A DNA stretch of 64,000 nt from Paracoccus sigandri (GTDB lineage: Bacteria > Pseudomonadota > Alphaproteobacteria > Rhodobacterales > Rhodobacteraceae): assembly GCF_003709565.1 (NCBI RefSeq), contig NZ_QNRC01000003.1:124001-188000 (forward strand), in the 5' to 3' direction. Positions 1 through 64,000 of the stretch are shown in pieces (position 1 is the first letter of the stretch; each line of letters opens with the position of its first letter). Below the pieces are notes generated by a model. The model saw nothing but the letters and a program-made list of their open reading frames with translations. It was not told the origin of the DNA and did no database searches. Both the position numbers and the translations under genes were made by a program.

Positions 1-604
1 GCTGGTGCCCTTCGCGACGGCTATCCTCAAGGCGCGCTACGGCGATCTGCATGTCGCCCTCTTTCCCGGTCTGACCACCAATCTGATCCACCAGGTCGAG
101 CGCAACAGCCTGGATGCCGCGCTGGTATCGAAACCCCCGGTCGTGCCGCGCGGGCTGGCCTGGTGCCCGATCGCCAGCGAGGAACTGGTGCTCATAACCT
201 CTCGGCGCGTCACCTGCACCGACCCGGTCCGGATCCTGCGCACCAATCCGTTCATACGCTTTTCCCGCGACGCGGTCGTCGGCAGCATCATCGAAAGCTG
301 GCTGCAGGCCAACGGCATCGATGTCCATGACAGCATGGAGATGGTCGGGCTGGAGGCGATCTCCAGCCTGGTGATGGCCGATCTGGGCGTCTCGATCATC
401 CCCGAACCCTGCGTGCAGGTCTTCAACCCGTTGCCCTTGCGCCGCTTTTCGCTGGCCGCCGACAATCCCCCCCACCGAGAGCTTGGCCTGGTCCACCCGC
501 GCGACACGACGAAAAGCCGCGTCATCGAAGAGGTGGCGGCTGCCATGAGACGTGCGACCGCGATCGGCAAGTTCTCATCCGAAACGATCGCCGGAGCCTT
601 GTAA
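1..604 (+). CDS. LysR-family transcriptional regulator, C-terminal part (5' truncated by window edge)
   Basis: The reading frame is already open at base 2 and ends with TAA at 602-604, so about 200 residues are visible and the N-terminal DNA-binding domain lies outside the window. The visible part looks like a LysR effector-binding domain: an alternating alpha/beta fold with a segment ending 'VMADLGVSIIPEP', typical of the second lobe of LysR sensor domains (GxGI/VxxxP). The TauE/SafE-type exporter starts one base after its stop, so the two are probably co-transcribed and the regulator may control the exporter and/or the convergent hydratase/SDH cluster. Family assignment rests on the effector domain alone; the inducer cannot be guessed. 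Confidence 0.8.
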   Translation, partial: LVPFATAILKARYGDLHVALFPGLTTNLIHQVERNSLDAALVSKPPVVPRGLAWCPIASEELVLITSRRVTCTDPVRILRTNPFIRFSRDAVVGSIIESWLQANGIDVHDSMEMVGLEAISSLVMADLGVSIIPEPCVQVFNPLPLRRFSLAADNPPHRELGLVHPRDTTKSRVIEEVAAAMRRATAIGKFSSETIAGAL

Positions 605-605
605 C

Positions 606-1349
606 GTGACCACGGAATTCATCGCCGCATTGCTGACCGGCGCGCTGGCCGGAGGCTTCATCAACGGCTTGGCCGGGTTCGGCACGGCCCTTCTGGCCCT
701 TGGGATCTGGCTGCAGATCCTGCCGCCGCCGCAGGCCGTGGCGATCGTGGTGGTGATGTCGGTGGTCAGCGGCCTGCAGGGCATCTGGATCGTGCGCGGC
801 AATATTCGCGACAACCCGCGGCGGCTGGGTCGCTTTCTGGTCCCGGCCGTGATCGGCGTTCCCCTTGGCGTGATGCTTCTGTCGGTGGTCAGCGCCTTCG
901 CGCTGAAACTGACCATCGCCGGCTTCATGATGCTCTACGGCGGCTTCTTCACCCTGCGTCGTTCGCTGCCGCGCTTTTCGCGTTCGACCCCGGTCGCGGA
1001 TTCCACCGTCGGTTTTCTGGGCGGCATCCTGGGCGGGGCGGCATCGCTGTCGGGCGCATTGCCCACGATGTGGTGCGCCATGCGGCCCTGGACGAAGGGA
1101 GAGACGCGCGCGGTGCTGCAACCATACAACGTCGCCGTCCTGGGGCTGACCATGCTGCTTCTTGTATGGCAGGGGCATTACACGCCCGAAACCCTGATGC
1201 TGATCCTGCTTTCGCTGCCCACCACGCTGATCGGCGCCCAGATCGGCATCGCGCTGTTCCACCGGCTGGACGACGACCAGTTCCGGCGCCTGCTGATCCT
1301 GCTGATGTTTGCCTCGGGCCTGCTGATCGCCCTGCGCGAGATGATCTAG
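606..1349 (+). CDS. TauE/SafE (TSUP) family membrane permease
   Basis: A 247-residue, very hydrophobic protein with about seven to eight predicted membrane segments and the TSUP-type start 'GALAGGFINGLAGFG'. Members of this family move sulfite, organosulfonates (for example sulfoacetate or sulfolactate) or other small organic anions across the inner membrane. I chose the GTG at 606, one base after the LysR stop, because the frame upstream of it overlaps the LysR coding sequence and does not look hydrophobic; a GGAG lies about 10 bases before it. The substrate is unknown. Its position near a dicarboxylate-type enzyme cluster is suggestive only. Confidence 0.82.
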   Translation: MTTEFIAALLTGALAGGFINGLAGFGTALLALGIWLQILPPPQAVAIVVVMSVVSGLQGIWIVRGNIRDNPRRLGRFLVPAVIGVPLGVMLLSVVSAFALKLTIAGFMMLYGGFFTLRRSLPRFSRSTPVADSTVGFLGGILGGAASLSGALPTMWCAMRPWTKGETRAVLQPYNVAVLGLTMLLLVWQGHYTPETLMLILLSLPTTLIGAQIGIALFHRLDDDQFRRLLILLMFASGLLIALREMI

Positions 1350-1382
1350 ACGCGGAAACGATGGGCTTCGCCCCCCGCCGCT

Positions 1383-1697
1383 TCAGCCGTGGCGGAAGAA
1401 TGGCGCGGGGATCAGGATCCTGTTCTCGATGCGGTCGACCAGCGGGCGCATCTGGACCGCATAGGCCTGCCATTCATCGGATGCCTGCAGCGCCTTGCGC
1501 CGTTCCCAGCGGTCATCCATGCTGTCATAGCCCCACATATGGACGACCTAGTTCAGCGGCCCGATATCGGTGAAGTAGTAGCCGACCATCCGGCCAAGGA
1601 TGCGGGTCTGGACGGCAAGACCCTCTTCTTCGTAAAGCTTCAGGAATTTCGGCACGTTGCCGTTCTTCAGCGTATAGATGCGCATATCCACGAACAT
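1383..1697 (-). pseudogene. NIPSNAP family protein gene with an in-frame TAG stop
   Basis: Translating the minus strand from ATG 1697 gives a 104-codon NIPSNAP-like protein (start MFVDMRIYTLKNGNVPKF, then 'RILGRMVGYYFTDIGPLN', then 'VVHMWGYDSMDDR'). It is interrupted at codon 50 by TAG (plus-strand cta at 1548-1550) and continues in the same frame to TGA at 1383-1385. In relatives this position commonly carries Gln or His, so one C-to-T change in CAG would explain it. A good Shine-Dalgarno (AAGGAG, 6 bases before ATG) and the 20-base gap to the upstream hydratase gene show that it belongs to that operon. NIPSNAP proteins are small dimeric alpha/beta-barrel proteins of poorly defined function in catabolic operons. 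A sequencing error cannot be excluded. Confidence 0.75.
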
Positions 1698-1717
1698 GAC
1701 GGGCTCCTTAGACGCGC

Positions 1718-2386
1718 TCAGCCGATCAGTTCGTCGCTGCGGTCGTCGGTTTCGCCGAAGCGCCTCAGCACCGCGGGCCTGGTGCCGTCATAGACCCGCC
1801 CCAGGTTTTCGGCGATGCGGGCGTTCTCGCGCTCGAACAGGCAGTTTCCCTCGAGGTCCGAGGCGACCAGGAACGGCCCCATCCGGTTGCATTTCAGCAC
1901 CCACATGGCCTGGGCAAGGCCCAGTTCCCCGTGCCAGTGGACGGCCTCGACATTTTCGACGCCCCGGCCCAGCAAGGCGCCGGTCCCGTAACCTACGGTG
2001 GACAGGTAGACCGCGCCGTTCGGGACGAAATAATCCTTGTAGTCGCGCGAGGACATGCCCCCCTTGCCCACGATCAGCCGCGCGCCGGTCTTCGCCATCC
2101 ATTCGGGCAGCCACCTGGCGAAACGGAAGCTGGCGGTCGCCGTCACCGCGCCCATGTCGAAACTGCCGTCGTCGCGGATGGTGGCGGCGGGCGAGCAATG
2201 GAAATTCGCCGCGCTTTGCGAGGGCAGTTCCATCGGGATGTTCGCCTTGTCCTCCAGCGCGCGCATATAGACGCCTTCGCGGGCGGTATACATCAGCCCG
2301 TCCAGATAGACGACATCGCCCAGCCGCAACGCCGCGATGTCCTCTGGTTTCGGGGTCGTGGACAGGATCACCTCGCGCAGTTTCAT
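1718..2386 (-). CDS. Class I fumarase/tartrate dehydratase-type hydratase, beta subunit
   Basis: A 222-residue protein matching the C-terminal (beta) module of heterodimeric Fe-S hydro-lyases: class I fumarase, L(+)-tartrate dehydratase and mesaconase. It has the family pattern of a swivelling domain with 'LRLGDVVYLDGLMYTARE' near the N terminus and 'GKGGM' in the middle. With the alpha subunit it would add water to or remove it from a trans-unsaturated dicarboxylate. Its ATG at 2386 overlaps the alpha-subunit stop by four bases (ATGA), showing translational coupling. The family is clear. Fumarate, mesaconate or tartrate cannot be told apart from sequence alone. It sits directly downstream of the SDH-like flavoprotein, so a product of that complex is the likely substrate. 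Confidence 0.85.
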   Translation of the reverse strand: MKLREVILSTTPKPEDIAALRLGDVVYLDGLMYTAREGVYMRALEDKANIPMELPSQSAANFHCSPAATIRDDGSFDMGAVTATASFRFARWLPEWMAKTGARLIVGKGGMSSRDYKDYFVPNGAVYLSTVGYGTGALLGRGVENVEAVHWHGELGLAQAMWVLKCNRMGPFLVASDLEGNCLFERENARIAENLGRVYDGTRPAVLRRFGETDDRSDELIG

Positions 2387-3339
2387 TCCGCGGCCTCCAG
2401 CGCCGGTTCCCATTCGACGCTGTCGCGCCGCTGATAGGGGGTGAACCATCCGGGATCGGTGCGGTGTTCGATGCGGCCATCGGGAAAGATCCGCGCCACC
2501 GCCCGGCGCGAGGACAGGCAGAAGGCATGGACCGACATCTGCATCCCGCCGGTATGGCAATAGCCCACCTCGACATGGGCATCGATCACCATGTTCTTGC
2601 CCACGAAACCCATCGCGCCCATGCCGATGGAATTGCCCAGCTCCTTCAGCTCTTCCTCCAGCGCGGCGATCTTCGGATCGGGGTTGCGGTCGCCGACCAC
2701 GCGCAGGCAGGCGGCGCGCTTGCCCAGCACCATGCAGCTGTCCTTGCAGCCCCCCAGGCCGATGCCGATGATCGCCGGCTGACAGGCCAGGCCGCGCTTG
2801 CCGAAGGCGACGAGGCTGTCCAGGTAGAACCGCTTGATCCCCTGGATCCCATCCGAAGGAAACAGCATCCGGTAATCGGTGCCGAACAGCCCGCCCTTGT
2901 GGACGGTGATCAGGTCGATCCATTCGCCGCCCGGCTCATAGCCATATTCGATCTCGGGCGCGCCGATGCCGACATTGTTGTCGTGGTCGGTGCGCCACAG
3001 CGGATGCACGCGGTTCGGCCGCAAGGGCACCTGGCGCGTGGCATTGGCGGTGGCGCGGCGCAGCGCGGCCTCGAGCGCGACCGGCCCGCCCTCGATGCGG
3101 GTGTCGTTGCCCATCTTCACATACCAGCGCGGCGTGCCGGTATCGCCGCACATGGCGCGGCGGTCCTGCTTGGCCGCCTCGTAGTTGTCCAGCATGGCCT
3201 GCAGAACGAATGAGCTGAGATCGCCGTCCTCGGTCTTCGCGGCGGCCTTCAGCCCGTCAAGATAGTCCTCGGGGATCTCGATGGCGGCCCTGGCCATCAG
3301 GTCCTCGGCGGTGGACTGGATCACGCGGATCGGGATCAT
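2383..3339 (-). CDS. Class I fumarase/tartrate dehydratase-type hydratase, alpha subunit ([4Fe-4S])
   Basis: A 318-residue catalytic subunit of an oxygen-sensitive [4Fe-4S] hydro-lyase. Cys64 in 'MCGDTG' corresponds to the family's CQDTG cluster ligand; Cys186 or Cys198 ('GGCKDSC') and Cys261 ('GYCHTGG') are candidates for the other two ligands. The CQDTG motif is altered to CGDTG, and the middle segment differs from housekeeping fumarases, so it may be a paralogue with another substrate (mesaconate, tartrate or another substituted C4 acid). It lies 35 bases downstream of the SDH-like flavoprotein, which implies sequential oxidation and hydration of one acid. The two-gene form is typical of TtdAB and MmcBC-like enzymes. 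Confidence 0.85.
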   Translation of the reverse strand: MIPIRVIQSTAEDLMARAAIEIPEDYLDGLKAAAKTEDGDLSSFVLQAMLDNYEAAKQDRRAMCGDTGTPRWYVKMGNDTRIEGGPVALEAALRRATANATRQVPLRPNRVHPLWRTDHDNNVGIGAPEIEYGYEPGGEWIDLITVHKGGLFGTDYRMLFPSDGIQGIKRFYLDSLVAFGKRGLACQPAIIGIGLGGCKDSCMVLGKRAACLRVVGDRNPDPKIAALEEELKELGNSIGMGAMGFVGKNMVIDAHVEVGYCHTGGMQMSVHAFCLSSRRAVARIFPDGRIEHRTDPGWFTPYQRRDSVEWEPALEAAE

Positions 3340-3374
3340 GTCTGCCTCCTTTCACGGTCGCGACCCGGCGCATG

Positions 3375-5138
3375 TCACTGGGCGGCAACAAGGGTTTCGG
3401 GTTCGCCCGCCGGCAGGATGGTCTCGCCGGGGCGGACGATGGTGAATTGCACCTCCTCGCGCGCCAGGACGAGATCCTCGCCCTGCTGCCGCGCGACGGT
3501 GAAGTAAGAGCTTTCCATGGCGCCCGGCTCGGGGAAATCCTCGCGGAAATGCGCCCCGCGAGAGTTCTCGCGCAGCTCGCCGGCCTTCGCGATCACGTCC
3601 GAGATCTCGGTCAGCGAGGCCATGTTCAGCCAGTCGTGCCAGGTCAGGTTGAAGGCCAGGTTCGACGGATCAACCCCGGTCTCCATCAGTTCGGCATGGA
3701 TTTCCGCGATCCGCTTCTGGCCGCGCTGCAGGCCGGCGCCGGTGCGCATGACGCCGACATCCTCCCACATGGCCTCCTGCAGCTTGTGGCGCAGCTCCTG
3801 AATGTGACCGGGTCTGCGCGATAGCGGGCGGATCGCGCGCTCGATCTCGGCCGCCAGAACCTGCTCGTCGGGATCGCGCAGCCCCCCCATGCCGCGGATG
3901 TCCATGCCCATGACATCGCCCGCGACGCCGCCGAAAACGGTGGAATTCGCCACCCCGTTGCCCCCCAGCCGGTTCGAGCCATGCGCGCCCCCGGCGTCCT
4001 CGCCCGCGACATAGAGCCCCTCCATCGCAGTGCGGGTGTCGGGATCGACGACCACGCCGCCCATGAAGTAATGCGCGGTCGGCACCACCTCGACCTTGCC
4101 GGCCGCCAGGTCGAAACCCGAATCCGCGCAGCGCCTGACCATGCCGGCGAATTTCCGGCGCACGTTTTCGGGTCCCAGATGGGCCATCGAGATGAACATC
4201 CCGATCTGGCTGGGATCGTTCATCTTGCGCATCTCGGCATAGATGCCGCGGCTGACCACGTCGCGGGTCGCGCGTTCGCCCCGCTGGTCGTAATCGAACA
4301 TGAACCGCTCGCCCCGCGCGTTCAGAAGCTGGCCACCGGCGCCGCGCAGACCCTCTTCCAGCACGGTGCCGGTCATCCGGGTATGATCCCCGGCCAGAAG
4401 CCCCGTCGGGTGGAACTGCACCATCTCCATGTCGCGCAAGGGCAGCCCGACGCGCAACGCCATGGCCAACCCGTCCATGGTCTTGTCGCCCGAGGGGGTG
4501 TGATACTTGTACATCGTCGGCCCGCCCCCGGTGCCCATCATCACGCATTTCGCGCGGATGAAACGGAACCCGCCCGTGCGCATGTCGATGAACAGCACCC
4601 CGGCCAGCGAGGCCCCGTCCCTCGTCGGCACCAGGCCGATGGCGCGGTGTTCCTGCAACCTGCGGATCGGGCGGGCCAGGACATGTTCCATCAGGCGGCT
4701 GATGATCTCGATCCCGGTCAGGTCGCCCTTGTGGACGGTGCGGTCGGCGGTCTGGCCCGCGAAGGCCTTCTGGTGCAGCGACCCGTCGGGGTTGCGGTCG
4801 AAGAAACAGCCGATCTCGTTTTCAAGCTCGTGAATGCGGATCACGGCCTGTTCGGACAGCCGCCAGGCCATGTCCTGGTTGGGCAGCCATTTGCCGCCCT
4901 GGATGGTGTCCATGAAATGCCGCTCGACCGTGTCGCCGCCCCCCAGCGCGACGTTATAGCCGCCCTGCACCATCCGGGTGCAGCCACATTTGCCGACCAG
5001 CCCCTTCACCGCCAGCGTGATCCGCGTGCCGGCGGGCGCGGTCTGCTGGGCATGAAGCGCGGCGAACAGCCCCGCCCCGCCAGAGCCGAGGATCAGGATG
5101 TCGGTATCCTCGCGTTCGATATCGATCTTCACGGACAT
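3375..5138 (-). CDS. Succinate dehydrogenase/fumarate reductase-like flavoprotein subunit lacking the FAD-linking His
   Basis: A 587-residue flavoprotein. The FAD dinucleotide motif GSGGAG is at 18-23, the substrate-site HPTG at 243-246, the catalytic Arg region 'RDVVSR' at 292-297 (Arg292 equals E. coli SdhA Arg286) and 'HYFMGG' at 356-361. In the segment aligned with SdhA 'RSHTVxAQGG' this protein reads 'CGCTRMVQGG', so the His that carries covalent FAD is replaced by Cys53. Non-covalent FAD is expected, as in L-aspartate oxidase and soluble fumarate reductases. ATG 5138 is preferred; a GTG at 5144 would overlap the upstream stop by four bases. Together with the three upstream genes it forms a full SDH/FRD-type complex next to a class I hydratase. 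It is probably a paralogue of the housekeeping SDH. Confidence 0.85.
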   Translation of the reverse strand: MSVKIDIEREDTDILILGSGGAGLFAALHAQQTAPAGTRITLAVKGLVGKCGCTRMVQGGYNVALGGGDTVERHFMDTIQGGKWLPNQDMAWRLSEQAVIRIHELENEIGCFFDRNPDGSLHQKAFAGQTADRTVHKGDLTGIEIISRLMEHVLARPIRRLQEHRAIGLVPTRDGASLAGVLFIDMRTGGFRFIRAKCVMMGTGGGPTMYKYHTPSGDKTMDGLAMALRVGLPLRDMEMVQFHPTGLLAGDHTRMTGTVLEEGLRGAGGQLLNARGERFMFDYDQRGERATRDVVSRGIYAEMRKMNDPSQIGMFISMAHLGPENVRRKFAGMVRRCADSGFDLAAGKVEVVPTAHYFMGGVVVDPDTRTAMEGLYVAGEDAGGAHGSNRLGGNGVANSTVFGGVAGDVMGMDIRGMGGLRDPDEQVLAAEIERAIRPLSRRPGHIQELRHKLQEAMWEDVGVMRTGAGLQRGQKRIAEIHAELMETGVDPSNLAFNLTWHDWLNMASLTEISDVIAKAGELRENSRGAHFREDFPEPGAMESSYFTVARQQGEDLVLAREEVQFTIVRPGETILPAGEPETLVAAQ

Positions 5139-5140
5139 GA

Positions 5141-5482
5141 TCACACCGCGCGTAACAGGAAGGTGCCCGAGATCAGGAAAGCCCCGGCGACCGACGCGGC
5201 AGCCAGGCTTTTCTGACCGGGCGACCAGGGCAGGAACTCCAGCACCAGCAGGCGCAGGCCGCCGAAGAAATGCACCGCCAGCAGGAACACGAGGCCGAAT
5301 TCCATCAGCTTCACCATCGGGTTGGCGGCAAGGCTGAGAAAATGGTCGAGGCTTTCCGGCCTTGTGATCGCCATCGACAGCACATGGAAATGCACGGGCA
5401 GGAACAGTGCCAGCGCCAGGCCGGACAGCCGGTGCAGCATATAGGCCAGCCAGAGCGGGTGGTGGCGGTGCGGTTTCAGCAT
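5141..5482 (-). CDS. SDH-like membrane anchor, SdhC/cytochrome b556 type
   Basis: A 113-residue protein with three predicted membrane helices. The 'LHRLSG' motif (His17) is the conserved SdhC signature near the quinone site, and His31 ('LPVHFH') and His71 ('LAVHFFGGLR') are possible heme b ligands. It would anchor the flavoprotein and Fe-S subunits and pass electrons to or from quinone. The start codon shares one base with the stop of the preceding anchor gene (TGATG), and its stop is followed after two bases by the flavoprotein ATG. Which anchor is C and which is D cannot be settled, but the HRxSG motif favours SdhC here. Confidence 0.8.
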   Translation of the reverse strand: MLKPHRHHPLWLAYMLHRLSGLALALFLPVHFHVLSMAITRPESLDHFLSLAANPMVKLMEFGLVFLLAVHFFGGLRLLVLEFLPWSPGQKSLAAASVAGAFLISGTFLLRAV

Positions 5483-5814
5483 CACAGCATCGTCACGGCC
5501 GAAACGGCCCGCGCCCCCATGAACAGCAGCACGATCCCTGTCCCATAGGTAAAAATCTCCAGCCACGGCCCGCGCAACCGGGTTACCTCGTGCACGATCA
5601 CCCGCAGCCCGATGGCGGCATGGATCGAGACCGCGACGACGAAGCTGCCATAGAACAGGAACCACCAGATGCTGCCCTGGGTGCGGCCCAGGATCTCGGC
5701 GGTGCTCAGCCCGCCCTGGATCGCATAGACCATCACCGCCAGATGCCCCAGCACCAGCGGCGCCAGCGCCATCGCGCTCAGCCGTTGCGCCATGTAAAGC
5801 CCGAGGGTCAGCAT
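5482..5814 (-). CDS. SDH/FRD-like membrane anchor subunit (SdhD-type)
   Basis: A 110-residue protein with three predicted membrane helices and histidines at 24 ('LGHLAV') and 65 ('SIHAAIGLR') suited to heme or quinone contact. It overlaps the end of the Fe-S subunit gene by seven bases and the next anchor gene by one base, so the four subunits are translationally coupled. The order (Fe-S, anchor, anchor, flavoprotein) differs from the usual sdhCDAB order of housekeeping SDH, which supports a separate, specialised complex. Confidence 0.78.
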   Translation of the reverse strand: MLTLGLYMAQRLSAMALAPLVLGHLAVMVYAIQGGLSTAEILGRTQGSIWWFLFYGSFVVAVSIHAAIGLRVIVHEVTRLRGPWLEIFTYGTGIVLLFMGARAVSAVTML

Positions 5815-6536
5815 TCCTGCCTCCGCTGCTTCAGGAACGACCGCGCGCTGGCGCGTTTCAGTCCGGCGATCGCGCTGAGCGGGTCCAGTTCGTTGGGACA
5901 GAAGCGGGTGCAGCTGCCCTGCGAATGACAGTTGTGACAGCCCCCGGCCCCCGAAACGCCGTCCAGAATGGCCTGCCGGTCCTGAACCTTCGCGTCATTG
6001 AAAAGCGTCCAGGCCCGCTGCAGGGCGGCGGGGCCCAGATAATCGGGATTGCCGGTCACCGTATCGCAAGCCGCATAGCAGACCGAGCAATTGATGCATT
6101 CGATCGCCTTGTTGGCCTCGACCCTGCCCGGATCGTCAGGCCGCACCGGCTGGATCGGCTGGTAGCGCGTGCGGCTGGGTGGGTGAACACCGCCCGCCTT
6201 TACCCATTTGTCGAAGAACGGATCCATGTCCGCTGCCAGATCCTTGATCACCGGCAGGTTGCGCAGCGGCCCCACCCGCAGCCCGCCGCGCTCCAGAACC
6301 CGTTTCACATGGGTCCGGCAGGTCCAGCGCGGCTGACCGTTGACCATCATCGCGCAGGATCCGCACATCCCCACCCGGCAGGCATAGCGATAGGTCAGCG
6401 AGGGATCCACGGATTGCTGGATCCAGCTGACCACGTCCAGGACCGTCTGGTTTTCCCGAGCAGGCACCTGATAGGATTCGTAAGCGCCTTCTTCGCCAGA
6501 GCCTCGCCAGACGGAAACCTCCAGCATTCCTGTCAT
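5808..6536 (-). CDS. SDH/FRD-like iron-sulfur subunit
   Basis: A 242-residue protein with all expected cluster ligands. [2Fe-2S]: Cys53, Cys58, Cys61, Cys73. [4Fe-4S]: Cys147, Cys150, Cys153 and Cys213 (in FCP). [3Fe-4S]: Cys157, Cys203 and Cys209. The spacing CxxCxxCxxxC plus Cx5CxxxCP is that of SdhB/FrdB, so electron transfer should be intact. ATG 6536 gives the usual family length (E. coli SdhB has 238 residues); in-frame TTG and GTG codons further upstream would add a non-conserved tail. It is the first gene of the operon that runs through the flavoprotein, the class I hydratase and the NIPSNAP gene. Confidence 0.86.
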   Translation of the reverse strand: MTGMLEVSVWRGSGEEGAYESYQVPARENQTVLDVVSWIQQSVDPSLTYRYACRVGMCGSCAMMVNGQPRWTCRTHVKRVLERGGLRVGPLRNLPVIKDLAADMDPFFDKWVKAGGVHPPSRTRYQPIQPVRPDDPGRVEANKAIECINCSVCYAACDTVTGNPDYLGPAALQRAWTLFNDAKVQDRQAILDGVSGAGGCHNCHSQGSCTRFCPNELDPLSAIAGLKRASARSFLKQRRQEC

Positions 6537-6554
6537 TTCGCTCACAGCACACCC

Positions 6555-6640
6555 GTTGGCTTTCGTTGCCAACCAGATGTAACCGACAGATGCTCTAACA
6601 AAAAACGAGTAATATTTATGTTTTATGTAAGCAAATATTT
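6555..6640 (-). promoter_or_regulatory. AT-rich leader of the SDH-like operon with inverted repeats
   Basis: The 275 bases between the Fe-S subunit ATG (6536) and the end of the next gene (6812) hold an island far richer in A/T than its surroundings (about 6597-6650). Inside it AATATTT (6611-6617) is mirrored by AAATATT (6633-6639), a plausible regulator site over the promoter. Closer to the gene GTTGGC (6555-6560) and GCCAAC (6568-6573) can form a hairpin 19 bases before the ATG. Which protein binds here is unknown; the LysR at the window start is one candidate. No confident -35/-10 pair could be assigned. Confidence 0.35.
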
Positions 6641-6811
6641 CGCAACTGCCGGGCCGATCTGCGTCATCGCATCCCGTTCCCGGCGGACCGGCCTTGCCTC
6701 GGCAGCGTAGCTCGCTCCTGTCATGCCGACCGGCAAGTTCGGATCGGCACCGGGCGAGGATTTGCGCAAGAAGGTCCGGTCAAGATCCGTGGCAAGCACC
6801 CTGCATGCCAG

Positions 6812-7960
6812 TCATCCGATGTCGCGAACCAGGGTCACGTAACGGTGCAATTCCTCGGGCAGGTCGGTCACTCCAAGGCCGGGGTCCTGCGACAGCTTCC
6901 AGATCCCGCCCGTCACGGTGCCAGCCCCAAGCGGACAGATCGCGTCGCGCAGGGGATTGGGATTGAGGTCCACCTCCAGCAACCCCTCTCCGCCCGCAGC
7001 CGCCAGCACATGGGCGGACGCCAGCAACCCTATCCCACCGCCAAGGAAATGCGGGCAATAGGTCAGGCCCGCCGCCAGCGCCTGCCTGGCCACGGCCAGG
7101 CAACCAGTGATCCCGCCCCATTTCGCCACGTCGGGCTGCAGGAAACGAAGGGCGCCCAGGCCGATGGCGCGGTCGAAGCCCGCCATTCCCGCGATGTTCT
7201 CGCCCCCGGCCAGCGGCACCGGGCCGCTTGCCAGGCGCTGCCAGTCGGCATCGACGGAATCGGCCGGAATCGGCTCCTCCATCCAGCCCAGCCCCTTCGG
7301 CGCCGCCTGCAGAAAAGCCTCGGCGGTTGCGACGTCCCAGGCCTGATTGGCATCGGCGAACAATCTTTCGCCGGCCTTCAAACCCGAGGCCAGATCATGC
7401 AGCTTGCCGGGCTCGGCCGGGCTGTCGAAGCCCACCTTGACCTTGAAGGCGGCAAAGCCCGCCGCGCGGGCGCGGGCGATTTCCGAAGCGGCGGCATCGA
7501 CATGGATGCCGCTGGCATAGGCGGGCACGGCAAGGGCGGCGTCGGGCGACAGGGCGCGGGCCAGCGGCAGGCCCGCGCGGCGGGCAACCAGATCCCATGC
7601 CGCGATATCCAGCGCCGCGGTGACCTGCCGGAACGGCCCCGGCTCGCCGCATTGCAAGGCTCGGATCCGGGTGGCCGCCTCGAGCGCCCGGAACATCGTG
7701 GCGGGGCCGTCCCAGGACTTGCCCAGAACCAGGTCCGCCATGTCGTCGATCAGCAGGTTCGCGCGATGCTCGGCGCCCGCCGCGGGCCAGTTCGCGAAGG
7801 CCTCGCCCCAGCCGAAGGCGCCCGATCCGTCCTCGATGCGCAAGAACACCGCCGGACGGTTGCGCATCACCCCGAAAGAGGTGGCGACCGGAACCGCCAC
7901 CGGGGCGCGCAGGGCCCAGACCTGAAGCCGGGTGATGCGGAAGGCCCGGACCTCAGGCAT
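6812..7960 (-). CDS. Enolase-superfamily enzyme, mandelate racemase/muconate lactonizing type
   Basis: A 382-residue protein with a capping domain followed by a TIM barrel. The active-site set is complete: KxK (Lys173/Lys175 in 'FKVKVG'), metal ligands Asp203 ('FADANQ'), Glu228 ('MEEP') and Glu254 ('GGEN'), the 'QPDVAKWGG' strand (Asp277, Lys280) and His304 ('YCPHFLGGG'). Such enzymes abstract a proton alpha to a carboxylate; in sugar clusters they are usually acid-sugar dehydratases, epimerases or cycloisomerases. ATG 7960 overlaps the aldolase end by eight bases and gives the family-typical N terminus; an upstream in-frame ATG would lie inside the aldolase gene. Last gene of the operon. A carboxylate substrate is expected, perhaps the acid made by the aldehyde dehydrogenase or SDR. 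Confidence 0.8.
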   Translation of the reverse strand: MPEVRAFRITRLQVWALRAPVAVPVATSFGVMRNRPAVFLRIEDGSGAFGWGEAFANWPAAGAEHRANLLIDDMADLVLGKSWDGPATMFRALEAATRIRALQCGEPGPFRQVTAALDIAAWDLVARRAGLPLARALSPDAALAVPAYASGIHVDAAASEIARARAAGFAAFKVKVGFDSPAEPGKLHDLASGLKAGERLFADANQAWDVATAEAFLQAAPKGLGWMEEPIPADSVDADWQRLASGPVPLAGGENIAGMAGFDRAIGLGALRFLQPDVAKWGGITGCLAVARQALAAGLTYCPHFLGGGIGLLASAHVLAAAGGEGLLEVDLNPNPLRDAICPLGAGTVTGGIWKLSQDPGLGVTDLPEELHRYVTLVRDIG

Positions 7961-8990
7961 AGGCGCAGGCGAAGGCACCTTCGCGATCCAGCGTGCCGAT
8001 CGCATAATCCGGCCGCCAGGGTTTCGCCTCGGCGCGGGTCAGCGCGCCAAGCTTGCGCAGGATCTGCAACCCGTCGCCCTTCAGGGCCTCCAGGACGGCG
8101 GCCTCGTCGGGGAAATGCGACTGCACGGCATCCAGCCAGATGGTGCGGCCGGCAAGGAAACCCGGCGCCCCGGCGGCATAGGAATAGCTGAGCACGCGCT
8201 GGAACTGCTCGGGCGCGGCACCGCCCGACAGCAGCACCCAGGGAATGCCCGCATCGGCGCAGATACGCCCGATCTCGTCGAACTGCGCCGCTGCGGCCCG
8301 CGATTCCGGGCTGCCGTCGCGGGGGGGCAGCGACGCGGCGGGCAGCGGCGTTTCCAGCTTGTAGAGATCGACGCCATATTCGGGCTTGGCGAATTCGCGC
8401 ACGCTGTCGATGACCAGGTCCGCCCGCTTGTCGGCGCTTTCGACGTAATCGGTCGTATGGCCCACGCTGTCGGGGAAGGGATAGACCAGCAGTTCCAGCA
8501 CATAGGGAATGTCGTGGCGGCGGCATTCGGCGCCGACAGTGCGGACATAGTCGCGCTGATGGGCCAGGACCTCGTCGGAGGCATCGGGGCGATACCATGC
8601 CAGCACCTTGACCGCGTCCCCGCCCATCCGGCGGATCTTCTCGACGCTCCAGTTGTCGATCGAGCGCGACTTGCGGCCGCGCGGCGTTTCCTGGAAGCGG
8701 TGTTCCTCCAGCGTCACGATCAGGCCGGTGCGGGCGGGCAGCACGTCGATGGCCGCGGGCATGGCGAAATTCGGGTCGAACAGCATGGACGAGGCGTCAT
8801 CGGCCAAGGCCTGGACCAGCAGCCGCTTGGCGGCCAGCATGTCGGCGAAGCTGACCTGATCGGGTGCGGTTCCGCGCGCCTTCGCGATGGCCTGAACCAG
8901 CGGCGGGCGCTGGTCCAGCGCGACCATGGTGAAATATCCGTCCTCGTCCGCCAGCCGGGCCAGGCCACGCTGTTTGCCAATGCTTGTCAT
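7953..8990 (-). CDS. Class I LacD/YihT-type aldolase (tagatose-bisphosphate or sulfofructose-phosphate aldolase family)
   Basis: A 345-residue TIM-barrel aldolase. Lys211 in 'VDLYKLETP' aligns with the Schiff-base Lys of LacD and YihT ('DLYKVEMP'); Lys128 in 'GDAVKVLAWY' is a second conserved active-site Lys. 'FTMVALDQRPP' at 20-30 matches the family N terminus (ALDQR). Known members split ketose-1-phosphates or 1,6-bisphosphates, or sulfofructose-1-phosphate, into DHAP and an aldehyde. It is coupled to the PfkB kinase by a four-base overlap, the usual ketose-kinase/aldolase pairing, and the aldehyde dehydrogenase upstream would oxidise the aldehyde fragment. The side chain of the substrate (hydroxyl, deoxy or sulfonate) is not known. 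Confidence 0.82.
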   Translation of the reverse strand: MTSIGKQRGLARLADEDGYFTMVALDQRPPLVQAIAKARGTAPDQVSFADMLAAKRLLVQALADDASSMLFDPNFAMPAAIDVLPARTGLIVTLEEHRFQETPRGRKSRSIDNWSVEKIRRMGGDAVKVLAWYRPDASDEVLAHQRDYVRTVGAECRRHDIPYVLELLVYPFPDSVGHTTDYVESADKRADLVIDSVREFAKPEYGVDLYKLETPLPAASLPPRDGSPESRAAAAQFDEIGRICADAGIPWVLLSGGAAPEQFQRVLSYSYAAGAPGFLAGRTIWLDAVQSHFPDEAAVLEALKGDGLQILRKLGALTRAEAKPWRPDYAIGTLDREGAFACAYA

Positions 8991-9919
8991 CTATCCGGTC
9001 TCCATAGGGTCATTGTCTCGTTGAAATCGGGGATGCCCGCCCGGCCGTTGGGCCGCGTGCATTTCAGCGCCGCCGCCGCCGCCGCAAAGCCCGCCGCGTC
9101 CGCCGCGCCGGCACCGGCCGCCACCGCCATCGCCCAGGCGCCGTGGAACACGTCGCCGGCCCCGGTCGTATCGACCACCGGCACCTGGAAGGCCGGCTGG
9201 TGATGGTGGCGACCGCGTTCGAACCAGCGCACGCCGTCGCCGCCGCAGGTCACGGCGGCAATGGCGCAGCCATATCGGGCGACGGTTTCAAGCGGCCGGT
9301 CGCTGCCCGCGAAACCCGCCAGCGCCTGGGTGGAAAAGATCGCGTGATCGGTCAGCGGCAGCAGCCGTTCGAACACCTCGGGCTCGGCCACATCGGCATC
9401 CAGGATGGTGGGCACGCCCAGCCTGCGGGCGGCCGCGAAGGCATGGGCCGCGCCCTCGGGCCAGCGCGGGTCGGCCAGCACGGCCCCTGCCCCGGCGATG
9501 TCCTCGACCGGCAGCCAGCCGGGATCGGCGGGCAGATCGGCGCCGCGGAAATTGACGATCAGCCTTTCGCCCTGCGTATCCACCAACACCCCCGAAACCG
9601 AGGATTGCGCGCCCTTGAACAGCCGGAACTGCGTCACGTCGACGCCTTCCAGCGCCATCTCGCGCCGCATCGCAAGGCCGGCCGCATCCTCGCCCGCGCG
9701 GCCCCAGAACCGCGCCCGCCCGCCCAGAAGCGCCACGGCGACGGCGGCCGTCGCGGCCATGCCGCCGCCGGCGGATTCGAAGCTGGCGGCGCGATGCTTG
9801 CCAGCGCTGCCCGGCAGGCTGTCCAGCGTCCAGATATGGTCCAGCGCGGTCAGGCCAAGACAGATCACCACCGGATCCCTGGAGCGCCAGCCCGAAGGCA
9901 GCGAAACCGGTCCGCTCAT
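8987..9919 (-). CDS. PfkB-family carbohydrate kinase
   Basis: A 310-residue ribokinase-fold kinase. The PfkB signature 'DTTGAGDVF' starts at 250, with catalytic Asp256 and the anion hole GAG. The N-terminal 'GGG' at 51-53 fits the first PfkB motif, and 'TALDHIW' matches the sugar-binding start of ketose and sulfofructose kinases. It would phosphorylate a ketose (or 2-keto sugar acid) to feed the adjacent class I aldolase. Both ends overlap neighbours by four bases (ATGA), so expression is coupled to the aldehyde dehydrogenase and the aldolase. ATG 9919 is the start compatible with the overlap. Confidence 0.83.
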   Translation of the reverse strand: MSGPVSLPSGWRSRDPVVICLGLTALDHIWTLDSLPGSAGKHRAASFESAGGGMAATAAVAVALLGGRARFWGRAGEDAAGLAMRREMALEGVDVTQFRLFKGAQSSVSGVLVDTQGERLIVNFRGADLPADPGWLPVEDIAGAGAVLADPRWPEGAAHAFAAARRLGVPTILDADVAEPEVFERLLPLTDHAIFSTQALAGFAGSDRPLETVARYGCAIAAVTCGGDGVRWFERGRHHHQPAFQVPVVDTTGAGDVFHGAWAMAVAAGAGAADAAGFAAAAAALKCTRPNGRAGIPDFNETMTLWRPDR

Positions 9920-11364
9920 AGCCCGGCCATGCAGAGATATTTCATCTCCACATACTCCTCGATACCGTGGCGCGAGCCTTCGCGACCAAGTCCCGATTGC
10001 TTGACGCCGCCGAAGGGCGCGGCCTCGTTGGCGATCAGGCCGGTATTGATGCCGACCATGCCGCTTTCCAGGCGCTCGGCCACGCGAAAGACGCGGGCCA
10101 GATCGCGGCTGTAGAAATAGGCCGCCAGACCGAACTCGCTGGCATTGGCCATGTCGATCGCCTCGGCCTCGCTGCGAAAGGGGATGATCGCGGCCAGCGG
10201 CGCGAAGGTTTCCTCGCGCGCCAGCAGCGCGTCGGGGCTGACCCCGGACAGCACGGTCGGCTGGAACCATGTCCCGCCAAGCGCGTGCCGTCCGCCGCCC
10301 GCGACCAGCCTGGCCCCGCGATCCAGCGCGTCCTGCAGATGCGCCTCGATCTTCTCGACGGCGGCCATGTCGATCAGCGGGCCTTGCTCGGTGCCGGGCT
10401 GGTCGCCGCGCCCGACCCGCAGCGCGTCCGCCGCCCGGCCCAGGCGGCGGGCGAATTCCTCAGCGATGCTTTCATGGACATAGATCCGGTTGGCGCAGAC
10501 GCAGGTCTGGCCGGAATTGCGGAACTTGGCGATCATCGCGCCTTCGACCGCGGCGTCCAGGTCGGCATCCTCGAAAACCAGGAAGGGCGCGTTGCCGCCC
10601 AGTTCCAGCGACAGTTTCTTGATGCCCTCCGCGCTTTCGCGGATCAGCCAGCGCCCCACCTCGGTCGAGCCGGTGAAGCTGATCTTGGCAAGTTTCGGGC
10701 TTTTGCAGAAGATCCCGCCGATCATGCTGGCCTTGCCGGTCACGACCTGGAACACGCCACCCGGAATCCCGGCGCGGTCGGCCAGGACCGCCAGGGCCAG
10801 CGCCGAAAGCGGGGTCTGCGAGGCGGGCTTGACGATGATCGGACAACCCGCCGCCAATGCGGGCCCGGCCTTGCGGGTGATCATGCCATTGGGGAAATTC
10901 CATGGCGTGATCGCGGCGCAGACGCCCACGGGCTGCTTCAGCACGATGACGCGGCGGTCGGCCGCGGGCGCGGGGATCACCTCGCCATAGACCCGCTTGG
11001 CCTCTTCGGCGAACCATTCCAGATAGGCGGCATTGGCGACGATCTCGCCCTTCGCCTCGGCCAGGGGCTTGCCCTGCTCGGCGGTCAGGATCCGGGCCAG
11101 GTCGTCGGCATTGGCCAGGATCAGGTCGTGCCACTTGCGCAGCAGCGCGCCGCGTTCCTTGGCGGGGCGCGCGGCCCAGTCCGCGCGGGCCGCATCGGCC
11201 GCCGCGATGGCCCGTTCTATCGCCCCCCCGTCCAGCGAGGGCACCCGTGCGATGACCCGGCCGTCGGCGGGATCGGTCACGTCGATCGCGGCCCCTGACG
11301 CGGCGATCCACTCGCCGCCAAGCCAGGCCCTGTCGCAAAACAGTGTCGGATCCGTCAGATTCAT
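9916..11364 (-). CDS. GabD-type NAD(P)-dependent aldehyde dehydrogenase (succinate-semialdehyde/sulfolactaldehyde DH subfamily)
   Basis: A 482-residue aldehyde dehydrogenase. Catalytic Glu254 ('LELGG') and nucleophile Cys288 ('GQTCVC') fall at exactly the E. coli GabD positions, and the second Cys290 of the CVC redox switch is kept. 'TPWNFP' at 153-158 and 'FTGSTEVG' mark the cofactor site. GabD-like enzymes in sugar loci oxidise small aldehydes such as lactaldehyde, glyceraldehyde, ketoglutarate semialdehyde or sulfolactaldehyde. Here it probably acts on the aldehyde released by the LacD-type aldolase two genes downstream. Start ATG 11364 overlaps the ATPase stop by four bases. Confidence 0.84.
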   Translation of the reverse strand: MNLTDPTLFCDRAWLGGEWIAASGAAIDVTDPADGRVIARVPSLDGGAIERAIAAADAARADWAARPAKERGALLRKWHDLILANADDLARILTAEQGKPLAEAKGEIVANAAYLEWFAEEAKRVYGEVIPAPAADRRVIVLKQPVGVCAAITPWNFPNGMITRKAGPALAAGCPIIVKPASQTPLSALALAVLADRAGIPGGVFQVVTGKASMIGGIFCKSPKLAKISFTGSTEVGRWLIRESAEGIKKLSLELGGNAPFLVFEDADLDAAVEGAMIAKFRNSGQTCVCANRIYVHESIAEEFARRLGRAADALRVGRGDQPGTEQGPLIDMAAVEKIEAHLQDALDRGARLVAGGGRHALGGTWFQPTVLSGVSPDALLAREETFAPLAAIIPFRSEAEAIDMANASEFGLAAYFYSRDLARVFRVAERLESGMVGINTGLIANEAAPFGGVKQSGLGREGSRHGIEEYVEMKYLCMAGL

Positions 11365-12449
11365 GTCGCCTGCCCTTCCGTCTGGCCGATCCGGGTCTGG
11401 CTGTCCGGGTCGAAAAGATGCGCCTTGCCCGCGATCGAGGTCAGGCTGATGCGCTGCCCCGCGACCGGGCGGATATCGGGCGAAACGCGCGCGATCACCC
11501 GCTGCCCCGCCAGCGCGCAATGGATCAGCGTGTCCGAGCCCAGGGGCTCGACCAGGTCGATCACCGCGGACAGGCCCTGCCCCTCGGGCACGATCTGGAA
11601 ATGTTCGGGGCGGATGCCCAGCAGAACCTCGCCCGCCGCCGGCGCGGCCTCGGCCATCAGCGCCAGCGGCAGCGTCTCGCCGCCATCCGCCAGCGCCAGC
11701 CGGTCGCCCTCGATCCGGGCGGGCAGGAAATTCATCGAGGGCGCCCCGATGAAGCTGGCGACGAAGACGTTGACCGGGTTGTCATAGACCTCCTCGGGGG
11801 TGCCGACCTGCTGGATCTGGCCCGATTTCATCACCACGATGCGGTCGGCCATGGTCATGGCCTCGACCTGATCGTGGGTGACGAAGACCATCGTGGTCTT
11901 CAGCTTCCTCGACAGGGTCTTGATCTCGGCGCGGACCTGTCCGCGCAGCTTGGCATCCAGGTTCGAAAGCGGCTCGTCGAACAGGAAGACCTTGGGGTCG
12001 CGCACGATCGCGCGGCCCATCGCGACCCGCTGGCGCTGCCCGCCCGACAGCGCCTTGGGGCGGCGGTCCAGATAGGGGTGAATGTCCAGAAGCCGCGCGG
12101 CATCCTCGACGCGCGGGGCGGTCTCGGCGGGCGTCATGCCGCGCATCTCCAGCGCGAAGCTCATGTTCTGGCGCACCGTCATATGCGGATAGAGCGCGTA
12201 ATCCTGAAACACCATCGCGATGTCGCGGCGAGCGGCGGGCACGTCGTTGACGCGGGTGTCGCCGATCAGCAATTCGCCGCCGTCGATGGCCTCAAGCCCC
12301 GCCAGAACCCGCAGCAGCGTGGACTTGCCGCAGCCCGAGGGACCGACAAGCACGATGAATTCCTCGTCCTCGATCCGAAGGTTCAGGTCGGGAATGACCG
12401 TGACCCCGCCATATTTCTTGACGAGATTGCGCATGGTGATCGAGGCCAT
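11361..12449 (-). CDS. Sugar ABC transporter ATPase (MalK/UgpC family)
   Basis: A 362-residue ATPase with Walker A 'GPSGCGKST', Q-loop 'VFQDYALYPHMTV', signature 'LSGGQRQRVAMGRA', Walker B 'VFLFDEPLSNLD' and the H-loop His, followed by the MalK-type regulatory OB domain of about 130 residues. It would drive the two permeases at 13453-15151 with the binding protein at 15983-17278. Its ATG shares one base with the stop of the zinc dehydrogenase. Placing the ATPase between metabolic genes is common in alphaproteobacterial polyol clusters. Confidence 0.9.
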   Translation of the reverse strand: MASITMRNLVKKYGGVTVIPDLNLRIEDEEFIVLVGPSGCGKSTLLRVLAGLEAIDGGELLIGDTRVNDVPAARRDIAMVFQDYALYPHMTVRQNMSFALEMRGMTPAETAPRVEDAARLLDIHPYLDRRPKALSGGQRQRVAMGRAIVRDPKVFLFDEPLSNLDAKLRGQVRAEIKTLSRKLKTTMVFVTHDQVEAMTMADRIVVMKSGQIQQVGTPEEVYDNPVNVFVASFIGAPSMNFLPARIEGDRLALADGGETLPLALMAEAAPAAGEVLLGIRPEHFQIVPEGQGLSAVIDLVEPLGSDTLIHCALAGQRVIARVSPDIRPVAGQRISLTSIAGKAHLFDPDSQTRIGQTEGQAT

Positions 12450-13456
12450 CAGCAGGTCCTCCCGAATGACAGAACAGGTTTGATCGACTGGCCGCGCGCG
12501 AACTCGGCGAATTTCCGGGGCAGCGCGTCCAGGGGGAAGGCGTCATCCACCAGCCGCGCATAGCTGTCGCGATTGGCCCGCAACAGCTCGACATTGGCGT
12601 CGAAATCCCCCTTCGGGAAATAGAAGGTGCGCAGCAGCGCAAAGTCCTTGCGGCGGAAGACCTTGTCCTCGGCGATCGTCCAGGGGGCGGCGTTTTCGCC
12701 CACCAGCGCGATCACGCCGCCGGGCATGACCAGCTCGATGGCCAGATCGCGCGCGACATGGGCGCCCGAACATTCGACGATCAGGTCATAGCGGCGGTCG
12801 CGGGCGCCGACCGGGACGAGCCGCGCACCGAATTCCTGCGCAAGCGCGGCGCGGGCCGGGTTCGGCTCGGCCAGGTCGATGGCGTCATGGCCCAGGGCGC
12901 GCGCGGCCAGCACGACGCCCAGGCCCACCGGCCCGGCCCCGGTGACAAGGACCGAGGGGCGGGTGTCAGGCAGGTGCCGCGCCGCCTCGCGCAGGGCATG
13001 GGCCGAGGTTCCGATCGTGTCCAGCAGCAAGGGCGCCAGATCCTCGCCGATATCCTCGGGCACCGGCAGCAGGCAGTTTTCCGGCACGGCGACATATTCG
13101 GCATAGCCGCCGTCGCGGTTCCAGCCGATCAGCGACGACACCGTCAGGCAGCTTTGCGTGCGCCCCGCAGCGCAAGCGGCGCAATGCCCGCAATGCTGGG
13201 GGATGTAGACCGCGCAAAGCCGGTCGTGCAGCGGATGCCCCGGCTGCTCGACCCGGCCCGAGATCTCGTGCCCGGCGATATGTTCGGCCCCATTGTGCCA
13301 CAGCTTGAAGTCCGAGCCGCAAAGCGCGGTGCGGGTGACGCGCAGCAGGACCTCGGCCTCGCCCGGCACGGGGCGCGGGACGGTGGTGATTTCGATCACC
13401 TCGCCGCCCCGGAAATCGGCGGCGCGCATCGGCGGAGACTGGTTCGTCATGGTCAT
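12449..13456 (-). CDS. Zinc-dependent medium-chain alcohol/polyol dehydrogenase
   Basis: A 335-residue MDR-family dehydrogenase. Catalytic zinc ligand Cys46 ('LCGSD') with 'GHE' (His63, Glu64); structural zinc Cys89, Cys92, Cys95 and Cys103; NAD motif 'VTGAGPVGLG'. It resembles galactitol-1-phosphate 5-dehydrogenase, sorbitol and threonine-type dehydrogenases, so oxidation of a secondary hydroxyl of a polyol or sugar to a ketone is likely. ATG 13456 overlaps the permease stop by four bases; a second ATG six bases later is possible. It probably makes the ketose for the PfkB kinase. Confidence 0.83.
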   Translation of the reverse strand: MTMTNQSPPMRAADFRGGEVIEITTVPRPVPGEAEVLLRVTRTALCGSDFKLWHNGAEHIAGHEISGRVEQPGHPLHDRLCAVYIPQHCGHCAACAAGRTQSCLTVSSLIGWNRDGGYAEYVAVPENCLLPVPEDIGEDLAPLLLDTIGTSAHALREAARHLPDTRPSVLVTGAGPVGLGVVLAARALGHDAIDLAEPNPARAALAQEFGARLVPVGARDRRYDLIVECSGAHVARDLAIELVMPGGVIALVGENAAPWTIAEDKVFRRKDFALLRTFYFPKGDFDANVELLRANRDSYARLVDDAFPLDALPRKFAEFARGQSIKPVLSFGRTC

Positions 13457-14280
13457 CCTTTCACGGCCCCGAGCGTCAGGCCCGAGATCAGCCAGCGTTG
13501 CACGACGGCGGCCAGGATCAGCGGCGGCAGCGCGATGATCGTCGCCGCGGCCATCAGCCCGCCCCAATTGGTCGAGCCCTCGCCGATGAAATTGAACGAG
13601 GCCGCGATCAGCGTCTTCGTCTGCGAATTGCTCAGCACCAGCGCGAAGAGGAAGAAATTCCACGAGAAGACGAAGGCGAGGATCGCCGAGACCGCCAGCC
13701 CCGACGACACCAGGGGCAGCGCGATGCGGCGGAAGATGCGGAAGGGCGAACAGCCATCGACCTGCGCGGCCTCGTAGATCGAGCGCGGGATATTGTCGAA
13801 ATAGGGCAGCAGCACCCAGATCACCACCGGCAGGGTGATGACCGCATGGGTCAGGATCAGCGCCGTATAGCTGCCGATCATGTCCACCTGCCGGAACATC
13901 ACGTACCAGGGCAGCAGGAACAGCGTGCCCGGCGCCATCCGCGCCATCAGCGTCACCACGGCGGGCCAGGTGATCCGCGTCCAGGATGCGACGAAGGCCG
14001 CCGGCGCGCCCAGCAGCAGCCCGAAAAGCGTGGAGCCCACGGTCACGATCAGCGAGTTCATCGTATAGCGCAGGAACGGCGTCTGGCTGTTCAGCGTCGC
14101 GTAATTCTCCAGCGTGGGCTGGAAGACCAGCGTCGGCGGATAGGCCGTCACCTCGTAGGAGGGCTTGAACGAGGACAGCACCATCCAGGCCGTCGGCGTC
14201 ATCACGATCACGCCCGCCAGCACCAGAAGCACCAGGTTCAGCCCGTCCAGCCAGCGCGAATCCGAAGGTCTCGTCGTCAT
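13453..14280 (-). CDS. Sugar ABC transporter permease (MalG family)
   Basis: A 275-residue inner-membrane protein with six predicted helices. The cytoplasmic EAA loop reads 'EAAQVDGCSPFRIFRRIALP' and would dock on the ATPase encoded at 11361-12449. The final residues (GLTLGAVKG) match the MalG-type C terminus. Its ATG is one base beyond the stop of the partner permease. Confidence 0.9.
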   Translation of the reverse strand: MTTRPSDSRWLDGLNLVLLVLAGVIVMTPTAWMVLSSFKPSYEVTAYPPTLVFQPTLENYATLNSQTPFLRYTMNSLIVTVGSTLFGLLLGAPAAFVASWTRITWPAVVTLMARMAPGTLFLLPWYVMFRQVDMIGSYTALILTHAVITLPVVIWVLLPYFDNIPRSIYEAAQVDGCSPFRIFRRIALPLVSSGLAVSAILAFVFSWNFFLFALVLSNSQTKTLIAASFNFIGEGSTNWGGLMAAATIIALPPLILAAVVQRWLISGLTLGAVKG

Positions 14281-14281
14281 C

Positions 14282-15151
14282 CTACCACTCCACCGCGGCG
14301 CGCAGCCGATTGAGGGCGATCACGGCGCCCAGCACCATGATCGACAGCGTGATCATCAGGGCGCTGGCATAGCCCAGCTGGAAGAACTCGAAGCCGATGC
14401 GGAAGCCATAGATGTTCAGCGTCATCGACCGGTCCGAGGGGCCGCCCTGCGTGGTGATGTAGATCAGGTCGAAAAAGCGCAGCAGATCGACCGAGCGCAG
14501 CACCATCGCCGTCACCAGCGTCGGCAGCAGCAGCGGCAGGGTGATGCGCCAGAAGACCTTGTGGCGGGGCGCGCCGTCGATCTCGGCGGCCTCGTAGACC
14601 GAGGGCGGCAGCGATTGCAGCCCGCCCAGCACGATCAGGGCCACATAGGGCGTCCATTGCCATGTGTCGATCATCGCCAGTACCGGCACCACGATCGCCG
14701 GCGAGGCCAGCCAGGACGAGGGCGGCAGCCCCAGCGAGGTCAGGATCCAGTTCGCCGCCCCCAGCGAGGGGTCCAGGATCACCAGCCACATCATCCCCGC
14801 CACCACCGGCGGCATCATGAAGGGCGAGATGAACAGCGACCGCATGATGCCCGGCAGCCGCCTGGCCCGGAACAGCAGCAGCGCCAGCCCCGTGCCCAGC
14901 ACCAGCTGCATCACCAGGGACAGCACATAAAGATAGATCGTCACCCAGATGCCGTTCCAGAACCGGTCGTCGGCGACCATCCGGGAATAATTGTCGCCGC
15001 CCCAGCCGATCACCTGCCCGGTCGAGGAATAGGTCTGAAAGCTCATCCAGATCGTGTAGATGATCGGAAAGGCGATCATCGCCACCGTGAAGACCAGGGC
15101 GGGCATCGACATGGCCGCCATCTGTCCCCGGTGTTCCCTGTTGACATTCAT
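14282..15151 (-). CDS. Sugar ABC transporter permease (MalF/UgpA family)
   Basis: A 289-residue inner-membrane protein with six predicted helices and the EAA loop 'EAAEIDGAPRHKVFWRITLP'. It pairs with the MalG-type permease. ATG 15151 lies 11 bases after the SDR stop; a longer in-frame reading would run into the SDR gene and is not needed. The residues 'MNVNREHRGQ' before the first helix fit a short cytoplasmic N terminus. Confidence 0.88.
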   Translation of the reverse strand: MNVNREHRGQMAAMSMPALVFTVAMIAFPIIYTIWMSFQTYSSTGQVIGWGGDNYSRMVADDRFWNGIWVTIYLYVLSLVMQLVLGTGLALLLFRARRLPGIMRSLFISPFMMPPVVAGMMWLVILDPSLGAANWILTSLGLPPSSWLASPAIVVPVLAMIDTWQWTPYVALIVLGGLQSLPPSVYEAAEIDGAPRHKVFWRITLPLLLPTLVTAMVLRSVDLLRFFDLIYITTQGGPSDRSMTLNIYGFRIGFEFFQLGYASALMITLSIMVLGAVIALNRLRAAVEW

Positions 15152-15162
15152 GGCTTTCCCCC

Positions 15163-15921
15163 TCAGCCCGCCAGAAAGCCGCCATCGACCATCGCGATGC
15201 TGCCGGTCACATATTGCGCGGCGGGCATGCACAGATAGGCGACGGTCCCGGCCACCTCCTCGGGCTGTCCCCAGCGCTTCAGCGCGGTGCGCGCGGCGAT
15301 CCGGTCGTAATGCGCGGCATCCTTGCGCCCCTCGGCATTCAGCGGCGTCTCGATATAGCCGGGCGCCACCGCGTTGACGCGGATGCCCTGATCCGCCCAG
15401 GCATGGGCCAGCGCGCGGGTCAGCATCACCACCCCGCCCTTCGAGGCGCAATAGGCCGGCAGCCGCGGCAGCGCGGCGAAGGCGTTCATCGAGGCGATGT
15501 TGACGATCGATCCCCTGCGTGCCGCCAGCCCGGCGCGAAAGGCGGTGCAGCAACGCATCGTGCCGGTCAGGTTCACCTCGATGACCTGGCGGAACACCTC
15601 CAGGTCGAATTCGTCGTCGCGGCGCAGGATCCCCGCGCAATTGACCAGCGCGTCCAGTTCCCCGACCTCGCGCGCCAGGGCATCGACCGCCGCGTCATCG
15701 GTGATGTCCAGTGCCGCCAGCCCCAGCCCCGGCGCGCCGGCCAGCGGGCTTGCCTCGGTCTCGGCCGCCGTCGCCGCAGTCGCAATGACGCTGGCGCCGA
15801 GATCCAGGAATTCTTGGGTGATCGCTGCACCGATGCCGCCGGTGCCGCCGATCACGACGGCGCGAAAATCCTCGGACAGGCGGAATGAGCGTGGTGACAC
15901 GGGACGGGTTTCCTGATCCAT
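15163..15921 (-). CDS. Short-chain dehydrogenase/reductase (SDR)
   Basis: A 252-residue classical SDR: nucleotide motif 'GGTGGIG' near 25-31, 'NCAG' in the middle, the catalytic Ser in 'IASMNA' and the YxxxK motif in 'YCASKGG'. It ends with the usual '[11 protein letters not shown]'. It is probably an NAD(P)-dependent oxidation of a sugar or polyol C-OH in the pathway fed by this transporter. It lies 61 bases downstream of the binding protein and just upstream of the permeases, so it is in the transport operon. The substrate is not identifiable. Confidence 0.85.
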
Positions 15922-15982
15922 GAAGGGTTCCGGCGAAACGGGCGGCCGATGGTTGCGGCACCGGCCACCCGAAGCGAGGGCG

Positions 15983-17278
15983 TCAGTCGCGCGCGATCAG
16001 CTCGTTCAGAGCCGCATCGGCCGTGGCGCAGGCCTGATCGACCGTGGCGGTGCCCAGAAGCACGCTGCCCACCGCATCGCCGATATACTGGCGCGATTCC
16101 GGGTTGCCGACGATCGGAAAGCCGATCTCCGAGGTGCCGGTCCGGGCCAGTTCGGCCAGGGCATCGTGCCATTGCTGGCGCACCGGGCTTTCGCCAAGCC
16201 AGGCGTTGTATTCCGCCGATTCCGCGACGGCTTCGCGGGGCGGCGCAATGCCCTCCAGCGCGAATTTCGCCTGCATCTGGGGGCTGGAGGCCCATTGCAG
16301 GAAATACCAGGCCGCATCGGGATTGCGCGAATGGGCCGAGATCGACAGCGCCCAGCCGATCACCGTGGGATGAGAACCGCCGGGACCGGGGGGCAGCGGC
16401 ATGATCGCGGTATCCTCCATCCGCTCGCCACCCTCCATGATGCCCGAAAACTCGTTCGAGGATTCGAAGGACATGGCCGACCGGCCGGCACGATACAGCG
16501 CCGTCAGCTGCTGGAAGCTGTAATTGACCACGCCCGGCGGGCCATGTTCCTTCAGCAGGTCGGAATAGAGCGTGATGGCCGCCTTGACCGGTTCGGAACA
16601 CATGGCCGACTGGCCGTCCACCATGTAGCTGCCGCCCATGTTGTGCATGAACCCCGCGAAGGTGTAGGGCACCGCCGCGGCCAGCCCGCGCGAGGCGAAA
16701 GGCGTCAGATCCGAGCATTCCTTAAGCGCGGCCGAAATCTCGGGCAGTTCCTGCAGCGCCGAGGGCGGCTGAAGCCCGCATTCCTCGAACACATCGGTGC
16801 GATAATAGAGCAGCGGGCCCTCGATGTTCAGCGGCACGCCGATGAACTGGCCGTCGAAGGTCGCGGCATCCACCAAGGCCTCGGCAAGCCCGCCCGCGTC
16901 ATAGTCCGGCGCCACCGCGCCTTCCAGATAGGGGTTCAGATCCTTGTACCAGCCCGCCGTGGCGAACTGCATCCCCTCGCGCGACGGCAAGGTCATGAAG
17001 ACATCCACCTCGTCGCTGCGCGCGTTCATCACCGTCATCAGGCGCTGGCGCATCTGCTGCTCCTGATAGCTGTCGACGACCAGGTTGATGCCCGTCAGCG
17101 CCTCGAACTCGTCCTTGTGCGCGATCAGCAACTGCCCAAGCGGATTGCTGTTCGCCAGGAAGGTCACGGTCTCGCCCTCATGCGCCCTCCAGTCGAAATC
17201 CTGCGCGGCGGCCGGCAGGGCCATCGCGACAAGCAGTGCCGAGGTCAGACCCATCGATCCTGCAGATTCATTGGCCAT
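15983..17278 (-). CDS. Extracellular solute-binding protein, family 1 (sugar ABC transporter)
   Basis: A 431-residue periplasmic binding protein. A signal peptide ends near 'LPAAAQD' (about residue 26). The mature protein has the MalE-like two-lobe pattern, with '[18 protein letters not shown]' early in the first lobe. A strong Shine-Dalgarno (GGGAGGAG) precedes ATG 17278. It is the first gene of the 10-gene leftward operon that ends at 6812 and is divergent from the LacI gene at 17437, with a perfect LacI-type palindrome in between. It probably binds a sugar, polyol or derivative. Confidence 0.88.
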
Positions 17279-17311
17279 CGGTTTTCTCCTCCCGCCTTCT
17301 CCCCAAAGGCT

Positions 17312-17325
17312 TGTAACCGGTTACA
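17312..17325. promoter_or_regulatory. LacI-type operator palindrome TGTAACCGGTTACA
   Basis: A perfect 14-base palindrome with the central CG that LacI-family hinge helices need. It sits 34 bases upstream of the binding-protein ATG and 111 bases upstream of the divergent LacI ATG. I infer that the LacI encoded at 17437 represses both directions from here. Confidence 0.7.
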
Positions 17326-17436
17326 TATCATGCCGGTTTCCCAGCGTCAACCCGATTCGGGCGCGGCAGGGATCGAAAGCCTTGTGCAACCGGGCAAAGC
17401 ACCGTTAAAAGGATGAAAGAGGGAAGAAATCAGAAC

Positions 17437-18483
17437 ATGTCCGACTCGGTTCCACAGAAAAACAGAGCTACTGTCAGGCAGATAGGCATCCGCGACGTGG
17501 CGCGTCACGCCGGCGTCTCGACGGCGACCGTGTCGCGCGCACTGAACAGGCCCGAGTCGGTCAGCGCCGAACTGCGCGAGAAAATCCGCCGGGTCATAGA
17601 CGAAATCGGTTACATTCCTGATGCTTCAGCACGGGCCCTGTCCTCGCGACGGACCCGCACGATCGGGGCGATCGTGCCGACCGTGGACAATGCGATGTTC
17701 GCCCAGGGGCTGCAGGCGCTGCAGAGCTTCCTGGCCGGAAAGGACTATCTGCTGCTGCTGGCAACGAACGAATATGATCTGGACGTCGAACTGAAACAGG
17801 CCCGCAACCTTGTCGAACGCGGCATCGACGCGCTGATCCTGCGCGGCGACGAACGCCATCCCGATCTCCGCCGCCTGCTGGACACCCAGAAGATCCCCTT
17901 CGTGAATGTCGGGGTATACGAGCCCGAAAAGCCCTATCCGTCGGTCGGCGTCGACAATGCCGAGGCCGGCCGGACCCTGGCGCGCTACATCACCGGACTG
18001 GGCCATCGCCGGGTTGCCGTGGTCGGCGCCCATCAGCGCAACAACGACCGGGCGCGGGCCCGGATGCGCGGCGTGCTGGAGGTCCTGGGTGATGCAGGCT
18101 GCACGCCCCGGCCGGACTGGCAGCTGAACGTGAACTATGTCCTGGATGATGCGGCCGACGCGGCGCGCCTGCTGCTGCGTTCGGACGACCGGCCCAGTGC
18201 CGTGATCTGCGGCAATGACGTGATCGCCTACGGGGTCATGCTGGCGGCGATCCGGCTGGGCGTCGCTGTCCCGGCGCAATTGTCGGTGGCGGGTTTCGAC
18301 GATCTGGAATGGAGCCGCCATCTGCAGCCCAGCCTGACCACGATCCACATGCCCACGAATGAAATCTGGGTCCGCGCCGGCCGCTATCTTGTCGACCTGC
18401 TGGCCGGTCAGCAGCCCCTGAAGCACCAGAAGATGGATTTCTCGCTGATCGTGCGCGAATCCACCGCTCCGCCAGGGCCGTGA
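17437..18483 (+). CDS. LacI-family transcriptional regulator of the polyol/ketose cluster
   Basis: A 348-residue regulator. The helix-turn-helix reads 'IRDVARHAGVSTATVSRALN', and a hinge follows at about residue 60. The rest is a periplasmic-binding-protein-like effector domain ending in the usual 'VAGFDDLEWSRHLQPSLTTI' motif. ATG 17437 is preferred over ATG 17413 because GAGGGAAG lies about 10 bases before it. It is divergent from the binding protein and its operon, and TGTAACCGGTTACA lies between them. The effector is probably the transported compound or its phosphorylated product. Confidence 0.87.
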   Translation: MSDSVPQKNRATVRQIGIRDVARHAGVSTATVSRALNRPESVSAELREKIRRVIDEIGYIPDASARALSSRRTRTIGAIVPTVDNAMFAQGLQALQSFLAGKDYLLLLATNEYDLDVELKQARNLVERGIDALILRGDERHPDLRRLLDTQKIPFVNVGVYEPEKPYPSVGVDNAEAGRTLARYITGLGHRRVAVVGAHQRNNDRARARMRGVLEVLGDAGCTPRPDWQLNVNYVLDDAADAARLLLRSDDRPSAVICGNDVIAYGVMLAAIRLGVAVPAQLSVAGFDDLEWSRHLQPSLTTIHMPTNEIWVRAGRYLVDLLAGQQPLKHQKMDFSLIVRESTAPPGP

Positions 18484-18555
18484 CCCGATCGCCCCTTGCG
18501 CCCGGATCCGCAATGACGCGCTTCGACATCTGTCATGCTGCCCTGCGCTCAAATC

Positions 18556-18580
18556 GGCGGGGGTGAATTCCACCCCCGCC
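18556..18580. terminator. Bidirectional terminator-like hairpin between convergent LacI genes
   Basis: GGCGGGGGTG (18556-18565) pairs perfectly with CACCCCCGCC (18571-18580) around a five-base loop. It stands between the stop of the rightward LacI (18483) and the stop of the leftward LacI (18591). There is no long T tract, so it may act as a strong hairpin rather than a canonical intrinsic terminator. Confidence 0.6.
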
Positions 18581-18590
18581 TGGGGACGCG

Positions 18591-19574
18591 CTATCCGCTA
18601 TTCCGCTCGATGAGGCTGACCGGCAGGATGCGGATGGTGCCGTCCACGGCCTCCCCCGACAGGCTCAGCTCGATCAGTTCCAGCGTCTCGCCGACCATGC
18701 GGCGCACGGGCTGGCGCACGGTGGTCAGCCGGTAGGCCGCCCAATCCGCCTGCGGAATGTCGTCGAAACCGATGATCGCCAGGTCCTCGGGCACCCGGAT
18801 ACCCAGTTCCCGTGCCGAATCGATGGCCGCCAAGGCCATCACGTCATTCTCGCAGAACAGCGCGTCCGGCGGGCTGGCCGCGTCCAGCAGCGGACGGACG
18901 GCGTCCTTCGCCCGGACATAGGAAAACTCGCCCGAGGCCGTGCACTCCGGGGTCACGCCGTTTTCCTGCAGCACGTCCAGGAAGCCGCGCGCCCGTTCCA
19001 GATGCGTCGAGGTGTTGCGCAGACCGGTGACATAGCCGATGCGGCTCCGGCCTCGGGCCAGAAGATACTCGGCCACCATCCGGCCTCCGCCGTAATTGTC
19101 GCAGGTCACCGCGGTCATCCGGGCGTCCGGCTGAACCCGGTTGAACAGCACGACGGGCAGGTTCTGCCGGCGACATTCGCTTGCCAGCCGCGACGACATG
19201 GTGGCCGAGGTGACGATGGCGGCGTCGGCGCGATAGTCGATCACCTGCTGCATCACCAGGTCGATCGATCCGCCCGGAGGGATCGCGTGCAGCACCAGCT
19301 TGCGGCCGCGCTCGTGCAGGCGCTGCGACAACTCCTCCAGCACGGCCGGATAGAAGGGATTGGACAGGTCGCCCGCCACGAGGCTGATGGTGCCCGTCGC
19401 GATCCGGCCAAGCGTCCGCCCCGACGGCGTCTTGTAGCCCAGTTTCGCCGCGACCTGCAGCACGCGCCGGCGCTTGTCGTCGGACAGGGAACTGCCGGGC
19501 TGAAAGGCCCGCGTCACCGCGGCCATCGAGACCCCGGCCTCCTGCGCCACGATCCTTGCCGTTACCTTCGCCAT
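18591..19574 (-). CDS. LacI-family transcriptional regulator
   Basis: A 327-residue LacI-type regulator. The helix-turn-helix '[20 protein letters not shown]' is followed by '[12 protein letters not shown]' where most relatives have 'YxPNxxARxL', so the hinge is divergent. The effector domain carries '[22 protein letters not shown]'. ATG 19574 was chosen because the helix-turn-helix begins within ten residues. It is divergent from the HpsN-like gene (19737), which it probably controls; two similar AT-rich motifs lie in the shared 162-base region. Confidence 0.84.
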
Positions 19575-19585
19575 GGCCAGCCTTC

Positions 19586-19663
19586 GAAAAATATTCACGC
19601 GACGATAGCAGATCGGCATCCGATCACCAGTCCAGGGCGCAATAATCTAATGAAATATTTTCA
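19586..19663. promoter_or_regulatory. Two similar AT-rich motifs between divergent LacI and HpsN-like genes
   Basis: Site 1 is TGAATATTTTTC read on the minus strand (19586-19597); site 2 is TGAAATATTTTCA on the plus strand (19651-19663), where TGAAA mirrors TTTCA. They share TGAA-TATTTT and face each other about 60 bases apart. They may be operators for the adjacent LacI, although they lack the central CG typical of the family, which agrees with the divergent hinge of that protein. Confidence 0.4.
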
Positions 19664-19736
19664 AACAATTACCGGAAAACTTGCCTGCTTCCGCCCATAT
19701 GCGACACCTTCCGGCAGGATTCGGAGGATCTCGACC

Positions 19737-21047
19737 ATGACCATCACCTATCTCAAGCGCGGCAAGTCCGAGGCCGAGAAGAGCCGGGACGACGCGCAGA
19801 CGCGGGCCATCGTGGAAAGCACGCTGAAGGATATCGAGACGCGCGGCGACGCCGCCGTGCGCGACCTGAGCGCGAAGTTCGACGGCTATTCGCCCGCCCG
19901 TTTCCGGCTGTCGCAGGCCGAGATCGACGAGCTGATCGCGCAACTGTCGCCGCGCGAGCTGGACGACATCAGGTTCGCGCAGGAACAGGTGCGCAAATTC
20001 GCCCGGGCGCAGCGGGATTCGATGCTGGATATCGAGATCGAAACCCTGCCGGGCGTGATCCTGGGCCACAGGAACATTCCGGTGCAATCCGTGGGTTGCT
20101 ATGTGCCCGGCGGCAAGTTTCCCATGGTGGCCTCGGCCCATATGTCGGTGGCGACGGCCAGCGTCGCCGGGGTGCCGCGGATCGTCGCCTGCACCCCGCC
20201 CTTCAAGGGCAAGCCGAACCCGGCGGTGATCGCGGCCATGCATCTGGGCGGCGCGCACGAGATCCATGTGCTGGGCGGCATCCAGGCGATCGGCGCGATG
20301 GCGCTGGGAACCGAGACGATCGAGCCGGTGCACATGCTGGTCGGGCCGGGAAACGCCTTCGTCGCCGAGGCCAAGCGCCAGCTTTACGGGCGCGTCGGGA
20401 TCGACCTGTTCGCCGGACCGACCGAAACCATGGTGATCGCCGATGAAACCGTCGATGCCGAGCTTTGCGCGACCGATCTTCTGGGGCAGGCCGAGCATGG
20501 CTATGACAGCCCCGCCGTTCTGGTCACCACCTCGCGGCGGCTGGCGGAAGACACGATGGCCGAGATCGAGCGGCTGCTGACGATCCTGCCCACCGCGGAC
20601 ACCGCAGGCGCCAGCTGGCGCGACCATGGCGAGGTGATCCTCTGCGACAGCCATGAGGAAATGCTGCAGGTGGCCGACCGGATCGCGTCCGAGCATGTGC
20701 AGGTGATGACGGATCGCGACGACTGGTATCTGCAGAACATGACCTGCTATGGCGCGCTGTTCCTCGGGCCGCGCACCAATGTCGCCAATGGCGACAAGGT
20801 GATCGGCACCAACCACACGCTGCCGACCCGCAAGGCGGGACGCTATACCGGCGGGCTGTGGGTCGGCAAGTTCCTGAAGACGCACAGCTATCAGAAGATC
20901 ACCACCGATGCGGCCGCGGCCGAGATCGGCGCCTATTGCTCGCGCCTGTGCATGCTGGAGGGCTTCGTGGGCCATGCCGAGCAGGCCAATCTCCGGGTGC
21001 GCCGCCATGGCGGGGTGAAGGTGGCCTACGGGACGGCGGCGGAATGA
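19737..21047 (+). CDS. HpsN-like dehydrogenase (histidinol dehydrogenase family; sulfopropanediol 3-dehydrogenase-like)
   Basis: A 436-residue protein of the histidinol dehydrogenase fold with the catalytic and zinc set retained: 'GQAEHG' (Gln, His), 'ASEHVQV' (Glu, His), '[13 protein letters not shown]' (Asp) and 'EGFVGHAEQ' (His). It is not in a his operon. The N terminus '[10 protein letters not shown]' and the run '[20 protein letters not shown]' are those I recognise from HpsN, which oxidises (R)-2,3-dihydroxypropane-1-sulfonate to (R)-3-sulfolactate in Rhodobacterales and Cupriavidus. GGAGGATC before ATG 19737 supports the start. It is coupled by a four-base overlap to an SDR, as hpsN is often found with SDR genes. 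An alternative is a related alcohol-to-acid oxidase of a non-sulfonated polyol. Confidence 0.72.
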
Positions 21048-21799
21048 TCGCCGCGCGGTTCGGGCTGGGCGGCAGGCGCGCGCTCGTCACCGGCGCCGGA
21101 CGGGGGATCGGGCGCGGCGTGGCCGAGGCCCTCGCATCGGCCGGCGCATCCGTGACGCTGTGCGCGCGCTCTGCCGCGGATCTCGACGAGGTGGCGGCGG
21201 GGATCGCCGCGGCGGGCGGCACGGCCGAGACGCTGGTCCTCGACGTCACCGATGCCGCGGGCTTCGCCGCCGCGCTGGAGCGGCGGCCGGCCTTCGACAT
21301 CTTCGTCAACAACGCCGGCACCAATCGCCCCAAGCCGCTGGACGAGGTGACCGGGGAAGACTTCGACGCGGTGATCGGGCTGAACCTGCGGGCGGCGGTG
21401 TTCACGGCGCAGGCGGTGGCGCGGGGCATGGTCCGGGCCGGCAAGGGCGGGGCGATCATCAACATGTCCTCGCAGATGGGCCATGTCGGGGCGGCGAACC
21501 GGACGCTCTATTGCGCATCGAAATGGGCGCTCGAGGGCTTTACCAAGGCGCTGGCGGTCGAGCTTGGGCCCCGAAACATCCGGGTGAACACGATCTGCCC
21601 CACCTTCATCGAGACGCCGATGACGCGCCCCTTCTTCGAGGACCCCGCCTTCCGCCGGCAGGTGCTGGGCAAGATCAAGCTGGGGCGGCTGGGACAGATC
21701 GAGGATGTCGCCGCGGCGGCGGTCTTCCTGGCCTCGGACGCCGCGGCGATGATGACCGGATCGGCGCTGATGCTGGACGGCGGCTGGACGGCGGACTAG
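21044..21799 (+). CDS. Short-chain dehydrogenase/reductase paired with HpsN-like enzyme
   Basis: A 251-residue classical SDR: '[11 protein letters not shown]' nucleotide site, 'VNNAG', the catalytic Ser in 'NMSSQMG', '[18 protein letters not shown]' with the YxxxK pair, and 'PTFIETPMT'. The ATG overlaps the HpsN-like stop (ATGA). In DHPS catabolism, SDR enzymes (HpsO, HpsP) invert (S)- to (R)-DHPS before HpsN acts; this gene could play that part. Gluconate 5-dehydrogenase-like activity on a polyol is the main alternative. Confidence 0.83.
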
Positions 21800-21800
21800 G

Positions 21801-21836
21801 CGCCCGGCGCCACCGCAACGCACCCTGCGCCGGGCG
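21801..21836. terminator. Hairpin between convergent SDR and LacI genes
   Basis: CGCCCGGCGC (21801-21810) is exactly complementary to GCGCCGGGCG (21827-21836), with a 16-base loop, starting two bases after the SDR stop. The leftward LacI gene ends at 21866. It probably terminates both converging transcripts; there is no T tract. Confidence 0.5.
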
Positions 21837-21865
21837 TGGCGGCGGCAGCGAAAGCCCCGCCCCGG

Positions 21866-22879
21866 TCACGCCGGCGGGCGCGTCGTGCCGCGGCGGATCA
21901 GGGTCGGCGGAATCCGAAGCTTCACCGGCTGCAGGACCTCGGGCTCCTCGATCGCCGTCAGCAACTCGCTGACGGCCTTGGACACCATCTGGTTCACATG
22001 CTGGCGCATCGTCGTCAGGTTGAAGCTGGGCCAGGAGGCCAGCGGCACGTCGTCAAAGCCGATGACCGCCACGTCCTCGGGGATGCGCAGGCGGAATTCG
22101 TGCCGGATCACGTCCATCGCGGCAAAGGCCATGTGGTCGTCGGTCACGAACAGCGCATCCGGCGGGTCCGGGCGGTCGAACAGTTCATGCGTCGCCTCGA
22201 CCGCTTCGGCATAGTGGAAATTCCCCACGGCGCGGGCGTGCAGGTCATAGCCTTCCGCCGCGAGCCGGCGCAGGAACCCGGCCTCGCGGTCGATCTGGGT
22301 CGAGGCGCCCTCGAAGCCCGCCAGATGGGCGATCCGGCGCGGCTTCGCCTCAAGCAGCGTCTGCGCCGCCAGCGTGCCGCCGCGCATATTGTCGGTCGTC
22401 ACCGCCATCAGGTCCAGGTCAGGCTGATCGCGGTTGAACAGCATCACCGGAATCGACAGCTCGGCGCAGCGCTGCGCCAGCACCGAGGAGATCGATACCG
22501 ACACCATGATGATGCCATCGACCTGATAGTCGAGGATCTGCTGCATGACCGGCTCGACATCCCCCACCGTATGCGAGGCCATGAACAGCAGGACGTGATA
22601 GCCGCTTTCCTGCAGGGCGACGGACAGTTTCTCGACCGCTTCGGGATAGAACTGGTTTTCCAGGTAATAGACCACCAGACCGATGATGCGGCTTTTCCCG
22701 GTGATCAGCGACCGCGCCAGCACGTTCGGACGATAGCCAAGCTCGTCCGCCGCCGCGCGGATCTTGTCCGCCATCTTCGCCGAAACCGACGCGCCGGGGG
22801 TGAAATAGCGCGAGACCGCGGATTGGCTGACGCCGGCATGGCGCGCCACATCGACGGAAGTTATGTTCTTGCCTGCCAT
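21866..22879 (-). CDS. LacI-family regulator in the SnoaL/ABC operon
   Basis: A 337-residue LacI regulator. Helix-turn-helix 'SVDVARHAGVSQSAVSRYFT', canonical hinge 'LGYRPNVLARSL', effector domain with 'VAVIGFDDVPLASWPSFNLTTM'. ATG 22879 was chosen because it starts ten residues before the helix-turn-helix; the longer in-frame reading has no family similarity. It is the last gene after the importer at 22945-27263 and is read in the same direction, so it is probably autoregulated with it. The CG-centred palindromes at 28593-28608 and 28842-28857 are its likely targets. Confidence 0.85.
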   Translation of the reverse strand: MAGKNITSVDVARHAGVSQSAVSRYFTPGASVSAKMADKIRAAADELGYRPNVLARSLITGKSRIIGLVVYYLENQFYPEAVEKLSVALQESGYHVLLFMASHTVGDVEPVMQQILDYQVDGIIMVSVSISSVLAQRCAELSIPVMLFNRDQPDLDLMAVTTDNMRGGTLAAQTLLEAKPRRIAHLAGFEGASTQIDREAGFLRRLAAEGYDLHARAVGNFHYAEAVEATHELFDRPDPPDALFVTDDHMAFAAMDVIRHEFRLRIPEDVAVIGFDDVPLASWPSFNLTTMRQHVNQMVSKAVSELLTAIEEPEVLQPVKLRIPPTLIRRGTTRPPA

Positions 22880-22944
22880 CCCGGCTCTCCGTTCATGCCC
22901 CGCGCCAGCCCGCTTATGGCGAACCGGCCGCCGCAAGACCAGCC

Positions 22945-24003
22945 TCAGCCGGCCTGGGACAGGCGCTGCCCCGTCCCATGGTCGAAAAGGTGACACATCG
23001 CCGGCGGGATGCGAGCCGAAACCCGTGTGCCGATCTCGGCGCGGTAATCCTTGGCCGCCTTCAGGTTAACCAGCGCCCCGCCCGCCTTCACCGCGATCAT
23101 CGACGCGTCGCCCAGCAATTCCAGCGCATAGATCGGCGCCTCCAGCTGGCCGCCCGACGGCACAAGCTCCACATCCTCGGCGCGGAAACCCAGCGTGACC
23201 TTGCCGCGGGCGACATCCGCCAGCCCCTCGATGCGCATGTTGCGGCAGGTGAACACGCCGTTTGACAATTCGCCCTCGACCAGGTTCATCGCCGGAGAGC
23301 CGATGAAACCCGCCACGAAGATATTGGCGGGACGGTCATAGATCTCGGTAGGTGTCGCGACCTGCTGGATGACGCCGCGATTCATCACCACCACACGATC
23401 CGCCAGCGTCATCGCCTCGATCTGGTCATGGGTGACATAGATCGTGGTCGTCTTCAGCCGGTGCTGCAGGTTCTTGATCTCGGCCCGCGTCGAGACGCGC
23501 AGCTTGGCGTCAAGGTTCGACAGCGGCTCGTCCATCAGGAACACCGTGGGCTCGCGGACGATGGCGCGGCCCAGGGCCACGCGCTGGCGCTGGCCGCCCG
23601 AAAGCTCGGCCGGACGGCGCTCCAGAAGCTCGGTCAGGTCGACCATCTCGGCGGCCTTCATCACCCGTTCATGGTGCTGATCCCTGGGGATCTTGCGGAC
23701 CTTCAGCGGAAAGCGGATATTTTCATAGACCGACAGGTTCGGATAAAGCCCGTAGCTCTGGAACACCATCGAGATGTCGCGGTCCTTCGGTTCCAGCCGG
23801 TTCACGATCCGGTCGCCGATCCAGATCTCGCCGTCGGTCACGCTTTCCAGCCCGGCGATCATCCGCATCGTGGTGGTCTTGCCGCAGCCCGAGGGCCCCA
23901 GCAGGACGATGAATTCCTGGTCGGCGATCTGCAGGTCGAAATTGTCCACGCCCACCACCGGGCCCCACCGCTTGCACACATTCTTCAGGTTGATCTGGGC
24001 CAT
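22945..24003 (-). CDS. Sugar-type ABC transporter ATPase (MalK/UgpC family)
   Basis: A 352-residue ATPase: Walker A 'GPSGCGKTT', Q-loop 'VFQSYGLYPNLSV', signature 'LSGGQRQRVALGRA', Walker B 'VFLMDEPLSNLD', and a C-terminal OB-type regulatory domain. It follows the MalG-type permease by three bases. It powers the importer whose permeases are at 24007-25927 and binding protein at 26022-27263. Confidence 0.9.
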   Translation of the reverse strand: MAQINLKNVCKRWGPVVGVDNFDLQIADQEFIVLLGPSGCGKTTTMRMIAGLESVTDGEIWIGDRIVNRLEPKDRDISMVFQSYGLYPNLSVYENIRFPLKVRKIPRDQHHERVMKAAEMVDLTELLERRPAELSGGQRQRVALGRAIVREPTVFLMDEPLSNLDAKLRVSTRAEIKNLQHRLKTTTIYVTHDQIEAMTLADRVVVMNRGVIQQVATPTEIYDRPANIFVAGFIGSPAMNLVEGELSNGVFTCRNMRIEGLADVARGKVTLGFRAEDVELVPSGGQLEAPIYALELLGDASMIAVKAGGALVNLKAAKDYRAEIGTRVSARIPPAMCHLFDHGTGQRLSQAG

Positions 24004-24006
24004 CTG

Positions 24007-24888
24007 TTACCCTTTCACGGCGCCGGCGGTCAGGCCGCTGACGATCTGGCGTTGGAAGAACATCACGAGCATGAACAGCGGCACGGTGGCGGACACCACG
24101 GCGGCGACGGCATACATGATCGTGCCTTCGGTCTGGACGGTGCCGAGGAAGGAATTGATCTTGGGCACCATGGTCTGGTTGTCCTGGTTCAGCAGCATCG
24201 AGGTCACGGCGAAGTCGTTATAGGCCAGCAGGAAGCTGAACAGGCCGGTGGTGATGACGCCCGGCCACATCACCGGCATGATCGCCAGCCGGAAGGCCTG
24301 GAACCGCGTACAGCCATCGACCATCGCGCTTTCGTCCAGGTCCTTGGGGATCGACAGAAAGAAGCTGTGCAGCATCCACAGCGTGAACGGCTGGTTGATC
24401 GCCACCAGCACGATGATCGCGGTGGGCAGCACGCCCCAGATGTTCATCTCGAAGAACGGCAGCAGATAGCCCGAGACCAGCGTGATATGCGGCATGGCGC
24501 GGAACACCAGCGCGGCGATCAGGATCCAGAACGTGTAGCGATAGCCCGAGCGCGACAGGGCATAGCCGCCCAGGGTGCCGAAGATCAGGCTGATCGTGGT
24601 CACGCTGACCGTGACGATGGCGGTGTTGATGACCGAGCGCCAGAATTCCCGCTCGATCCAGGCGCCGCGATAGCCGTCCAGCGTAAAGGCCGATCCGGTC
24701 TGCCGCACCGTGCTGGTGCCCAGAAGCGCGTTGCCCCAGCTTTCGCGGCTGAAGAAATCCGCCTCGACCTTGAACGAGCCCCAGACCGTCCAGAAGAACG
24801 GGAAGGCCGCGATGACGAGCCAGGCGAGCAGCAGGACCGAGGCGACGATGGCCTGCGTGCGGCTGCGGGAATGCGGCGAGAAATCCAT
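24007..24888 (-). CDS. ABC transporter permease (MalG family)
   Basis: A 293-residue membrane protein with six predicted helices. The EAA loop region reads 'DESAMVDGCTRFQAFRLAIMP', with ESA replacing EAA. The C terminus 'IVSGLTAGAVKG' is the MalG-type ending. It lies ten bases downstream of the MalF-type permease. Confidence 0.9.
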   Translation of the reverse strand: MDFSPHSRSRTQAIVASVLLLAWLVIAAFPFFWTVWGSFKVEADFFSRESWGNALLGTSTVRQTGSAFTLDGYRGAWIEREFWRSVINTAIVTVSVTTISLIFGTLGGYALSRSGYRYTFWILIAALVFRAMPHITLVSGYLLPFFEMNIWGVLPTAIIVLVAINQPFTLWMLHSFFLSIPKDLDESAMVDGCTRFQAFRLAIMPVMWPGVITTGLFSFLLAYNDFAVTSMLLNQDNQTMVPKINSFLGTVQTEGTIMYAVAAVVSATVPLFMLVMFFQRQIVSGLTAGAVKG

Positions 24889-24898
24889 GCCCGTCTCC

Positions 24899-25927
24899 TT
24901 AGCGTTTGCGGTTGAAATCGCGCCAGGTGCGGATCAGCACCGGGATCAGCAGAATGACAACGCCGATGACGGTCAGCACCGACGTGGCCGCGGCCGAGCC
25001 GAACAGCTTGTCCACCTGCCCGTTCAGGTCGTTGTAGATCGCCCATGACAGCGAGGTCGCGTTCGCCTCGGCCGAGAAGCCGACGATCGGCTCGAAGACG
25101 CGGAAATTGTCCATCATCAGCACGAGGCCGACAAAGGTCGCCAGCGGGACCAGATGCGGGACGACGACGAAGCGGATGCGTTCCCAGCGGTTCGCCCCGT
25201 CGATCATCGCGCTTTCCAGCGTGTCCTTGGGCAGGGTCTGCAACCCGGCATAGAAGACGACGAAGGGAAACGGCGCCATGTGCCAGACGCCATAGACGAA
25301 CAGCGTGATCCAGGTCAGCGTGGGCGACGCCTTCAGCGACAGGTCGGGATCGTCGAAGATCAGCTGCAGGGTCGCGCCCAGGACACCGTTGGGATTGATC
25401 ATCCAGAACAGGATCAGCGATCCGATCAGCGGCGTGACGATATAGGGCAGCAGCGACAGGAAGATCACCGGCCCCTTGGCGATGCGCGGCAGCGTGTTCA
25501 CCGCCAGCGCGACGCCGAAGCCAAGCAGCATCGCCAGCGGCGTGACAACGAACGTATAGGCCAGCGTGAAGGACAGCGCCTTGTAGAATGGCAGGTTGTA
25601 GATCCGGGCGATCATCTCGCCCAGGCCGCCGCTGCTGCGAACGATCTCGGCGACCTCGTCGACGGCCAGATGGGCGCGGTTCAGGTAGGTGCCGAAACCG
25701 TTGAACTTGCCCAGAGGCTGTTCGCGCTTCAATTCCTGGGTGGCGGCGGTGTCGACGCGGATTTCCTGCTGACAGCCGAAGGGACCGCAATTCTCGACGG
25801 TGACAAGGACGCGGTCATGTTCGACATAGAACGACTGCACGATGACCGAACCGACCGGCAGCACGATGAACAGGAACATCGCGACGAGGGACGGCAGGAT
25901 GAAGGCGAAGAAACTGCGATGCGTCAT
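24899..25927 (-). CDS. ABC transporter permease (MalF family) with an extended periplasmic segment
   Basis: A 342-residue membrane protein. After the first helix there is a periplasmic insert of about 70 residues (from 'FYVEHDRVLVTVENCGPFGC'), longer than in most UgpA-like permeases and containing two Cys in 'CGPFGC' that could form a disulfide. The EAA-type loop reads 'ESAMIDGANRWERIRFVVVP'. Such an insert usually contacts the binding protein. It is 94 bases downstream of the binding-protein gene. Confidence 0.87.
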   Translation of the reverse strand: MTHRSFFAFILPSLVAMFLFIVLPVGSVIVQSFYVEHDRVLVTVENCGPFGCQQEIRVDTAATQELKREQPLGKFNGFGTYLNRAHLAVDEVAEIVRSSGGLGEMIARIYNLPFYKALSFTLAYTFVVTPLAMLLGFGVALAVNTLPRIAKGPVIFLSLLPYIVTPLIGSLILFWMINPNGVLGATLQLIFDDPDLSLKASPTLTWITLFVYGVWHMAPFPFVVFYAGLQTLPKDTLESAMIDGANRWERIRFVVVPHLVPLATFVGLVLMMDNFRVFEPIVGFSAEANATSLSWAIYNDLNGQVDKLFGSAAATSVLTVIGVVILLIPVLIRTWRDFNRKR

Positions 25928-26021
25928 GACGCGCCTCTTGGCTGGCGGCGGGGCGGGAACGGGCTGAGCAGAGGGCGGGCGGGCGCCGGGCCGTGAAGGA
26001 CCGGCAGCCTTCCCCGCGGCG

Positions 26022-27263
26022 TCAGTTGAGGAAACCGGCCTCGCGCGCGGCGGTGCGATAGGCGGCCTCGGTATCGGCCAGCGCCTGCTCGGCGCTTTCC
26101 TTGCCTTGCATGAAATCGGTCAGTTCCGATCCCAGCGCCGCGTGCATCAGCCCCATATAGGGCGACATCGGATAGGGCCGAGCGCCGCCATTGGCCGTGG
26201 CCATGACGCCCTGCGCGCTTGCCGGCGGGTTGAAATCCTTGGTCAGCCAGGTCGCGGCGGCGGGATTTTCGTTCGCGACATCGGGACGGGCGCCATGGAC
26301 CATCGCCCGGAAGCTGGCCTCGGCATCCTCGTCCGAGATGTTCCTGGCGATGGTGAAGCCGTCCCACCACAGGGCGGCGGCGGGAATGCCCTTGTCGCCG
26401 ACGGTCGGGGCTGCGGCAAGGATCGTCGCCTCGCCGATCTCGGGCGCGGGGCCGTCCGGATCGACATGGCCGTTCACCATCGACCCCCATTGATTGATGA
26501 TGGCCACATCGCCGCCCAGATACATCTTCTTCAGCTCGTCGGCGGTGAAGGTCAGATATTCGGGCGCCATGTATTCGGTCATCTCCTTCATGACCCGCAA
26601 GGTCTCCAGCCCCGCCTCGTTGTTGATCGCGGGCTCGGCGCTGCCGGGTTCGAAGAACTGGCCGTCCATGCCCAGGTAGGTGTTGACGAATTCGTTGGCC
26701 AGATACCAGCCGCCCTGGTTCGCGGCGGCCAGCGGATAGCGCATGATCCCGTCGTCGCGCAGCTTCTTGGCGGCGGCGAGGATTTCCTCGTAGCTGGTCG
26801 GCGGCTCGATCCCCGCCTGTTCCAGCACGTCGCCGCGCATGAACAGATGCTGGGAATTGCCCATGAAGGCGATGGCCATGACCTTGCCGTCCACGCGGAT
26901 CAGCTGGTTGGGCGCCAGATCCTGGCCGTATTTCTCGACATATTCGTCCAGCGGGCGGACCAGGTCGGCGTTCAGCAGGGGCATGATCGTGTTGTTCGAA
27001 ACCAGCGCCACCGTGTATTGCGCCGGGTTCACGGTCAAAGCCGGAACCTGCAGGCTCTTGTGTTCGGTCGTCATGTTGATGGCGACCCTTACCGTTTCCG
27101 AGGCGCAGGACCGGGCCTCGCGCAGCACGGTGCCGAGCGCGTCGAAATCGTTCGACAGTATACGGACCGAGCCTCGCTCGATCCCGCAATCCGCCCATGC
27201 CGCGCCCGATCCAAGCAGAAGCGACAGCAGGCAGGCAGCAGAAGACATCCGGAAAGTGGTCAT
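26022..27263 (-). CDS. Extracellular solute-binding protein, family 1
   Basis: A 413-residue periplasmic protein. A signal peptide ends near 'GSGAAWADCG' (about residue 23), and a CGGAGAT Shine-Dalgarno precedes ATG 27263. An unusual 40-residue mature N-terminal stretch with Cys pairs ('DCGIERGS', 'ARSCASE') comes before the typical lobe. Tryptophans in 'QGGWYLANEF', 'INQWGS' and 'LWWDGF' could line a ring-stacking site, as in sugar binding. It shares a leftward unit with the SnoaL-like gene 89 bases upstream. Confidence 0.85.
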   Translation of the reverse strand: MTTFRMSSAACLLSLLLGSGAAWADCGIERGSVRILSNDFDALGTVLREARSCASETVRVAINMTTEHKSLQVPALTVNPAQYTVALVSNNTIMPLLNADLVRPLDEYVEKYGQDLAPNQLIRVDGKVMAIAFMGNSQHLFMRGDVLEQAGIEPPTSYEEILAAAKKLRDDGIMRYPLAAANQGGWYLANEFVNTYLGMDGQFFEPGSAEPAINNEAGLETLRVMKEMTEYMAPEYLTFTADELKKMYLGGDVAIINQWGSMVNGHVDPDGPAPEIGEATILAAAPTVGDKGIPAAALWWDGFTIARNISDEDAEASFRAMVHGARPDVANENPAAATWLTKDFNPPASAQGVMATANGGARPYPMSPYMGLMHAALGSELTDFMQGKESAEQALADTEAAYRTAAREAGFLN

Positions 27264-27324
27264 GACTGGGATCTCCGTTGGATACATGCCCGCCTTTGCC
27301 GGCAGGTCTGGTCTGGTTGCGTCA

Positions 27325-27345
27325 GGCCGGGTCTTGGACCCGGCC
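27325..27345 (-). terminator. Hairpin between the SnoaL-like gene and the binding-protein gene
   Basis: GGCCGGGTC (27325-27333) pairs perfectly with GACCCGGCC (27337-27345) around a three-base loop, just after the SnoaL-like stop (27353). Lacking a T tract, it may act as a partial terminator or an mRNA-stabilising element that sets the ratio between enzyme and binding protein. Confidence 0.5.
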
Positions 27346-27352
27346 CCTGGGG

Positions 27353-28534
27353 TCATTCGGCGGCAAGCGCCTCGCATGCGGCGGGGGCGTCCGCAAGCTG
27401 TGCCAGCTTGATCTGCACCAGCATCGACAATTCGTCATAGACCGTCCATTCGTCGACGATCCTGCCATCCTTGTAGTGGTAGTGCGACATGCCCATCACC
27501 TGGACCCGCTTGCCGGTGGGATCGCCAAAGCTTTCGATCCCGCCATAGCCCAGATGGTGGCCCTCCATCACCCAGCGGACCGCGACCTTGGTGCCGCCTT
27601 CGACACAGGGAACCGAGCAGACATGCTGCGGCGCGAATTTCGCGTCGGGCAAGGAGCCGACCAGCCCGATCACCTGATGCGTCACCGCGCTGGTGCCGTA
27701 GAGTTCCTTCATCAGCGGGCCGTGATACATGACGGTCGGCGCATAGACCTGACGGATCCTGCCGAACATCTTGCGGTTCCAGACATCGTGCAACCATTGC
27801 AGGGTCTCGCGCTCGATATCGTTATGAGCGATGGACAGATCGGCCTGTTCCGCGGGCGGATACTGTCCCAGCATCAGGCCGGTTTCGCCGATATCCAGGC
27901 TTTTCAGGCCTTGTGCCAGCTTGGTCCGGGCGATCTTCTCGGCATAGGCCTGCACGTCCAGCCCAAGCTGCTGCGCGATGGCCATCTGGTCGGCGACGAC
28001 CCATTCGCGATAGATCTTGTTTTCGAAGATCATGCAGTCGGCAACGGTCCGCGACACGAAGGGACGGCCATTGGCGCGGCCGAAATGGCCGTTCTGGGTA
28101 TAGCGTCCCGACCCGGTCACCAGATGCGAGGTATAGAAGCCGTCGCGATCGTTGCCATTCCAGATCACCTGGGTCGCCATGCCGCGACGTTCCGGGAAGC
28201 TGACCAGCCGCTGGATCGTGTCGCGCACCACGTCCTCGCGGTTATACATCGTGCCCATCGTGCCGTAGAGCACGCAATTGTTGGTGTAATGCGTATAGAT
28301 CAGGCCGACATCGCGTTCGTCCCAGATCTTGTGGGTGCAGCGGATGATGTAATCGACGATGTCGGTATAGCAGTCATCGAAGCCCTTCAGCGATTGCGAC
28401 CGGGGCCGGTTCTCGGGCACCAGGTCGACGAAATCCAGCCGTTCGCTCTGAAGCACGTCTTCCGCCGATCCGGCACGGGCGCGCTGAGGAGCCTCTTTCG
28501 ACACCGTGGCAATCGCGTCATCCTGTTTGGCCAT
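27353..28534 (-). CDS. Two-domain SnoaL-like (NTF2-fold) protein
   Basis: A 393-residue protein made of two SnoaL-like domains, roughly residues 40-190 and 215-380. Each has the pattern of this fold: a long helix, then 'YGTMGTMYNREDVV' or 'YGTSAVTHQVIGLV', then strands ending in 'MIFENKIYREWVVADQ' or 'HYHYKDGRIVDEWTVYD'. SnoaL-fold enzymes catalyse aldol-type cyclisation, hydrolysis, dehydration or isomerisation. ATG 28534 is preferred because AGGA lies nine bases before it; ATG 28543 is possible. It is divergent from the bicupin operon across a 383-base region and upstream of the importer. The reaction is unknown. Confidence 0.78.
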   Translation of the reverse strand: MAKQDDAIATVSKEAPQRARAGSAEDVLQSERLDFVDLVPENRPRSQSLKGFDDCYTDIVDYIIRCTHKIWDERDVGLIYTHYTNNCVLYGTMGTMYNREDVVRDTIQRLVSFPERRGMATQVIWNGNDRDGFYTSHLVTGSGRYTQNGHFGRANGRPFVSRTVADCMIFENKIYREWVVADQMAIAQQLGLDVQAYAEKIARTKLAQGLKSLDIGETGLMLGQYPPAEQADLSIAHNDIERETLQWLHDVWNRKMFGRIRQVYAPTVMYHGPLMKELYGTSAVTHQVIGLVGSLPDAKFAPQHVCSVPCVEGGTKVAVRWVMEGHHLGYGGIESFGDPTGKRVQVMGMSHYHYKDGRIVDEWTVYDELSMLVQIKLAQLADAPAACEALAAE

Positions 28535-28917
28535 ATCGTCCATTCCTGCATCTCGGAGTTTACACGCATCTGTCAGGGCATCCTGCATCAGAATGAATAC
28601 GTATGCAATACAAATCTGTGGTCAGCCATGTGAAGCAAGGTTATGCCGTTGAATCGTTGGGAGGAATTCCTTCTAGTGAGACACCTTTTCTGACGATCCC
28701 GCGCCAGGACAGCCAAAAGCATCGTCTTTGCCGCATCATAATTAATCAATGAATAACAATTGATTGAGCAGCCCCTCCCCCGCGGAATCGCCGCCCCGAA
28801 TCGCCAGAACGCGCAGCATCCGGCACAAAACGGTTGCAAAATTGAATTCGTATGCAATAACTCTGCCCTGCATCAGGCCCGCGGGCCCGATCGCAACCGA
28901 AACAAGAGGATTTTCCG
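28535..28917. promoter_or_regulatory. 383-base divergent control region with two CG-centred palindromes and an AT-rich dyad
   Basis: Two related sites are present: ATGAATACGTATGCAA (28593-28608) near the leftward gene and TTGAATTCGTATGCAA (28842-28857) near the rightward gene. They share GAAT-CGTATGCAA and a central CG, and match TTGnATnCGnATnCAA-type symmetry. Between them AATCAAT (28744-28750) is mirrored by ATTGATT (28759-28765) within an A/T-rich patch that may contain the promoters. The most likely binding protein is the LacI at 21866-22879. Two sites 249 bases apart would allow looping. Confidence 0.6.
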
Positions 28918-29889
28918 ATGTCGCTCTCTCTCCAAGAGATGGAATCCCGCATTGTCCGCTATGGCGATCTGCAACCCTGCCGGACTGCTTTCATCGATGC
29001 CCATACGCCCGGATCGGACCAGAAGGAAAACTTCACGATCATCGGCGGCGGCGTCAGCGAAAGCGCGGACCAGCATGTCCACATCACCGACACGCCCGGC
29101 TTCAATATCGGCGCCGCCGGCCAGCCGCCGAAATGCCGCAACAGCCTGCATTCGCACCGAACGGCCGAGGTGTTCTTCGTCCTCAAGGGGCGCTGGCGGT
29201 TCTTCTGGGGGCGCTGGGGCAATGCCGGCGAGGTCGTGCTGGAAGAAGGGGACATCTTCAACATCCCGACCGGCATCTTCCGCGGCTTCGAGAATATCGG
29301 CACGGATTACGGCATGATCATGGCCATTCTGGGCGGCGACGACGCCGGCGGCGGCGTCATCTGGGCGCCGCAGGTGATCGAGGATGCGCGCGACCATGGC
29401 CTGGTGCTGGGCGAGAACGGCAAGCTCTACGACAGCAAGAAGGGCCAGGCGCTGCCCGAGGGCGTGAAGCCCATGCCGCTGCTGACGGACGAGGAACTGA
29501 AGGCCTTTCCCGAACCGACCGCGCGGGACGTGGTGCCGCATTACGTCGCCCGCTACTGGGACCTGATGGCGATGGCCGCCACAGAGCCGGCGAAGGTCAT
29601 CGGCGAAAACGGCGTGCTGCGCGACAAGCCGGGCTTCGAGGTCGAGCTGCTGACCCGCGGCTCGATCCCCGCGGACCCCTATGCCACCGACCGGCACGAG
29701 GTGCTGATGGTGATGCGCGGCCATTGGACGCTGCGCTGGGATGGCGGCCAGAAGGTCCTGGCACCCGGCGATACCTGCGCGGTCCCGCCCGGCCTGCGCC
29801 ATGCGCTGGCACCCTCGATGACGGGCGAGGCCAGCCTCTATCGGGTCCGCTCGACCGGCGATCCGGCCGGCGCGACGTGGCAGGGATGA
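28918..29889 (+). CDS. Bicupin protein (two cupin domains), probable catabolic enzyme
   Basis: A 323-residue protein with two cupin barrels, as in gentisate-type dioxygenases. Cupin 1 has His78, His80 and Glu84 ('LHSHRTAE') followed by 'GDIFNIPTGIFRGFEN', where the usual fourth-ligand His is replaced by Arg122. Cupin 2 has 'DRHEVLMVMRG' and 'PPGLRHALAP' (His retained). Metal is probably held by three ligands in domain 1. It could be a ring-cleaving dioxygenase or an isomerase; it does not match gentisate dioxygenase closely enough to name. First gene of the rightward operon; an AAGAGGA lies six bases before the ATG. Confidence 0.75.
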   Translation: MSLSLQEMESRIVRYGDLQPCRTAFIDAHTPGSDQKENFTIIGGGVSESADQHVHITDTPGFNIGAAGQPPKCRNSLHSHRTAEVFFVLKGRWRFFWGRWGNAGEVVLEEGDIFNIPTGIFRGFENIGTDYGMIMAILGGDDAGGGVIWAPQVIEDARDHGLVLGENGKLYDSKKGQALPEGVKPMPLLTDEELKAFPEPTARDVVPHYVARYWDLMAMAATEPAKVIGENGVLRDKPGFEVELLTRGSIPADPYATDRHEVLMVMRGHWTLRWDGGQKVLAPGDTCAVPPGLRHALAPSMTGEASLYRVRSTGDPAGATWQG

Positions 29890-30587
29890 GCCCGGCGAAC
29901 ACGCCCCTGCTGATGCTTCCGGGCATGATGTGCGACGCGCGGCTGTTTCTGCCGCAGATCGGCGCGCTTTCCGCCGGGCGCAGCGTCATGGTGCCCGAGA
30001 TCAGCGGCAAGGACAGCATCGCTGCCCTTGCCGCGCAGGCGCTGGATCAGGCCCCGCCGCGTTTCGCGCTGGCGGGGTTGTCCATGGGCGGCATCGTCGC
30101 GATGGAGATGCTGCACCAGCAGCCGGACCGGATCGCCGGGCTGGCGCTGATGAACACCAATCCCCGCGCCGAGCTGCCCGAGGTGAGAGAGGGGCGGCAG
30201 GCGCAGATCGACGCCGCGCGCCGGGGCGGGATGATGGCATTGATGGCCGAGCGGATGTTTCCGCTCTATTCCCGCGGTCCCGACGCCGGGATCACGGACA
30301 TCGCCGCCCGGATGGCCCGCGACCTGGGGCCGGATGTGTTCGTCCGGCAGTCCCTTGCCCTGCGCGACCGCCAGGATCGCAGCCGGACCTTGCGGGAAAG
30401 CCGTCTGCCGACGCTGATCCTGGGCGGAATGCAGGACCGGCTGTGCCCGCCCGAGCGGCATCACTTCATGGCCGCGCTAATGCCCCATGCCCGGCTGGTC
30501 ATGCTGGACGACGCGGCGCATCTGACCACACTGGAGCGGGCGGACGAGACCTGCGCCGCGCTGAAAGACTGGCTGGAGGAGCTATGA
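29886..30587 (+). CDS. Alpha/beta hydrolase
   Basis: A 233-residue alpha/beta hydrolase with a complete triad: nucleophile Ser66 in 'GLSMGG', Asp184 in 'GMQDRL' and His212 in 'DAAHLTTLE'. The size and the 'LPGMMCDARLF' start resemble enol-lactonase and C-C bond hydrolase relatives. It overlaps the bicupin gene by four bases and the RraA-like gene by four bases. It probably opens a lactone or cleaves a ring-fission product or ester made by the upstream enzymes. Confidence 0.83.
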   Translation: MSPANTPLLMLPGMMCDARLFLPQIGALSAGRSVMVPEISGKDSIAALAAQALDQAPPRFALAGLSMGGIVAMEMLHQQPDRIAGLALMNTNPRAELPEVREGRQAQIDAARRGGMMALMAERMFPLYSRGPDAGITDIAARMARDLGPDVFVRQSLALRDRQDRSRTLRESRLPTLILGGMQDRLCPPERHHFMAALMPHARLVMLDDAAHLTTLERADETCAALKDWLEEL

Positions 30588-31279
30588 GTCCCGAACTTCT
30601 GGAAATGCTGCGCCGGGTAGACACGCCGACGGTCTGCAATGCGATCGAGGTGGCACAGGGCAGGCGCGGATTCGCGAACTTCACCCGGCGGACGATGCTG
30701 AGTTCGGCCCCGGAAGCCGGCGCCCTGGTCGGCCATGCCCGCACCGCGACGATTGCAGCCCTGGCGCCCTCCGCCGAGGATCCCGCCGTGCTGCGGGAAC
30801 GCCGCATGGCCTATTACCGCCACATGGCCGAGGCCCCTGCCCCGTCGCTGGCGGTGATCGAGGACCTGGATGGCGACGATGCCGTGGGTGCCTTCTGGGG
30901 CGAGATCAACGCCAATGTCCACAAGGGCTTCGGCTTGTCCGGCGTGGTGACGAACGGGGTGATGCGGGATCTGGGCGACCTGCCCGACGGCTTTCCCGTC
31001 ATCGCCGGCCGAATCGGCCCCAGCCACGGCTTCGTCCGCGTCGAAAGCATCGGCCAACCGGTCGAGATCTTCGGAATGAAGGTCCGGGACGGCGACCTGG
31101 TCCATGCCGACCGGCATGGCGCGCTGGCGATCCCGGCCGAGGTGGTCCCCGCGCTTGCCGATGCCATCTCGCGGCTTCTGGCGACGGAACGGCTGGTGCT
31201 GGACCCCGCGCGCCGGACCGGTTTCGATTTCGAGGCATTTGCCGCCGCCTGGGCCGCGTTCGAGGCGGCACGGACATGA
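30584..31279 (+). CDS. RraA-like / 4-hydroxy-4-methyl-2-oxoglutarate aldolase family protein
   Basis: A 231-residue protein of the RraA/HMG-aldolase family. The diagnostic run 'GVVTNGVMRD' at 120-129 supplies Arg128 and Asp129 of the pyruvate and metal site, and 'GDLVHADRHG' follows. HMG/CHA aldolases release pyruvate from branched keto acids at the end of ring-cleavage pathways; some members decarboxylate oxaloacetate. In this catabolic operon aldolase or decarboxylase activity is more likely than RNase E inhibition. Overlaps both neighbours by four bases. Confidence 0.8.
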   Translation: MSPELLEMLRRVDTPTVCNAIEVAQGRRGFANFTRRTMLSSAPEAGALVGHARTATIAALAPSAEDPAVLRERRMAYYRHMAEAPAPSLAVIEDLDGDDAVGAFWGEINANVHKGFGLSGVVTNGVMRDLGDLPDGFPVIAGRIGPSHGFVRVESIGQPVEIFGMKVRDGDLVHADRHGALAIPAEVVPALADAISRLLATERLVLDPARRTGFDFEAFAAAWAAFEAART

Positions 31280-31437
31280 ACGAAAGGGATTTCGCTTCCC
31301 GGCTGAAGCGATCAGGGCTGGACGCGATTCCCCGCGACGACCTTGTCGCGGCGCGACCGGCGGCCGAAAGGCTGGCGCTTCAGGCGCAGCTCGTCCGCCG
31401 GGCCATCAACGAGGCCGACGACGATGACCATGACTGA
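31276..31437 (+). CDS. 53-residue protein between RraA-like and amidase genes, possible amidase partner (GatC/AtzG-like role)
   Basis: A 53-codon frame (MNERDFASRLKRSGL... ending EADDDDHD) that overlaps the RraA-like stop by four bases and the amidase start by 14 bases, so it is embedded in the translational chain. It is predicted to be mostly helical with an acidic tail. Small helical partners encoded directly before amidases are known (GatC for GatA, AtzG for AtzE), and this gene has the same position and size class. I cannot show sequence homology, so the role is inferred from context. Confidence 0.6.
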   Translation: MNERDFASRLKRSGLDAIPRDDLVAARPAAERLALQAQLVRRAINEADDDDHD

Positions 31438-32767
31438 GTTTCTGGACCGGGACATCGCCGATCAGGGCGCGGCGCTGCGTGGCGGGCAATTGCGGGCGAT
31501 CGATCTGATCGAGGCGACGCTGGCGCGGATCGGGCAGCGAAACCCGGCGCTGAACGCCTTCGTGCATGTCGATGCCGACGGCGCCCGTCACGCCGCAAGA
31601 ATGGTCGACGACGCCCTGCAACGCGGCGAGGATCCGGGTCCGCTGGCAGGAATTCCCATCGCGGTCAAGGACCTGATCGACGTTCGGGGGATGCCAGGAT
31701 GGTGCGGCTCGAAGGCCCTCGATCCCGTTCCCGCGACCAGTGATGCCAGAATCGTCGCGCAGCTGAGACGGGCGGGCGCGATCATCATCGGCAAGGTCGC
31801 GACCTATGAATTCGCGTTGACCGGCCCGGCATGGGACCAGCCCTATCCGCCCGCCCGCAATCCCTGGAACCCGGCCCATATCACGGGCGGCTCCTCCTCG
31901 GGCTCGGCGGCGGCGGTGGCGGGCGGCATGGTGCGGGTGGCGATCGGCACCGATACCGGCGGCTCGATCCGCAGTCCTGCCAGCTATTGCGGCATCGTCG
32001 GGCTGAAGCCGACCGCAGGGCTGGTTCCGACCGGCGGCATCCATCCGCTGTCCGTCACCCTGGATCATGCCGGGCCGCTGGCGGCAAGCGCGGCCGAAGC
32101 CGCCATGCTGTTTGGGGTTCTGGCCGGAAACGACGCGCCACCCCGCCCTGGGCAGCCCGTCAGGGGAATGCGCATCGGCTTCGCGCGGGGCTGGCTGGCC
32201 GGCGCGCAGCCCACCGTCGTCGCGGCGCTGGACGACGCCGCCTCGCAATTCTCGCTGGCCGGGGCGTCGATCAGCGTGATCGAGATGCCGGATTACGACC
32301 TGTTCGAGGCGGCGGGCTGCGTCATCCTGCAGGCGGAAGCCCTGTCGGAACATCTGGACCGCCTGGCCTCGCACTATGACCGATACGGCATCGATGCCCG
32401 GCGCAATCTTCTGACCGGCGCGGTATTGCAGCCCGAGGACCTGGCGGCGGCGCACAGGCTGGCGGCGCGGCTTGCCCGCGACGTCGACGACATATTGGGC
32501 GGATGCGACGCGATCATCACCGCCACCACGCTGCAGACCGCCCCCGCCTTCGACGATTTCGGCGATGGTGCCGCCTGGACGCCGATGCGGACCCTTCCCT
32601 TCAACGTCACTGGCCACCCGGCGATCAGCCTGCCCTGCGGATTCGCCGAGGGGCTGCCCATCGGCCTGCAGATCATCGCAAGGCGCGGGCAGGACGCCAT
32701 GCTGTGCCGGATCGCCGGGGCCTTCGAAGGACTGACCGCGCATTCACTGATCCGCCCGCCCCGCTGA
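31424..32767 (+). CDS. Amidase signature family hydrolase
   Basis: A 447-residue amidase with the Ser-cisSer-Lys triad: Lys82 ('AVKDL'), the cis-Ser in 'GGSSSGSA' (157-159) and nucleophile Ser181 in 'DTGGSIRSPA'. Related enzymes include GatA, AtzE and maleamate or indoleacetamide hydrolases. Two in-frame ATGs (31424, 31430) are possible; 31424 is used. As the last gene of the operon it may remove ammonia from an amide intermediate, implying a nitrogen-containing substrate for the whole cluster. A strong bidirectional terminator follows. Confidence 0.85.
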   Translation: MTMTEFLDRDIADQGAALRGGQLRAIDLIEATLARIGQRNPALNAFVHVDADGARHAARMVDDALQRGEDPGPLAGIPIAVKDLIDVRGMPGWCGSKALDPVPATSDARIVAQLRRAGAIIIGKVATYEFALTGPAWDQPYPPARNPWNPAHITGGSSSGSAAAVAGGMVRVAIGTDTGGSIRSPASYCGIVGLKPTAGLVPTGGIHPLSVTLDHAGPLAASAAEAAMLFGVLAGNDAPPRPGQPVRGMRIGFARGWLAGAQPTVVAALDDAASQFSLAGASISVIEMPDYDLFEAAGCVILQAEALSEHLDRLASHYDRYGIDARRNLLTGAVLQPEDLAAAHRLAARLARDVDDILGGCDAIITATTLQTAPAFDDFGDGAAWTPMRTLPFNVTGHPAISLPCGFAEGLPIGLQIIARRGQDAMLCRIAGAFEGLTAHSLIRPPR

Positions 32768-32780
32768 CCGTTCCAATGAA

Positions 32781-32804
32781 AAAAGGGGCCGTCAGGCCCC
32801 TTTT
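32781..32804. terminator. Bidirectional intrinsic terminator
   Basis: AAAAGGGGCC (32781-32790) pairs perfectly with GGCCCCTTTT (32795-32804) around loop GTCA. It has A and T tracts on both sides, so it works in both directions: for the amidase operon (stop 32767) and for the leftward dehydrogenase gene (stop 32827). Confidence 0.88.
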
Positions 32805-32826
32805 CCCGCGGCAGAAGCTGCCTGCC

Positions 32827-34113
32827 TCAGCGTTCCGACAAGCGGTCCAGCCGCAGTTGCGCGGCCCGGCGATGGCCTTCCAGGCCCTCATTCGCGCTTT
32901 GACGGGCGGCAGGAGGCGCGACATGCCGGACGCCTTCCTCGGTCAGCCACTGATGGGTGGCGATCTTGACATAGGTCCCGACCCAGAGCCCGCCGGTATA
33001 ACGGCCAGCCGCCATCGTCGGCAGCGTGTGGTTCGTGCCCGAGCACTTGTCGGAATAGACGACCGAGGCAAGCTCTCCGATGAAAAGCGATCCGTAATTG
33101 CGCAACCGGGTCGCGAATTCGCGGGCATCGGCGGTGTGGACCTGCAGATGCTCGGCCGCGATGTGGTCGGAATAGGCGATCATCGCCGCCTCGTCCGCGC
33201 ACAGGGCGATCTCGCCATAGTCGCGCCAGGCCGCGCCGGCGGTTTCGGCCGTGGACAGGTCGGCCAGCTGGCGATCCATCTCGGCCAGGACGGCACGGGC
33301 CAGCGGCTCGTGCGTGGTGATCAGCCCGACCCGCGTGCGCACGTCATGTTCGGCCTGCGCCAGCAGGTCGGTGGCGATCATCGCGGCATCGCCGGTTTCA
33401 TCGGCAAGGATGAAGATCTCGGACGGGCCGGCAAGCTGGTCGATGCCGATCGGGCCGAAGACCTGCCGCTTGGCCTCGTTCACGAAGGCATTGCCGGGCC
33501 CGACGATCTTGTCGACCGCGGGAACGGTTTCGGTGCCGAATGCCATGGCCGCAATCGCCTGCGCGCCACCGATGCGGAAGATGCGGTCGGCGCCGGACAG
33601 GTGGCAGCCCGCGATCATCGCCGGATGGGCGTTGGGCGGCAGGCAGGCAACGACCTCGTCGACCCCCGCCACCTTGGCCGGGACGATGGTCATCACCGGC
33701 GCCGACAGCAGCGGATAGCGCCCTCCGGGAACATAGCAGCCGACGCGCTGGACCGGAATCACCCGATGGCCCATATGCACGCCGGGCAAGGGCTCGACCT
33801 CCAGCGGCTGGATCGTCGACAGCTGCGCCTGCGCGAAGGCGCGGACATTGGCGATGGCGAATTCGGTATCGGCGCGGCTCTGCGGGTCCAGCGCCTCAAG
33901 CGCCGCGTGGCGCTCGGCATCGCTCACCTCGAACATCTCGAGATCGGCCTTGTCGAACTGGCGCGAATACGCGCGCACGGCGGCATCGCCGTCCTTGCGC
34001 ACCGCCGCCAGTATCTGGGCCACCAGCTCCTCGACCGGGGCATTGTCGCCCGCCGCGCTGCGCGAGGGCTGCTTGACATAGGTGACTCCGGAAAATTCGG
34101 GCATGTCTTTCAT
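32827..34113 (-). CDS. Histidinol dehydrogenase-family NAD-dependent dehydrogenase (not in a his operon)
   Basis: A 428-residue HisD homologue with conserved catalytic and zinc residues ('AQAEHD', 'AAEHLQVHT', '[13 protein letters not shown]', 'EGLEGHRRA'). It is the second HisD-like gene in the window and is clearly different from the HpsN-like one: it reads '[13 protein letters not shown]' and '[17 protein letters not shown]'. Its position divergent from an XRE-cupin regulator and away from his genes suggests oxidation of a small alcohol or amino alcohol to the acid. The first of two close ATGs (34113) is used; 34104 is possible and neither has a strong Shine-Dalgarno. Confidence 0.75.
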   Translation of the reverse strand: MKDMPEFSGVTYVKQPSRSAAGDNAPVEELVAQILAAVRKDGDAAVRAYSRQFDKADLEMFEVSDAERHAALEALDPQSRADTEFAIANVRAFAQAQLSTIQPLEVEPLPGVHMGHRVIPVQRVGCYVPGGRYPLLSAPVMTIVPAKVAGVDEVVACLPPNAHPAMIAGCHLSGADRIFRIGGAQAIAAMAFGTETVPAVDKIVGPGNAFVNEAKRQVFGPIGIDQLAGPSEIFILADETGDAAMIATDLLAQAEHDVRTRVGLITTHEPLARAVLAEMDRQLADLSTAETAGAAWRDYGEIALCADEAAMIAYSDHIAAEHLQVHTADAREFATRLRNYGSLFIGELASVVYSDKCSGTNHTLPTMAAGRYTGGLWVGTYVKIATHQWLTEEGVRHVAPPAARQSANEGLEGHRRAAQLRLDRLSER

Positions 34114-34307
34114 CTGATCGGGTCCATGGTTGGAGACGTTGCAAGAGCGGCGCGGCCGGCGACAGGCCGCAGCCTTCATCGCCCCGGATCTTACCCGATA
34201 TCCACCTTCGCGACAGCCGGGCCCGGCAGGATGGAAAGTATTGTTTGCAGATCTTTCTCAATAATGGCAGAGATTCTGGCGGAATATGCGCAGATCAGGA
34301 CAGTTTA

Positions 34308-34853
34308 ATGGCCAAGATTGGAAATCGCCTGCGCGCCTTGCGCATGCGCCGCCAGCTCAGCACCCGCGAATTGGCGGCGCGTTCGGGCGTGTCGCATACG
34401 ACGATCTCGCTGATCGAGCGGGACCGGATCAGCCCCAGCATCGACACGCTGCAAGCGGTGCTGGATGCGCTTGGCAGCCGGCTGGCCGAGTTCCTGGGCG
34501 GGCTGACCGAAGGCAGCCGCAGCCCGTTCTATCCCGCCGACGACCTGCCCGAGATCGGCAACCCGGACAGCATCTCCTACCGGCTGATCGGCTTGAACCA
34601 TCCCTACCGGACCTTCCAGTTCCTGAAGGAAACCTATGCCATCGGCGCCGATACGGGCGAGATGCTGACCCATACGGCGCAAGAGGCGGGCTGCGTGGTG
34701 TCGGGCAGCATCGAGTTGACGGTGGGCCAGCAGACCCGGACCCTGGTCCGGGGCGACGGCTATTACTTCGACAGCCGCGAACCGCACCGCTTCCGCAATG
34801 TCGGCACGACGGTCGCCCAGATCGTCAGCGCGGTTTCGCCCCCATCTTACTGA
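34308..34853 (+). CDS. XRE-family regulator with C-terminal cupin domain (PuuR-like)
   Basis: A 181-residue protein: N-terminal helix-turn-helix ('LSTRELAARSGVSHTTISLIERDRISPSI', about residues 18-46) and a C-terminal cupin ('GCVVSGSIELTVG', 'DGYYFDSREPHRFRN'). Regulators of this build, such as PuuR, control amine, amino acid or amino alcohol catabolism. It is divergent from the HisD-like dehydrogenase across 194 bases and is its probable regulator. An AGGA lies eight bases before ATG 34308. Confidence 0.84.
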   Translation: MAKIGNRLRALRMRRQLSTRELAARSGVSHTTISLIERDRISPSIDTLQAVLDALGSRLAEFLGGLTEGSRSPFYPADDLPEIGNPDSISYRLIGLNHPYRTFQFLKETYAIGADTGEMLTHTAQEAGCVVSGSIELTVGQQTRTLVRGDGYYFDSREPHRFRNVGTTVAQIVSAVSPPSY

Positions 34854-35077
34854 TCGCGAATGCGGGTTCGGCAACGTGATCTTTGCGTCGATGAACCCGT
34901 GCCGGCGCTCACCCGGTTTGAACCAGGCCGAACGGATGAGACCTGTCGCCGCGCGAAATCCCATGCGAGATGCCCGCAGCCTGGGTCGTGCCCAGAAACC
35001 GGCGACGATGCCGGTCGGCCGCTTCGCCCTGCGGCGCCTTCCGGGTCCCCATCGCCGACATGCATGGCGCCGGTTCC

Positions 35078-36040
35078 CTACCTTGCGTTCCGCCGCAGAT
35101 TGCCGGGCGAGGTGCCGATCACGCGCTTGAAGGCGCGGGTGAATGCCGCCTGCGAGCCGTATCCCAGCCGATGCGCGACCGAGGCGACCGAGCTGCCCTC
35201 TTGCGCCAGCCATCCCGCAGCGATCCGCATCCGCAGATCCGTGACATAGCGCAGCGGGCTGACCCCGACGATCGATGTGAAACGCTCGGAAAACACCGAT
35301 CGCGAGGCGCCCATCAGGTCGGCCATCGCCGGGATGTTCCATTCACGGCCCGGATCCTTGTGCAGCGCGACCAGGACGCGGGCCAGGCGCGGATCGCGAA
35401 GGGCGGTGATCACGCCGGATGCGTTGTCGCAGCCGCATTCGATCCAGCCCCGCACGATCAGGGCGGCGACCACATCCGCCAGCCGTGCCAGGATGCCCGC
35501 CGAGCCGGGACGGTCCTCGGCCATTTCGATCTCCATCGCGGCAAGGATGGCGTGCATCTCGGGCTGGCGCTCCATCAGGTCGTCGACCGCCATCGCCTCG
35601 GGCATCAGCGCGACCAGGGGATGCATGGTGACCAGGTCAAGCTCCATCACGCCGGTCAGGATGGTGGTGTCCGTGCTGCGGCAAGCCAAGGCATTGCAGT
35701 CCCGGATCTCGGCGAAGGCCTGGCAGCGGGGCTCGGGCGTATAGCTTCCGAAATCACGGGCGGCGACGCGCGGCGCCGACAGGATCTGGTGCGGATGACC
35801 GCGGGGGATCAGCACCGCGCCCCCCGCCCTGACCCGTCGAGGCGGCAGGCCCGAGACCGTCACCAATGCCTCGCCCTGCCCGACGAAATGGAAGCGCGCG
35901 CCGCCGCCCGCGTCGAAATTCACCCCGAACGGCGGCGACAACCGCAGCCGCCAATAGCGTGCCCCGCGCAGGCGCATCCCCAGAAGCACCTCGGTCACCG
36001 CATCGCTGCGGTCGGCAGGTTCGGCTTTTCGATCAAGCAT
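35078..36040 (-). CDS. AraC-family regulator with N-terminal cupin
   Basis: A 320-residue regulator. The N-terminal part (about 1-180) is of the cupin_6 type found in AraC regulators; the C-terminal double helix-turn-helix is clear ('IPAMADLMGASRSVFSERF' and 'SVASVAHRLGYGSQAAFTRAFKRVIGTSPGNLRR'). It is divergent from the MFS exporter at 36119 with only 78 bases between, so it probably activates that gene. ATG 36040 fits the domain start; an ATG at 36064 adds eight residues. Confidence 0.85.
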   Translation of the reverse strand: MLDRKAEPADRSDAVTEVLLGMRLRGARYWRLRLSPPFGVNFDAGGGARFHFVGQGEALVTVSGLPPRRVRAGGAVLIPRGHPHQILSAPRVAARDFGSYTPEPRCQAFAEIRDCNALACRSTDTTILTGVMELDLVTMHPLVALMPEAMAVDDLMERQPEMHAILAAMEIEMAEDRPGSAGILARLADVVAALIVRGWIECGCDNASGVITALRDPRLARVLVALHKDPGREWNIPAMADLMGASRSVFSERFTSIVGVSPLRYVTDLRMRIAAGWLAQEGSSVASVAHRLGYGSQAAFTRAFKRVIGTSPGNLRRNAR

Positions 36041-36118
36041 GACGGATAAACTGGCATGGATCATCCGGGATTTCCAGCCAGATTCTACGAATACCCTCCT
36101 TCTTCTCAAGGACTGCAC

Positions 36119-37324
36119 ATGCCGACAGATATTTCGACCCCGACGGATATCGCCGATCTTTCACTCGACGCTGCCCGCCCCGACCGGCCTGCCTGGGGCG
36201 CGGTCCTGTCCATGTCGCTTGGCGTCTTCGCGCTGGTCACGGCCGAGTTCCTGCCCGCCAGCCTGCTGACCCCCCTGGCCGAAGGCCTGCAGATCAGCAA
36301 GGGCGCGGCCGGGCAGGCCGTCACGGCGACGGCCTTCGTGGCGCTGATCACCAGCCTGCTCATCTCGACGCTCGCCCGCGGGCTGGACCGGCGGATCGTG
36401 CTGATGGGGCTGTCCATGCTGCTCATCGTCTCCAACCTGATCGTTGCCGCCGCGCCGGGCCTGGCAACGCTGCTGCTTGGCCGGATCCTGATGGGCGTCG
36501 CCCTCGGCGGTTTCTGGAGCCTGTCCGTGGCGACCGTCATGCGGCTGGTGCCGGAGAACGCCATCCCCCGCGCGCTGGCGATCATGTTCATGGGCGTGTC
36601 GGCCGCGACCGTCCTTGCGGTTCCGGTCGGCAGCTATCTGGGCGCGCTGGTCGGATGGCGCGGCGTCTTTCTGGCCGCAACCGGGCTGGGCGTGCTGGCC
36701 TTGCTGGTCCAGTTCCTGACCCTGCCCGCGCTTCCCGCCCAGGGCAACGGCCGCCCCGGCATATTGCTGGAGGTGCTTCGCCGCCCCGGCATGGGCATCG
36801 GCATGATCGCCGTCCTGCTGGTCTTTGCCGGCCATTTCACCTTCTTCACCTATATCCGCCCGTTCCTCGAAAACGTGACCGGCGTCGGCGTGGAGGGCGT
36901 GACCGCGATCCTCTTCGCCTTCGGCCTGGCGAATTTCGCCGGCACCTACCTGATCGCCTACGTCATCGAGCGTTCACTGTGGCTTGCATTGCTGCTGATG
37001 CCGCTGGTCATGGCGGCTCTGGCGCTGCTGCTGACGTCCTTCGGCGGCGCGGCACCGCTGGACGCGGGCATGATCGCGCTGTGGGGGCTGGTCTTCGCGG
37101 GCGTGCCGGTGGCCTGGTCCACCTGGATCACCCGCACCATTCCCGACCAGGCGGAAGCCGGCGGCAGCCTGATCGTGGCGGCGATCAACTTTGCCATCGC
37201 GTCCGGCGCCGGCCTCGGCGGTGTCGCGCTGGAAATCTTTGGTCCGCGCGGCGTGTTCCTGATCAGCGGCCTGATCCTTGCCGCGGCAACGGCGATCATC
37301 CTGACACGGATCAGAGCCAGATAG
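36119..37324 (+). CDS. MFS transporter of the DHA1 drug/nucleoside efflux type
   Basis: A 401-residue protein with 12 predicted membrane helices. 'VTAEFLPASLLTPLAEGLQIS' in helix 1 is the DHA1 signature seen in NepI, AraJ and related exporters, and the motif-A loop carries 'LARGLDRR'. AAGGA lies six bases before ATG 36119. It is divergent from the AraC gene. Export of a drug, nucleoside or metabolite is likely; substrate not determined. Confidence 0.85.
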   Translation: MPTDISTPTDIADLSLDAARPDRPAWGAVLSMSLGVFALVTAEFLPASLLTPLAEGLQISKGAAGQAVTATAFVALITSLLISTLARGLDRRIVLMGLSMLLIVSNLIVAAAPGLATLLLGRILMGVALGGFWSLSVATVMRLVPENAIPRALAIMFMGVSAATVLAVPVGSYLGALVGWRGVFLAATGLGVLALLVQFLTLPALPAQGNGRPGILLEVLRRPGMGIGMIAVLLVFAGHFTFFTYIRPFLENVTGVGVEGVTAILFAFGLANFAGTYLIAYVIERSLWLALLLMPLVMAALALLLTSFGGAAPLDAGMIALWGLVFAGVPVAWSTWITRTIPDQAEAGGSLIVAAINFAIASGAGLGGVALEIFGPRGVFLISGLILAAATAIILTRIRAR

Positions 37325-37479
37325 CGACCGTGGCGCTTGCGGGGCGGTTTCGCGGATGACCAACTGGCATCTGCGTCAGCCCCCCGCCGGGCGGTAGGCT
37401 TCCGAACCCGGCCCCGCAGTGACGGCCGCCCTTCGGCTCCGCGAACCGCGCAGGATGCCGGCCGGTGTCCGGCTTGCGC

Positions 37480-38070
37480 TCATTGCCTCGATGCCTTTTC
37501 CGAGACGGTGATACCCGCAAACCCGCCGCTTGCCGTTTTCCGGGCGATCGGATGCAGGTCCACCCGGACGCTCCGCCAGGCAAGGATCCGGGCGGGATCT
37601 TCGCTCTGGAATGTCATGAAGCGCCGGTTCTTCACGTCGACGAAATCGACCCACAGATACCCCCAGCCGTCGGTATCGCCGACACTTGGCAGATCGGCGG
37701 ACGCGCGGCAGAGGGGGATGCCATGAACGCGAAGATCACGCGCTGGCGGCCCCAGATATAGCTGCCCTGCGAGAGCTTCCGGGGCGCTTAGATATATGGC
37801 CATGACGATTTCACCATCCTTCGGCGACGGCATCGGTCCCGAAATGGAAACGTCCATGTCCTTGAAGACCAGCTGTTCCATGCAGGGCTGATCCCGGACC
37901 TGCACACCGGTATCGCCTCGCCGCAGCGGCTCGCCATATTCGGCATCGAGATCGGCGCCAAGATCGACTGGCCTCCAGGATAATTCCATGAGGATCCTTT
38001 CGAGACCTACCCATGTCAGACCGACCAGAAGCGCGGCCACCAGCCCAACGCGACGCCATCTCATTTTCAT
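37480..38070 (-). CDS. Hypothetical protein with N-terminal membrane anchor
   Basis: A 196-residue protein of unknown family. Residues 8-28 form one hydrophobic helix after a basic start (MKMRWRR), so it is a signal anchor or uncleaved signal; the rest is probably periplasmic. Two Cys and repeated 'WVDF'/'GWGYLW' aromatic patches are visible. It is convergent with the MFS gene. Its start follows immediately after an open frame of 67 codons on the same strand. No function can be given. Confidence 0.5.
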   Translation of the reverse strand: MKMRWRRVGLVAALLVGLTWVGLERILMELSWRPVDLGADLDAEYGEPLRRGDTGVQVRDQPCMEQLVFKDMDVSISGPMPSPKDGEIVMAIYLSAPEALAGQLYLGPPARDLRVHGIPLCRASADLPSVGDTDGWGYLWVDFVDVKNRRFMTFQSEDPARILAWRSVRVDLHPIARKTASGGFAGITVSEKASRQ

Positions 38071-38456
38071 TCACTTTCTTCCGCTACGAAACGCATCCTT
38101 CCGGATGGGTTCTCGGGCGCGTGTCGCCCTCGACCACATCTTCAAAGGCCCCATCCGGATGCCACAATACTCGCAAGCCATCACCTGCCCAGTCTCCGAC
38201 ATTTCGACCGGGGCCGAAACATCCGCTGGCTGGCCCGCGCTAGAAAGGCAGCAGCCTCCCTTCCCCGCACGCAAACCCGCACCGCTGCACTGAGGACAGG
38301 CTGTTGGCCATCATGTATCATGCGCAGCGGAAAGGCGGCGAAAGCGGACCGTGAAAGAACCCCGCGGTCTCTGGAGTTCGCGGTTGACGGTCGCCGGCGA
38401 CAAGGGAATGAAGGTGCAGCGCAATTGCCGAGAAACCGGGAGGAGCAGTTGAGGGC
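38071..38456. other. 386-base stretch without a confident gene
   Basis: No well-supported gene. The minus strand has an open frame, 38071-38274, that abuts the start of the gene at 38070 (TGAATG) and contains 'MACEYCGIRMGPLKMW', but it has no clear Shine-Dalgarno or recognised family. The right part contains the GGGAGGAG ribosome site of the small gene at 38457. I see no RNA gene, repeat or terminator. Confidence 0.4.
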
Positions 38457-38732
38457 ATGACGCCGGAACAACGCATCGCCGAGCTGGAGGCGAACCTCAC
38501 CGCGACCAGGCGGGCGGCGACCGACATGATGATCGACATGGGGCTGGCGATTGCGAAGACCCCGGAGGACCGCGAGCAGGCGGCAAAGGTCTTTGACAAG
38601 GCCGCCGCAGACCCGGATCCCGTGATTGCCGAGATGGCGGCGGCGGTCGCGAAGGCACTGCGGCAGCGCTGCCGCCTGATGAGCGAGACATGGGCTGAAA
38701 GGGTAAAGGCGGCGGTGGAGCGAGAGGATTGA
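38457..38732 (+). CDS. Small hypothetical helical protein
   Basis: A 91-residue, highly charged and Ala-rich protein, predicted almost fully helical ('PEQRIAELEANLTATRRAA', then 'KTPEDREQAAKVFDKAAADP'). GGGAGGAG lies about 13 bases before the ATG. It has no membrane segment or Cys motif. I do not recognise a family. It lies between the hypothetical gene region and the convergent membrane protein at 38851; a continuing frame from 38736 is probably not coding. Confidence 0.5.
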   Translation: MTPEQRIAELEANLTATRRAATDMMIDMGLAIAKTPEDREQAAKVFDKAAADPDPVIAEMAAAVAKALRQRCRLMSETWAERVKAAVERED

Positions 38733-38850
38733 GCCATGGCCGGCGGCCGCCTCGACCCATCGGCCGCAGCTGCCGATCACCTGCTGAAACCCGCGGTGCT
38801 GCTGGCCGAGGCGGCAAGATTCGCTCCGCCAGAGATCTGCCAAGGCAATG

Positions 38851-40164
38851 TCAGGCGGCGCGCGCCTGCTGCGCCCGGCCGGCCAGCTCCAGCCCGGCGG
38901 CAAGGATGCAGAACTGCACCACGCTGACGACCAGCCCGTCCTGGGGCTGACCCGGCGCGCCGAACAGCAGGCTGAGCGGCGTGACCAGCACCTGCCAGGT
39001 CAAGTGATCCTGCGGCCCGATCAGTTCCGCCACGCCGAGCCAGGCCCACCGGCCCAGCCAGTCCGCCAGCCGCCACAGCACGATGACCGAGACCGACAGC
39101 GCGACGCCGGCCGACCCGGCCAGCAGCACGCCATTGACCACCGCGTGCCAGCGCTTGACCAGCCCGGTCCAGAAATGGCCCAGGAAATCCGTGACCGGCC
39201 GGGGCAGCGCCTGCCAGCGTTCCAGCGCGCGGCCGGCCAGGCGGCGGGTGGCGTCGCTCATCATGTCCAGGTCGTGGCCATAGACGATGGCGCCCAGGTT
39301 GAACCAGACCAGCGGCAGCAGCGCATACCAGAACAGCGATGTCAGGAACGGCCAGGGCCGGAATTCCGGCGCCCAGTCGACCGGCCGGACCGAGGCATCG
39401 GCGATCTGCGCCCAGGCCGCCGGCAACAGCTGCCGCAGCCATTCGCCCGGCGGCGGCAGCCCGGCCAGCCAGTCGACCAGCTGCGCCTCCCAGCCCGAGA
39501 CGACATAGAGGCCCAGCAGCACCCAGCTGGCCTCGCAGGCGACGACCAGCAGAGGCCAGAACCCCGCGCCGGTCCGCTTGTGCAGCGCCTTGGCGGCGCG
39601 GCGGATCGCCCATGTCACCGCCACCGCCACGGCCACCCAGAGGGTGCCGCCGACCTCCAGCGCGGCCGGGCCCATCTCGGGATCGGCAAAGTCGATCCGC
39701 TCCATCTGCGCGGCAAGGAAGATCTGCGAATAGTCGCGCAGCGTGTTCCCCAGAAGGCCCCAGCCCGCGTAATAGGCATAGAAGGGGATCAGCACCGCCA
39801 GCAGCGCCCCGGCAAGGAGGCCGGCGCGGGGCGCGCGCCCCTCCGGTTCCGGCGCGGCCATGGCCTCGCGCGCCTGCCTGCGGCGGCGGCGCAGGCGGAT
39901 ATTGGGCAGCCCGTCGCGCAGGATGACGAACATGGCGACGAAGACCACCAGCTGCAGCAGGATCACCGGCACCAGCGCGATCAGCCCGGCGACGCGGCTG
40001 AGAAAGCCGATCTCGACCGCCGCCCGCATCAGGATCAGCTTGAACAGCGTCCCGCCCATCCACAGCGCCGCCAGCGCGGCCCCGTAGCTGCGCAGCAGGC
40101 TTGCGCTGAGCGCGACATGCCGGCCGACAAGCCGCAGCGGATCGGGGCGCAGGGGATCGGGCAT
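38851..40164 (-). CDS. Uncharacterised multi-pass membrane protein
   Basis: A 437-residue protein with about eight predicted membrane helices and a basic cytoplasmic loop ('NIRLRRRRRQAREA', about residues 100-113). The first helix pair is followed by 'LIALVPVILLQLVVFVAMFVILRDG'. It belongs to no transporter family that I can name. It lies 93 bases downstream of rhaI in the same direction but does not belong to known rha loci; co-transcription is possible. Confidence 0.65.
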   Translation of the reverse strand: MPDPLRPDPLRLVGRHVALSASLLRSYGAALAALWMGGTLFKLILMRAAVEIGFLSRVAGLIALVPVILLQLVVFVAMFVILRDGLPNIRLRRRRRQAREAMAAPEPEGRAPRAGLLAGALLAVLIPFYAYYAGWGLLGNTLRDYSQIFLAAQMERIDFADPEMGPAALEVGGTLWVAVAVAVTWAIRRAAKALHKRTGAGFWPLLVVACEASWVLLGLYVVSGWEAQLVDWLAGLPPPGEWLRQLLPAAWAQIADASVRPVDWAPEFRPWPFLTSLFWYALLPLVWFNLGAIVYGHDLDMMSDATRRLAGRALERWQALPRPVTDFLGHFWTGLVKRWHAVVNGVLLAGSAGVALSVSVIVLWRLADWLGRWAWLGVAELIGPQDHLTWQVLVTPLSLLFGAPGQPQDGLVVSVVQFCILAAGLELAGRAQQARAA

Positions 40165-40257
40165 GGGCCGCAGGATCGCAACGGATCCGCCCGACGGCAA
40201 GCCGTTGGCCCGCCGACCGGAAAAGTCCCGCCGATGCGGCGCGAAACGCCCGCCGGT

Positions 40258-41532
40258 TCAGACGATGCCGCCCCCGCCGCCGGCGATCCGGGGCCGTTCC
40301 GCCGCGACCCGCGCCCGATAGCCGGATGCGCGGAAGGTCGCGACCGGATCGATCGCGGCCCCCTTGCGCAGCCGCGCCATTTGCAGGATCGGCTCGACAT
40401 CGGTGCGGAACGCCTGCCGCAGCACCGCCGCCGCCATCAGCGCATCGTTATCCTGCCGATAGCCCTCCAGCGCCGCCCGGTCGACCAGGCTGGCCTGCAC
40501 GAAGGCGCGCTGGATCGCGGCGGCCGAGACGATCAGGCTTTCGATCGGATCGGTGACATTGTGGCTCTGGTCGATCATGTGGGCCAGGTCCAGGCCGGGC
40601 GTATCCTCCAGCTCGACCAGCTCGTTGAAGACCAGGAACAGCCGGAAGGGCTCGATCGTGCCGGCGTCCAGGTCGTCGTCGCCATATTTGCTGTCGTTGA
40701 AGTGGAAGCCGCCCAGCTTGCCCGCCCGGATCAGCCGCGCCACGATCATCTCGATATTCACATTGGGCGCGTGATGGCCCAGATCGACCAGGCATTGCGC
40801 CTGCGGGCCCAGCTCCTGCGCGGTCATCAGGCTGGTGCCCCAGTCCTGCACCACGGTCGAATAGAAGGCCGGCTCATAGATCTTGTGTTCGGAAAAGATC
40901 CGCCAATCCTCGGGCAGCCCGGCATAGATCGCCTTCATCGAATCCAGATAGCGATCGAACTGCCGCGACAGCGAGGTCTGGCCGGGAAAGTTCGAGCCGT
41001 CGCCGATCCAGACCGTCAGCGCCTTCGCGCCGATGGCGCGGCCGATCTCGATGCATTCCAGGTTGTGCTCGACGGCCTGCCGCCGCACGCCCGCATCGGT
41101 ATGGGACAGCGACCCGAACTTGTAGCTGAGCGCCTGGTCCGGCTGGTCCTGGAAGGTGTTGGAATTCATCGCATCGAAGCCCAGCCCCAGCGCCGCGGCC
41201 TTTTCGCGCAGCAGGGCCGGGTCGGCCCTGTCCCAGGGGACATGCAGGCTGACGCGCGGCGTCGCGCCGCCAAGCTGGTGGATCACGCCGCAATCCTCCA
41301 GCTTGTCCATGATGCCGCGCGGCTCTCCGTCGCCCGGAAAGCGGGCGAAGCGGGTGCCGCCGGTGCCGGTGCCCCAGCTGGGGACCGCGACGCCAAAGGC
41401 CATCGCGCGGGCGGTCAGCGCCTCGATCTCCACGCCGCGCCGCGCCAGCTGGGCGCCAAGCGCGTCGTAATCGGCGGCAAGGTCGGCTTCGCGGGCGGCG
41501 TTTTCCTGTTCGATCACCGATTTCATGGCCAT
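40258..41532 (-). CDS. rhaI: L-rhamnose isomerase (RhaI type)
   Basis: A 424-residue isomerase of the rhizobial/Pseudomonas RhaI type, converting L-rhamnose to L-rhamnulose. The metal and catalytic region is visible: 'FSEHKIYEPAFYS', 'CLVDLGHHAPNVNIE' and 'GGFHFNDSKYGDDDLD', which supply the Glu, Asp and His ligands of the xylose-isomerase-like barrel. The ATG at 41532 shares one base with the rhaD stop (TGATG); an ATG six bases later is possible. Transcribed after rhaD and divergent from rhaRSTPQUK. Confidence 0.93.
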   Translation of the reverse strand: MAMKSVIEQENAAREADLAADYDALGAQLARRGVEIEALTARAMAFGVAVPSWGTGTGGTRFARFPGDGEPRGIMDKLEDCGVIHQLGGATPRVSLHVPWDRADPALLREKAAALGLGFDAMNSNTFQDQPDQALSYKFGSLSHTDAGVRRQAVEHNLECIEIGRAIGAKALTVWIGDGSNFPGQTSLSRQFDRYLDSMKAIYAGLPEDWRIFSEHKIYEPAFYSTVVQDWGTSLMTAQELGPQAQCLVDLGHHAPNVNIEMIVARLIRAGKLGGFHFNDSKYGDDDLDAGTIEPFRLFLVFNELVELEDTPGLDLAHMIDQSHNVTDPIESLIVSAAAIQRAFVQASLVDRAALEGYRQDNDALMAAAVLRQAFRTDVEPILQMARLRKGAAIDPVATFRASGYRARVAAERPRIAGGGGGIV

Positions 41533-43634
41533 CACCGCGTGAAGGCCTGGACGTTGCCGGCATCGACATTCAGGATGTTCCCGGTCGATTTGGCCGACAG
41601 GTCGGCGGCGAAGAAATACACCCCCTCGGCGATGTCCTCGGGCAGGACCGAGCGTTTCAGCAGCGACCGCTGGCGATACATCTCCTCCAGCCCCTGCTTG
41701 TCGGTGCCATAGGTCGAGGCGCGCTGGTCCAGCCATTCGCCTTCCCAGATCTTCGAGCCGCGCAGCACCGCGTCGGGATTGACCACGTTGACGCGGATCC
41801 CCGCCTCGGCCCCTTCCAGCGCCAGGCAGCGAGCCAGGTGGATCTCGGCCGCCTTGGCGGTGCAATAGGCGCTGGCATTGGGGCTGGCCGCCAGCCCGTT
41901 CTTCGAGGCCACGAAGACGACCGAGCCGCCGATGCCCTGCACCCGCATCATGCGGAACGCCTCGCGGCTGACCAGGAAATAGCCGGTGGACAGGATGTCC
42001 ATGTTCCGGTTCCACAAGGCCAGCGAGGTCTCCTCGACGGGCGCCGAGGAGGCGATCCCGGCATTCGAGACCAGGATGTCGATGCCGCCGAACTCGACCC
42101 CCATCGCGGCATAGGCATCACCCACCTGCGCCTCGCTGGTCACGTTCATCGGCACGCCGCGCAGGACGTCCTTTCCGTAGCGGATGGAAAGATTTTCTAC
42201 CGTCGCCGCCAGCGCCTCGGCGTCGATATCGGCCAGCATCACGCAGGCGCCTTCGCGCAGGAAACGCTCGGCCGTGGCCGCGCCGATGCCGCCCGCCCCG
42301 CCAGTGACCAGCGCCACCCGCCCCGCCAGCGATTTCGGCCTGGGCATCCGCTGCAGCTTCGCCTCTTCCAGCAGCCAGTATTCGATGTCGAAGGCTTCCT
42401 GTTCCGGCAGGCCCTGATAGGTCGACACCGCGCTGGCCCCGCGCATCACGTTGATCGCGTTCACGTAGAACTCACCCGAGATCCGCGCCGTCGCCTTGTC
42501 CAGCGCGAAGGTGATCATGCCGACGCCGGGCACCAGGTAGACGACCGCGTTCGGATCGCGCAAAGCCGGGCTGTCGGGATGCTTGCAGCGTTCGTAATAG
42601 GCGGTGTAATCCGCGCGGTAATCGGCGACGGCCTTGTCCAGCCCGGCGATGGTCGCGTCCAGGTCGGGATTGGCCGGGTCGAAATCCACCACCAGCGGCC
42701 GGATCTTGGTGCGCAGGAAATGGTCGGGGCAAGAGGTGCCAAGCGGCGCCAGCGCCTCCAGCATCTGCGATCCGACGAATTCCAGGACGGCGGGCTGGTC
42801 GTCGAAATGGCCGACCTTGTGACGATCGCCCGAGATCAGGCCCCGGATCACCGGCATCAGCCGCGCGGCTATCGCGCGGCGCTGATCCGCCTCCAGCGTG
42901 ACCCGCTTCGCGCCGCCGAAGGCGGGCTTGCCGGCGGTCTTCACCTCCAGCCAGGCGGCGGCCTTGTTGATGATCTCCAGCGTGGTCAGATAGCAGTCCT
43001 TCGCGTCATCCGCCCAGGTGAACAGCCCGTGGCTTTCCAGCACGCAGCCCCTGGCCCGCGGGTTCTTGGTCGCGAATTTCTCCAGCCACAGGCCCAGTTC
43101 GTAGCCGGGCTTCTTCCAGGGCAGCCAGCCGATCTCGTCGCCGAAGATCTCGGCCGTCAGTTCGCGCGAATTGGTCGAGGCCGCGATGGCGATGATCGCG
43201 TCGGAATGGACGTGATCGACATGGCGGCGGGGCACATAGGCATGCAGCGGCGTGTCGATGCTGGCGGCGCGCGGGTTCAGCCCGAAGGTGCAATGCGGCA
43301 GATAGCCGACCATCTCGTCCTCGAAGGCCGGGCCGCGATACTTGCCCTTCAGCGCCCGCAGCCGGTCCATGTAGAGCGTCGCGAAACCGTCCATCTTCAT
43401 CGAGCCGATATCGCCGCCCGAACCCTTGACCCACAGCACCTCGACCGGCGCGCCGGTCAGCGGATCGACCTCCTGGACCTTGGCGCTGGTATTGCCGCCG
43501 CCGTAATTCGTCACCCGCTTGTCCGAGCCCAGCAGGTTCGACCGGTAGAGCAGCTTTTCCGATTCGCTCATCGACGCGGCGCGGGCGTCGTCCCACAGGT
43601 TTTCAAGCCGGTTGGCGGCGATGGTCGTGGTCAT
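41532..43634 (-). CDS. rhaD: Bifunctional rhamnulose-1-phosphate aldolase / L-lactaldehyde dehydrogenase
   Basis: A 700-residue fusion. Residues 1 to about 420 are a class II aldolase domain with the metal-binding 'RHVDHVHSDAIIAIA' and 'LESHGLFTW'; residues about 440-700 are an SDR domain with 'VTGGAGGIGAATAE', 'VSNAGI' and the YxxxK motif in 'YCTAKAAE'. The first half splits rhamnulose-1-phosphate to DHAP and L-lactaldehyde; the second oxidises lactaldehyde. GGGAGG before ATG 43634 fixes the start; the frame upstream is not coding. The operators at 43707-43794 lie in the divergent region to rhaR. Confidence 0.93.
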   Translation of the reverse strand: MTTTIAANRLENLWDDARAASMSESEKLLYRSNLLGSDKRVTNYGGGNTSAKVQEVDPLTGAPVEVLWVKGSGGDIGSMKMDGFATLYMDRLRALKGKYRGPAFEDEMVGYLPHCTFGLNPRAASIDTPLHAYVPRRHVDHVHSDAIIAIAASTNSRELTAEIFGDEIGWLPWKKPGYELGLWLEKFATKNPRARGCVLESHGLFTWADDAKDCYLTTLEIINKAAAWLEVKTAGKPAFGGAKRVTLEADQRRAIAARLMPVIRGLISGDRHKVGHFDDQPAVLEFVGSQMLEALAPLGTSCPDHFLRTKIRPLVVDFDPANPDLDATIAGLDKAVADYRADYTAYYERCKHPDSPALRDPNAVVYLVPGVGMITFALDKATARISGEFYVNAINVMRGASAVSTYQGLPEQEAFDIEYWLLEEAKLQRMPRPKSLAGRVALVTGGAGGIGAATAERFLREGACVMLADIDAEALAATVENLSIRYGKDVLRGVPMNVTSEAQVGDAYAAMGVEFGGIDILVSNAGIASSAPVEETSLALWNRNMDILSTGYFLVSREAFRMMRVQGIGGSVVFVASKNGLAASPNASAYCTAKAAEIHLARCLALEGAEAGIRVNVVNPDAVLRGSKIWEGEWLDQRASTYGTDKQGLEEMYRQRSLLKRSVLPEDIAEGVYFFAADLSAKSTGNILNVDAGNVQAFTR

Positions 43635-43706
43635 GGTTGCCTCCCTTGCAGCCGGCAGGACGCCGCGCCTTCGACCCCTGAAATAGGTCCGGGAATCGCC
43701 AAATGT

Positions 43707-43794
43707 CAATCAATTTCGATCATATTCAATCATTGTGCAGCTGCAGAAACCGTTTCTGCGACTGAAAATGATTGACAGTGATCGAAAATGATGG
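43707..43794. promoter_or_regulatory. Large inverted repeat plus central palindrome in the rhaD/rhaR divergent region
   Basis: A 29-base arm at 43707-43735 is matched in inverted orientation by 43766-43794; 23 of 29 positions agree, with the blocks AATGATTGA and TGATCGAAA fully conserved. Between them GCAGAAACCGTTTCTGC (43743-43759) is a perfect 17-base palindrome. I infer RhaR (DeoR family) sites in the long arms, controlling both directions. The central palindrome, with odd symmetry about one C, may be for a second regulator. Confidence 0.65.
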
Positions 43795-43820
43795 AGACTG
43801 GTGGCCGAACGGAGGGGCTC

Positions 43821-44627
43821 ATGCTGGAAACCGAACGTCATCGCATCATCCTGTCGGCGGTCCAGGAACGGCCGGTGGTCACGGTGGCCGATCTCTGCGC
43901 GCTGACCGGCGTGTCCGAGGCGACGGTGCGGCGCGACATCGCGCAGCTGCATGTGGCCAAGAAGCTGCGCCGGGTGCGCGGCGGGGCCGAGGCGATCGCG
44001 CCGCCGCAATTCGTGGGCATCAACGCCCGGCCCTTCGCGGTGAACGAGACCCTGCACATCGCCCAGAAGCGCGCCATCGCGCAGGCCGCCGTGGACCTGT
44101 GCGAGGATGGCGACGCGATCATCATCAACGGCGGCACGACCACCTTCCAGATGGTCCATCCGCTGACCACGAAGCGGCTCCAGGTCTTCACCAACAGCTT
44201 TCCCATCGCCGAGCATCTGCTGAAGCAGTCGAAGAACACCGTGCTGCTGCCGGCGGGTGCGATCTATCGCGAACAGAACATCATCCTGTCGCCCTTCGAC
44301 GCCGACGGCAGCAACCATTTCTATGCGCGGCGCATGTTCATGGGCTGCCGCGGCCTTGGCCCGCTGGGGCTGATGGAGGGCGACCCGCTGCTGGTGCAGG
44401 CCGAGCAGAAGCTGATCGGGCAGGCGGACGAGCTGATCGTGCTGGCCGACAGCTCGAAATTCGCGCAGCGCTCCAGCCTGCTGCTGTGCCCGCTGAACCG
44501 CATTCACACCGTCATCACCGATGACGGGATCGAGGATCGCGCCGCCCGGATGCTGGAAGCGGCCGAAATCCGTCTGATCGTGGTCGAACCGGCCGCGTCG
44601 GACCGCAGGAAGCGCGCCGAGGAGTGA
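43821..44627 (+). CDS. rhaR: DeoR-family regulator of rhamnose catabolism
   Basis: A 268-residue DeoR-type regulator. The N-terminal helix-turn-helix reads 'VTVADLCALTGVSEATVRRDI' (about 18-38) and is followed by 'GGAEA'; the sugar-phosphate sensing domain has 'INGGTTTFQMVHPL' and 'SSKFAQRS'. GGAGGGG three bases before ATG 43821 selects this start over ATGs at 43788 and 43791. In Rhizobium leguminosarum RhaR is the negative regulator of the same gene set in the same order. Confidence 0.88.
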   Translation: MLETERHRIILSAVQERPVVTVADLCALTGVSEATVRRDIAQLHVAKKLRRVRGGAEAIAPPQFVGINARPFAVNETLHIAQKRAIAQAAVDLCEDGDAIIINGGTTTFQMVHPLTTKRLQVFTNSFPIAEHLLKQSKNTVLLPAGAIYREQNIILSPFDADGSNHFYARRMFMGCRGLGPLGLMEGDPLLVQAEQKLIGQADELIVLADSSKFAQRSSLLLCPLNRIHTVITDDGIEDRAARMLEAAEIRLIVVEPAASDRRKRAEE

Positions 44628-44662
44628 CGCGCGACAAGACAAGGCTCAGAGGGGAGGAACAC

Positions 44663-45655
44663 ATGAGCATTCTGAGAAAGGCGCTGGCCACGGCCGCGAT
44701 GGCCTCGGCCCTGATGGCGGGGGCGGCGCAGGCCGAACAGCTGCGGATCGCGCTCGTCGCCAAGGCGCTTGGCATCGGCTTCTTCGAGGCCGCCAACAAG
44801 GGCGCGCAAGAGGCGGCGGCCGAGCTGGGCGATGTCGAGATCATCTATACCGGCCCGACCGACACCACCGCCGAAGGCCAGATCGAGGTCATCAACAGCC
44901 TGATCGCGCAGCGGGTGGACGCGATCGCCGTCAGCGCCAACGACACCGACGCGCTGGTGCCGACGCTGAAGCGCGCGATGGATCGCGGCATCACCGTCAT
45001 CAGCTGGGACAGCGGCGTCGCGCCCGAGGGGCGGCAGATGCACCTGAACCCGTCCTCGGCACCGCTGATCGGCAACATGATCATCAAGCTGGCCGCGGAC
45101 GAGCTGCCCGAGGGCGGCGATGTCGCGGTCCTGTCGGCCACCACCACCTCGACCAACCAGAACACCTGGATCGCCGAGATGGACAAGATCAAGGGCGACT
45201 ATCCCGACATCAATGTCGTGGCGACGGTCTATGGCGACGACCTGGCCGACAAGTCCTATCGCGAGGCGCAGGGGCTGATGCAGTCGCATCCGGACCTGAA
45301 GGCGATCATCGCCCCGACCTCGGTGGGCATCGTCGCCGCCGCGCAGGCCGTCACCGATGCCGGCAAGGTGGGCCAGGTGAACGTGACCGGGCTTGGCCTG
45401 CCCTCGGAAATGGCCGGGCATGTGAAATCGGGCGCCTCGAAAAGCTTCGCGATCTGGAACCCGATCGACCTGGGCTATTCGGCGACCATGATCGCCTATC
45501 ACCTGGCCAAGGACCACGCCACCGCCGAGCCGGGCGCGACGATCCCCATCGGCCGGATGGGCGAGGTGGTGCTGGACGACAATGCCGAGGCGGCGATGGC
45601 CGATCCCTTCGTCTATGACGAAACGAATATCGACGAGTTCAGCAGCGTCTTCTGA
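44663..45655 (+). CDS. rhaS: Rhamnose ABC transporter, periplasmic binding protein
   Basis: A 330-residue protein with a signal peptide ending near 'MAGAAQAEQ' (about residue 25) and a type I periplasmic-binding fold ('LRIALVAKALGIGFFEAANKGA', 'GPTDTTAEGQIEVINSLIAQRVDAI'). Belongs to the RbsB/XylF-like cluster that includes rhizobial RhaS. GGGGAGGAAC precedes ATG 44663. It is 35 bases after rhaR and followed by a hairpin before the ATPase gene. Confidence 0.9.
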   Translation: MSILRKALATAAMASALMAGAAQAEQLRIALVAKALGIGFFEAANKGAQEAAAELGDVEIIYTGPTDTTAEGQIEVINSLIAQRVDAIAVSANDTDALVPTLKRAMDRGITVISWDSGVAPEGRQMHLNPSSAPLIGNMIIKLAADELPEGGDVAVLSATTTSTNQNTWIAEMDKIKGDYPDINVVATVYGDDLADKSYREAQGLMQSHPDLKAIIAPTSVGIVAAAQAVTDAGKVGQVNVTGLGLPSEMAGHVKSGASKSFAIWNPIDLGYSATMIAYHLAKDHATAEPGATIPIGRMGEVVLDDNAEAAMADPFVYDETNIDEFSSVF

Positions 45656-45666
45656 GCCCTGTCCCC

Positions 45667-45691
45667 GGCCCGGCGGCCGCTTCGCCGGGCC
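45667..45691 (+). terminator. Hairpin between rhaS and rhaT
   Basis: GGCCCGGCG (45667-45675) pairs perfectly with CGCCGGGCC (45683-45691). Hairpins after binding-protein genes commonly protect the upstream mRNA or reduce read-through, giving more binding protein than ATPase. Confidence 0.5.
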
Positions 45692-45715
45692 GACCCATCC
45701 CGAAGGACCAGTCCC

Positions 45716-47242
45716 ATGCAAGCCACGCCCCCGGCCGCAGACGGCGCCCCGGTGCTGTCGCTGCGCGACATCGTCAAGACATTTCCCGGCGTCAGGGCGC
45801 TGAACGGCGTGCGGCTGGACCTGTTCCCCGGCCAGGTCACCGCGCTGATCGGCGAGAACGGCGCGGGAAAATCGACCATCGTCAAGATCCTGACCGGCAT
45901 CCATCAGCCCGACGAGGGGCGGATCATCGTCGATGGCACGGAAACCCGCTTCCCGACCGCGCAGGCGGCAGGGGCGGCCGGGGTGACGGCGATCCACCAG
46001 GAAACCGTGCTGTTCGACGAGATGACCGTGGCCGAGAACATCTTCATCGGCCACGCCCCGCGCACGCGCTGGGGCCTGATCGACCGCCGCGCCATGCGCC
46101 GGCGCGCGAAGGAAATCCTGGCCGGCATCGGCGCCGACCTGAACCCGGCTGCGCGGCTGCGCGACCTGGGCATCGCCAGCAAGCACCTGGTCGCCATCGC
46201 CCGCGCGCTGTCCATCGACGCCCGCGTGGTCATCATGGACGAACCCACCGCGGCCCTGTCCCACAAGGAGATCGCCGAGCTTTACGAGCTGGTCGAGAAG
46301 CTGAAGGCGCAGGGCAAGGCGATCCTGTTCATCAGCCACAAGTTCGACGAGATCTTCCGCATCGCCGACCGCTGGACCGTCTTCCGCGACGGCGCCTTCG
46401 TGGCCGAGGGGCTGATGGCCGAGGCGACCGAAGCCGGGCTGGTGCGGATGATGGTCGGCCGGTCCGTCGACCAGATCTATCCCAAGCGCCCCGCCCGGAT
46501 CGGCCCGCCGGCCCTGACCGTCGCCGGCTACTGCCACCCCACCGAATTCGAGGACATCACCTTCACCCTGCACCAGGGCGAGATCCTCGGCTTCTACGGC
46601 CTTGTGGGCGCCGGGCGCTCCGAGGTGATGCAGGCGCTGTTCGGCATCACCCGGCCCTCGAAGGGCGCCTGCCGCCTGGGCGATCAGGTGCGCGTCATCC
46701 GCTCGACCGCCCAGGCGGTGGCGGCGGGCATCGTCTATGTCCCCGAGGATCGCGGCCGGCAGGGCACGGTCAAGGGCCTGCCGATCTTCCAGAACGTCAC
46801 CCTGCCCTCGCTGGCGCGGACCAGCCGGGCGGGTTTCCTGCGGCTGGCCGAGGAATTCGCGCTGGCCCGCGAATACACGCAGAGGCTGGATCTGCGCGCC
46901 GCCAGCCTGGACCAGGACGTGGGCCTGCTGTCGGGGGGCAACCAGCAGAAGGTGGTGATCGCCAAATGGCTGGCCACGAAGCCGCGCATCATCATCCTGG
47001 ACGAGCCGACCAAGGGCATCGACATCGGCTCGAAGGCCGCCGTCCACGACTTCATGTCGGAACTGGCCGCCCAGGGGCTGGCCGTCATCATGGTCAGCAG
47101 CGAGATCCCCGAGGTGCTGGGCATGTCCGACCGCGTCATCGTCATGCGCGAAGGCCGCATCGCCGCCGAATTCACCGGCGATGACATGACGCCCGAAAAC
47201 CTGGTCCGCGCCGCCGTGGGCATCGAAGGAGCCGCCGCATGA
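45716..47242 (+). CDS. rhaT: Rhamnose ABC transporter ATPase (RbsA-type, double domain)
   Basis: A 508-residue ATPase with two ABC halves. Half 1: Walker A 'GENGAGKST', Walker B 'VVIMDEPTAAL'. Half 2: degenerate Walker A 'GLVGAGRSEV', intact signature 'LSGGNQQKVVIAKW' and Walker B 'IIILDEPTKGID'. In half 1 the signature segment 'LRDLGIASKHLVAIARAL' is degenerate. This split of one degenerate site per half is normal for RbsA/XylG types. Drives RhaP and RhaQ. Confidence 0.93.
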   Translation: MQATPPAADGAPVLSLRDIVKTFPGVRALNGVRLDLFPGQVTALIGENGAGKSTIVKILTGIHQPDEGRIIVDGTETRFPTAQAAGAAGVTAIHQETVLFDEMTVAENIFIGHAPRTRWGLIDRRAMRRRAKEILAGIGADLNPAARLRDLGIASKHLVAIARALSIDARVVIMDEPTAALSHKEIAELYELVEKLKAQGKAILFISHKFDEIFRIADRWTVFRDGAFVAEGLMAEATEAGLVRMMVGRSVDQIYPKRPARIGPPALTVAGYCHPTEFEDITFTLHQGEILGFYGLVGAGRSEVMQALFGITRPSKGACRLGDQVRVIRSTAQAVAAGIVYVPEDRGRQGTVKGLPIFQNVTLPSLARTSRAGFLRLAEEFALAREYTQRLDLRAASLDQDVGLLSGGNQQKVVIAKWLATKPRIIILDEPTKGIDIGSKAAVHDFMSELAAQGLAVIMVSSEIPEVLGMSDRVIVMREGRIAAEFTGDDMTPENLVRAAVGIEGAAA

Positions 47243-48228
47243 GCCTGCTGAAATCACGCGAGGCGATCCTGGCGCTGGCCATCCTGGCGCTGCTGGGGCT
47301 GATCGCCAGCCGCTTTCCCTCCTTCGTCAGCCCGCGCAGCCTGGCGCGGGTGCTGACCGACACCTCGCCGCTGATCCTGCTGGCGCTTGGCCAGATGGCG
47401 GTGATCCTGACCAAGTGCATCGACCTGTCGGTGGCGGCCAACCTGGCGCTCTGCGGCATGGTCGCGGCGCTGCTGAACGGGGCGGGCGTGCCGCTGCCGC
47501 TGATCCTGCTGGCGGTGATCGCGCTTGGCGCGGCGCTTGGCGCCTTCAACGGGGTGCTGGTCTGGAAGCTGGGCATCCCCTCGATCGTGGTGACGCTGGG
47601 AACAATGACCATCTATCGCGGCACGATCTTTTTGCTGACCGGCGGCGCATGGGTCAACGCCCACCAGATGAGCGCGGCCTTCAAGGCCTTCCCGCGCACG
47701 GTCATCGCCGGCCTGCCGGTCATGGCCTGGATCGCCGTCGCGGTGACGGCGGGCTTCGCGCTGCTGATGACCCGCACGCCGCTGGGGCGCGCCTTCTACG
47801 CGGCGGGCGGCAATCCCCATGCGGCGGTCTATACCGGGATCTCGGTCGGGCGGACGCAGTTCCTGGCCTTCGTGCTGGCCGGGGCGCTGGCCGGGCTGAC
47901 CGGCTATCTGTGGGTGGCGCGCTATGCGGTCGCCTATGTCGACATCGCCGGCGGGTTCGAGCTGGACGTGGTCGCCGCCTGCGTGATCGGAGGCATCGCC
48001 ATCGCCGGGGGCGCGGGCACCGTCGCGGGCTGCGTGATGGGGGCGCTGTTCCTGGGGATCATCAAGAACGCCCTGCCGGTGGTCGGCATCTCGCCCTTCT
48101 GGCAGATGGCGATCTCGGGCAGCGCGATCCTGATCGCCATCGCCTTCAACGCCGCCAGCCGGCGCGAGCCGGGCCGGATCATCCTGAAGAAGGCCGAAGC
48201 CCGCCAGCTGCAGGAGGCCGGCCAATGA
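47239..48228 (+). CDS. rhaP: Rhamnose ABC transporter permease
   Basis: A 329-residue permease of the RbsC/XylH type with eight to ten membrane helices. The family runs 'LAALN/AFNGVLVWKLGIPSIVVTLGTMTIYRG' and 'DVVAACVIGGIAIAGGAGTVAGCVMGALFLG' are both present. Overlaps the ATPase stop and the second permease start by four bases each. Confidence 0.92.
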   Translation: MSLLKSREAILALAILALLGLIASRFPSFVSPRSLARVLTDTSPLILLALGQMAVILTKCIDLSVAANLALCGMVAALLNGAGVPLPLILLAVIALGAALGAFNGVLVWKLGIPSIVVTLGTMTIYRGTIFLLTGGAWVNAHQMSAAFKAFPRTVIAGLPVMAWIAVAVTAGFALLMTRTPLGRAFYAAGGNPHAAVYTGISVGRTQFLAFVLAGALAGLTGYLWVARYAVAYVDIAGGFELDVVAACVIGGIAIAGGAGTVAGCVMGALFLGIIKNALPVVGISPFWQMAISGSAILIAIAFNAASRREPGRIILKKAEARQLQEAGQ

Positions 48229-49244
48229 GCCCGCATGATTCCCGCCTTCCCGACCACCCGACGACCGCCGGCCGCCACATCCCCGATCGCCTGACCAGCC
48301 CCGCCGCCCGCGCGCTGAAAAGCTGGGAGGCGCTGCTGCTGGTCGTGGCCATCGCCATCTTCATCATGAACGCGATGGCCTCGCCCTGGTTCCTCGATCC
48401 GTGGAGCCTGTCGGACGCCACCTTCAACTTCACCGAAAAGGCGATGATCGCCTTCGCCATGGCGATGCTGATCGTGGCGGGGGAAATCGACCTGTCGGTC
48501 GGCGCGATCATCGCGCTGGCCTCGACGGTGATGGGGGTGGCGATGTCGGCGGGGGCGCCGGTGCCGGTGCTGGTTCTGCTGGGGCTGGGCACCGGGCTGG
48601 CCTGCGGCGCCTTCAACGGGCTTCTGGTGGCGCGCTTCGGCCTGCCCTCGATCGTCGTCACCATCGGCACGATGAGCCTGTTTCGCGGCATCAGCTATAT
48701 CGTGCTGGGCGACGGCGCCTTTACCGGCTATCCGGCCGGCTTCGCCTGGTTCGGGCAGGGCTATGTCTTCTGGGTCGTCACGGTGGAACTGGTGATCTTC
48801 GCCCTTGCCGCGCTGGCATTCGGCATCCTGCTGCACCGCACGAATTTCGGGCGCATGGTCTATGCCATCGGCAACAACGCCACCGCCGCGCGGTTTTCCG
48901 GCATCCGCGTGGACCGCATCCGCTTCATCCTGTTCCTGCTGACCGGGCTGATGAGCGGGGTCGCCGCGATCTGCCTGACCTCGCGGCTGGGCTCCACCCG
49001 GCCCTCGATCGCCTCGGGATTCGAGCTGGAGGTGGTCACCATCGTCGTGCTGGGCGGGGTCAGCATCCTCGGCGGGTCGGGGACGATCCCCGGCGTGGTG
49101 CTGGCGGCGCTGGTCATGGGGCTGGTGACCTTCGGGCTGGGGCTGATGAACGTGCCGGGCATCGTCATGTCGATCGTCGTCGGCGCGCTGCTGATCGGCG
49201 TCATCGCCCTGCCGCGCCTGCTGGCCATGGCCAGGGGGCGCTAG
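48225..49244 (+). CDS. rhaQ: Rhamnose ABC transporter permease
   Basis: A 339-residue second RbsC-type permease with '[20 protein letters not shown]' and '[27 protein letters not shown]'. A 45-residue hydrophilic N terminus precedes the first helix. Forms the heterodimeric channel with RhaP. ATG 48225 overlaps the rhaP stop. Confidence 0.92.
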
Positions 49245-49245
49245 G

Positions 49246-49560
49246 ATGCAGAAATACGCCTTCCGCATGATGCTGAAGCCCGGCATGGCCCAGGAATACC
49301 GCCGCCGCCACGACGCGATCTGGCCGGAACTGGCCGAATTGCTGCGCGCGGCGGGGATCCGGGACTACTCGATCCACCTGGACCCGGAAACGGATGCGCT
49401 GTTCGCGGTGCTGTGGCGGCGCGACGATCACGGCATGGACGATCTGCCCGGCCATCCGGTGATGCGGCGCTGGTGGGCGCATATGGCCGACCTGATGCAG
49501 ACCCACCCGGACGGCCAGCCCGTCGCCGTCCCGCTGATCCCGATGTTCCATCTGCCATGA
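49246..49560 (+). CDS. rhaU: L-rhamnose mutarotase
   Basis: A 104-residue protein equal in length to characterised RhaM/RhaU (104 aa). The conserved Tyr-His set is visible: '[13 protein letters not shown]' (Tyr18, His22) and the Trp pair in '[10 protein letters not shown]'. It interconverts alpha and beta anomers of L-rhamnose after import. Starts one base after the rhaQ stop. Confidence 0.92.
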
Positions 49561-50915
49561 CGCGCATCGCCGTCATCGACATCGGCAAGACCAATGCCAA
49601 GCTGGCGCTGGTCGATGCCGCCACCCTGTCCGAGATCGAGGTGGTCACCCGCCCGAACCGCCCCCTGCCCGGCCCGCCCTGGCCGCATGCCGATCTGGAC
49701 GGGCACTGGCGGTTCTTCCTGCACCACCTGGCGGGCTTCCACCAGCGCCACGGCATCGACGCGATCTCGGTCACCACGCATGGCGCCTCGGCGGTGCTGC
49801 TGGACGCGAGCGGAGGCGCGCTGCCGATGCTGGATTACGAACATCCCGGCCCCGATGCGCTGGCCGCCGCCTATGACGCGATCCGGCCCGATTTCGCGCG
49901 CAGCGGTTCTCCGCGCCTGCCCGCCGGGCTGAACCTGGGCGCGCAGCTGCACTGGCTGCTGCATACGCAGCCGGACCTGCGCGACCGCATCGCCCATATC
50001 GTCACCTATCCGCAATACTGGGGCTGGCGCCTGACCGGAGAGCTGGCCAGCGACGTGACCTCGCTGGGATGCCATACCGATCTGTGGGACCCGTGGCGGG
50101 GCGAATTCTCGGAGCTGCCGGCGCGGCTGGGGCTGGCGGATCGGATCGCGCCCGCCCGCCGCCCGGCCGAGGTGCTGGGCCGGCTGCGCCCCTCTGTCGC
50201 GGCGCGGACCGGGCTGCGCGCCGGAACGCCGGTGATGGTCGGCATCCATGACAGCAATGCCTCGCTCTACCCCTATGTGCTTGGCCAGGCGGCGCCTTTC
50301 GCGGTGGTCTCGACCGGGACATGGGTGGTGGCGATGGCGGTGGGCGGGGACCCGGTCGCGCTGGACCCGGCGCGCGACGTCTTGGTGAACGTGAACGCGC
50401 TTGGCCAGCCGGTGCCCTCGGGGCGCTTCATGGGCGGGCGGGAATTCGAGGTGATCCGCGCGGGATCAAACGCCGTCCCCGGCGATGCCGACCGCGCGCG
50501 GGTGCTGCGCGACGGGCTGGCGATCCTGCCCGCGATCGAGCCGGAATCGGGGCCGTTCCGGGGCCGCGCGATGCGCTGGAGCACTGATGCGCACAGCGAT
50601 GGCGAGCGGATGGTCGCGCTGTCCTGGTATCTAGCGCTGATGACCGAAACCTGCCTCGGGCTGGTCGGGGCATGCGGGCCGGTGATCGTCGAGGGCCCCT
50701 TTGCCCGCAACCGCGATTTCCTGGCGATGCTGGCCGCGCGCCACCCCCAGGGCGTGCGCTGCGCCGCCTCCGCCTCCGCGACCGGGACCTCGGCCGGGGC
50801 GGCGATGCTGGCGCTGGACCGCGCGATGCCGGTGCAGACCCGGCCCGTCGCGCCCCCCGCCGATGCCGCGGCCCTGCGCGCCTATGGCGATGCCTGGCAG
50901 GCGGCGCTGGCCTGA
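49557..50915 (+). CDS. rhaK: L-rhamnulokinase (FGGY family)
   Basis: A 452-residue FGGY-family kinase: phosphate loop '[13 protein letters not shown]' at the N terminus, '[12 protein letters not shown]', a second nucleotide motif 'VVSTGTWVV' and 'IVEGPFARN'. Phosphorylates L-rhamnulose for RhaD. In R. leguminosarum RhaK is needed for RhaSTPQ transport as well as kinase activity. Its ATG overlaps the rhaU stop (ATGA). Last gene of the rha operon; convergent with the gene at 50928. Confidence 0.9.
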
Positions 50916-50927
50916 CGCCGGATCGCC

Positions 50928-52223
50928 CTACCGCAGCGCCTCGGCCACCGGCCGGCGATAGATCAGCCGCGCGGGGACCAGCGACAGGATCAGGCTCAGC
51001 GCCAGCAGCAGCCCGATCAGGCGCAGCTCGACCAGCCCGATCCGGGGCGTCATGGCGATGCCGGTTTCGGCAGAAATCACCGACGAGACGCCGCCCGCCA
51101 CCAGCAGTCCCAGCGGCAGCCCGATCAGCGTGCCCGCCCAGATCAGCAGCGCGACATAGAGCCAGACCGTCAGGAAGATGAACCGCCCCGGCGCGCCCAG
51201 GGCCCGCAGCACGGCAAAGCGCTGCCGCTGCAGGTCCAGGACCGCCAGCAGCCCCGCCAGGATCGCCGCCACCACCAGAAGCTGCGCCGCCAGCGTCAGC
51301 GCCGACATGATCCGCGCCACGTCGCCCAGAAGGCCGTAAAGCTCGGCCAGCACCTCGGCCGGGAAGAAGGCCGTGCTGCCCTCGCCGCGCCAGCGCGAGC
51401 GCAGGTCATAGGCGGCGGCATAGTTTTGGGGCTTGACCACGACCGCCGGGACGCCGGGCAGATGCTGGGCCGCGAAGGGCGGGCCGATGCGCTCGCCCTC
51501 CTCGGGGGCGTGTCCCAGCGGCAGGGAATGGGCGTGCCAGGTATATTCGATTGGCACGATCACCGCCCGGTCCCAGGACGTGCCGGTCGGTTGCATCCGC
51601 CCCACCACCGTCACCGGGTCATGCAGATGCTGATGCGGCTGCTGCGCCTCCTCGGCATGGTCGTCGTCATGCGCATGGCCGTGATCGTCGTCATGGTCGT
51701 GGTCATGCGCGTCCCCGGCATGATCCGCATCGCCCACCTCTCCGGCGTCGCCATGGGCGATGTCGATGGTGGTGCCAAGCGGGATACCCGCCGCCGCGCC
51801 GACCACCGCCTCTTGCCTTGCCGCAAAGAGGCGGCCCTCGGCCAACCCGCCGCCCAGGTGATCCACGAATTCGGCCGTCGTGCCCACCACCTGCCGGCCC
51901 AGATAGCTGTCGCCGAAGCCGATGGGCGCGATGAAATCCGCCCGTTCCTCGGCCATCAGCGCCGCCAGCAGCTCGGGCGACAGCAAGCCGCCCGCGGTCG
52001 GGTCCAGATAGACGACCGAGAACAGCACATCCGTCTGGCTGCCCGGCGCGGCGACGATCAGGTCGAAAGCGTCCGCCGCCGTGCCGCTGCCCTGCCGCAG
52101 CGCGCGTTCCTGCGCGGAAATGGCGATCCCCAGCGCGACGGTGGCGGCGATGATGCAGATAAACAGCAGCGCCGTCAGCCAGCTGCGGCGCAGGGCGGCG
52201 AGGATGATGGGAAAGGGGTTCAC
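50928..52223 (-). CDS. MacB/FtsX-like ABC permease with a His/Asp-rich periplasmic loop
   Basis: A 431-residue permease: one N-terminal helix (about 15-37), a large periplasmic domain, and three C-terminal helices (from about 300). In the periplasmic domain residues 157-201 contain 12 His and many Asp ('DAHDHDHDDDHGHAHDDDHA'), which is a typical zinc-binding run. The neighbouring ATPase and DUF3299 protein recall the Zur-controlled MacB-like operon of Pseudomonas (PA4063-PA4066). Zinc handling in the periplasm or membrane is therefore likely. Overlaps the ATPase gene by four bases. A general lipoprotein-release role is the alternative. Confidence 0.78.
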   Translation of the reverse strand: MNPFPIILAALRRSWLTALLFICIIAATVALGIAISAQERALRQGSGTAADAFDLIVAAPGSQTDVLFSVVYLDPTAGGLLSPELLAALMAEERADFIAPIGFGDSYLGRQVVGTTAEFVDHLGGGLAEGRLFAARQEAVVGAAAGIPLGTTIDIAHGDAGEVGDADHAGDAHDHDHDDDHGHAHDDDHAEEAQQPHQHLHDPVTVVGRMQPTGTSWDRAVIVPIEYTWHAHSLPLGHAPEEGERIGPPFAAQHLPGVPAVVVKPQNYAAAYDLRSRWRGEGSTAFFPAEVLAELYGLLGDVARIMSALTLAAQLLVVAAILAGLLAVLDLQRQRFAVLRALGAPGRFIFLTVWLYVALLIWAGTLIGLPLGLLVAGGVSSVISAETGIAMTPRIGLVELRLIGLLLALSLILSLVPARLIYRRPVAEALR

Positions 52224-52900
52224 GACAGTCTCTCCAGCGCGCCTTGCGCGACCTGCAGGCGGTGGTCGGCCAGGGCGTGGAGCCGGTCGTCATGGCTGGC
52301 CACGATGACCAGCCGGTCCTCGGTCCGGGCCAGGTCCGCCAGCAGCCGCGCCACCTCCGCCCCGGCGGCGGCATCCAGGCTGGCGGTGGGTTCGTCCGCG
52401 AAGATCACCGCCGGGTCGAAGATCAGCGCCCGCGCCAGCGCCACGCGCTGCTGTTCGCCGCGCGACAGCACGGCGGCGGTCTTGCGCCCCATGGGCACGC
52501 CCAGGCGGTCCAGCAGCGCCTGGGCCCGGTCGCGCCGGTCGCCGGCGCGGAAGCTGCCGAACCAGACCGGGGCCAGCACGTTCTCCAGCGGCGACAGTTC
52601 CTCGATCAGGTGGAAGCCCTGGAAGACAAAGCCCGCATTGCGCCGGCGCCATCGGTCGCGCGCGGCCTCGGTCAGAAGCGCGTGATCGGTGCCGTCCCAC
52701 AGGATCCTGCCGGCGCCGGGCGACAGCAGGCCGGACAGCAGGTAGAGCAGCGTCGATTTCCCCGACCCCGAGGCCCCGGAGATCGTCGCCAGCCCGCCCG
52801 ATGCAAGCTCCAGCCGGTCCACGGCGATGATCGTGCGCCGGTCCGCGCCCCGGCCCGCCTGGAAGCGCAGACCATTTACCGACAGGGTCGCGCGGGGCAT
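52220..52900 (-). CDS. ABC ATPase (LolD/MacB type) partner of the His-rich permease
   Basis: A 226-residue ATPase: Walker A 'GASGSGKST', Q-loop 'VFQGFHL', a modified signature 'LSRGEQQRVALARAL' (Arg for the first Gly of LSGGE), and Walker B 'VIFADEPTASLD'. Size and motif set match LolD/MacB-type mechanotransmission ATPases. ATG 52900 is two bases after the DUF3299 stop. Works with the permease at 50928-52223. Confidence 0.85.
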   Translation of the reverse strand: MPRATLSVNGLRFQAGRGADRRTIIAVDRLELASGGLATISGASGSGKSTLLYLLSGLLSPGAGRILWDGTDHALLTEAARDRWRRRNAGFVFQGFHLIEELSPLENVLAPVWFGSFRAGDRRDRAQALLDRLGVPMGRKTAAVLSRGEQQRVALARALIFDPAVIFADEPTASLDAAAGAEVARLLADLARTEDRLVIVASHDDRLHALADHRLQVAQGALERLS

Positions 52901-52902
52901 GG

Positions 52903-53328
52903 TCACAGCCTTCTGTAGGTGATGTCGCGCAGCCGCAGGAAACTGACGAAGCCGGTTTCCTCGTCGGTCTCGAAGCCGGTCTCGAACCGGCCGGTGACGC
53001 GGATCAGGTCGGTATAGCGGACCACCTCGACCGGCCTTTCGGAATAGGCCAGCACGATGTCGATGGGCCATTCGGCCTCGGTCTCGCAGAAGGGGCAGAC
53101 CGACATCGGCCGCCGGGTCAGCACGAAGAAGTCGATCTGGGGCTTCAGCGGCGGCGCCATGTAGCCGGTCATCTGGACCAGCTGCCCGTCCAGCGCGGCG
53201 GCGGCGGGCGTCAGTTCGCGCCCCCGGACATAGAGATCCGCGAAGCGCAACGGCACCGCCTCGGCCAGCGCAAGGCGCGGCTGAAGCAGCAGTGCGGCGG
53301 CGGTGGCGGCGAAGGCGCGGCGGTCCAT
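52903..53328 (-). CDS. DUF3299 family periplasmic protein
   Basis: A 141-residue protein with a signal peptide ending near 'PRLALAEAVP' (Tat-like start MDRRAF). Its 'SVCPFCETEAEWP' (Cys78, Cys81) and 'GYMAPPLKPQIDFFVLTRRP' are the DUF3299 hallmarks. The CxxC pair could bind metal or undergo redox. DUF3299 genes commonly sit beside MacB-like zinc transport genes. First gene of this three-gene unit, 71 bases downstream of phoA in the same direction; no Zur-box-like site is visible upstream. Confidence 0.75.
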   Translation of the reverse strand: MDRRAFAATAAALLLQPRLALAEAVPLRFADLYVRGRELTPAAAALDGQLVQMTGYMAPPLKPQIDFFVLTRRPMSVCPFCETEAEWPIDIVLAYSERPVEVVRYTDLIRVTGRFETGFETDEETGFVSFLRLRDITYRRL

Positions 53329-53356
53329 GGCGGTCTCGGGCTGGGGGAACGGGGCA

Positions 53357-53380
53357 GGCCGCCGGAGGGTTCCGGCGGCC
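53357..53380. terminator. Hairpin between alkaline phosphatase and DUF3299 genes
   Basis: GGCCGCCGGA (53357-53366) pairs perfectly with TCCGGCGGCC (53371-53380) around a four-base loop. No T tract follows in the leftward direction, so it may only partly reduce transcription from phoA into the metal-transport genes. Confidence 0.5.
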
Positions 53381-53399
53381 GCGTCCCTGTCGGGAACGG

Positions 53400-54884
53400 T
53401 CAGTTCGCGGCGCGGTCGTTCAGGGCCAGCGCGTGATCGATGACGTGATAGATCACCTGCTGGTCCAGGATGCCGTGGAACAGATGCGCCCAGGGGCCCT
53501 GCGCCAGGATCGCCACGTCGTCGCCGGCATGGGTCTCGCTTTCCCCCAGCGGCACCAGCGCCTGCTGCAGGAAGTCCGGGTCGGTCGTGTCCACCTCGCT
53601 CAGGTCGGCGCGGGGCTCGTCCAGCCGCGCGCCCGGCCCGTTCATGTAGCCAAGCGTCGTGTAGGGCTTGCCGTCATCGGCCACGCCGGCGATGCCCAGG
53701 ATGTCGTTGCCCCGCTCGGGATAGCCGGCGATGGTGAAGACATGGCTGTGGTCGGCGGTCAGCACGACCAGCGTTTCCTCGGGATCGACGGCGGCCAGCG
53801 CCGCCTCGACCGCTTCGGCCACGGCGATGGTGTCGGTCAGCGCGCGATAGGCATTGCCGGCGTGATGGGCGTGATCGACGCGCCCGCCCTCGACCATCAG
53901 CACGAAGCCGTTGTCGTTCTTCTGCAGCAGTTCGATGGCCTTCACCGTCATCTCGGCGATCGAGGGCTCTCCGCCCGCATCCGTCTCGCGGTCGGCCTCG
54001 TATTGCATGTGGCTGCGGTTGAACAGGCCGAAGGCGCGGTTGACATTGGCCGGGTCGATGGCGTCGAAACCCTCCTGGTTCCAGACATAGACGCCGTCAT
54101 TGTGCCTGGCCTGCCATTCGCCGATCAGGTCGCGGCCATCCTCGCGCGAGCCGGTCTGGGTCTCGTCCTCGGGGTCGGTCTGGTCGGCCAGCATGAAATT
54201 GCCGCGGCCGCCGCCGAAGACGACCTCGAAACCGTCGCCCGCCGGCCAGTCGATCAGCTGGGCGGCGATGTCCTTGCAGCCGTTCTCGCGCGCCTCGTCG
54301 GTCAGGTTGGTGTCGTTTTCCCAGTCGCGCCCGGCGACCTTGGCGAAGGTCGCGGCGGGGGTGGCATGGGTGATGCGCGCGGTCGAGACGATGCCGGTGG
54401 CCAGCCCGGCCTCCTCGGCCTGCTCGAAGATCGTGGTGACCTCGTTGCCGGCCTGGCTGGCGCAGACATCGACCTCGATGCCCTGGGTGACGCCGATGGT
54501 GCCGTTGACCGATTTCACGCCCGAGACCATCGCCGTCGCCGTCGGCGCCGAATCCGCGACCTGCGCGTCATGGGTATAGGTGCGCGACAGCGCCGACCAG
54601 GGCAGCAGCTCCTCGAAGGACAGCCGGTTCGATTCGCCGTCCACGCCCTGCAGCTGGCCTTCCAGGATGCGCGAGGCGGTGATGGTCGGGATCGACAGCC
54701 CGTCGACCACGAACAGGATCACGTTCTTGGCCTGGTTGGTGTTCGGCTGGCGCTCGATCTGCAGGGCAAGCTGCTCGCGCCCTTCGACGAAATAGGAATC
54801 CTCGGCCTGCGGGACGGCCTGCTGGGCCATGGCGGGCAGGGCGAGGGCAAGCAGCGAGGCGCTGCCGAGAAGGGTGACTTTCAT
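53400..54884 (-). CDS. phoA: Alkaline phosphatase (PhoA family)
   Basis: A 494-residue secreted enzyme with a signal peptide ending near 'LPAMAQQ' (about residue 20). Metal Asp61 ('FVVDGLS'), nucleophile Ser112 in 'DSAPTATAMVSGVK' (E. coli Ser102), metal site 'EGGRVDHAHHAGN' and 'TADHSHVF'. The residue aligned with E. coli Lys328 is His, as in most other bacterial alkaline phosphatases. It binds two zinc ions and one magnesium and frees phosphate from monoesters in the periplasm. It is divergent from a Na+/phosphate symporter, which fits joint phosphate acquisition. No convincing Pho box was found. Confidence 0.9.
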   Translation of the reverse strand: MKVTLLGSASLLALALPAMAQQAVPQAEDSYFVEGREQLALQIERQPNTNQAKNVILFVVDGLSIPTITASRILEGQLQGVDGESNRLSFEELLPWSALSRTYTHDAQVADSAPTATAMVSGVKSVNGTIGVTQGIEVDVCASQAGNEVTTIFEQAEEAGLATGIVSTARITHATPAATFAKVAGRDWENDTNLTDEARENGCKDIAAQLIDWPAGDGFEVVFGGGRGNFMLADQTDPEDETQTGSREDGRDLIGEWQARHNDGVYVWNQEGFDAIDPANVNRAFGLFNRSHMQYEADRETDAGGEPSIAEMTVKAIELLQKNDNGFVLMVEGGRVDHAHHAGNAYRALTDTIAVAEAVEAALAAVDPEETLVVLTADHSHVFTIAGYPERGNDILGIAGVADDGKPYTTLGYMNGPGARLDEPRADLSEVDTTDPDFLQQALVPLGESETHAGDDVAILAQGPWAHLFHGILDQQVIYHVIDHALALNDRAAN

Positions 54885-55078
54885 GTCGGATCATCCTGCA
54901 TCTGGGTTCGGCCGCGCCGGATGGCTCGGGCGGCGATGCGGAATGCTTAATGCGGCAATGTAACAGCTTTCTGTCCGTCCCGTGTCGATGTCGCGACGCC
55001 CGAAGGGCGCGCGCTGCGCTTGCATTCCCGCGGGGCTTCGGCGAATTCAGGTCGCACACAGGCTTGCCGGGCGGGACG

Positions 55079-56695
55079 ATGGATATCTGGACGGGACTTC
55101 TTGGCGGCATCGGGCTGTTCCTGCTGGGGATGCGCCTGATGACCGAGGGCGCGACCCTCGCCGCCGGCGAGACCCTGAAATCCGGCCTTGCCGCCGCGAC
55201 CCGGTCGCGGTCGCGCGCCCTGACCACGGGCTTCGTCATCACCGCGCTGGTCCAGTCCTCCAGCGCGGTGACGGTGGCGACCATCGGCTTCGTCAATGCC
55301 GGGCTGATGACCTTTCCCAGCACCGTCTGGCTGATCTATGGCACCAATGTCGGCAACGTCATGACCGGCTGGCTGGTCGCGCTGATCGGCGTCCGGGTCA
55401 GCATCGGCGTCCTGGCCCTGCCGCTGCTGGGCCTGGGCATGGGCGCCTGGGTGCTGGCGCGAAGCCGCCCCCGGATCGCCGGCGCGGGCGAGGCGCTGGC
55501 GGGCTTTGGCGCCTTCTTCCTGGGCATCGACATCCTGCAGGCCAGCTTCGCCGGCCTTGCCCCGCAGGTCGTCGCGCTGACCGGCGGGCTGGCGGACACC
55601 GTCTGGCAACGGCCCGCCTTCCTGCTGCTGGGCATCGTCGTCACGCTGCTGACGCAATCCTCCAGCGCCACCATCGCCATCGTCCTGACCGCCGCCGCGG
55701 GCGGATCGCTGAACCTGGAACAGGCGGCGGCGGCCGTCGTCGGGGCCAGCATCGGCACCACCTCGACCGCGCTTTTCGCGGCGATGGGCGCGACCAGCAC
55801 CGCCAGGCGCGTGGCGGCGACCCATATCGGCTTCAACCTGGTCGCGGGATTGGCGGCCTTCGCCCTGCTGCCGCCGATGCTGTGGCTTTCGGCCGCCATC
55901 GCCGGGGGCACCGGCAACGTGGCGCTGATGCTGGCGCTGTTCCAGACCAGCTATTGCCTGCTGGGCCTTGCGCTGATGGCGCCGCTGACGCCCTGGCTGA
56001 TCCGCTTCCTGTCGGCCCGCTTCCGGCGGCTGGACAAGGCCGCGCCGCCGACCCGCTATCTGGACGCGACGCTGGTCGACCTGCCCGAGCTGGCGCTGCG
56101 CGCGCTGGCGATGGAGATGGACCGGCTGGTCGATGCCAGCTTCGCCCTGGCCCATGACCGGCTGGCCGGGCGCCCGGTCCCGAGTGAGAGCGCGGCGCGG
56201 GTGCTGGCCCTGGGCGATGCGATCCGCGACTATCTGGGTCGGATCAACCTGGGCCAGCTGTCGCCCGCCGCCGTGGATGCGCTGTCCGACACGCTGCGCG
56301 CGCTGCAGCACCTGGAGGAGCTGGCCCAGGCCGCCCGCGCCCTGCCCGACCCGCCGGGCGAGCCGGTGGCCAGCGCCACCGCGCCCGACCTGGCCCGGCT
56401 GATCGAGACCGCGATGCAAAGCTGCACCCAGCTGGATGGCGAGGACGTGGCGGCGCGGCTGGAAAGCATCGGCGCCGACAGCGAAACCATCTACGAGACG
56501 ATCAAGGCGGGCCTGCTGCGCGGCGCGGCCAGCGGCAGGCTGCCCATGGCCGCCGCCGACCACGCCCTGAACTATGCCAGGGAGATCCGCGACCTGGGCG
56601 CGATGGGCCGCAAGGCGCAGCGGCGGCTGGCGCCGTGGCGGGTGACCGACCAGGCCGAGACCGAGGCGCCGGCACCCGAGGCCACCGCCGCCTGA
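55079..56695 (+). CDS. Na+/phosphate cotransporter (NptA/YjbB type) with PhoU-like tail
   Basis: A 538-residue protein: eight to nine membrane helices with the two inverted-repeat signatures 'QSSSA' at 59-63 and 193-197, then a helical PhoU-like domain from about 350 to 520. The family moves phosphate with sodium; YjbB-type members export it. ATG 55079 gives the standard N terminus 'MDIWTGLLGGIGLFLLGMRLMTEG'. It is divergent from phoA, with 194 bases between them. Confidence 0.87.
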   Translation: MDIWTGLLGGIGLFLLGMRLMTEGATLAAGETLKSGLAAATRSRSRALTTGFVITALVQSSSAVTVATIGFVNAGLMTFPSTVWLIYGTNVGNVMTGWLVALIGVRVSIGVLALPLLGLGMGAWVLARSRPRIAGAGEALAGFGAFFLGIDILQASFAGLAPQVVALTGGLADTVWQRPAFLLLGIVVTLLTQSSSATIAIVLTAAAGGSLNLEQAAAAVVGASIGTTSTALFAAMGATSTARRVAATHIGFNLVAGLAAFALLPPMLWLSAAIAGGTGNVALMLALFQTSYCLLGLALMAPLTPWLIRFLSARFRRLDKAAPPTRYLDATLVDLPELALRALAMEMDRLVDASFALAHDRLAGRPVPSESAARVLALGDAIRDYLGRINLGQLSPAAVDALSDTLRALQHLEELAQAARALPDPPGEPVASATAPDLARLIETAMQSCTQLDGEDVAARLESIGADSETIYETIKAGLLRGAASGRLPMAAADHALNYAREIRDLGAMGRKAQRRLAPWRVTDQAETEAPAPEATAA

Positions 56696-56705
56696 GACGG
56701 CCGGC

Positions 56706-56864
56706 TCAGGAACCCCGCGTCTCCTTGTTCTCCTCGACGATGGGCTTCGCGGGTTCGGGCGCCTTCTCCTTGCCCGAGCCGTCGTTCGTGCCCTGCTCGT
56801 CGTTCTCGACCACGATGGGGCGGGCCGGGGTATCCTTTTCCGGGGTCTTGCTGTCGCTTGCCAT
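56706..56864 (-). CDS. 52-residue acidic peptide with an internal repeat
   Basis: A short, highly charged and probably disordered protein (MASDSKTPEKDTPARPIV...). 'PARPIVVENDEQ' at 17-28 is repeated as 'PAKPIVEENKET' at 38-49, so it arose by internal duplication. It contains no Cys, Trp or membrane segment. AAGGCGAAGGC before ATG 56864 gives a fair ribosome site. It is convergent with the phosphate transporter, ending ten bases after its stop. Function unknown. Confidence 0.55.
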   Translation of the reverse strand: MASDSKTPEKDTPARPIVVENDEQGTNDGSGKEKAPEPAKPIVEENKETRGS

Positions 56865-56955
56865 GCCTTCGCCTTTCCAGAAACGGGGATCGCGGCTTCT
56901 GCCGCCACCCAGCATCAACCGACGGGACCGGCATTCGTTCCCGTATCGGCACAGC

Positions 56956-57783
56956 TCAGGACGGATCGCCCGGCAGGTCCCAGCTTTCCTCGTCGAAGCG
57001 GGTCAGCGCGGCCAGCCGGTCGAAATCCGCCCGCGTCGCGCCAAGGACCGGGAACGGCCTGCCCCCCGCGGCCCCTGCGCCAAGCGGCGCGACGCGCCCG
57101 CCCGCCGCCTCGATCAGCGCATAGGCGGCAAGGCAGTCCCACAGCGACATGCGCGGTTCGGCATAGCCGACCAGCCGCCCCGCCGCGACATAGGCCAGCA
57201 TCAGCGCGCCCGAGCCATAGCGCACCCAGGCCACGCCTGCCGCCGCCAGCTCGCCATGCAGCGCGCCCAGCCTTTCGGGCCGCACCCGGTCATTGGCGCC
57301 CAGCCCCAGAAGGCCGGTGGACAGGTCGAACCGCTCGGTCACCCGGACCGGCCGGCCGTTCAGCGCCGCGCCATACCCGCGCCCGCCAAGGAACATCTGA
57401 TCCAGCACCGGCGCATGGATCGCACCCAGCAGCGGGGCGCTGCCATCCGTCAACCCGATCGAGACGCACCAGCCCGGCAGCCCGGCCAGGAAGGGCGCCG
57501 TGCCGTCGATCGGATCGATCACCCAGGTCAGCCCGCTGGAGCCCGGATCAAGGCCATATTCCTCGCCCAGGATCGCGTCGCCGGGAAAGGCCCGCCGCAG
57601 CGAGTCGCGGATCAGCTGCTCGACCTCGCGGTCGGCGGCGGACACCATGTCGGTCAGCGACCGCTTGGTCTCGATCCCCAGCCGGTCGCGGGTGTGGAAA
57701 TGGCGCAGGGCCAGCGCGCCCGCCTGCCGGGCCAGCGGCTCCAGATGGGCCAGCCGGGCGGCCAGCTCGGTGTCACTCGCCAT
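56956..57783 (-). CDS. Inositol-monophosphatase-family phosphatase
   Basis: A 275-residue phosphatase with the full metal site: 'GEEYG' (Glu74/Glu75), 'DPIDGTAPF' (Asp90, Asp93) and 'SLWDCLAAYALIEAAGG'. Members hydrolyse inositol phosphates, fructose-1,6-bisphosphate, histidinol phosphate or related sugar phosphates. GGAGGTGGTG just before ATG 57783 is a strong ribosome site, so this start is preferred over the ATG at 57798 that overlaps the ATPase stop. It is the last gene of the AfuABC-like operon, which suggests dephosphorylation of an imported sugar phosphate. Confidence 0.85.
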   Translation of the reverse strand: MASDTELAARLAHLEPLARQAGALALRHFHTRDRLGIETKRSLTDMVSAADREVEQLIRDSLRRAFPGDAILGEEYGLDPGSSGLTWVIDPIDGTAPFLAGLPGWCVSIGLTDGSAPLLGAIHAPVLDQMFLGGRGYGAALNGRPVRVTERFDLSTGLLGLGANDRVRPERLGALHGELAAAGVAWVRYGSGALMLAYVAAGRLVGYAEPRMSLWDCLAAYALIEAAGGRVAPLGAGAAGGRPFPVLGATRADFDRLAALTRFDEESWDLPGDPS

Positions 57784-57794
57784 CACCACCTCCC

Positions 57795-58862
57795 TCATGC
57801 GATCAGCGCCACGCCGCCGCCACGGAACTGCAGGCGCACCGGCGACCCCACCCCAAGCGGGACCGAGCTGCGGCCGTCGATCACGAACAGCCGGCCCGCG
57901 GGTCCGTCGATCTCGTATTCGATGCGGTCGCCCTGATAGGCGGCGCTGGCCACGCGGCCCTCAAGCCCGCCATCGCCCTCCTCGCCGTTGCCGGGCTCGA
58001 CGCGGAAGGCATTGGGGCGCACCGCCAGCCGGGCGGGACCGGGGCGGATCCCGCGCGAGGGCAGGGTCAGCCGCGCCCCGCCCACCACGACCAGCGCCTG
58101 GTCCTCGGCCAGGCCAAGCACCTCGCAATCCACGACATTCGCCTCGCCGATGAAATCCGCGATGAATTCCGAGGCCGGCGCCTCGTAAAGCTCTCGGGGG
58201 GTGCCGTCCTGGGCGATCCGGCCGTCCTTCATCACCACGATCCGGTCCGAGACGGCCAGCGCCTCGTCCTGGTCATGGGTGACATAGACCGCCGTGAAGC
58301 CCAGCCGCTGCTGCAATTCGCGGATCTCGGTCCGCACCCGCCGCCGCAGCCGGGCGTCCAGATTGGACAGCGGTTCGTCCAGCAGCAGCACCTGCGGCTC
58401 CAGCACCAGCGCGCGGGCCACCGCGACGCGCTGCTGCTGGCCGCCCGACAGCTCGGACGGCAGCCGGTCGCCCAGCCCCGACAGGCCCACAAGCTCCAAC
58501 CCCTGCCCGGCCGCCAGGCGCGATGCCGCGGGCTTCATGCCGCCCGATTCAAGCCCATAGGCGATATTGTCGATGACGCTCATATGCGGAAACAGCGCAT
58601 AGCTCTGGAAGACCATGGTCACGTCGCGGCGGTTCGCGGGCAGGCGCGTCACGTCCTGCCCGCCGATCAGGATCGCGCCCGCGCTGGGGGTTTCCAGCCC
58701 CGCCAGCATCCGCAGCGTCGTGGTCTTGCCGCAGCCCGACGGCCCCAGCAGCGTCACCAGCTGGCCCGGCGCGATCTTCAGGTCCAGATGCGGGACGGCG
58801 GTAAAGCCCCCGTAATTCTTGCGCACCGCGCGGAACTCGACCGCGCCCCGTTCCGATGTCAT
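57795..58862 (-). CDS. ABC transporter ATPase (AfuC/FbpC/PotA type)
   Basis: A 355-residue ATPase: Walker A 'GPSGCGKTT', signature 'LSGGQQQRVAVARAL', Walker B 'VLLLDEPLSNLD', H-loop 'VTHDQDEA', then a TOBE domain. Overlaps the permease stop by four bases at 58859-58862. A much longer frame upstream of 58862 is only an antisense-like shadow inside the permease gene. Confidence 0.9.
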   Translation of the reverse strand: MTSERGAVEFRAVRKNYGGFTAVPHLDLKIAPGQLVTLLGPSGCGKTTTLRMLAGLETPSAGAILIGGQDVTRLPANRRDVTMVFQSYALFPHMSVIDNIAYGLESGGMKPAASRLAAGQGLELVGLSGLGDRLPSELSGGQQQRVAVARALVLEPQVLLLDEPLSNLDARLRRRVRTEIRELQQRLGFTAVYVTHDQDEALAVSDRIVVMKDGRIAQDGTPRELYEAPASEFIADFIGEANVVDCEVLGLAEDQALVVVGGARLTLPSRGIRPGPARLAVRPNAFRVEPGNGEEGDGGLEGRVASAAYQGDRIEYEIDGPAGRLFVIDGRSSVPLGVGSPVRLQFRGGGVALIA

Positions 58863-61045
58863 GCTGCTGCCTCCGATGCGGCGGGCCGGCGCAGCCTGCG
58901 TTCGCCGACCAGAAGCTGGAAGATGCCGATCACGGCGACCATCACCACGATCAGCACCGAGGAATAGGCGATGGCCACGCCGTATTGGCCGTTCTCGACC
59001 AGCCCGACGATATAGGCGGTCGCCATGTTGTACTTGGCCGAGACCAGGAAGATCACCGCCGAGATCGAGGTGATCGCCCGCACGAAGCTGTAGACCAGCG
59101 CCGCCAGGATCGCCGGGCGCAGCAAGGGCAGGATCACGCGGCGCAGCGTGCGGCCGGAATTCGCGCCCAGGGTCAGCGAGGCCTCGTCCAGGCTGGTGTC
59201 GAGCTGCGCCATGGCCGCCACGCCGCCGCGCACGCCCACCGGCATGTTGCGGAAGACGAAGCAGGCGACCAGGATCAGCGCGGTGCCGGTCATCTGGATC
59301 GGCGGCAGGTTGAAGGCCATGATATAGCTGATGCCGATCACCGTGCCGGGGATGGCGAAGCTCATCATCAGGGCGAATTCGAAGGCGGCCTTGCCGGGGA
59401 AGCGCTGCCGGGCGATCAGCCAGCCGGTCAGCAACCCCACCCCGGCGGTCAGCGGCGCGGCGATCAGCGCGATCGTCATCGTCGTCCAGAAGCTGTTCCA
59501 GGCCACGCCGGTCCAGCGCAAGCCGCCGTCCAGGCTGATGCCGAAGGCGCGGATGTAATGGTCCAGCGTCAGCGTGTGATCCAGCCCCCACAGCTTCACG
59601 AAGCCGCCGAACAGGATCATCGCATAGACGATCACCGTGAACAGGCTCCACAGCGCCACCAGGCCGATGACCGGGGCGGCGACGCGGGCGGGCAGCAGCG
59701 CATGGCGGCCGCCGTCGCCCTTGCCGCCGACGGTCGCGAAACTGCGCCCCGACAGCCACAGCCGCTGCGCCAGGAAGGCCGAGAGCGTGAAGAACAGCAA
59801 GACCGCCGCCAGCACCGCCGCGCGCGAGGGATCGTTCTGCGCGCCGACCACGGAAAAGAAGATCTCGGTCGACAGCACCCCGCCCGAGCCGCCCAGCACC
59901 AGCGGATTGCCGAAATCGGCCATGCTCTCGATGAAGCCGATCAGGAAGGCATTGGCCAGCCCCGGCGCCATCAGCGGCAGCGACACCTTGCGGAAGGTCC
60001 GCCAGCGCCCGGCGCGCAGCGTCTGGCTGGCCTCCTCCATCGCCGGGCTGACGCCCTCGACCACGCCGATCAGCACCAGGAAGGCGATCGGCGTGAAGCT
60101 GAGCACCTGCGCCAGCCAGATGCCGGTCAGACCATAGAGCCAGCGGCCAAGCTCCAGCCCCGTCGCGGCCTCGATCAGCTGGGTCAGCGTGCCGGACCGG
60201 CCCAGCAGCATGGTCAGCGCAAGGCCGACCACGAAGGGCGGGGTGATGATCGGCAGGACGGTCAGCAGCCGCAGCCCCCGCTTGAAGGGAAAGCGGGTGC
60301 GCGTCGCCACCAGCGCGAAGGCCAGCCCCAGCACCGTCGTCGCGCTGGCGGTGCACAGCGCCAGGAACAGCGTCCGCCAGGCCACACCGCATGGCCCGCC
60401 GCCGGTCAGGCAGGACAGGCTCCAGATCTTCGGGTCGCCGATGTTGCGGCGCACGCCCTGGGCGGTGAACGAGCCGTCGAAATCCTGGAAGGCGCCGGTG
60501 AAGATCGACAGGATCGGATAGAAGACGAAGACCGCGACCAGCAGGATCAGCAGCACGATGGCGGTCAGCACGAAGGCGTCGCCCTTCAGCGCCCCCCGCT
60601 CGGCCGCGCCGAAAGAGATCAGGCAGGCGAAGAACAGCCCCAGCATGACCGCGCCGGCGCCGAAGGCGGGCTGGCCCGCGACCTCGCCCAGCAGGCGCTC
60701 CAGAAGGCCCCAGTTCCAGCCGCGCGTGCCGACCGACAGCCCCTCGACCACCAGCCAGGCCAGGCCCAGCACGCCCAGCCGCACCAGCCAGCGGCCGCGC
60801 GCCGCCCCCGAGGGCGCGGTCAGCCGCAACCCCGCCACCGCCGCGACAAGCAGCAGCACCGGCCACAATTGCCAGCGGCCCGCCGCCGCCTGGAACGCCC
60901 CCGGCCACAGGTCCGGCCGAGCCAGCATGTCGCCGATCCAGCCGAAGCCGAAGAAACCGCTGCGTATCTTGTACCAGGGCAGGACCAGCAGGCACAGGAC
61001 CGCGCCCGCCAGAATCAGGTCCAGCCGCCTGTTGTCAGCATTCAT
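58859..61045 (-). CDS. Two-domain ABC permease (AfuB/FbpB type)
   Basis: A 728-residue fused permease with two binding-protein-dependent transport domains. EAA-type loops occur at 'EASQTLRAGRWRTFRKVSLP' and 'EASLTLGANSGRTLRRVILP'. An extra N-terminal block of about 150 residues with four to five helices precedes the first domain, as in AfuB. ATG 61045 is used; an ATG three codons upstream is possible. It pairs with the ATPase at 57795 and the binding protein at 61113. Confidence 0.87.
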   Translation of the reverse strand: MNADNRRLDLILAGAVLCLLVLPWYKIRSGFFGFGWIGDMLARPDLWPGAFQAAAGRWQLWPVLLLVAAVAGLRLTAPSGAARGRWLVRLGVLGLAWLVVEGLSVGTRGWNWGLLERLLGEVAGQPAFGAGAVMLGLFFACLISFGAAERGALKGDAFVLTAIVLLILLVAVFVFYPILSIFTGAFQDFDGSFTAQGVRRNIGDPKIWSLSCLTGGGPCGVAWRTLFLALCTASATTVLGLAFALVATRTRFPFKRGLRLLTVLPIITPPFVVGLALTMLLGRSGTLTQLIEAATGLELGRWLYGLTGIWLAQVLSFTPIAFLVLIGVVEGVSPAMEEASQTLRAGRWRTFRKVSLPLMAPGLANAFLIGFIESMADFGNPLVLGGSGGVLSTEIFFSVVGAQNDPSRAAVLAAVLLFFTLSAFLAQRLWLSGRSFATVGGKGDGGRHALLPARVAAPVIGLVALWSLFTVIVYAMILFGGFVKLWGLDHTLTLDHYIRAFGISLDGGLRWTGVAWNSFWTTMTIALIAAPLTAGVGLLTGWLIARQRFPGKAAFEFALMMSFAIPGTVIGISYIMAFNLPPIQMTGTALILVACFVFRNMPVGVRGGVAAMAQLDTSLDEASLTLGANSGRTLRRVILPLLRPAILAALVYSFVRAITSISAVIFLVSAKYNMATAYIVGLVENGQYGVAIAYSSVLIVVMVAVIGIFQLLVGERRLRRPAASEAAA

Positions 61046-61112
61046 GCGGGCCAATCCGTCGCGTCATCCGAAACGCACCGGGGCGGCATCGGGGCCGTCC
61101 CGGCGCCGCCGC

Positions 61113-62138
61113 CTAGTCGGTGGCCCGCCCGCCGATCTCGCTGTCCCAGCGCGCCAGCAGCGCCCTGCGGCGGTCGGAAGAGCCATATTCGGCAAAGTCG
61201 TAGTCGATCAGCTTCACCTGGCCCAGATCCGGCGCATGTTCCGAGGCGACCGCCGCCTTGTTCGAGGGCAGCTGATAGGATCCCGCCTCGGGCATCAGGT
61301 CCTGCACCTCGGCGCCCAGCACCCAGTCGTAGAAGACCACCGCCTCGTCGGGATTCGGCCCGCCCTCGACCAGCGACATCGAGCCGACCTCGTAGCCGGT
61401 GCCCTCGCAGGGGGCGATGGTCCTGATCGGGAAGCCCTCGACCGTCTGGGCGACCGCGTCATGCATGAAGACGATGCCCAGCCCCGCCTCGCCCCGCCCG
61501 GCGGCCCGAACCGGGGCTGAGCCGGACTTGGTATATTGCGCGACATTGGCGTTCAGCTGCTTGAGATAGTCGAAGGCCTCGTCCTCGCCCATCAGCTGCA
61601 CCAGCGTGGCCAGCGCGGTATAGGCGGTGCCCGAGGAATTCGGGTCGGCCATCTGGATCTCGCCCTGCAAATCCGGGTTCAGCAGGTCGGCCCAGCAGGC
61701 GGGTTCCTCCAGCCCCTTGGCCTCGAAGATCCGGGTGTTGTAGCCCCAGCCGAGCGCGCCGCTATAGACGCCGACGGTGCGATGGCCCGATGTCTCGGCC
61801 TGGGCGACCGCCCAGTCATGCAGTTCCGACAGGCGCGGCGACTGGTATTCCACCGTCAGCCCGTCGGCGGCGGCCTGCAAATGCGGATCGCCGGTACCGC
61901 CCCACCACAGGTCGGTCTGCGGGTTGCGCGCCTCGGCCCGGATCTTGGCATAGGCCTCGCCCGAGGACAGGCGCACCATGTTCACCCCGATATCGGAATG
62001 CGCCCGCTCGAATTCCGTGACCAGCTTTTCGCAGATGACGACATCGGCGGAACAGATCAGGTTCAGCTCGGCGGCGCCGGCCGCGAAGGCGGGCAGCAGC
62101 GCCGTGCCCGCCACGGCGGCGGTCGTTGTGATCTTCAT
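61113..62138 (-). CDS. AfuA-like periplasmic binding protein (probable hexose-phosphate binding)
   Basis: A 341-residue type II periplasmic binding protein with a signal peptide ending near 'FAAGAAEL' (about residue 23). 'GIVFMHDAVA' places His226-Asp227 and 'CEGTGYE' places Glu250; the 21-residue offset maps them on to His205, Asp206 and Glu229, the hexose-phosphate ligands I recall for AfuA. No Tyr pair of the Fe3+ binding type is apparent. GGGAGGG precedes ATG 62138. First gene of the operon, divergent from a LacI regulator, with a phosphatase at the other end: this fits sugar-phosphate uptake. Confidence 0.8.
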   Translation of the reverse strand: MKITTTAAVAGTALLPAFAAGAAELNLICSADVVICEKLVTEFERAHSDIGVNMVRLSSGEAYAKIRAEARNPQTDLWWGGTGDPHLQAAADGLTVEYQSPRLSELHDWAVAQAETSGHRTVGVYSGALGWGYNTRIFEAKGLEEPACWADLLNPDLQGEIQMADPNSSGTAYTALATLVQLMGEDEAFDYLKQLNANVAQYTKSGSAPVRAAGRGEAGLGIVFMHDAVAQTVEGFPIRTIAPCEGTGYEVGSMSLVEGGPNPDEAVVFYDWVLGAEVQDLMPEAGSYQLPSNKAAVASEHAPDLGQVKLIDYDFAEYGSSDRRRALLARWDSEIGGRATD

Positions 62139-62173
62139 CGTTTCCCTCCCCTCGCCCCCTGCGGGGCGGCTTC

Positions 62174-62287
62174 TTGCAAAGCTGTTCACAAGGCTGGGTC
62201 ACGAATCGGCACCCTGTCAACAGAATTTCTGAATTTAGAGGCTTTCAATGGATGAAATCGCCGCTATACATTCTGCAAACCTGTGCA
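62174..62287. promoter_or_regulatory. Two related LacI-type half-palindromic sites upstream of the AfuA-like/LacI pair
   Basis: Site 1 TTGCAAAGCTGTTCACAA (62174-62191) has the symmetry TTGnnAA-TTnnCAA; site 2 TGCAAACCTGTGCA (62274-62287) is a near-palindrome TGCAnA-TnTGCA. Both contain TGCAAA-CTGT-CA in the same orientation, 100 bases apart. Site 2 lies inside the first codons if the LacI starts at ATG 62248, but upstream of it if a TTG at 62314 is used. Confidence 0.5.
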
Positions 62288-63363
62288 ACGAAATCCGAAC
62301 GCGAGGATCCGGTTTGGCCAAGAACGCCGTCAGCGCCAGGGATGTGGCCGCGCTTGCCGGGGTGTCGCGGGCGGCGGTGTCGCGCTGCTTCACGCCCGGC
62401 GCCAGCATCTCGGCCGAGACGCGGGCGAAGATCCTGAAGGCGGCCGACCAGCTTGGCTATCAGGTCAACCGGCTGGCCAGCGGGCTGATCCGCAACGAGA
62501 CCGGCCTTGTCGCGCTGATCGCCTCGGACATCGCGACCCCCTATCGCTCGGAGCTGCTGGCGGCGCTGACCGAGGCATTGCAGCAGGCGGGCAAGGTGGC
62601 GCTGGTCATCAATACCGACCGCTCGGACGACAGCGTCGAACATGCGCTGCGCCAGGCGATCAGCTATCGCACCGACGCGGCGGTCTTCCTGTCGGGGATG
62701 CCCGCGCGCTCGCTGGCCGAGACCTGCCTGAAGAACGGGATGCGCCTGGTGCTGATCAACCGCGACGAGGAACGCCCCGGTTCGTTGCGGCTGCGCCTGC
62801 AGGATGCCGAGGCCGGGCGGCGCGCGGTGGCGATCCTGATCGCGGCGGGCTGCCGGCGGCTGGCGCTGGCCAGTTCGGCGGCGGACACGCCCAGCCTGAC
62901 CGAACGCGCGAGCGGCTTCCGCGAGGCCGCCCGCGCCGCCGGGATCGACTGGATCGAGGAACGGCGCGGGGCGACCTGCTACGAGACCGGGCAAGAGCTG
63001 GGCCTGTCGCTGCTGGCCCGGCCCGACCGGCCCGACGGGATCTTCTGCACCACCGACCTGATGGCCTGCGGCGTCATGGACGCCGCGCGCTGGCGGCTGG
63101 GCCTCCGCATCCCGCAGGATGTGTCGCTGATCGGCTTCGACGACATCGCCCAGGCCCATTGGGACAGCTATGCGCTGACCACCTTCCGCCAGCCCATCGA
63201 CCGGATCGCCGCCCGCGCCGTCGCCTGGCTGTCCGCGACCGCCGCGCCCGAAGACCCGGCCGAGACCCTGTTCGAGCCCGCCCTGGTGATGCGCGGCTCG
63301 GTCGCCCGGATCGCGCCGCCCGATCCCGGCGGAATCCGGCCTTCGGATGACGGCCGGCGGTAG
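62248..63363 (+). CDS. LacI-family regulator of the AfuABC-like operon
   Basis: A 371-residue regulator: helix-turn-helix 'ARDVAALAGVSRAAVSRCFT', hinge 'LGYQVNRLASGL', effector domain with 'VSLIGFDDIAQAHWDSYALTTF'. ATG 62248 has GAGG six bases before it; an in-frame TTG at 62314 has AGGA seven bases before it and would start five residues before the helix-turn-helix, like most family members. I keep the ATG but note the TTG. A LacI next to this importer supports a carbohydrate substrate. Confidence 0.84.
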   Translation: MDEIAAIHSANLCNEIRTRGSGLAKNAVSARDVAALAGVSRAAVSRCFTPGASISAETRAKILKAADQLGYQVNRLASGLIRNETGLVALIASDIATPYRSELLAALTEALQQAGKVALVINTDRSDDSVEHALRQAISYRTDAAVFLSGMPARSLAETCLKNGMRLVLINRDEERPGSLRLRLQDAEAGRRAVAILIAAGCRRLALASSAADTPSLTERASGFREAARAAGIDWIEERRGATCYETGQELGLSLLARPDRPDGIFCTTDLMACGVMDAARWRLGLRIPQDVSLIGFDDIAQAHWDSYALTTFRQPIDRIAARAVAWLSATAAPEDPAETLFEPALVMRGSVARIAPPDPGGIRPSDDGRR

Positions 63364-63486
63364 AACGGCGGGAAAAGCTTTCCACCTGGCCGTGACATTC
63401 GGCGCGGAAAGGATCAGTCTGGCCGCGCAACATGCCGGATTCCGGCCCAAACCAACCCCAGTGCCCCCTGACAAAGGAGAAGCGCA

Positions 63487-64000
63487 ATGATGCTCGTCAT
63501 CGTCAACCTTGCCATATTCGCCGTGCTTCTGTTCGGGCTGTTCCGGCTTCAGAACGGCTCTCTTTCCCTTTCCCTGCGGGTCTTTGTCGGCCTGGTCCTG
63601 GGCACGCTGTTCGGCATCGCCCTGCAGCTGGTCTACGGCCCCGAATCCCAGGCCGTGCAGGTCGCGGTCAACTGGATCGACATCGTCGGCAGCGGCTATG
63701 TCCGGCTGCTGCAGATGATCGTCATGCCGCTGGTCTTCGTGGCGATCCTGGGCGCGGTCTCGAAGCTGCACGACGCCTCGGCGCTTGGCAGCATCTCGGT
63801 GCTGACGCTGGGGACGCTGCTTCTGCTGACCGCGATCGCAGGGCTTGTCGGCGTCGTGATGGCGCTGGCCTTCGGGCTGACGGCCGAGGGGCTGGTGCAG
63901 GGCGCGGCGGAAGCGGCAAGGATGACCGCCATCGAGACCACCTATGCGCCGCGCGTGGCCGACCTGTCGGTGCCGCAGCTGATCCTGTCCTTCATCCCGC
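63487..64000 (+). CDS. tcyP: TcyP-like L-cystine / dicarboxylate-family Na+ symporter (3' truncated by window edge)
   Basis: A frame from ATG 63487 runs off the end of the window after 171 residues. The run 'GNGYV/GSGYVRLLQMIVMPLVF' and 'GLTAEGLVQGAAEAARMTAIE', then 'VADLSVPQLILSFIP', are the N-terminal third of E. coli TcyP (YdjN) almost block for block. The family is a DAACS-type trimer that imports L-cystine. GGAG lies about 10 bases before the ATG (CAAAGGAGAAGCGCA). An ATG three bases later is possible. It is not obviously linked to the LacI gene 123 bases upstream. Confidence 0.85.
   Translation, partial: MMLVIVNLAIFAVLLFGLFRLQNGSLSLSLRVFVGLVLGTLFGIALQLVYGPESQAVQVAVNWIDIVGSGYVRLLQMIVMPLVFVAILGAVSKLHDASALGSISVLTLGTLLLLTAIAGLVGVVMALAFGLTAEGLVQGAAEAARMTAIETTYAPRVADLSVPQLILSFIP

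Follow-up and report, generated by a model that had tools for sequence, protein, structure and literature searches.

A possible zinc supply module encoded beside a secreted alkaline phosphatase in Paracoccus sigandri and other bacteria

Genes and proteins of the phoA locus

The window, a stretch of 64,000 nt from the genome of Paracoccus sigandri, contains on its minus strand four successive genes in the order phoA, a gene for a 141-aa OB-fold protein (here called zrgE-like), a LolD-type ATPase gene and an FtsX/MacB-type permease gene. The genes, strand and coordinates given in the original prediction were all correct on re-check, as was the gap of 71 bases between phoA and the zrgE-like gene. 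The three genes after phoA are closely spaced: the zrgE-like stop and the ATPase start lie 2 bases apart, and the ATPase and permease genes overlap by 4 bases.

The phoA gene (53400..54884, minus strand) encodes a secreted alkaline phosphatase of 494 aa with a Sec-like signal (judged by eye) and a match of 428 bits to the Pfam family Alk_phosphatase (PF00245). Animal alkaline phosphatases are its closest solved structures (up to 394 bits), followed at 117 bits by a group that we take to be E. coli PhoA. The motifs VDG, DSAPTA, VDHAHH, TADHSH and ETHAGDD were located in the protein; their presumed roles as metal ligands are transferred from E. coli PhoA. With RITHATP and VDHAHH, the enzyme represents one type in a classification into H or K type that covered the phosphatases of 79 loci, in which the starts of the K-class proteins of Paracoccus were called too far downstream.

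The zrgE-like protein (52903..53328, minus strand) carries a twin-arginine-like signal and is predicted to be exported. Its CPFC motif (residues 78-81; codons at 53086..53097, minus strand) was invariant in all 111 distinct zrgE-like proteins and in our alignments A1 and A2. No Pfam or NCBIfam model matched the window protein over cut-off, and the DUF3299 model (PF11736) gave no match to it; among 57 aligned relatives, the window protein included, two matched that model at E<=1, the best (0.0064) still below the cut-off. Sequence searches of the PDB, single or profile, found no solved relative, and the fold search alone yielded 4hsp. This structure, PA4066, was the top solved match of the predicted fold (Foldseek E 2.6e-5) and obtained a Z of 9.9 in VIA (next 8.9), with 2.9 Å over 107 residues. 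PA4066 is a DUF3299 protein; the label DUF3299 attached to this gene in the original prediction fails by the Pfam model, and the predicted fold is of the PA4066 kind.

The ATPase (226 aa; 52220..52900, minus strand) matches ABC_tran (PF00005) with 97.7 bits; LolD is its best NCBIfam model, with 161.7 bits below the cut-off of 307.75. The permease (431 aa; 50928..52223, minus strand) matches FtsX (PF02687) with 30 bits (cut-off 25.5) and is of the FtsX/MacB/LolCDE type (type VII); its structural model reached a pLDDT of 90.7, and both LolCDE and MacB were among the best Foldseek matches. It had been described as MacB-like, which is appropriate at the superfamily level, the ATPase being a separate LolD-like protein. 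In the 22 groups of neighbouring genes that were listed, a few of them checked against Pfam, no MacA- or TolC-like gene was recognised.

Residues 157-201 of the permease (51621..51755, minus strand) include the 12 His in 45 residues that had been noticed originally. Most of this stretch is modelled with low confidence and predicted to be disordered, and across the 37 Paracoccus permeases the most His-rich segment of 50 residues contained between 3 and 20 His. Because of this variability among relatives, we rejected the His-rich stretch as a conserved functional feature. Three residues, H157 (51753..51755), D218 (51570..51572) and H232 (51528..51530; all minus strand), were invariant in 62/62 aligned permeases, namely 47 of 47 linked to PhoA and 15 of 15 linked to Zrg.

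Distribution and linkage to phoA

A lack of co-occurrence with phoA in other genomes had been named as a finding that would speak against the original prediction; the opposite was observed. Within Paracoccus, the zrgE-like protein occurs in 36 of 125 genomes, and all 37 loci adjoin an alkaline phosphatase gene; PF00245 was present in 36/36 genomes with the cassette vs 20/89 other Paracoccus (Fisher 3e-17, kinship ignored). Linkage to PhoA was also found at 75 of 78 assessable GTDB loci (70/73 without L168-L172, which come from the same genomes as Paracoccus loci) from several phyla, including Synergistaceae, Sporomusa, a Spirochaetales MAG and a Deinococcales MAG. At least 554 GTDB loci were found, of which the top 80 by likeness to the PhoA-linked alignment were used; this set is thus biased towards linkage. 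The fair test is an evenly drawn set of 349 Pseudomonadota genomes, where all 11 strong zrgE-like places, in no more than 10 positive genomes, adjoin PhoA.

The module stood without PhoA upstream at three assessable GTDB loci (L185, L210 and L237). From a motif, the upstream gene at L237 was considered to encode a calcineurin-type phosphoesterase; Pfam, NCBIfam and PDB gave no support, and this assignment was dropped. Conversely, the zrgE-like protein went undetected in 20 of 56 Paracoccus genomes with PhoA; stretches were examined for 18 of these 20 (all except G093 and G099), with L084 and L083 at contig ends and not assessable. Of the 20 genomes, G121 carries the cassette in broken frames, and a few others are not assessable at contig ends. 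Of the 74 PhoA genomes in the 349-genome sample, 64 had no strong zrgE-like match.

DUF3299 proteins of the Zrg/PA4063-PA4066 type were found in 76 of these 349 genomes, 27 of which also have PhoA, never less than 5 kb apart. At DUF3299 loci, ZrgA, a zinc protein, takes the place of the linked partner: of 54 genomes with a strong ZrgA match (PF10986, E < 1e-20), 52 have a DUF3299 place no more than about 4 kb away. Whether places of DUF3299, ZrgA and PhoA adjoin was judged by eye on the tables of matches. A permease of the same family as that in the window was found at 28/30 DUF3299 loci (44 to 172 bits).

On gene trees, the module follows the phosphatase sub-class. Changes between the H and K classes numbered one on the zrgE-like tree, two on the permease tree and three on the ATPase tree, compared with shuffled means of about 21-22 for the first two, where none of 500 shuffles was as low; the trees were quick ones made without a mixture model and gave long-branch warnings. 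Among neighbouring genes, a His-rich PCuAC-like protein, of a metal chaperone family, is encoded near the operon in 10/80 GTDB loci (Pfam-checked for 4).

Upstream sites and the intergenic hairpin

Of the 66 distinct GTDB loci, 14 have a Zur box of at least 15 bits 5′ of phoA. Such boxes occur in 2 of 341 control regions, each lying upstream of a neighbouring reading frame (Fisher 2e-10, kinship ignored), and in 0 of 30 pstS promoters. An earlier control gave 14 of 1420 random pieces, which were mostly coding and may overlap a true site; the 341 regions, used for both Zur and Pho boxes, were taken upstream of noisy reading-frame calls. By the matrix used, 52/66 GTDB loci and 34/37 Paracoccus loci have no Zur site, the remaining 3/37 Paracoccus loci having a box 5′ of the operon, and the scan found none at the operon in the window. 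Solo phoA genes, for which 16 of 20 stretches were scanned, had none (0/16) vs 3/37 cassette loci, numbers too small to mean anything.

In some species, as at loci of the L181, L183 or L209 type, the Zur boxes are joined by Pho boxes. Pho boxes of at least 13 bits occur upstream at 24/66 distinct GTDB loci vs 6/341 control regions, and those of at least 11 bits at 19/37 Paracoccus loci. A weak Pho-box-like site in the window (54960..54977, minus strand) scores 9.1 bits, which 5.8% of random pieces reach. A footprint in the region upstream of phoA was also considered; just the half site CTGTTACATT was common to the window and its nearest relative, L032, which is not convincing.

The gap between phoA and the zrgE-like gene holds a G+C-rich hairpin with a 10-bp perfect stem (53357..53380, minus strand). 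Perfect stems of at least 9 bp (G-U allowed) were found in 86 of 97 such gaps, with 6.6 expected from mononucleotide shuffles, and in 5 of the 18 gaps displayed the hairpin was followed by at least 4 T. A hairpin with such a T run could end transcription ahead of the module.

Proposed function and comparison with known systems

To our knowledge, the way in which exported zinc enzymes acquire their metal is largely an open question, and alkaline phosphatase, the textbook case, is usually taken to gain zinc unaided. A link between the module and zinc is supported by the Zur boxes at part of the loci, by the homology to the Zur-controlled Zrg/PA4063-PA4066 systems and by the two His and one Asp that are invariant in the permeases of both families. 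We put the probability at roughly 45% that the four genes belong together functionally as one unit, consisting of a secreted zinc-dependent alkaline phosphatase and its own zinc supply module, and infer that the module delivers zinc to the phosphatase. Loading or supply of zinc, as originally predicted, stands in part: the linkage to phoA, the Zur boxes at part of the loci and the Zrg homology speak for it. The missing Zur box in the window, the variable His-rich stretch, the many PhoA genomes without the module and the three loci with the module but no PhoA upstream speak against it.

Mechanistically, the permease would pass ATP-driven movement to its periplasmic domain and carry no solute through the membrane, like MacB and LolCDE. 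The disordered His-rich stretch, together with a site around the invariant H157, D218 and H232, might capture zinc, which would be handed to newly exported apo-phosphatase with the help of the OB protein, the hairpin after phoA keeping the amount of the module below that of the phosphatase. A phosphate-starved cell makes much phosphatase, and a matched zinc supply would therefore allow its maturation when zinc is scarce. More tentatively, and with doubts on our own part, the module could be a metal insertase of the envelope that is powered by ATP and dedicated to a single client, in which a type VII ABC system and the exported CPFC OB-fold protein load zinc into alkaline phosphatase. Modules with ZrgA and modules with PhoA would then be two forms of one machine with its periplasmic client exchanged.

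Alternatively, the module may serve Zrg-like acquisition of periplasmic zinc for the whole cell and not act on PhoA itself, being placed with phoA only because abundant phosphatase synthesis drains zinc. Such a role is consistent with the upstream Zur boxes at part of the loci, with the homology of the permease to that of Zrg and with passages in which Zrg relatives aid growth at low zinc (PMC9820375, PMC9817125). We nevertheless consider it unlikely, as the zrgE-like tree tracks the phosphatase class and a ZnuA-family protein is already present in all 41 Paracoccus genomes sampled, with a Zur-like site upstream of 19 of the 20 second-type copies looked at; the same pattern was found at 0 of 30 loci of a second group of metal-binding proteins, presumably of Mn type, which served as control. 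The absence of ZrgA (PF10986) from the 10 cassette genomes of the 349-genome sample (G000 and nine others), vs 54 of 339 others, points the same way and is not significant alone (p 0.37).

It is improbable, in our view, that the module matures or releases the phosphatase without zinc, through folding, disulfide handling or release from the membrane or outward. Strong linkage to and co-diversification with the phosphatase would fit this as well, as would the LolCDE/MacB fold of the permease, the TlpA-like thioredoxin genes near 6/80 GTDB loci and the invariant CPFC pair, which could equally be a redox site. However, 19 of 111 PhoA proteins have no Cys after residue 25, and the Zur boxes and zinc-linked relatives would be left unexplained. 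Release of PhoA as a lipoprotein, as by Lol, is unlikely, as the window PhoA has no lipobox and a simple pattern detected none in 111 PhoA; the window zrgE-like protein has none either, and the pattern occurred in 3 of 116 zrgE-like proteins (some starts were mis-called and five genomes counted twice). Transport of a phosphorus compound or a metallophore such as a cobalt complex, with nothing but regulation common to the module and phoA, is very unlikely: the Pho boxes and the interpretation of P. aeruginosa PA4064/PA4065 as a cobalt-pyochelin exporter in a passage of PMC11481552 favour it, but the linkage is specific to PhoA across both phosphatase classes and several phyla, and no neighbour-gene group extends beyond 11/80 loci (the largest being ABC ATPases).

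A widespread operon that ties the phosphatase to a zinc-linked ABC module, with boxes for phosphate and for zinc starvation in part of the species, makes the metal supply of exported zinc enzymes testable in harmless laboratory strains. It is also relevant to the connection that has been proposed between the supplies of zinc and phosphorus in marine microbes, and it gives a fresh approach to PA4063-PA4066 and ZrgBC, whose function is unsettled. The joining of phoA with a DUF3299/Zrg module was not found by title and abstract in the open-licence literature, a narrow search and weak evidence of absence. E. coli PhoA belongs to the same enzyme family (PF00245), whereas the enzyme encoded in the window resembles animal phosphatases more closely, and we know of no such module in E. 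coli. With MacB and LolCDE, the module has in common the predicted permease fold and the LolD-like ATPase; in MacB, however, the ATPase is fused to the permease and not encoded separately as in the window, and, unlike clients of LolCDE, the window PhoA and zrgE-like protein carry no lipoprotein signal. For Synechococcus, a passage of PMC9337993 suggests the metallothionein BmtA as zinc donor to an alkaline phosphatase. This corresponds to the idea of a dedicated zinc-binding protein supplying the enzyme in phosphate-poor settings, but BmtA is an unrelated protein, suggested from abundance trends, and that passage describes no common operon.

The closest parallel is provided by ZrgABCDE of Vibrio and PA4063-PA4066 of Pseudomonas, Zrg systems which, according to passages of PMC9820375, PMC9817125 and PMC11481552, matter under zinc limitation, and of which ZrgA is taken as the substrate-binding protein (passage of PMC9820375). 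Both have a separate ATPase and a homologous FtsX-type permease with a large periplasmic domain (28-38% identity in aligned parts), the invariant H157/D218/H232 (aligned in 15 Zrg-linked permeases), an OB-fold partner that is of DUF3299 type by fold, His-rich stretches and, in part of the loci, Zur sites. Yet those systems are Zur-controlled and the window operon is without a Zur box; the OB protein of the window is unmatched by the DUF3299 model and carries the invariant CPFC; and the core is linked to alkaline phosphatase here and to ZrgA there.

The four-gene unit and its neighbourhood

In the window, phoA, encoding alkaline phosphatase (54884-53400, minus strand), is followed on the same strand by genes for a zrgE-like exported protein of 141 aa (53328-52903), for the ATPase of an ABC system (52900-52220) and for a permease of the FtsX type (52223-50928). 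These last three genes, the module, are close-set, with a stop-start spacing of 2 bases and then a 4-base overlap, and are parted from phoA by a 71-base gap holding a G+C-rich hairpin (53357-53380). The hairpin is conserved in relatives: a perfect stem of at least 9 occurred in 86 of 97 phoA-zrgE gaps of at least 25 bases, against 6.6 expected. Since four or more T follow it in 5 of the 18 gaps inspected, it may act as a leaky terminator, or possibly it sets the phosphatase:module ratio. All 111 distinct zrgE-like proteins carry a CPFC pair, and 91 of the 111 have twin arginines in the first 25 residues, some starts being mis-called; the Pfam Tat signal model was matched by 9 of 57.

Upstream of phoA and divergent from it lies a Na/Pi cotransporter gene (55079-56695, plus strand). 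Beyond this (56956-62189, minus strand), an inositol-monophosphatase-family enzyme adjoins an ABC uptake cluster, a candidate for organophosphate or phosphonate uptake, whose PhnS2-like binding protein scores under the PhnS2 model cut-off. Convergent with the permease gene are genes for a DeoR-type regulator, a sugar ABC importer, a mutarotase-like protein and an FGGY kinase (43788-50915, plus strand), which resemble a rhamnose-type sugar cluster. Among the 80 GTDB loci described below, a His-rich PCuAC-like protein is encoded near the operon in 10 (same strand in 7; Pfam-checked for 4) and a TlpA-like thioredoxin in 6 (Pfam-checked for L205 only). In the Spirochaetales locus L186, the permease is directly followed by a protein of 274 aa (9556-10380) that is very rich in His and matches no Pfam family. 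Other phosphatases near the operon include PhoX and a phytase-like esterase (L202, 3037-5157; L178, 3608-5047).

Linkage of the module to PhoA

The zrgE-like protein was found in 36 of 125 Paracoccus genomes at 38 places, two of which form a tandem pair on another contig (C79) of the window's genome. Stretches of 8.5-13.4 kb around every place outside the window gave 36 loci, and in 37/37 loci, the window counted, an alkaline phosphatase adjoins the 141-aa protein, with ATPase and permease also there (in divergent orientation in L047). The alkaline phosphatase family PF00245 was matched in 56 of the 125 genomes, namely 36/36 with the 141-aa protein and 20/89 without. We examined 20 PhoA stretches from 18 of these 20 genomes. 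One (L085, genome G121) held the entire cassette with broken frames; the remainder gave no zrgE-like or permease match, L083 and L084 ending too near phoA to judge, and in three stretches the only match was an ABC ATPase at some distance. The module therefore goes with PhoA, yet PhoA can do without the module. Reading frames of the operon or phoA are split several ways in L085, L033 (G091) and L036 (G023), through decay or poor sequencing.

The conserved four-gene unit extends beyond the genus. A GTDB genome scan returned at least 554 relatives, of which the best 80, a set biased by the query, were retained. PhoA lies upstream in 75 of these 80 (cut by a contig end in three); in L179 and L244 the contig ends just ahead of the upstream gene position, and in L185, L210 and L237 the visible upstream sequence holds no PhoA. 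This amounts to 75 of 78 assessable loci, or 70 of 73 after removing five genomes already in the genus count. In L210 (Beijerinckiaceae) the module lies in a 14.4-kb locus without PhoA match and is followed by a gene that is presumably PQQ-dehydrogenase-like.

The fair test was a sample of 349 genomes drawn evenly from the Pseudomonadota. zrgE-like matches occurred in 14, ten of which had strong ones. In the other four the match was weak, with E from 8e-5 to 6e-4; two of these matches are also weak ones to DUF3299 (PF11736), and a PF00245 match was absent from all four genomes. The ten strong genomes contained 11 strong places plus the C79 tandem paralogue. Each of the 11 adjoins a PF00245 match, ten of them within 300 bp; on C79 the tandem paralogue and the phoA end intervene.

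Module-linked phosphatases form two classes, one of 79 loci (nearly all THATP and VDH), likened to animal enzymes, and one of 25 loci (DATP and DK), which we assume to resemble E. coli PhoA. Mapped on gene trees, the class shows a single change for the zrgE-like protein, two changes for the permease and three for the ATPase, where shuffles give about 21-22 for the first two. For such class-tracking trees old vertical linkage suffices without protein contact; contact also fits. The window's genome holds both classes, in the window operon and in a second operon on C79 (locus L031, 2942-7600) with the E. coli-like class and two tandem zrgE-like genes, the second of which (5397-5780) lacks an obvious signal peptide and carries CSDC instead of CPFC.

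Zur and Pho sites upstream of the operon

Zur and Pho sites precede the operon in part of the species. A Zur matrix was derived from 36 sites that precede ZnuA-family genes; 19/20 loci of that type have a site, and 0/30 of the other type. In 14/71 GTDB loci the 500 bp ahead of phoA held a site of at least 15 bits, against 14/1420 random pieces of the same loci; with the five double-counted genomes removed, the figures were 14/66 against 2/341 control regions, each lying upstream of a neighbouring reading frame, and 0/30 pstS promoters had such a site. Within the genus, Zur sites were found upstream of phoA in 3/37 loci (L057, L058 and L059), and in 0/16 solo phoA genes. With a Pho matrix built on 30 pstS promoters, sites of at least 13 bits occurred in 24/66 distinct GTDB loci against 6/341 control regions, and sites of at least 11 bits in 19/37 genus loci and 6/16 solo phoA genes. 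Strong sites of both kinds coincide in L181, L183 and L209. In the window operon, the Zur matrix scan gave no site, and a Pho-like site scores 9.1 bits.

Relation to zinc-starvation modules

The module is related to zinc-starvation modules, the DUF3299-containing Zrg system of Vibrio and PA4063-PA4066 of Pseudomonas. The model of the 141-aa protein (pLDDT 91.8) has the DUF3299 protein PA4066 as its top solved match, in Foldseek and a second-look aligner alike, and the permease model (pLDDT 90.7) matches LolCDE and MacB in fold. A permease of the window type was matched in 28/30 DUF3299 loci (44 to 172 bits) and PhoA in 0/30, at 3.4 kb per locus. DUF3299 is present in 76 of the 349 genomes, 27 of which also have PF00245, with no case of the two less than 5 kb apart in these 27 (tables read by eye).

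The original prediction that the set with a His-rich permease behind phoA could load the secreted phosphatase with zinc or supply it was a good hunch as to phosphatase and metal, given the phoA linkage, the zinc-starvation relatives and the Zur sites in part of the species. Its emphasis on the His-rich loop (45 residues including 12 His) was misplaced; block means of pLDDT in that stretch of the model are 47-55. We propose that H157, D218 and H232, invariant across 62/62 aligned permeases (47 PhoA-linked and 15 Zrg-linked), may form a metal site, that zinc would be the cargo, and that ATP would drive its hand-over to PhoA.

In published accounts, the Zur-controlled Zrg and PA4063-PA4066 systems are induced when zinc is short, and their function has been read as either zinc uptake or cobalt-pyochelin export (PMC11481552, PMC8561739, PMC9817125, PMC9820375). 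Rival readings of the module are that it would acquire zinc for the whole cell, that it would mature PhoA without zinc, or that it would transport some other compound.

The module and the Zrg systems are sisters with different linked partners. Zrg systems share with it a homologous permease with the invariant H157, D218 and H232 and a predicted PA4066-type fold. They differ in that the zinc protein ZrgA lies near DUF3299 (strong PF10986 matches, E < 1e-20, in 54/349 genomes, DUF3299 within about 4 kb in 52 of the 54; tables read by eye), whereas in the ten cassette genomes of the same sample PhoA stands beside the module and ZrgA was found in 0/10, a count that on its own is not significant (p 0.37).
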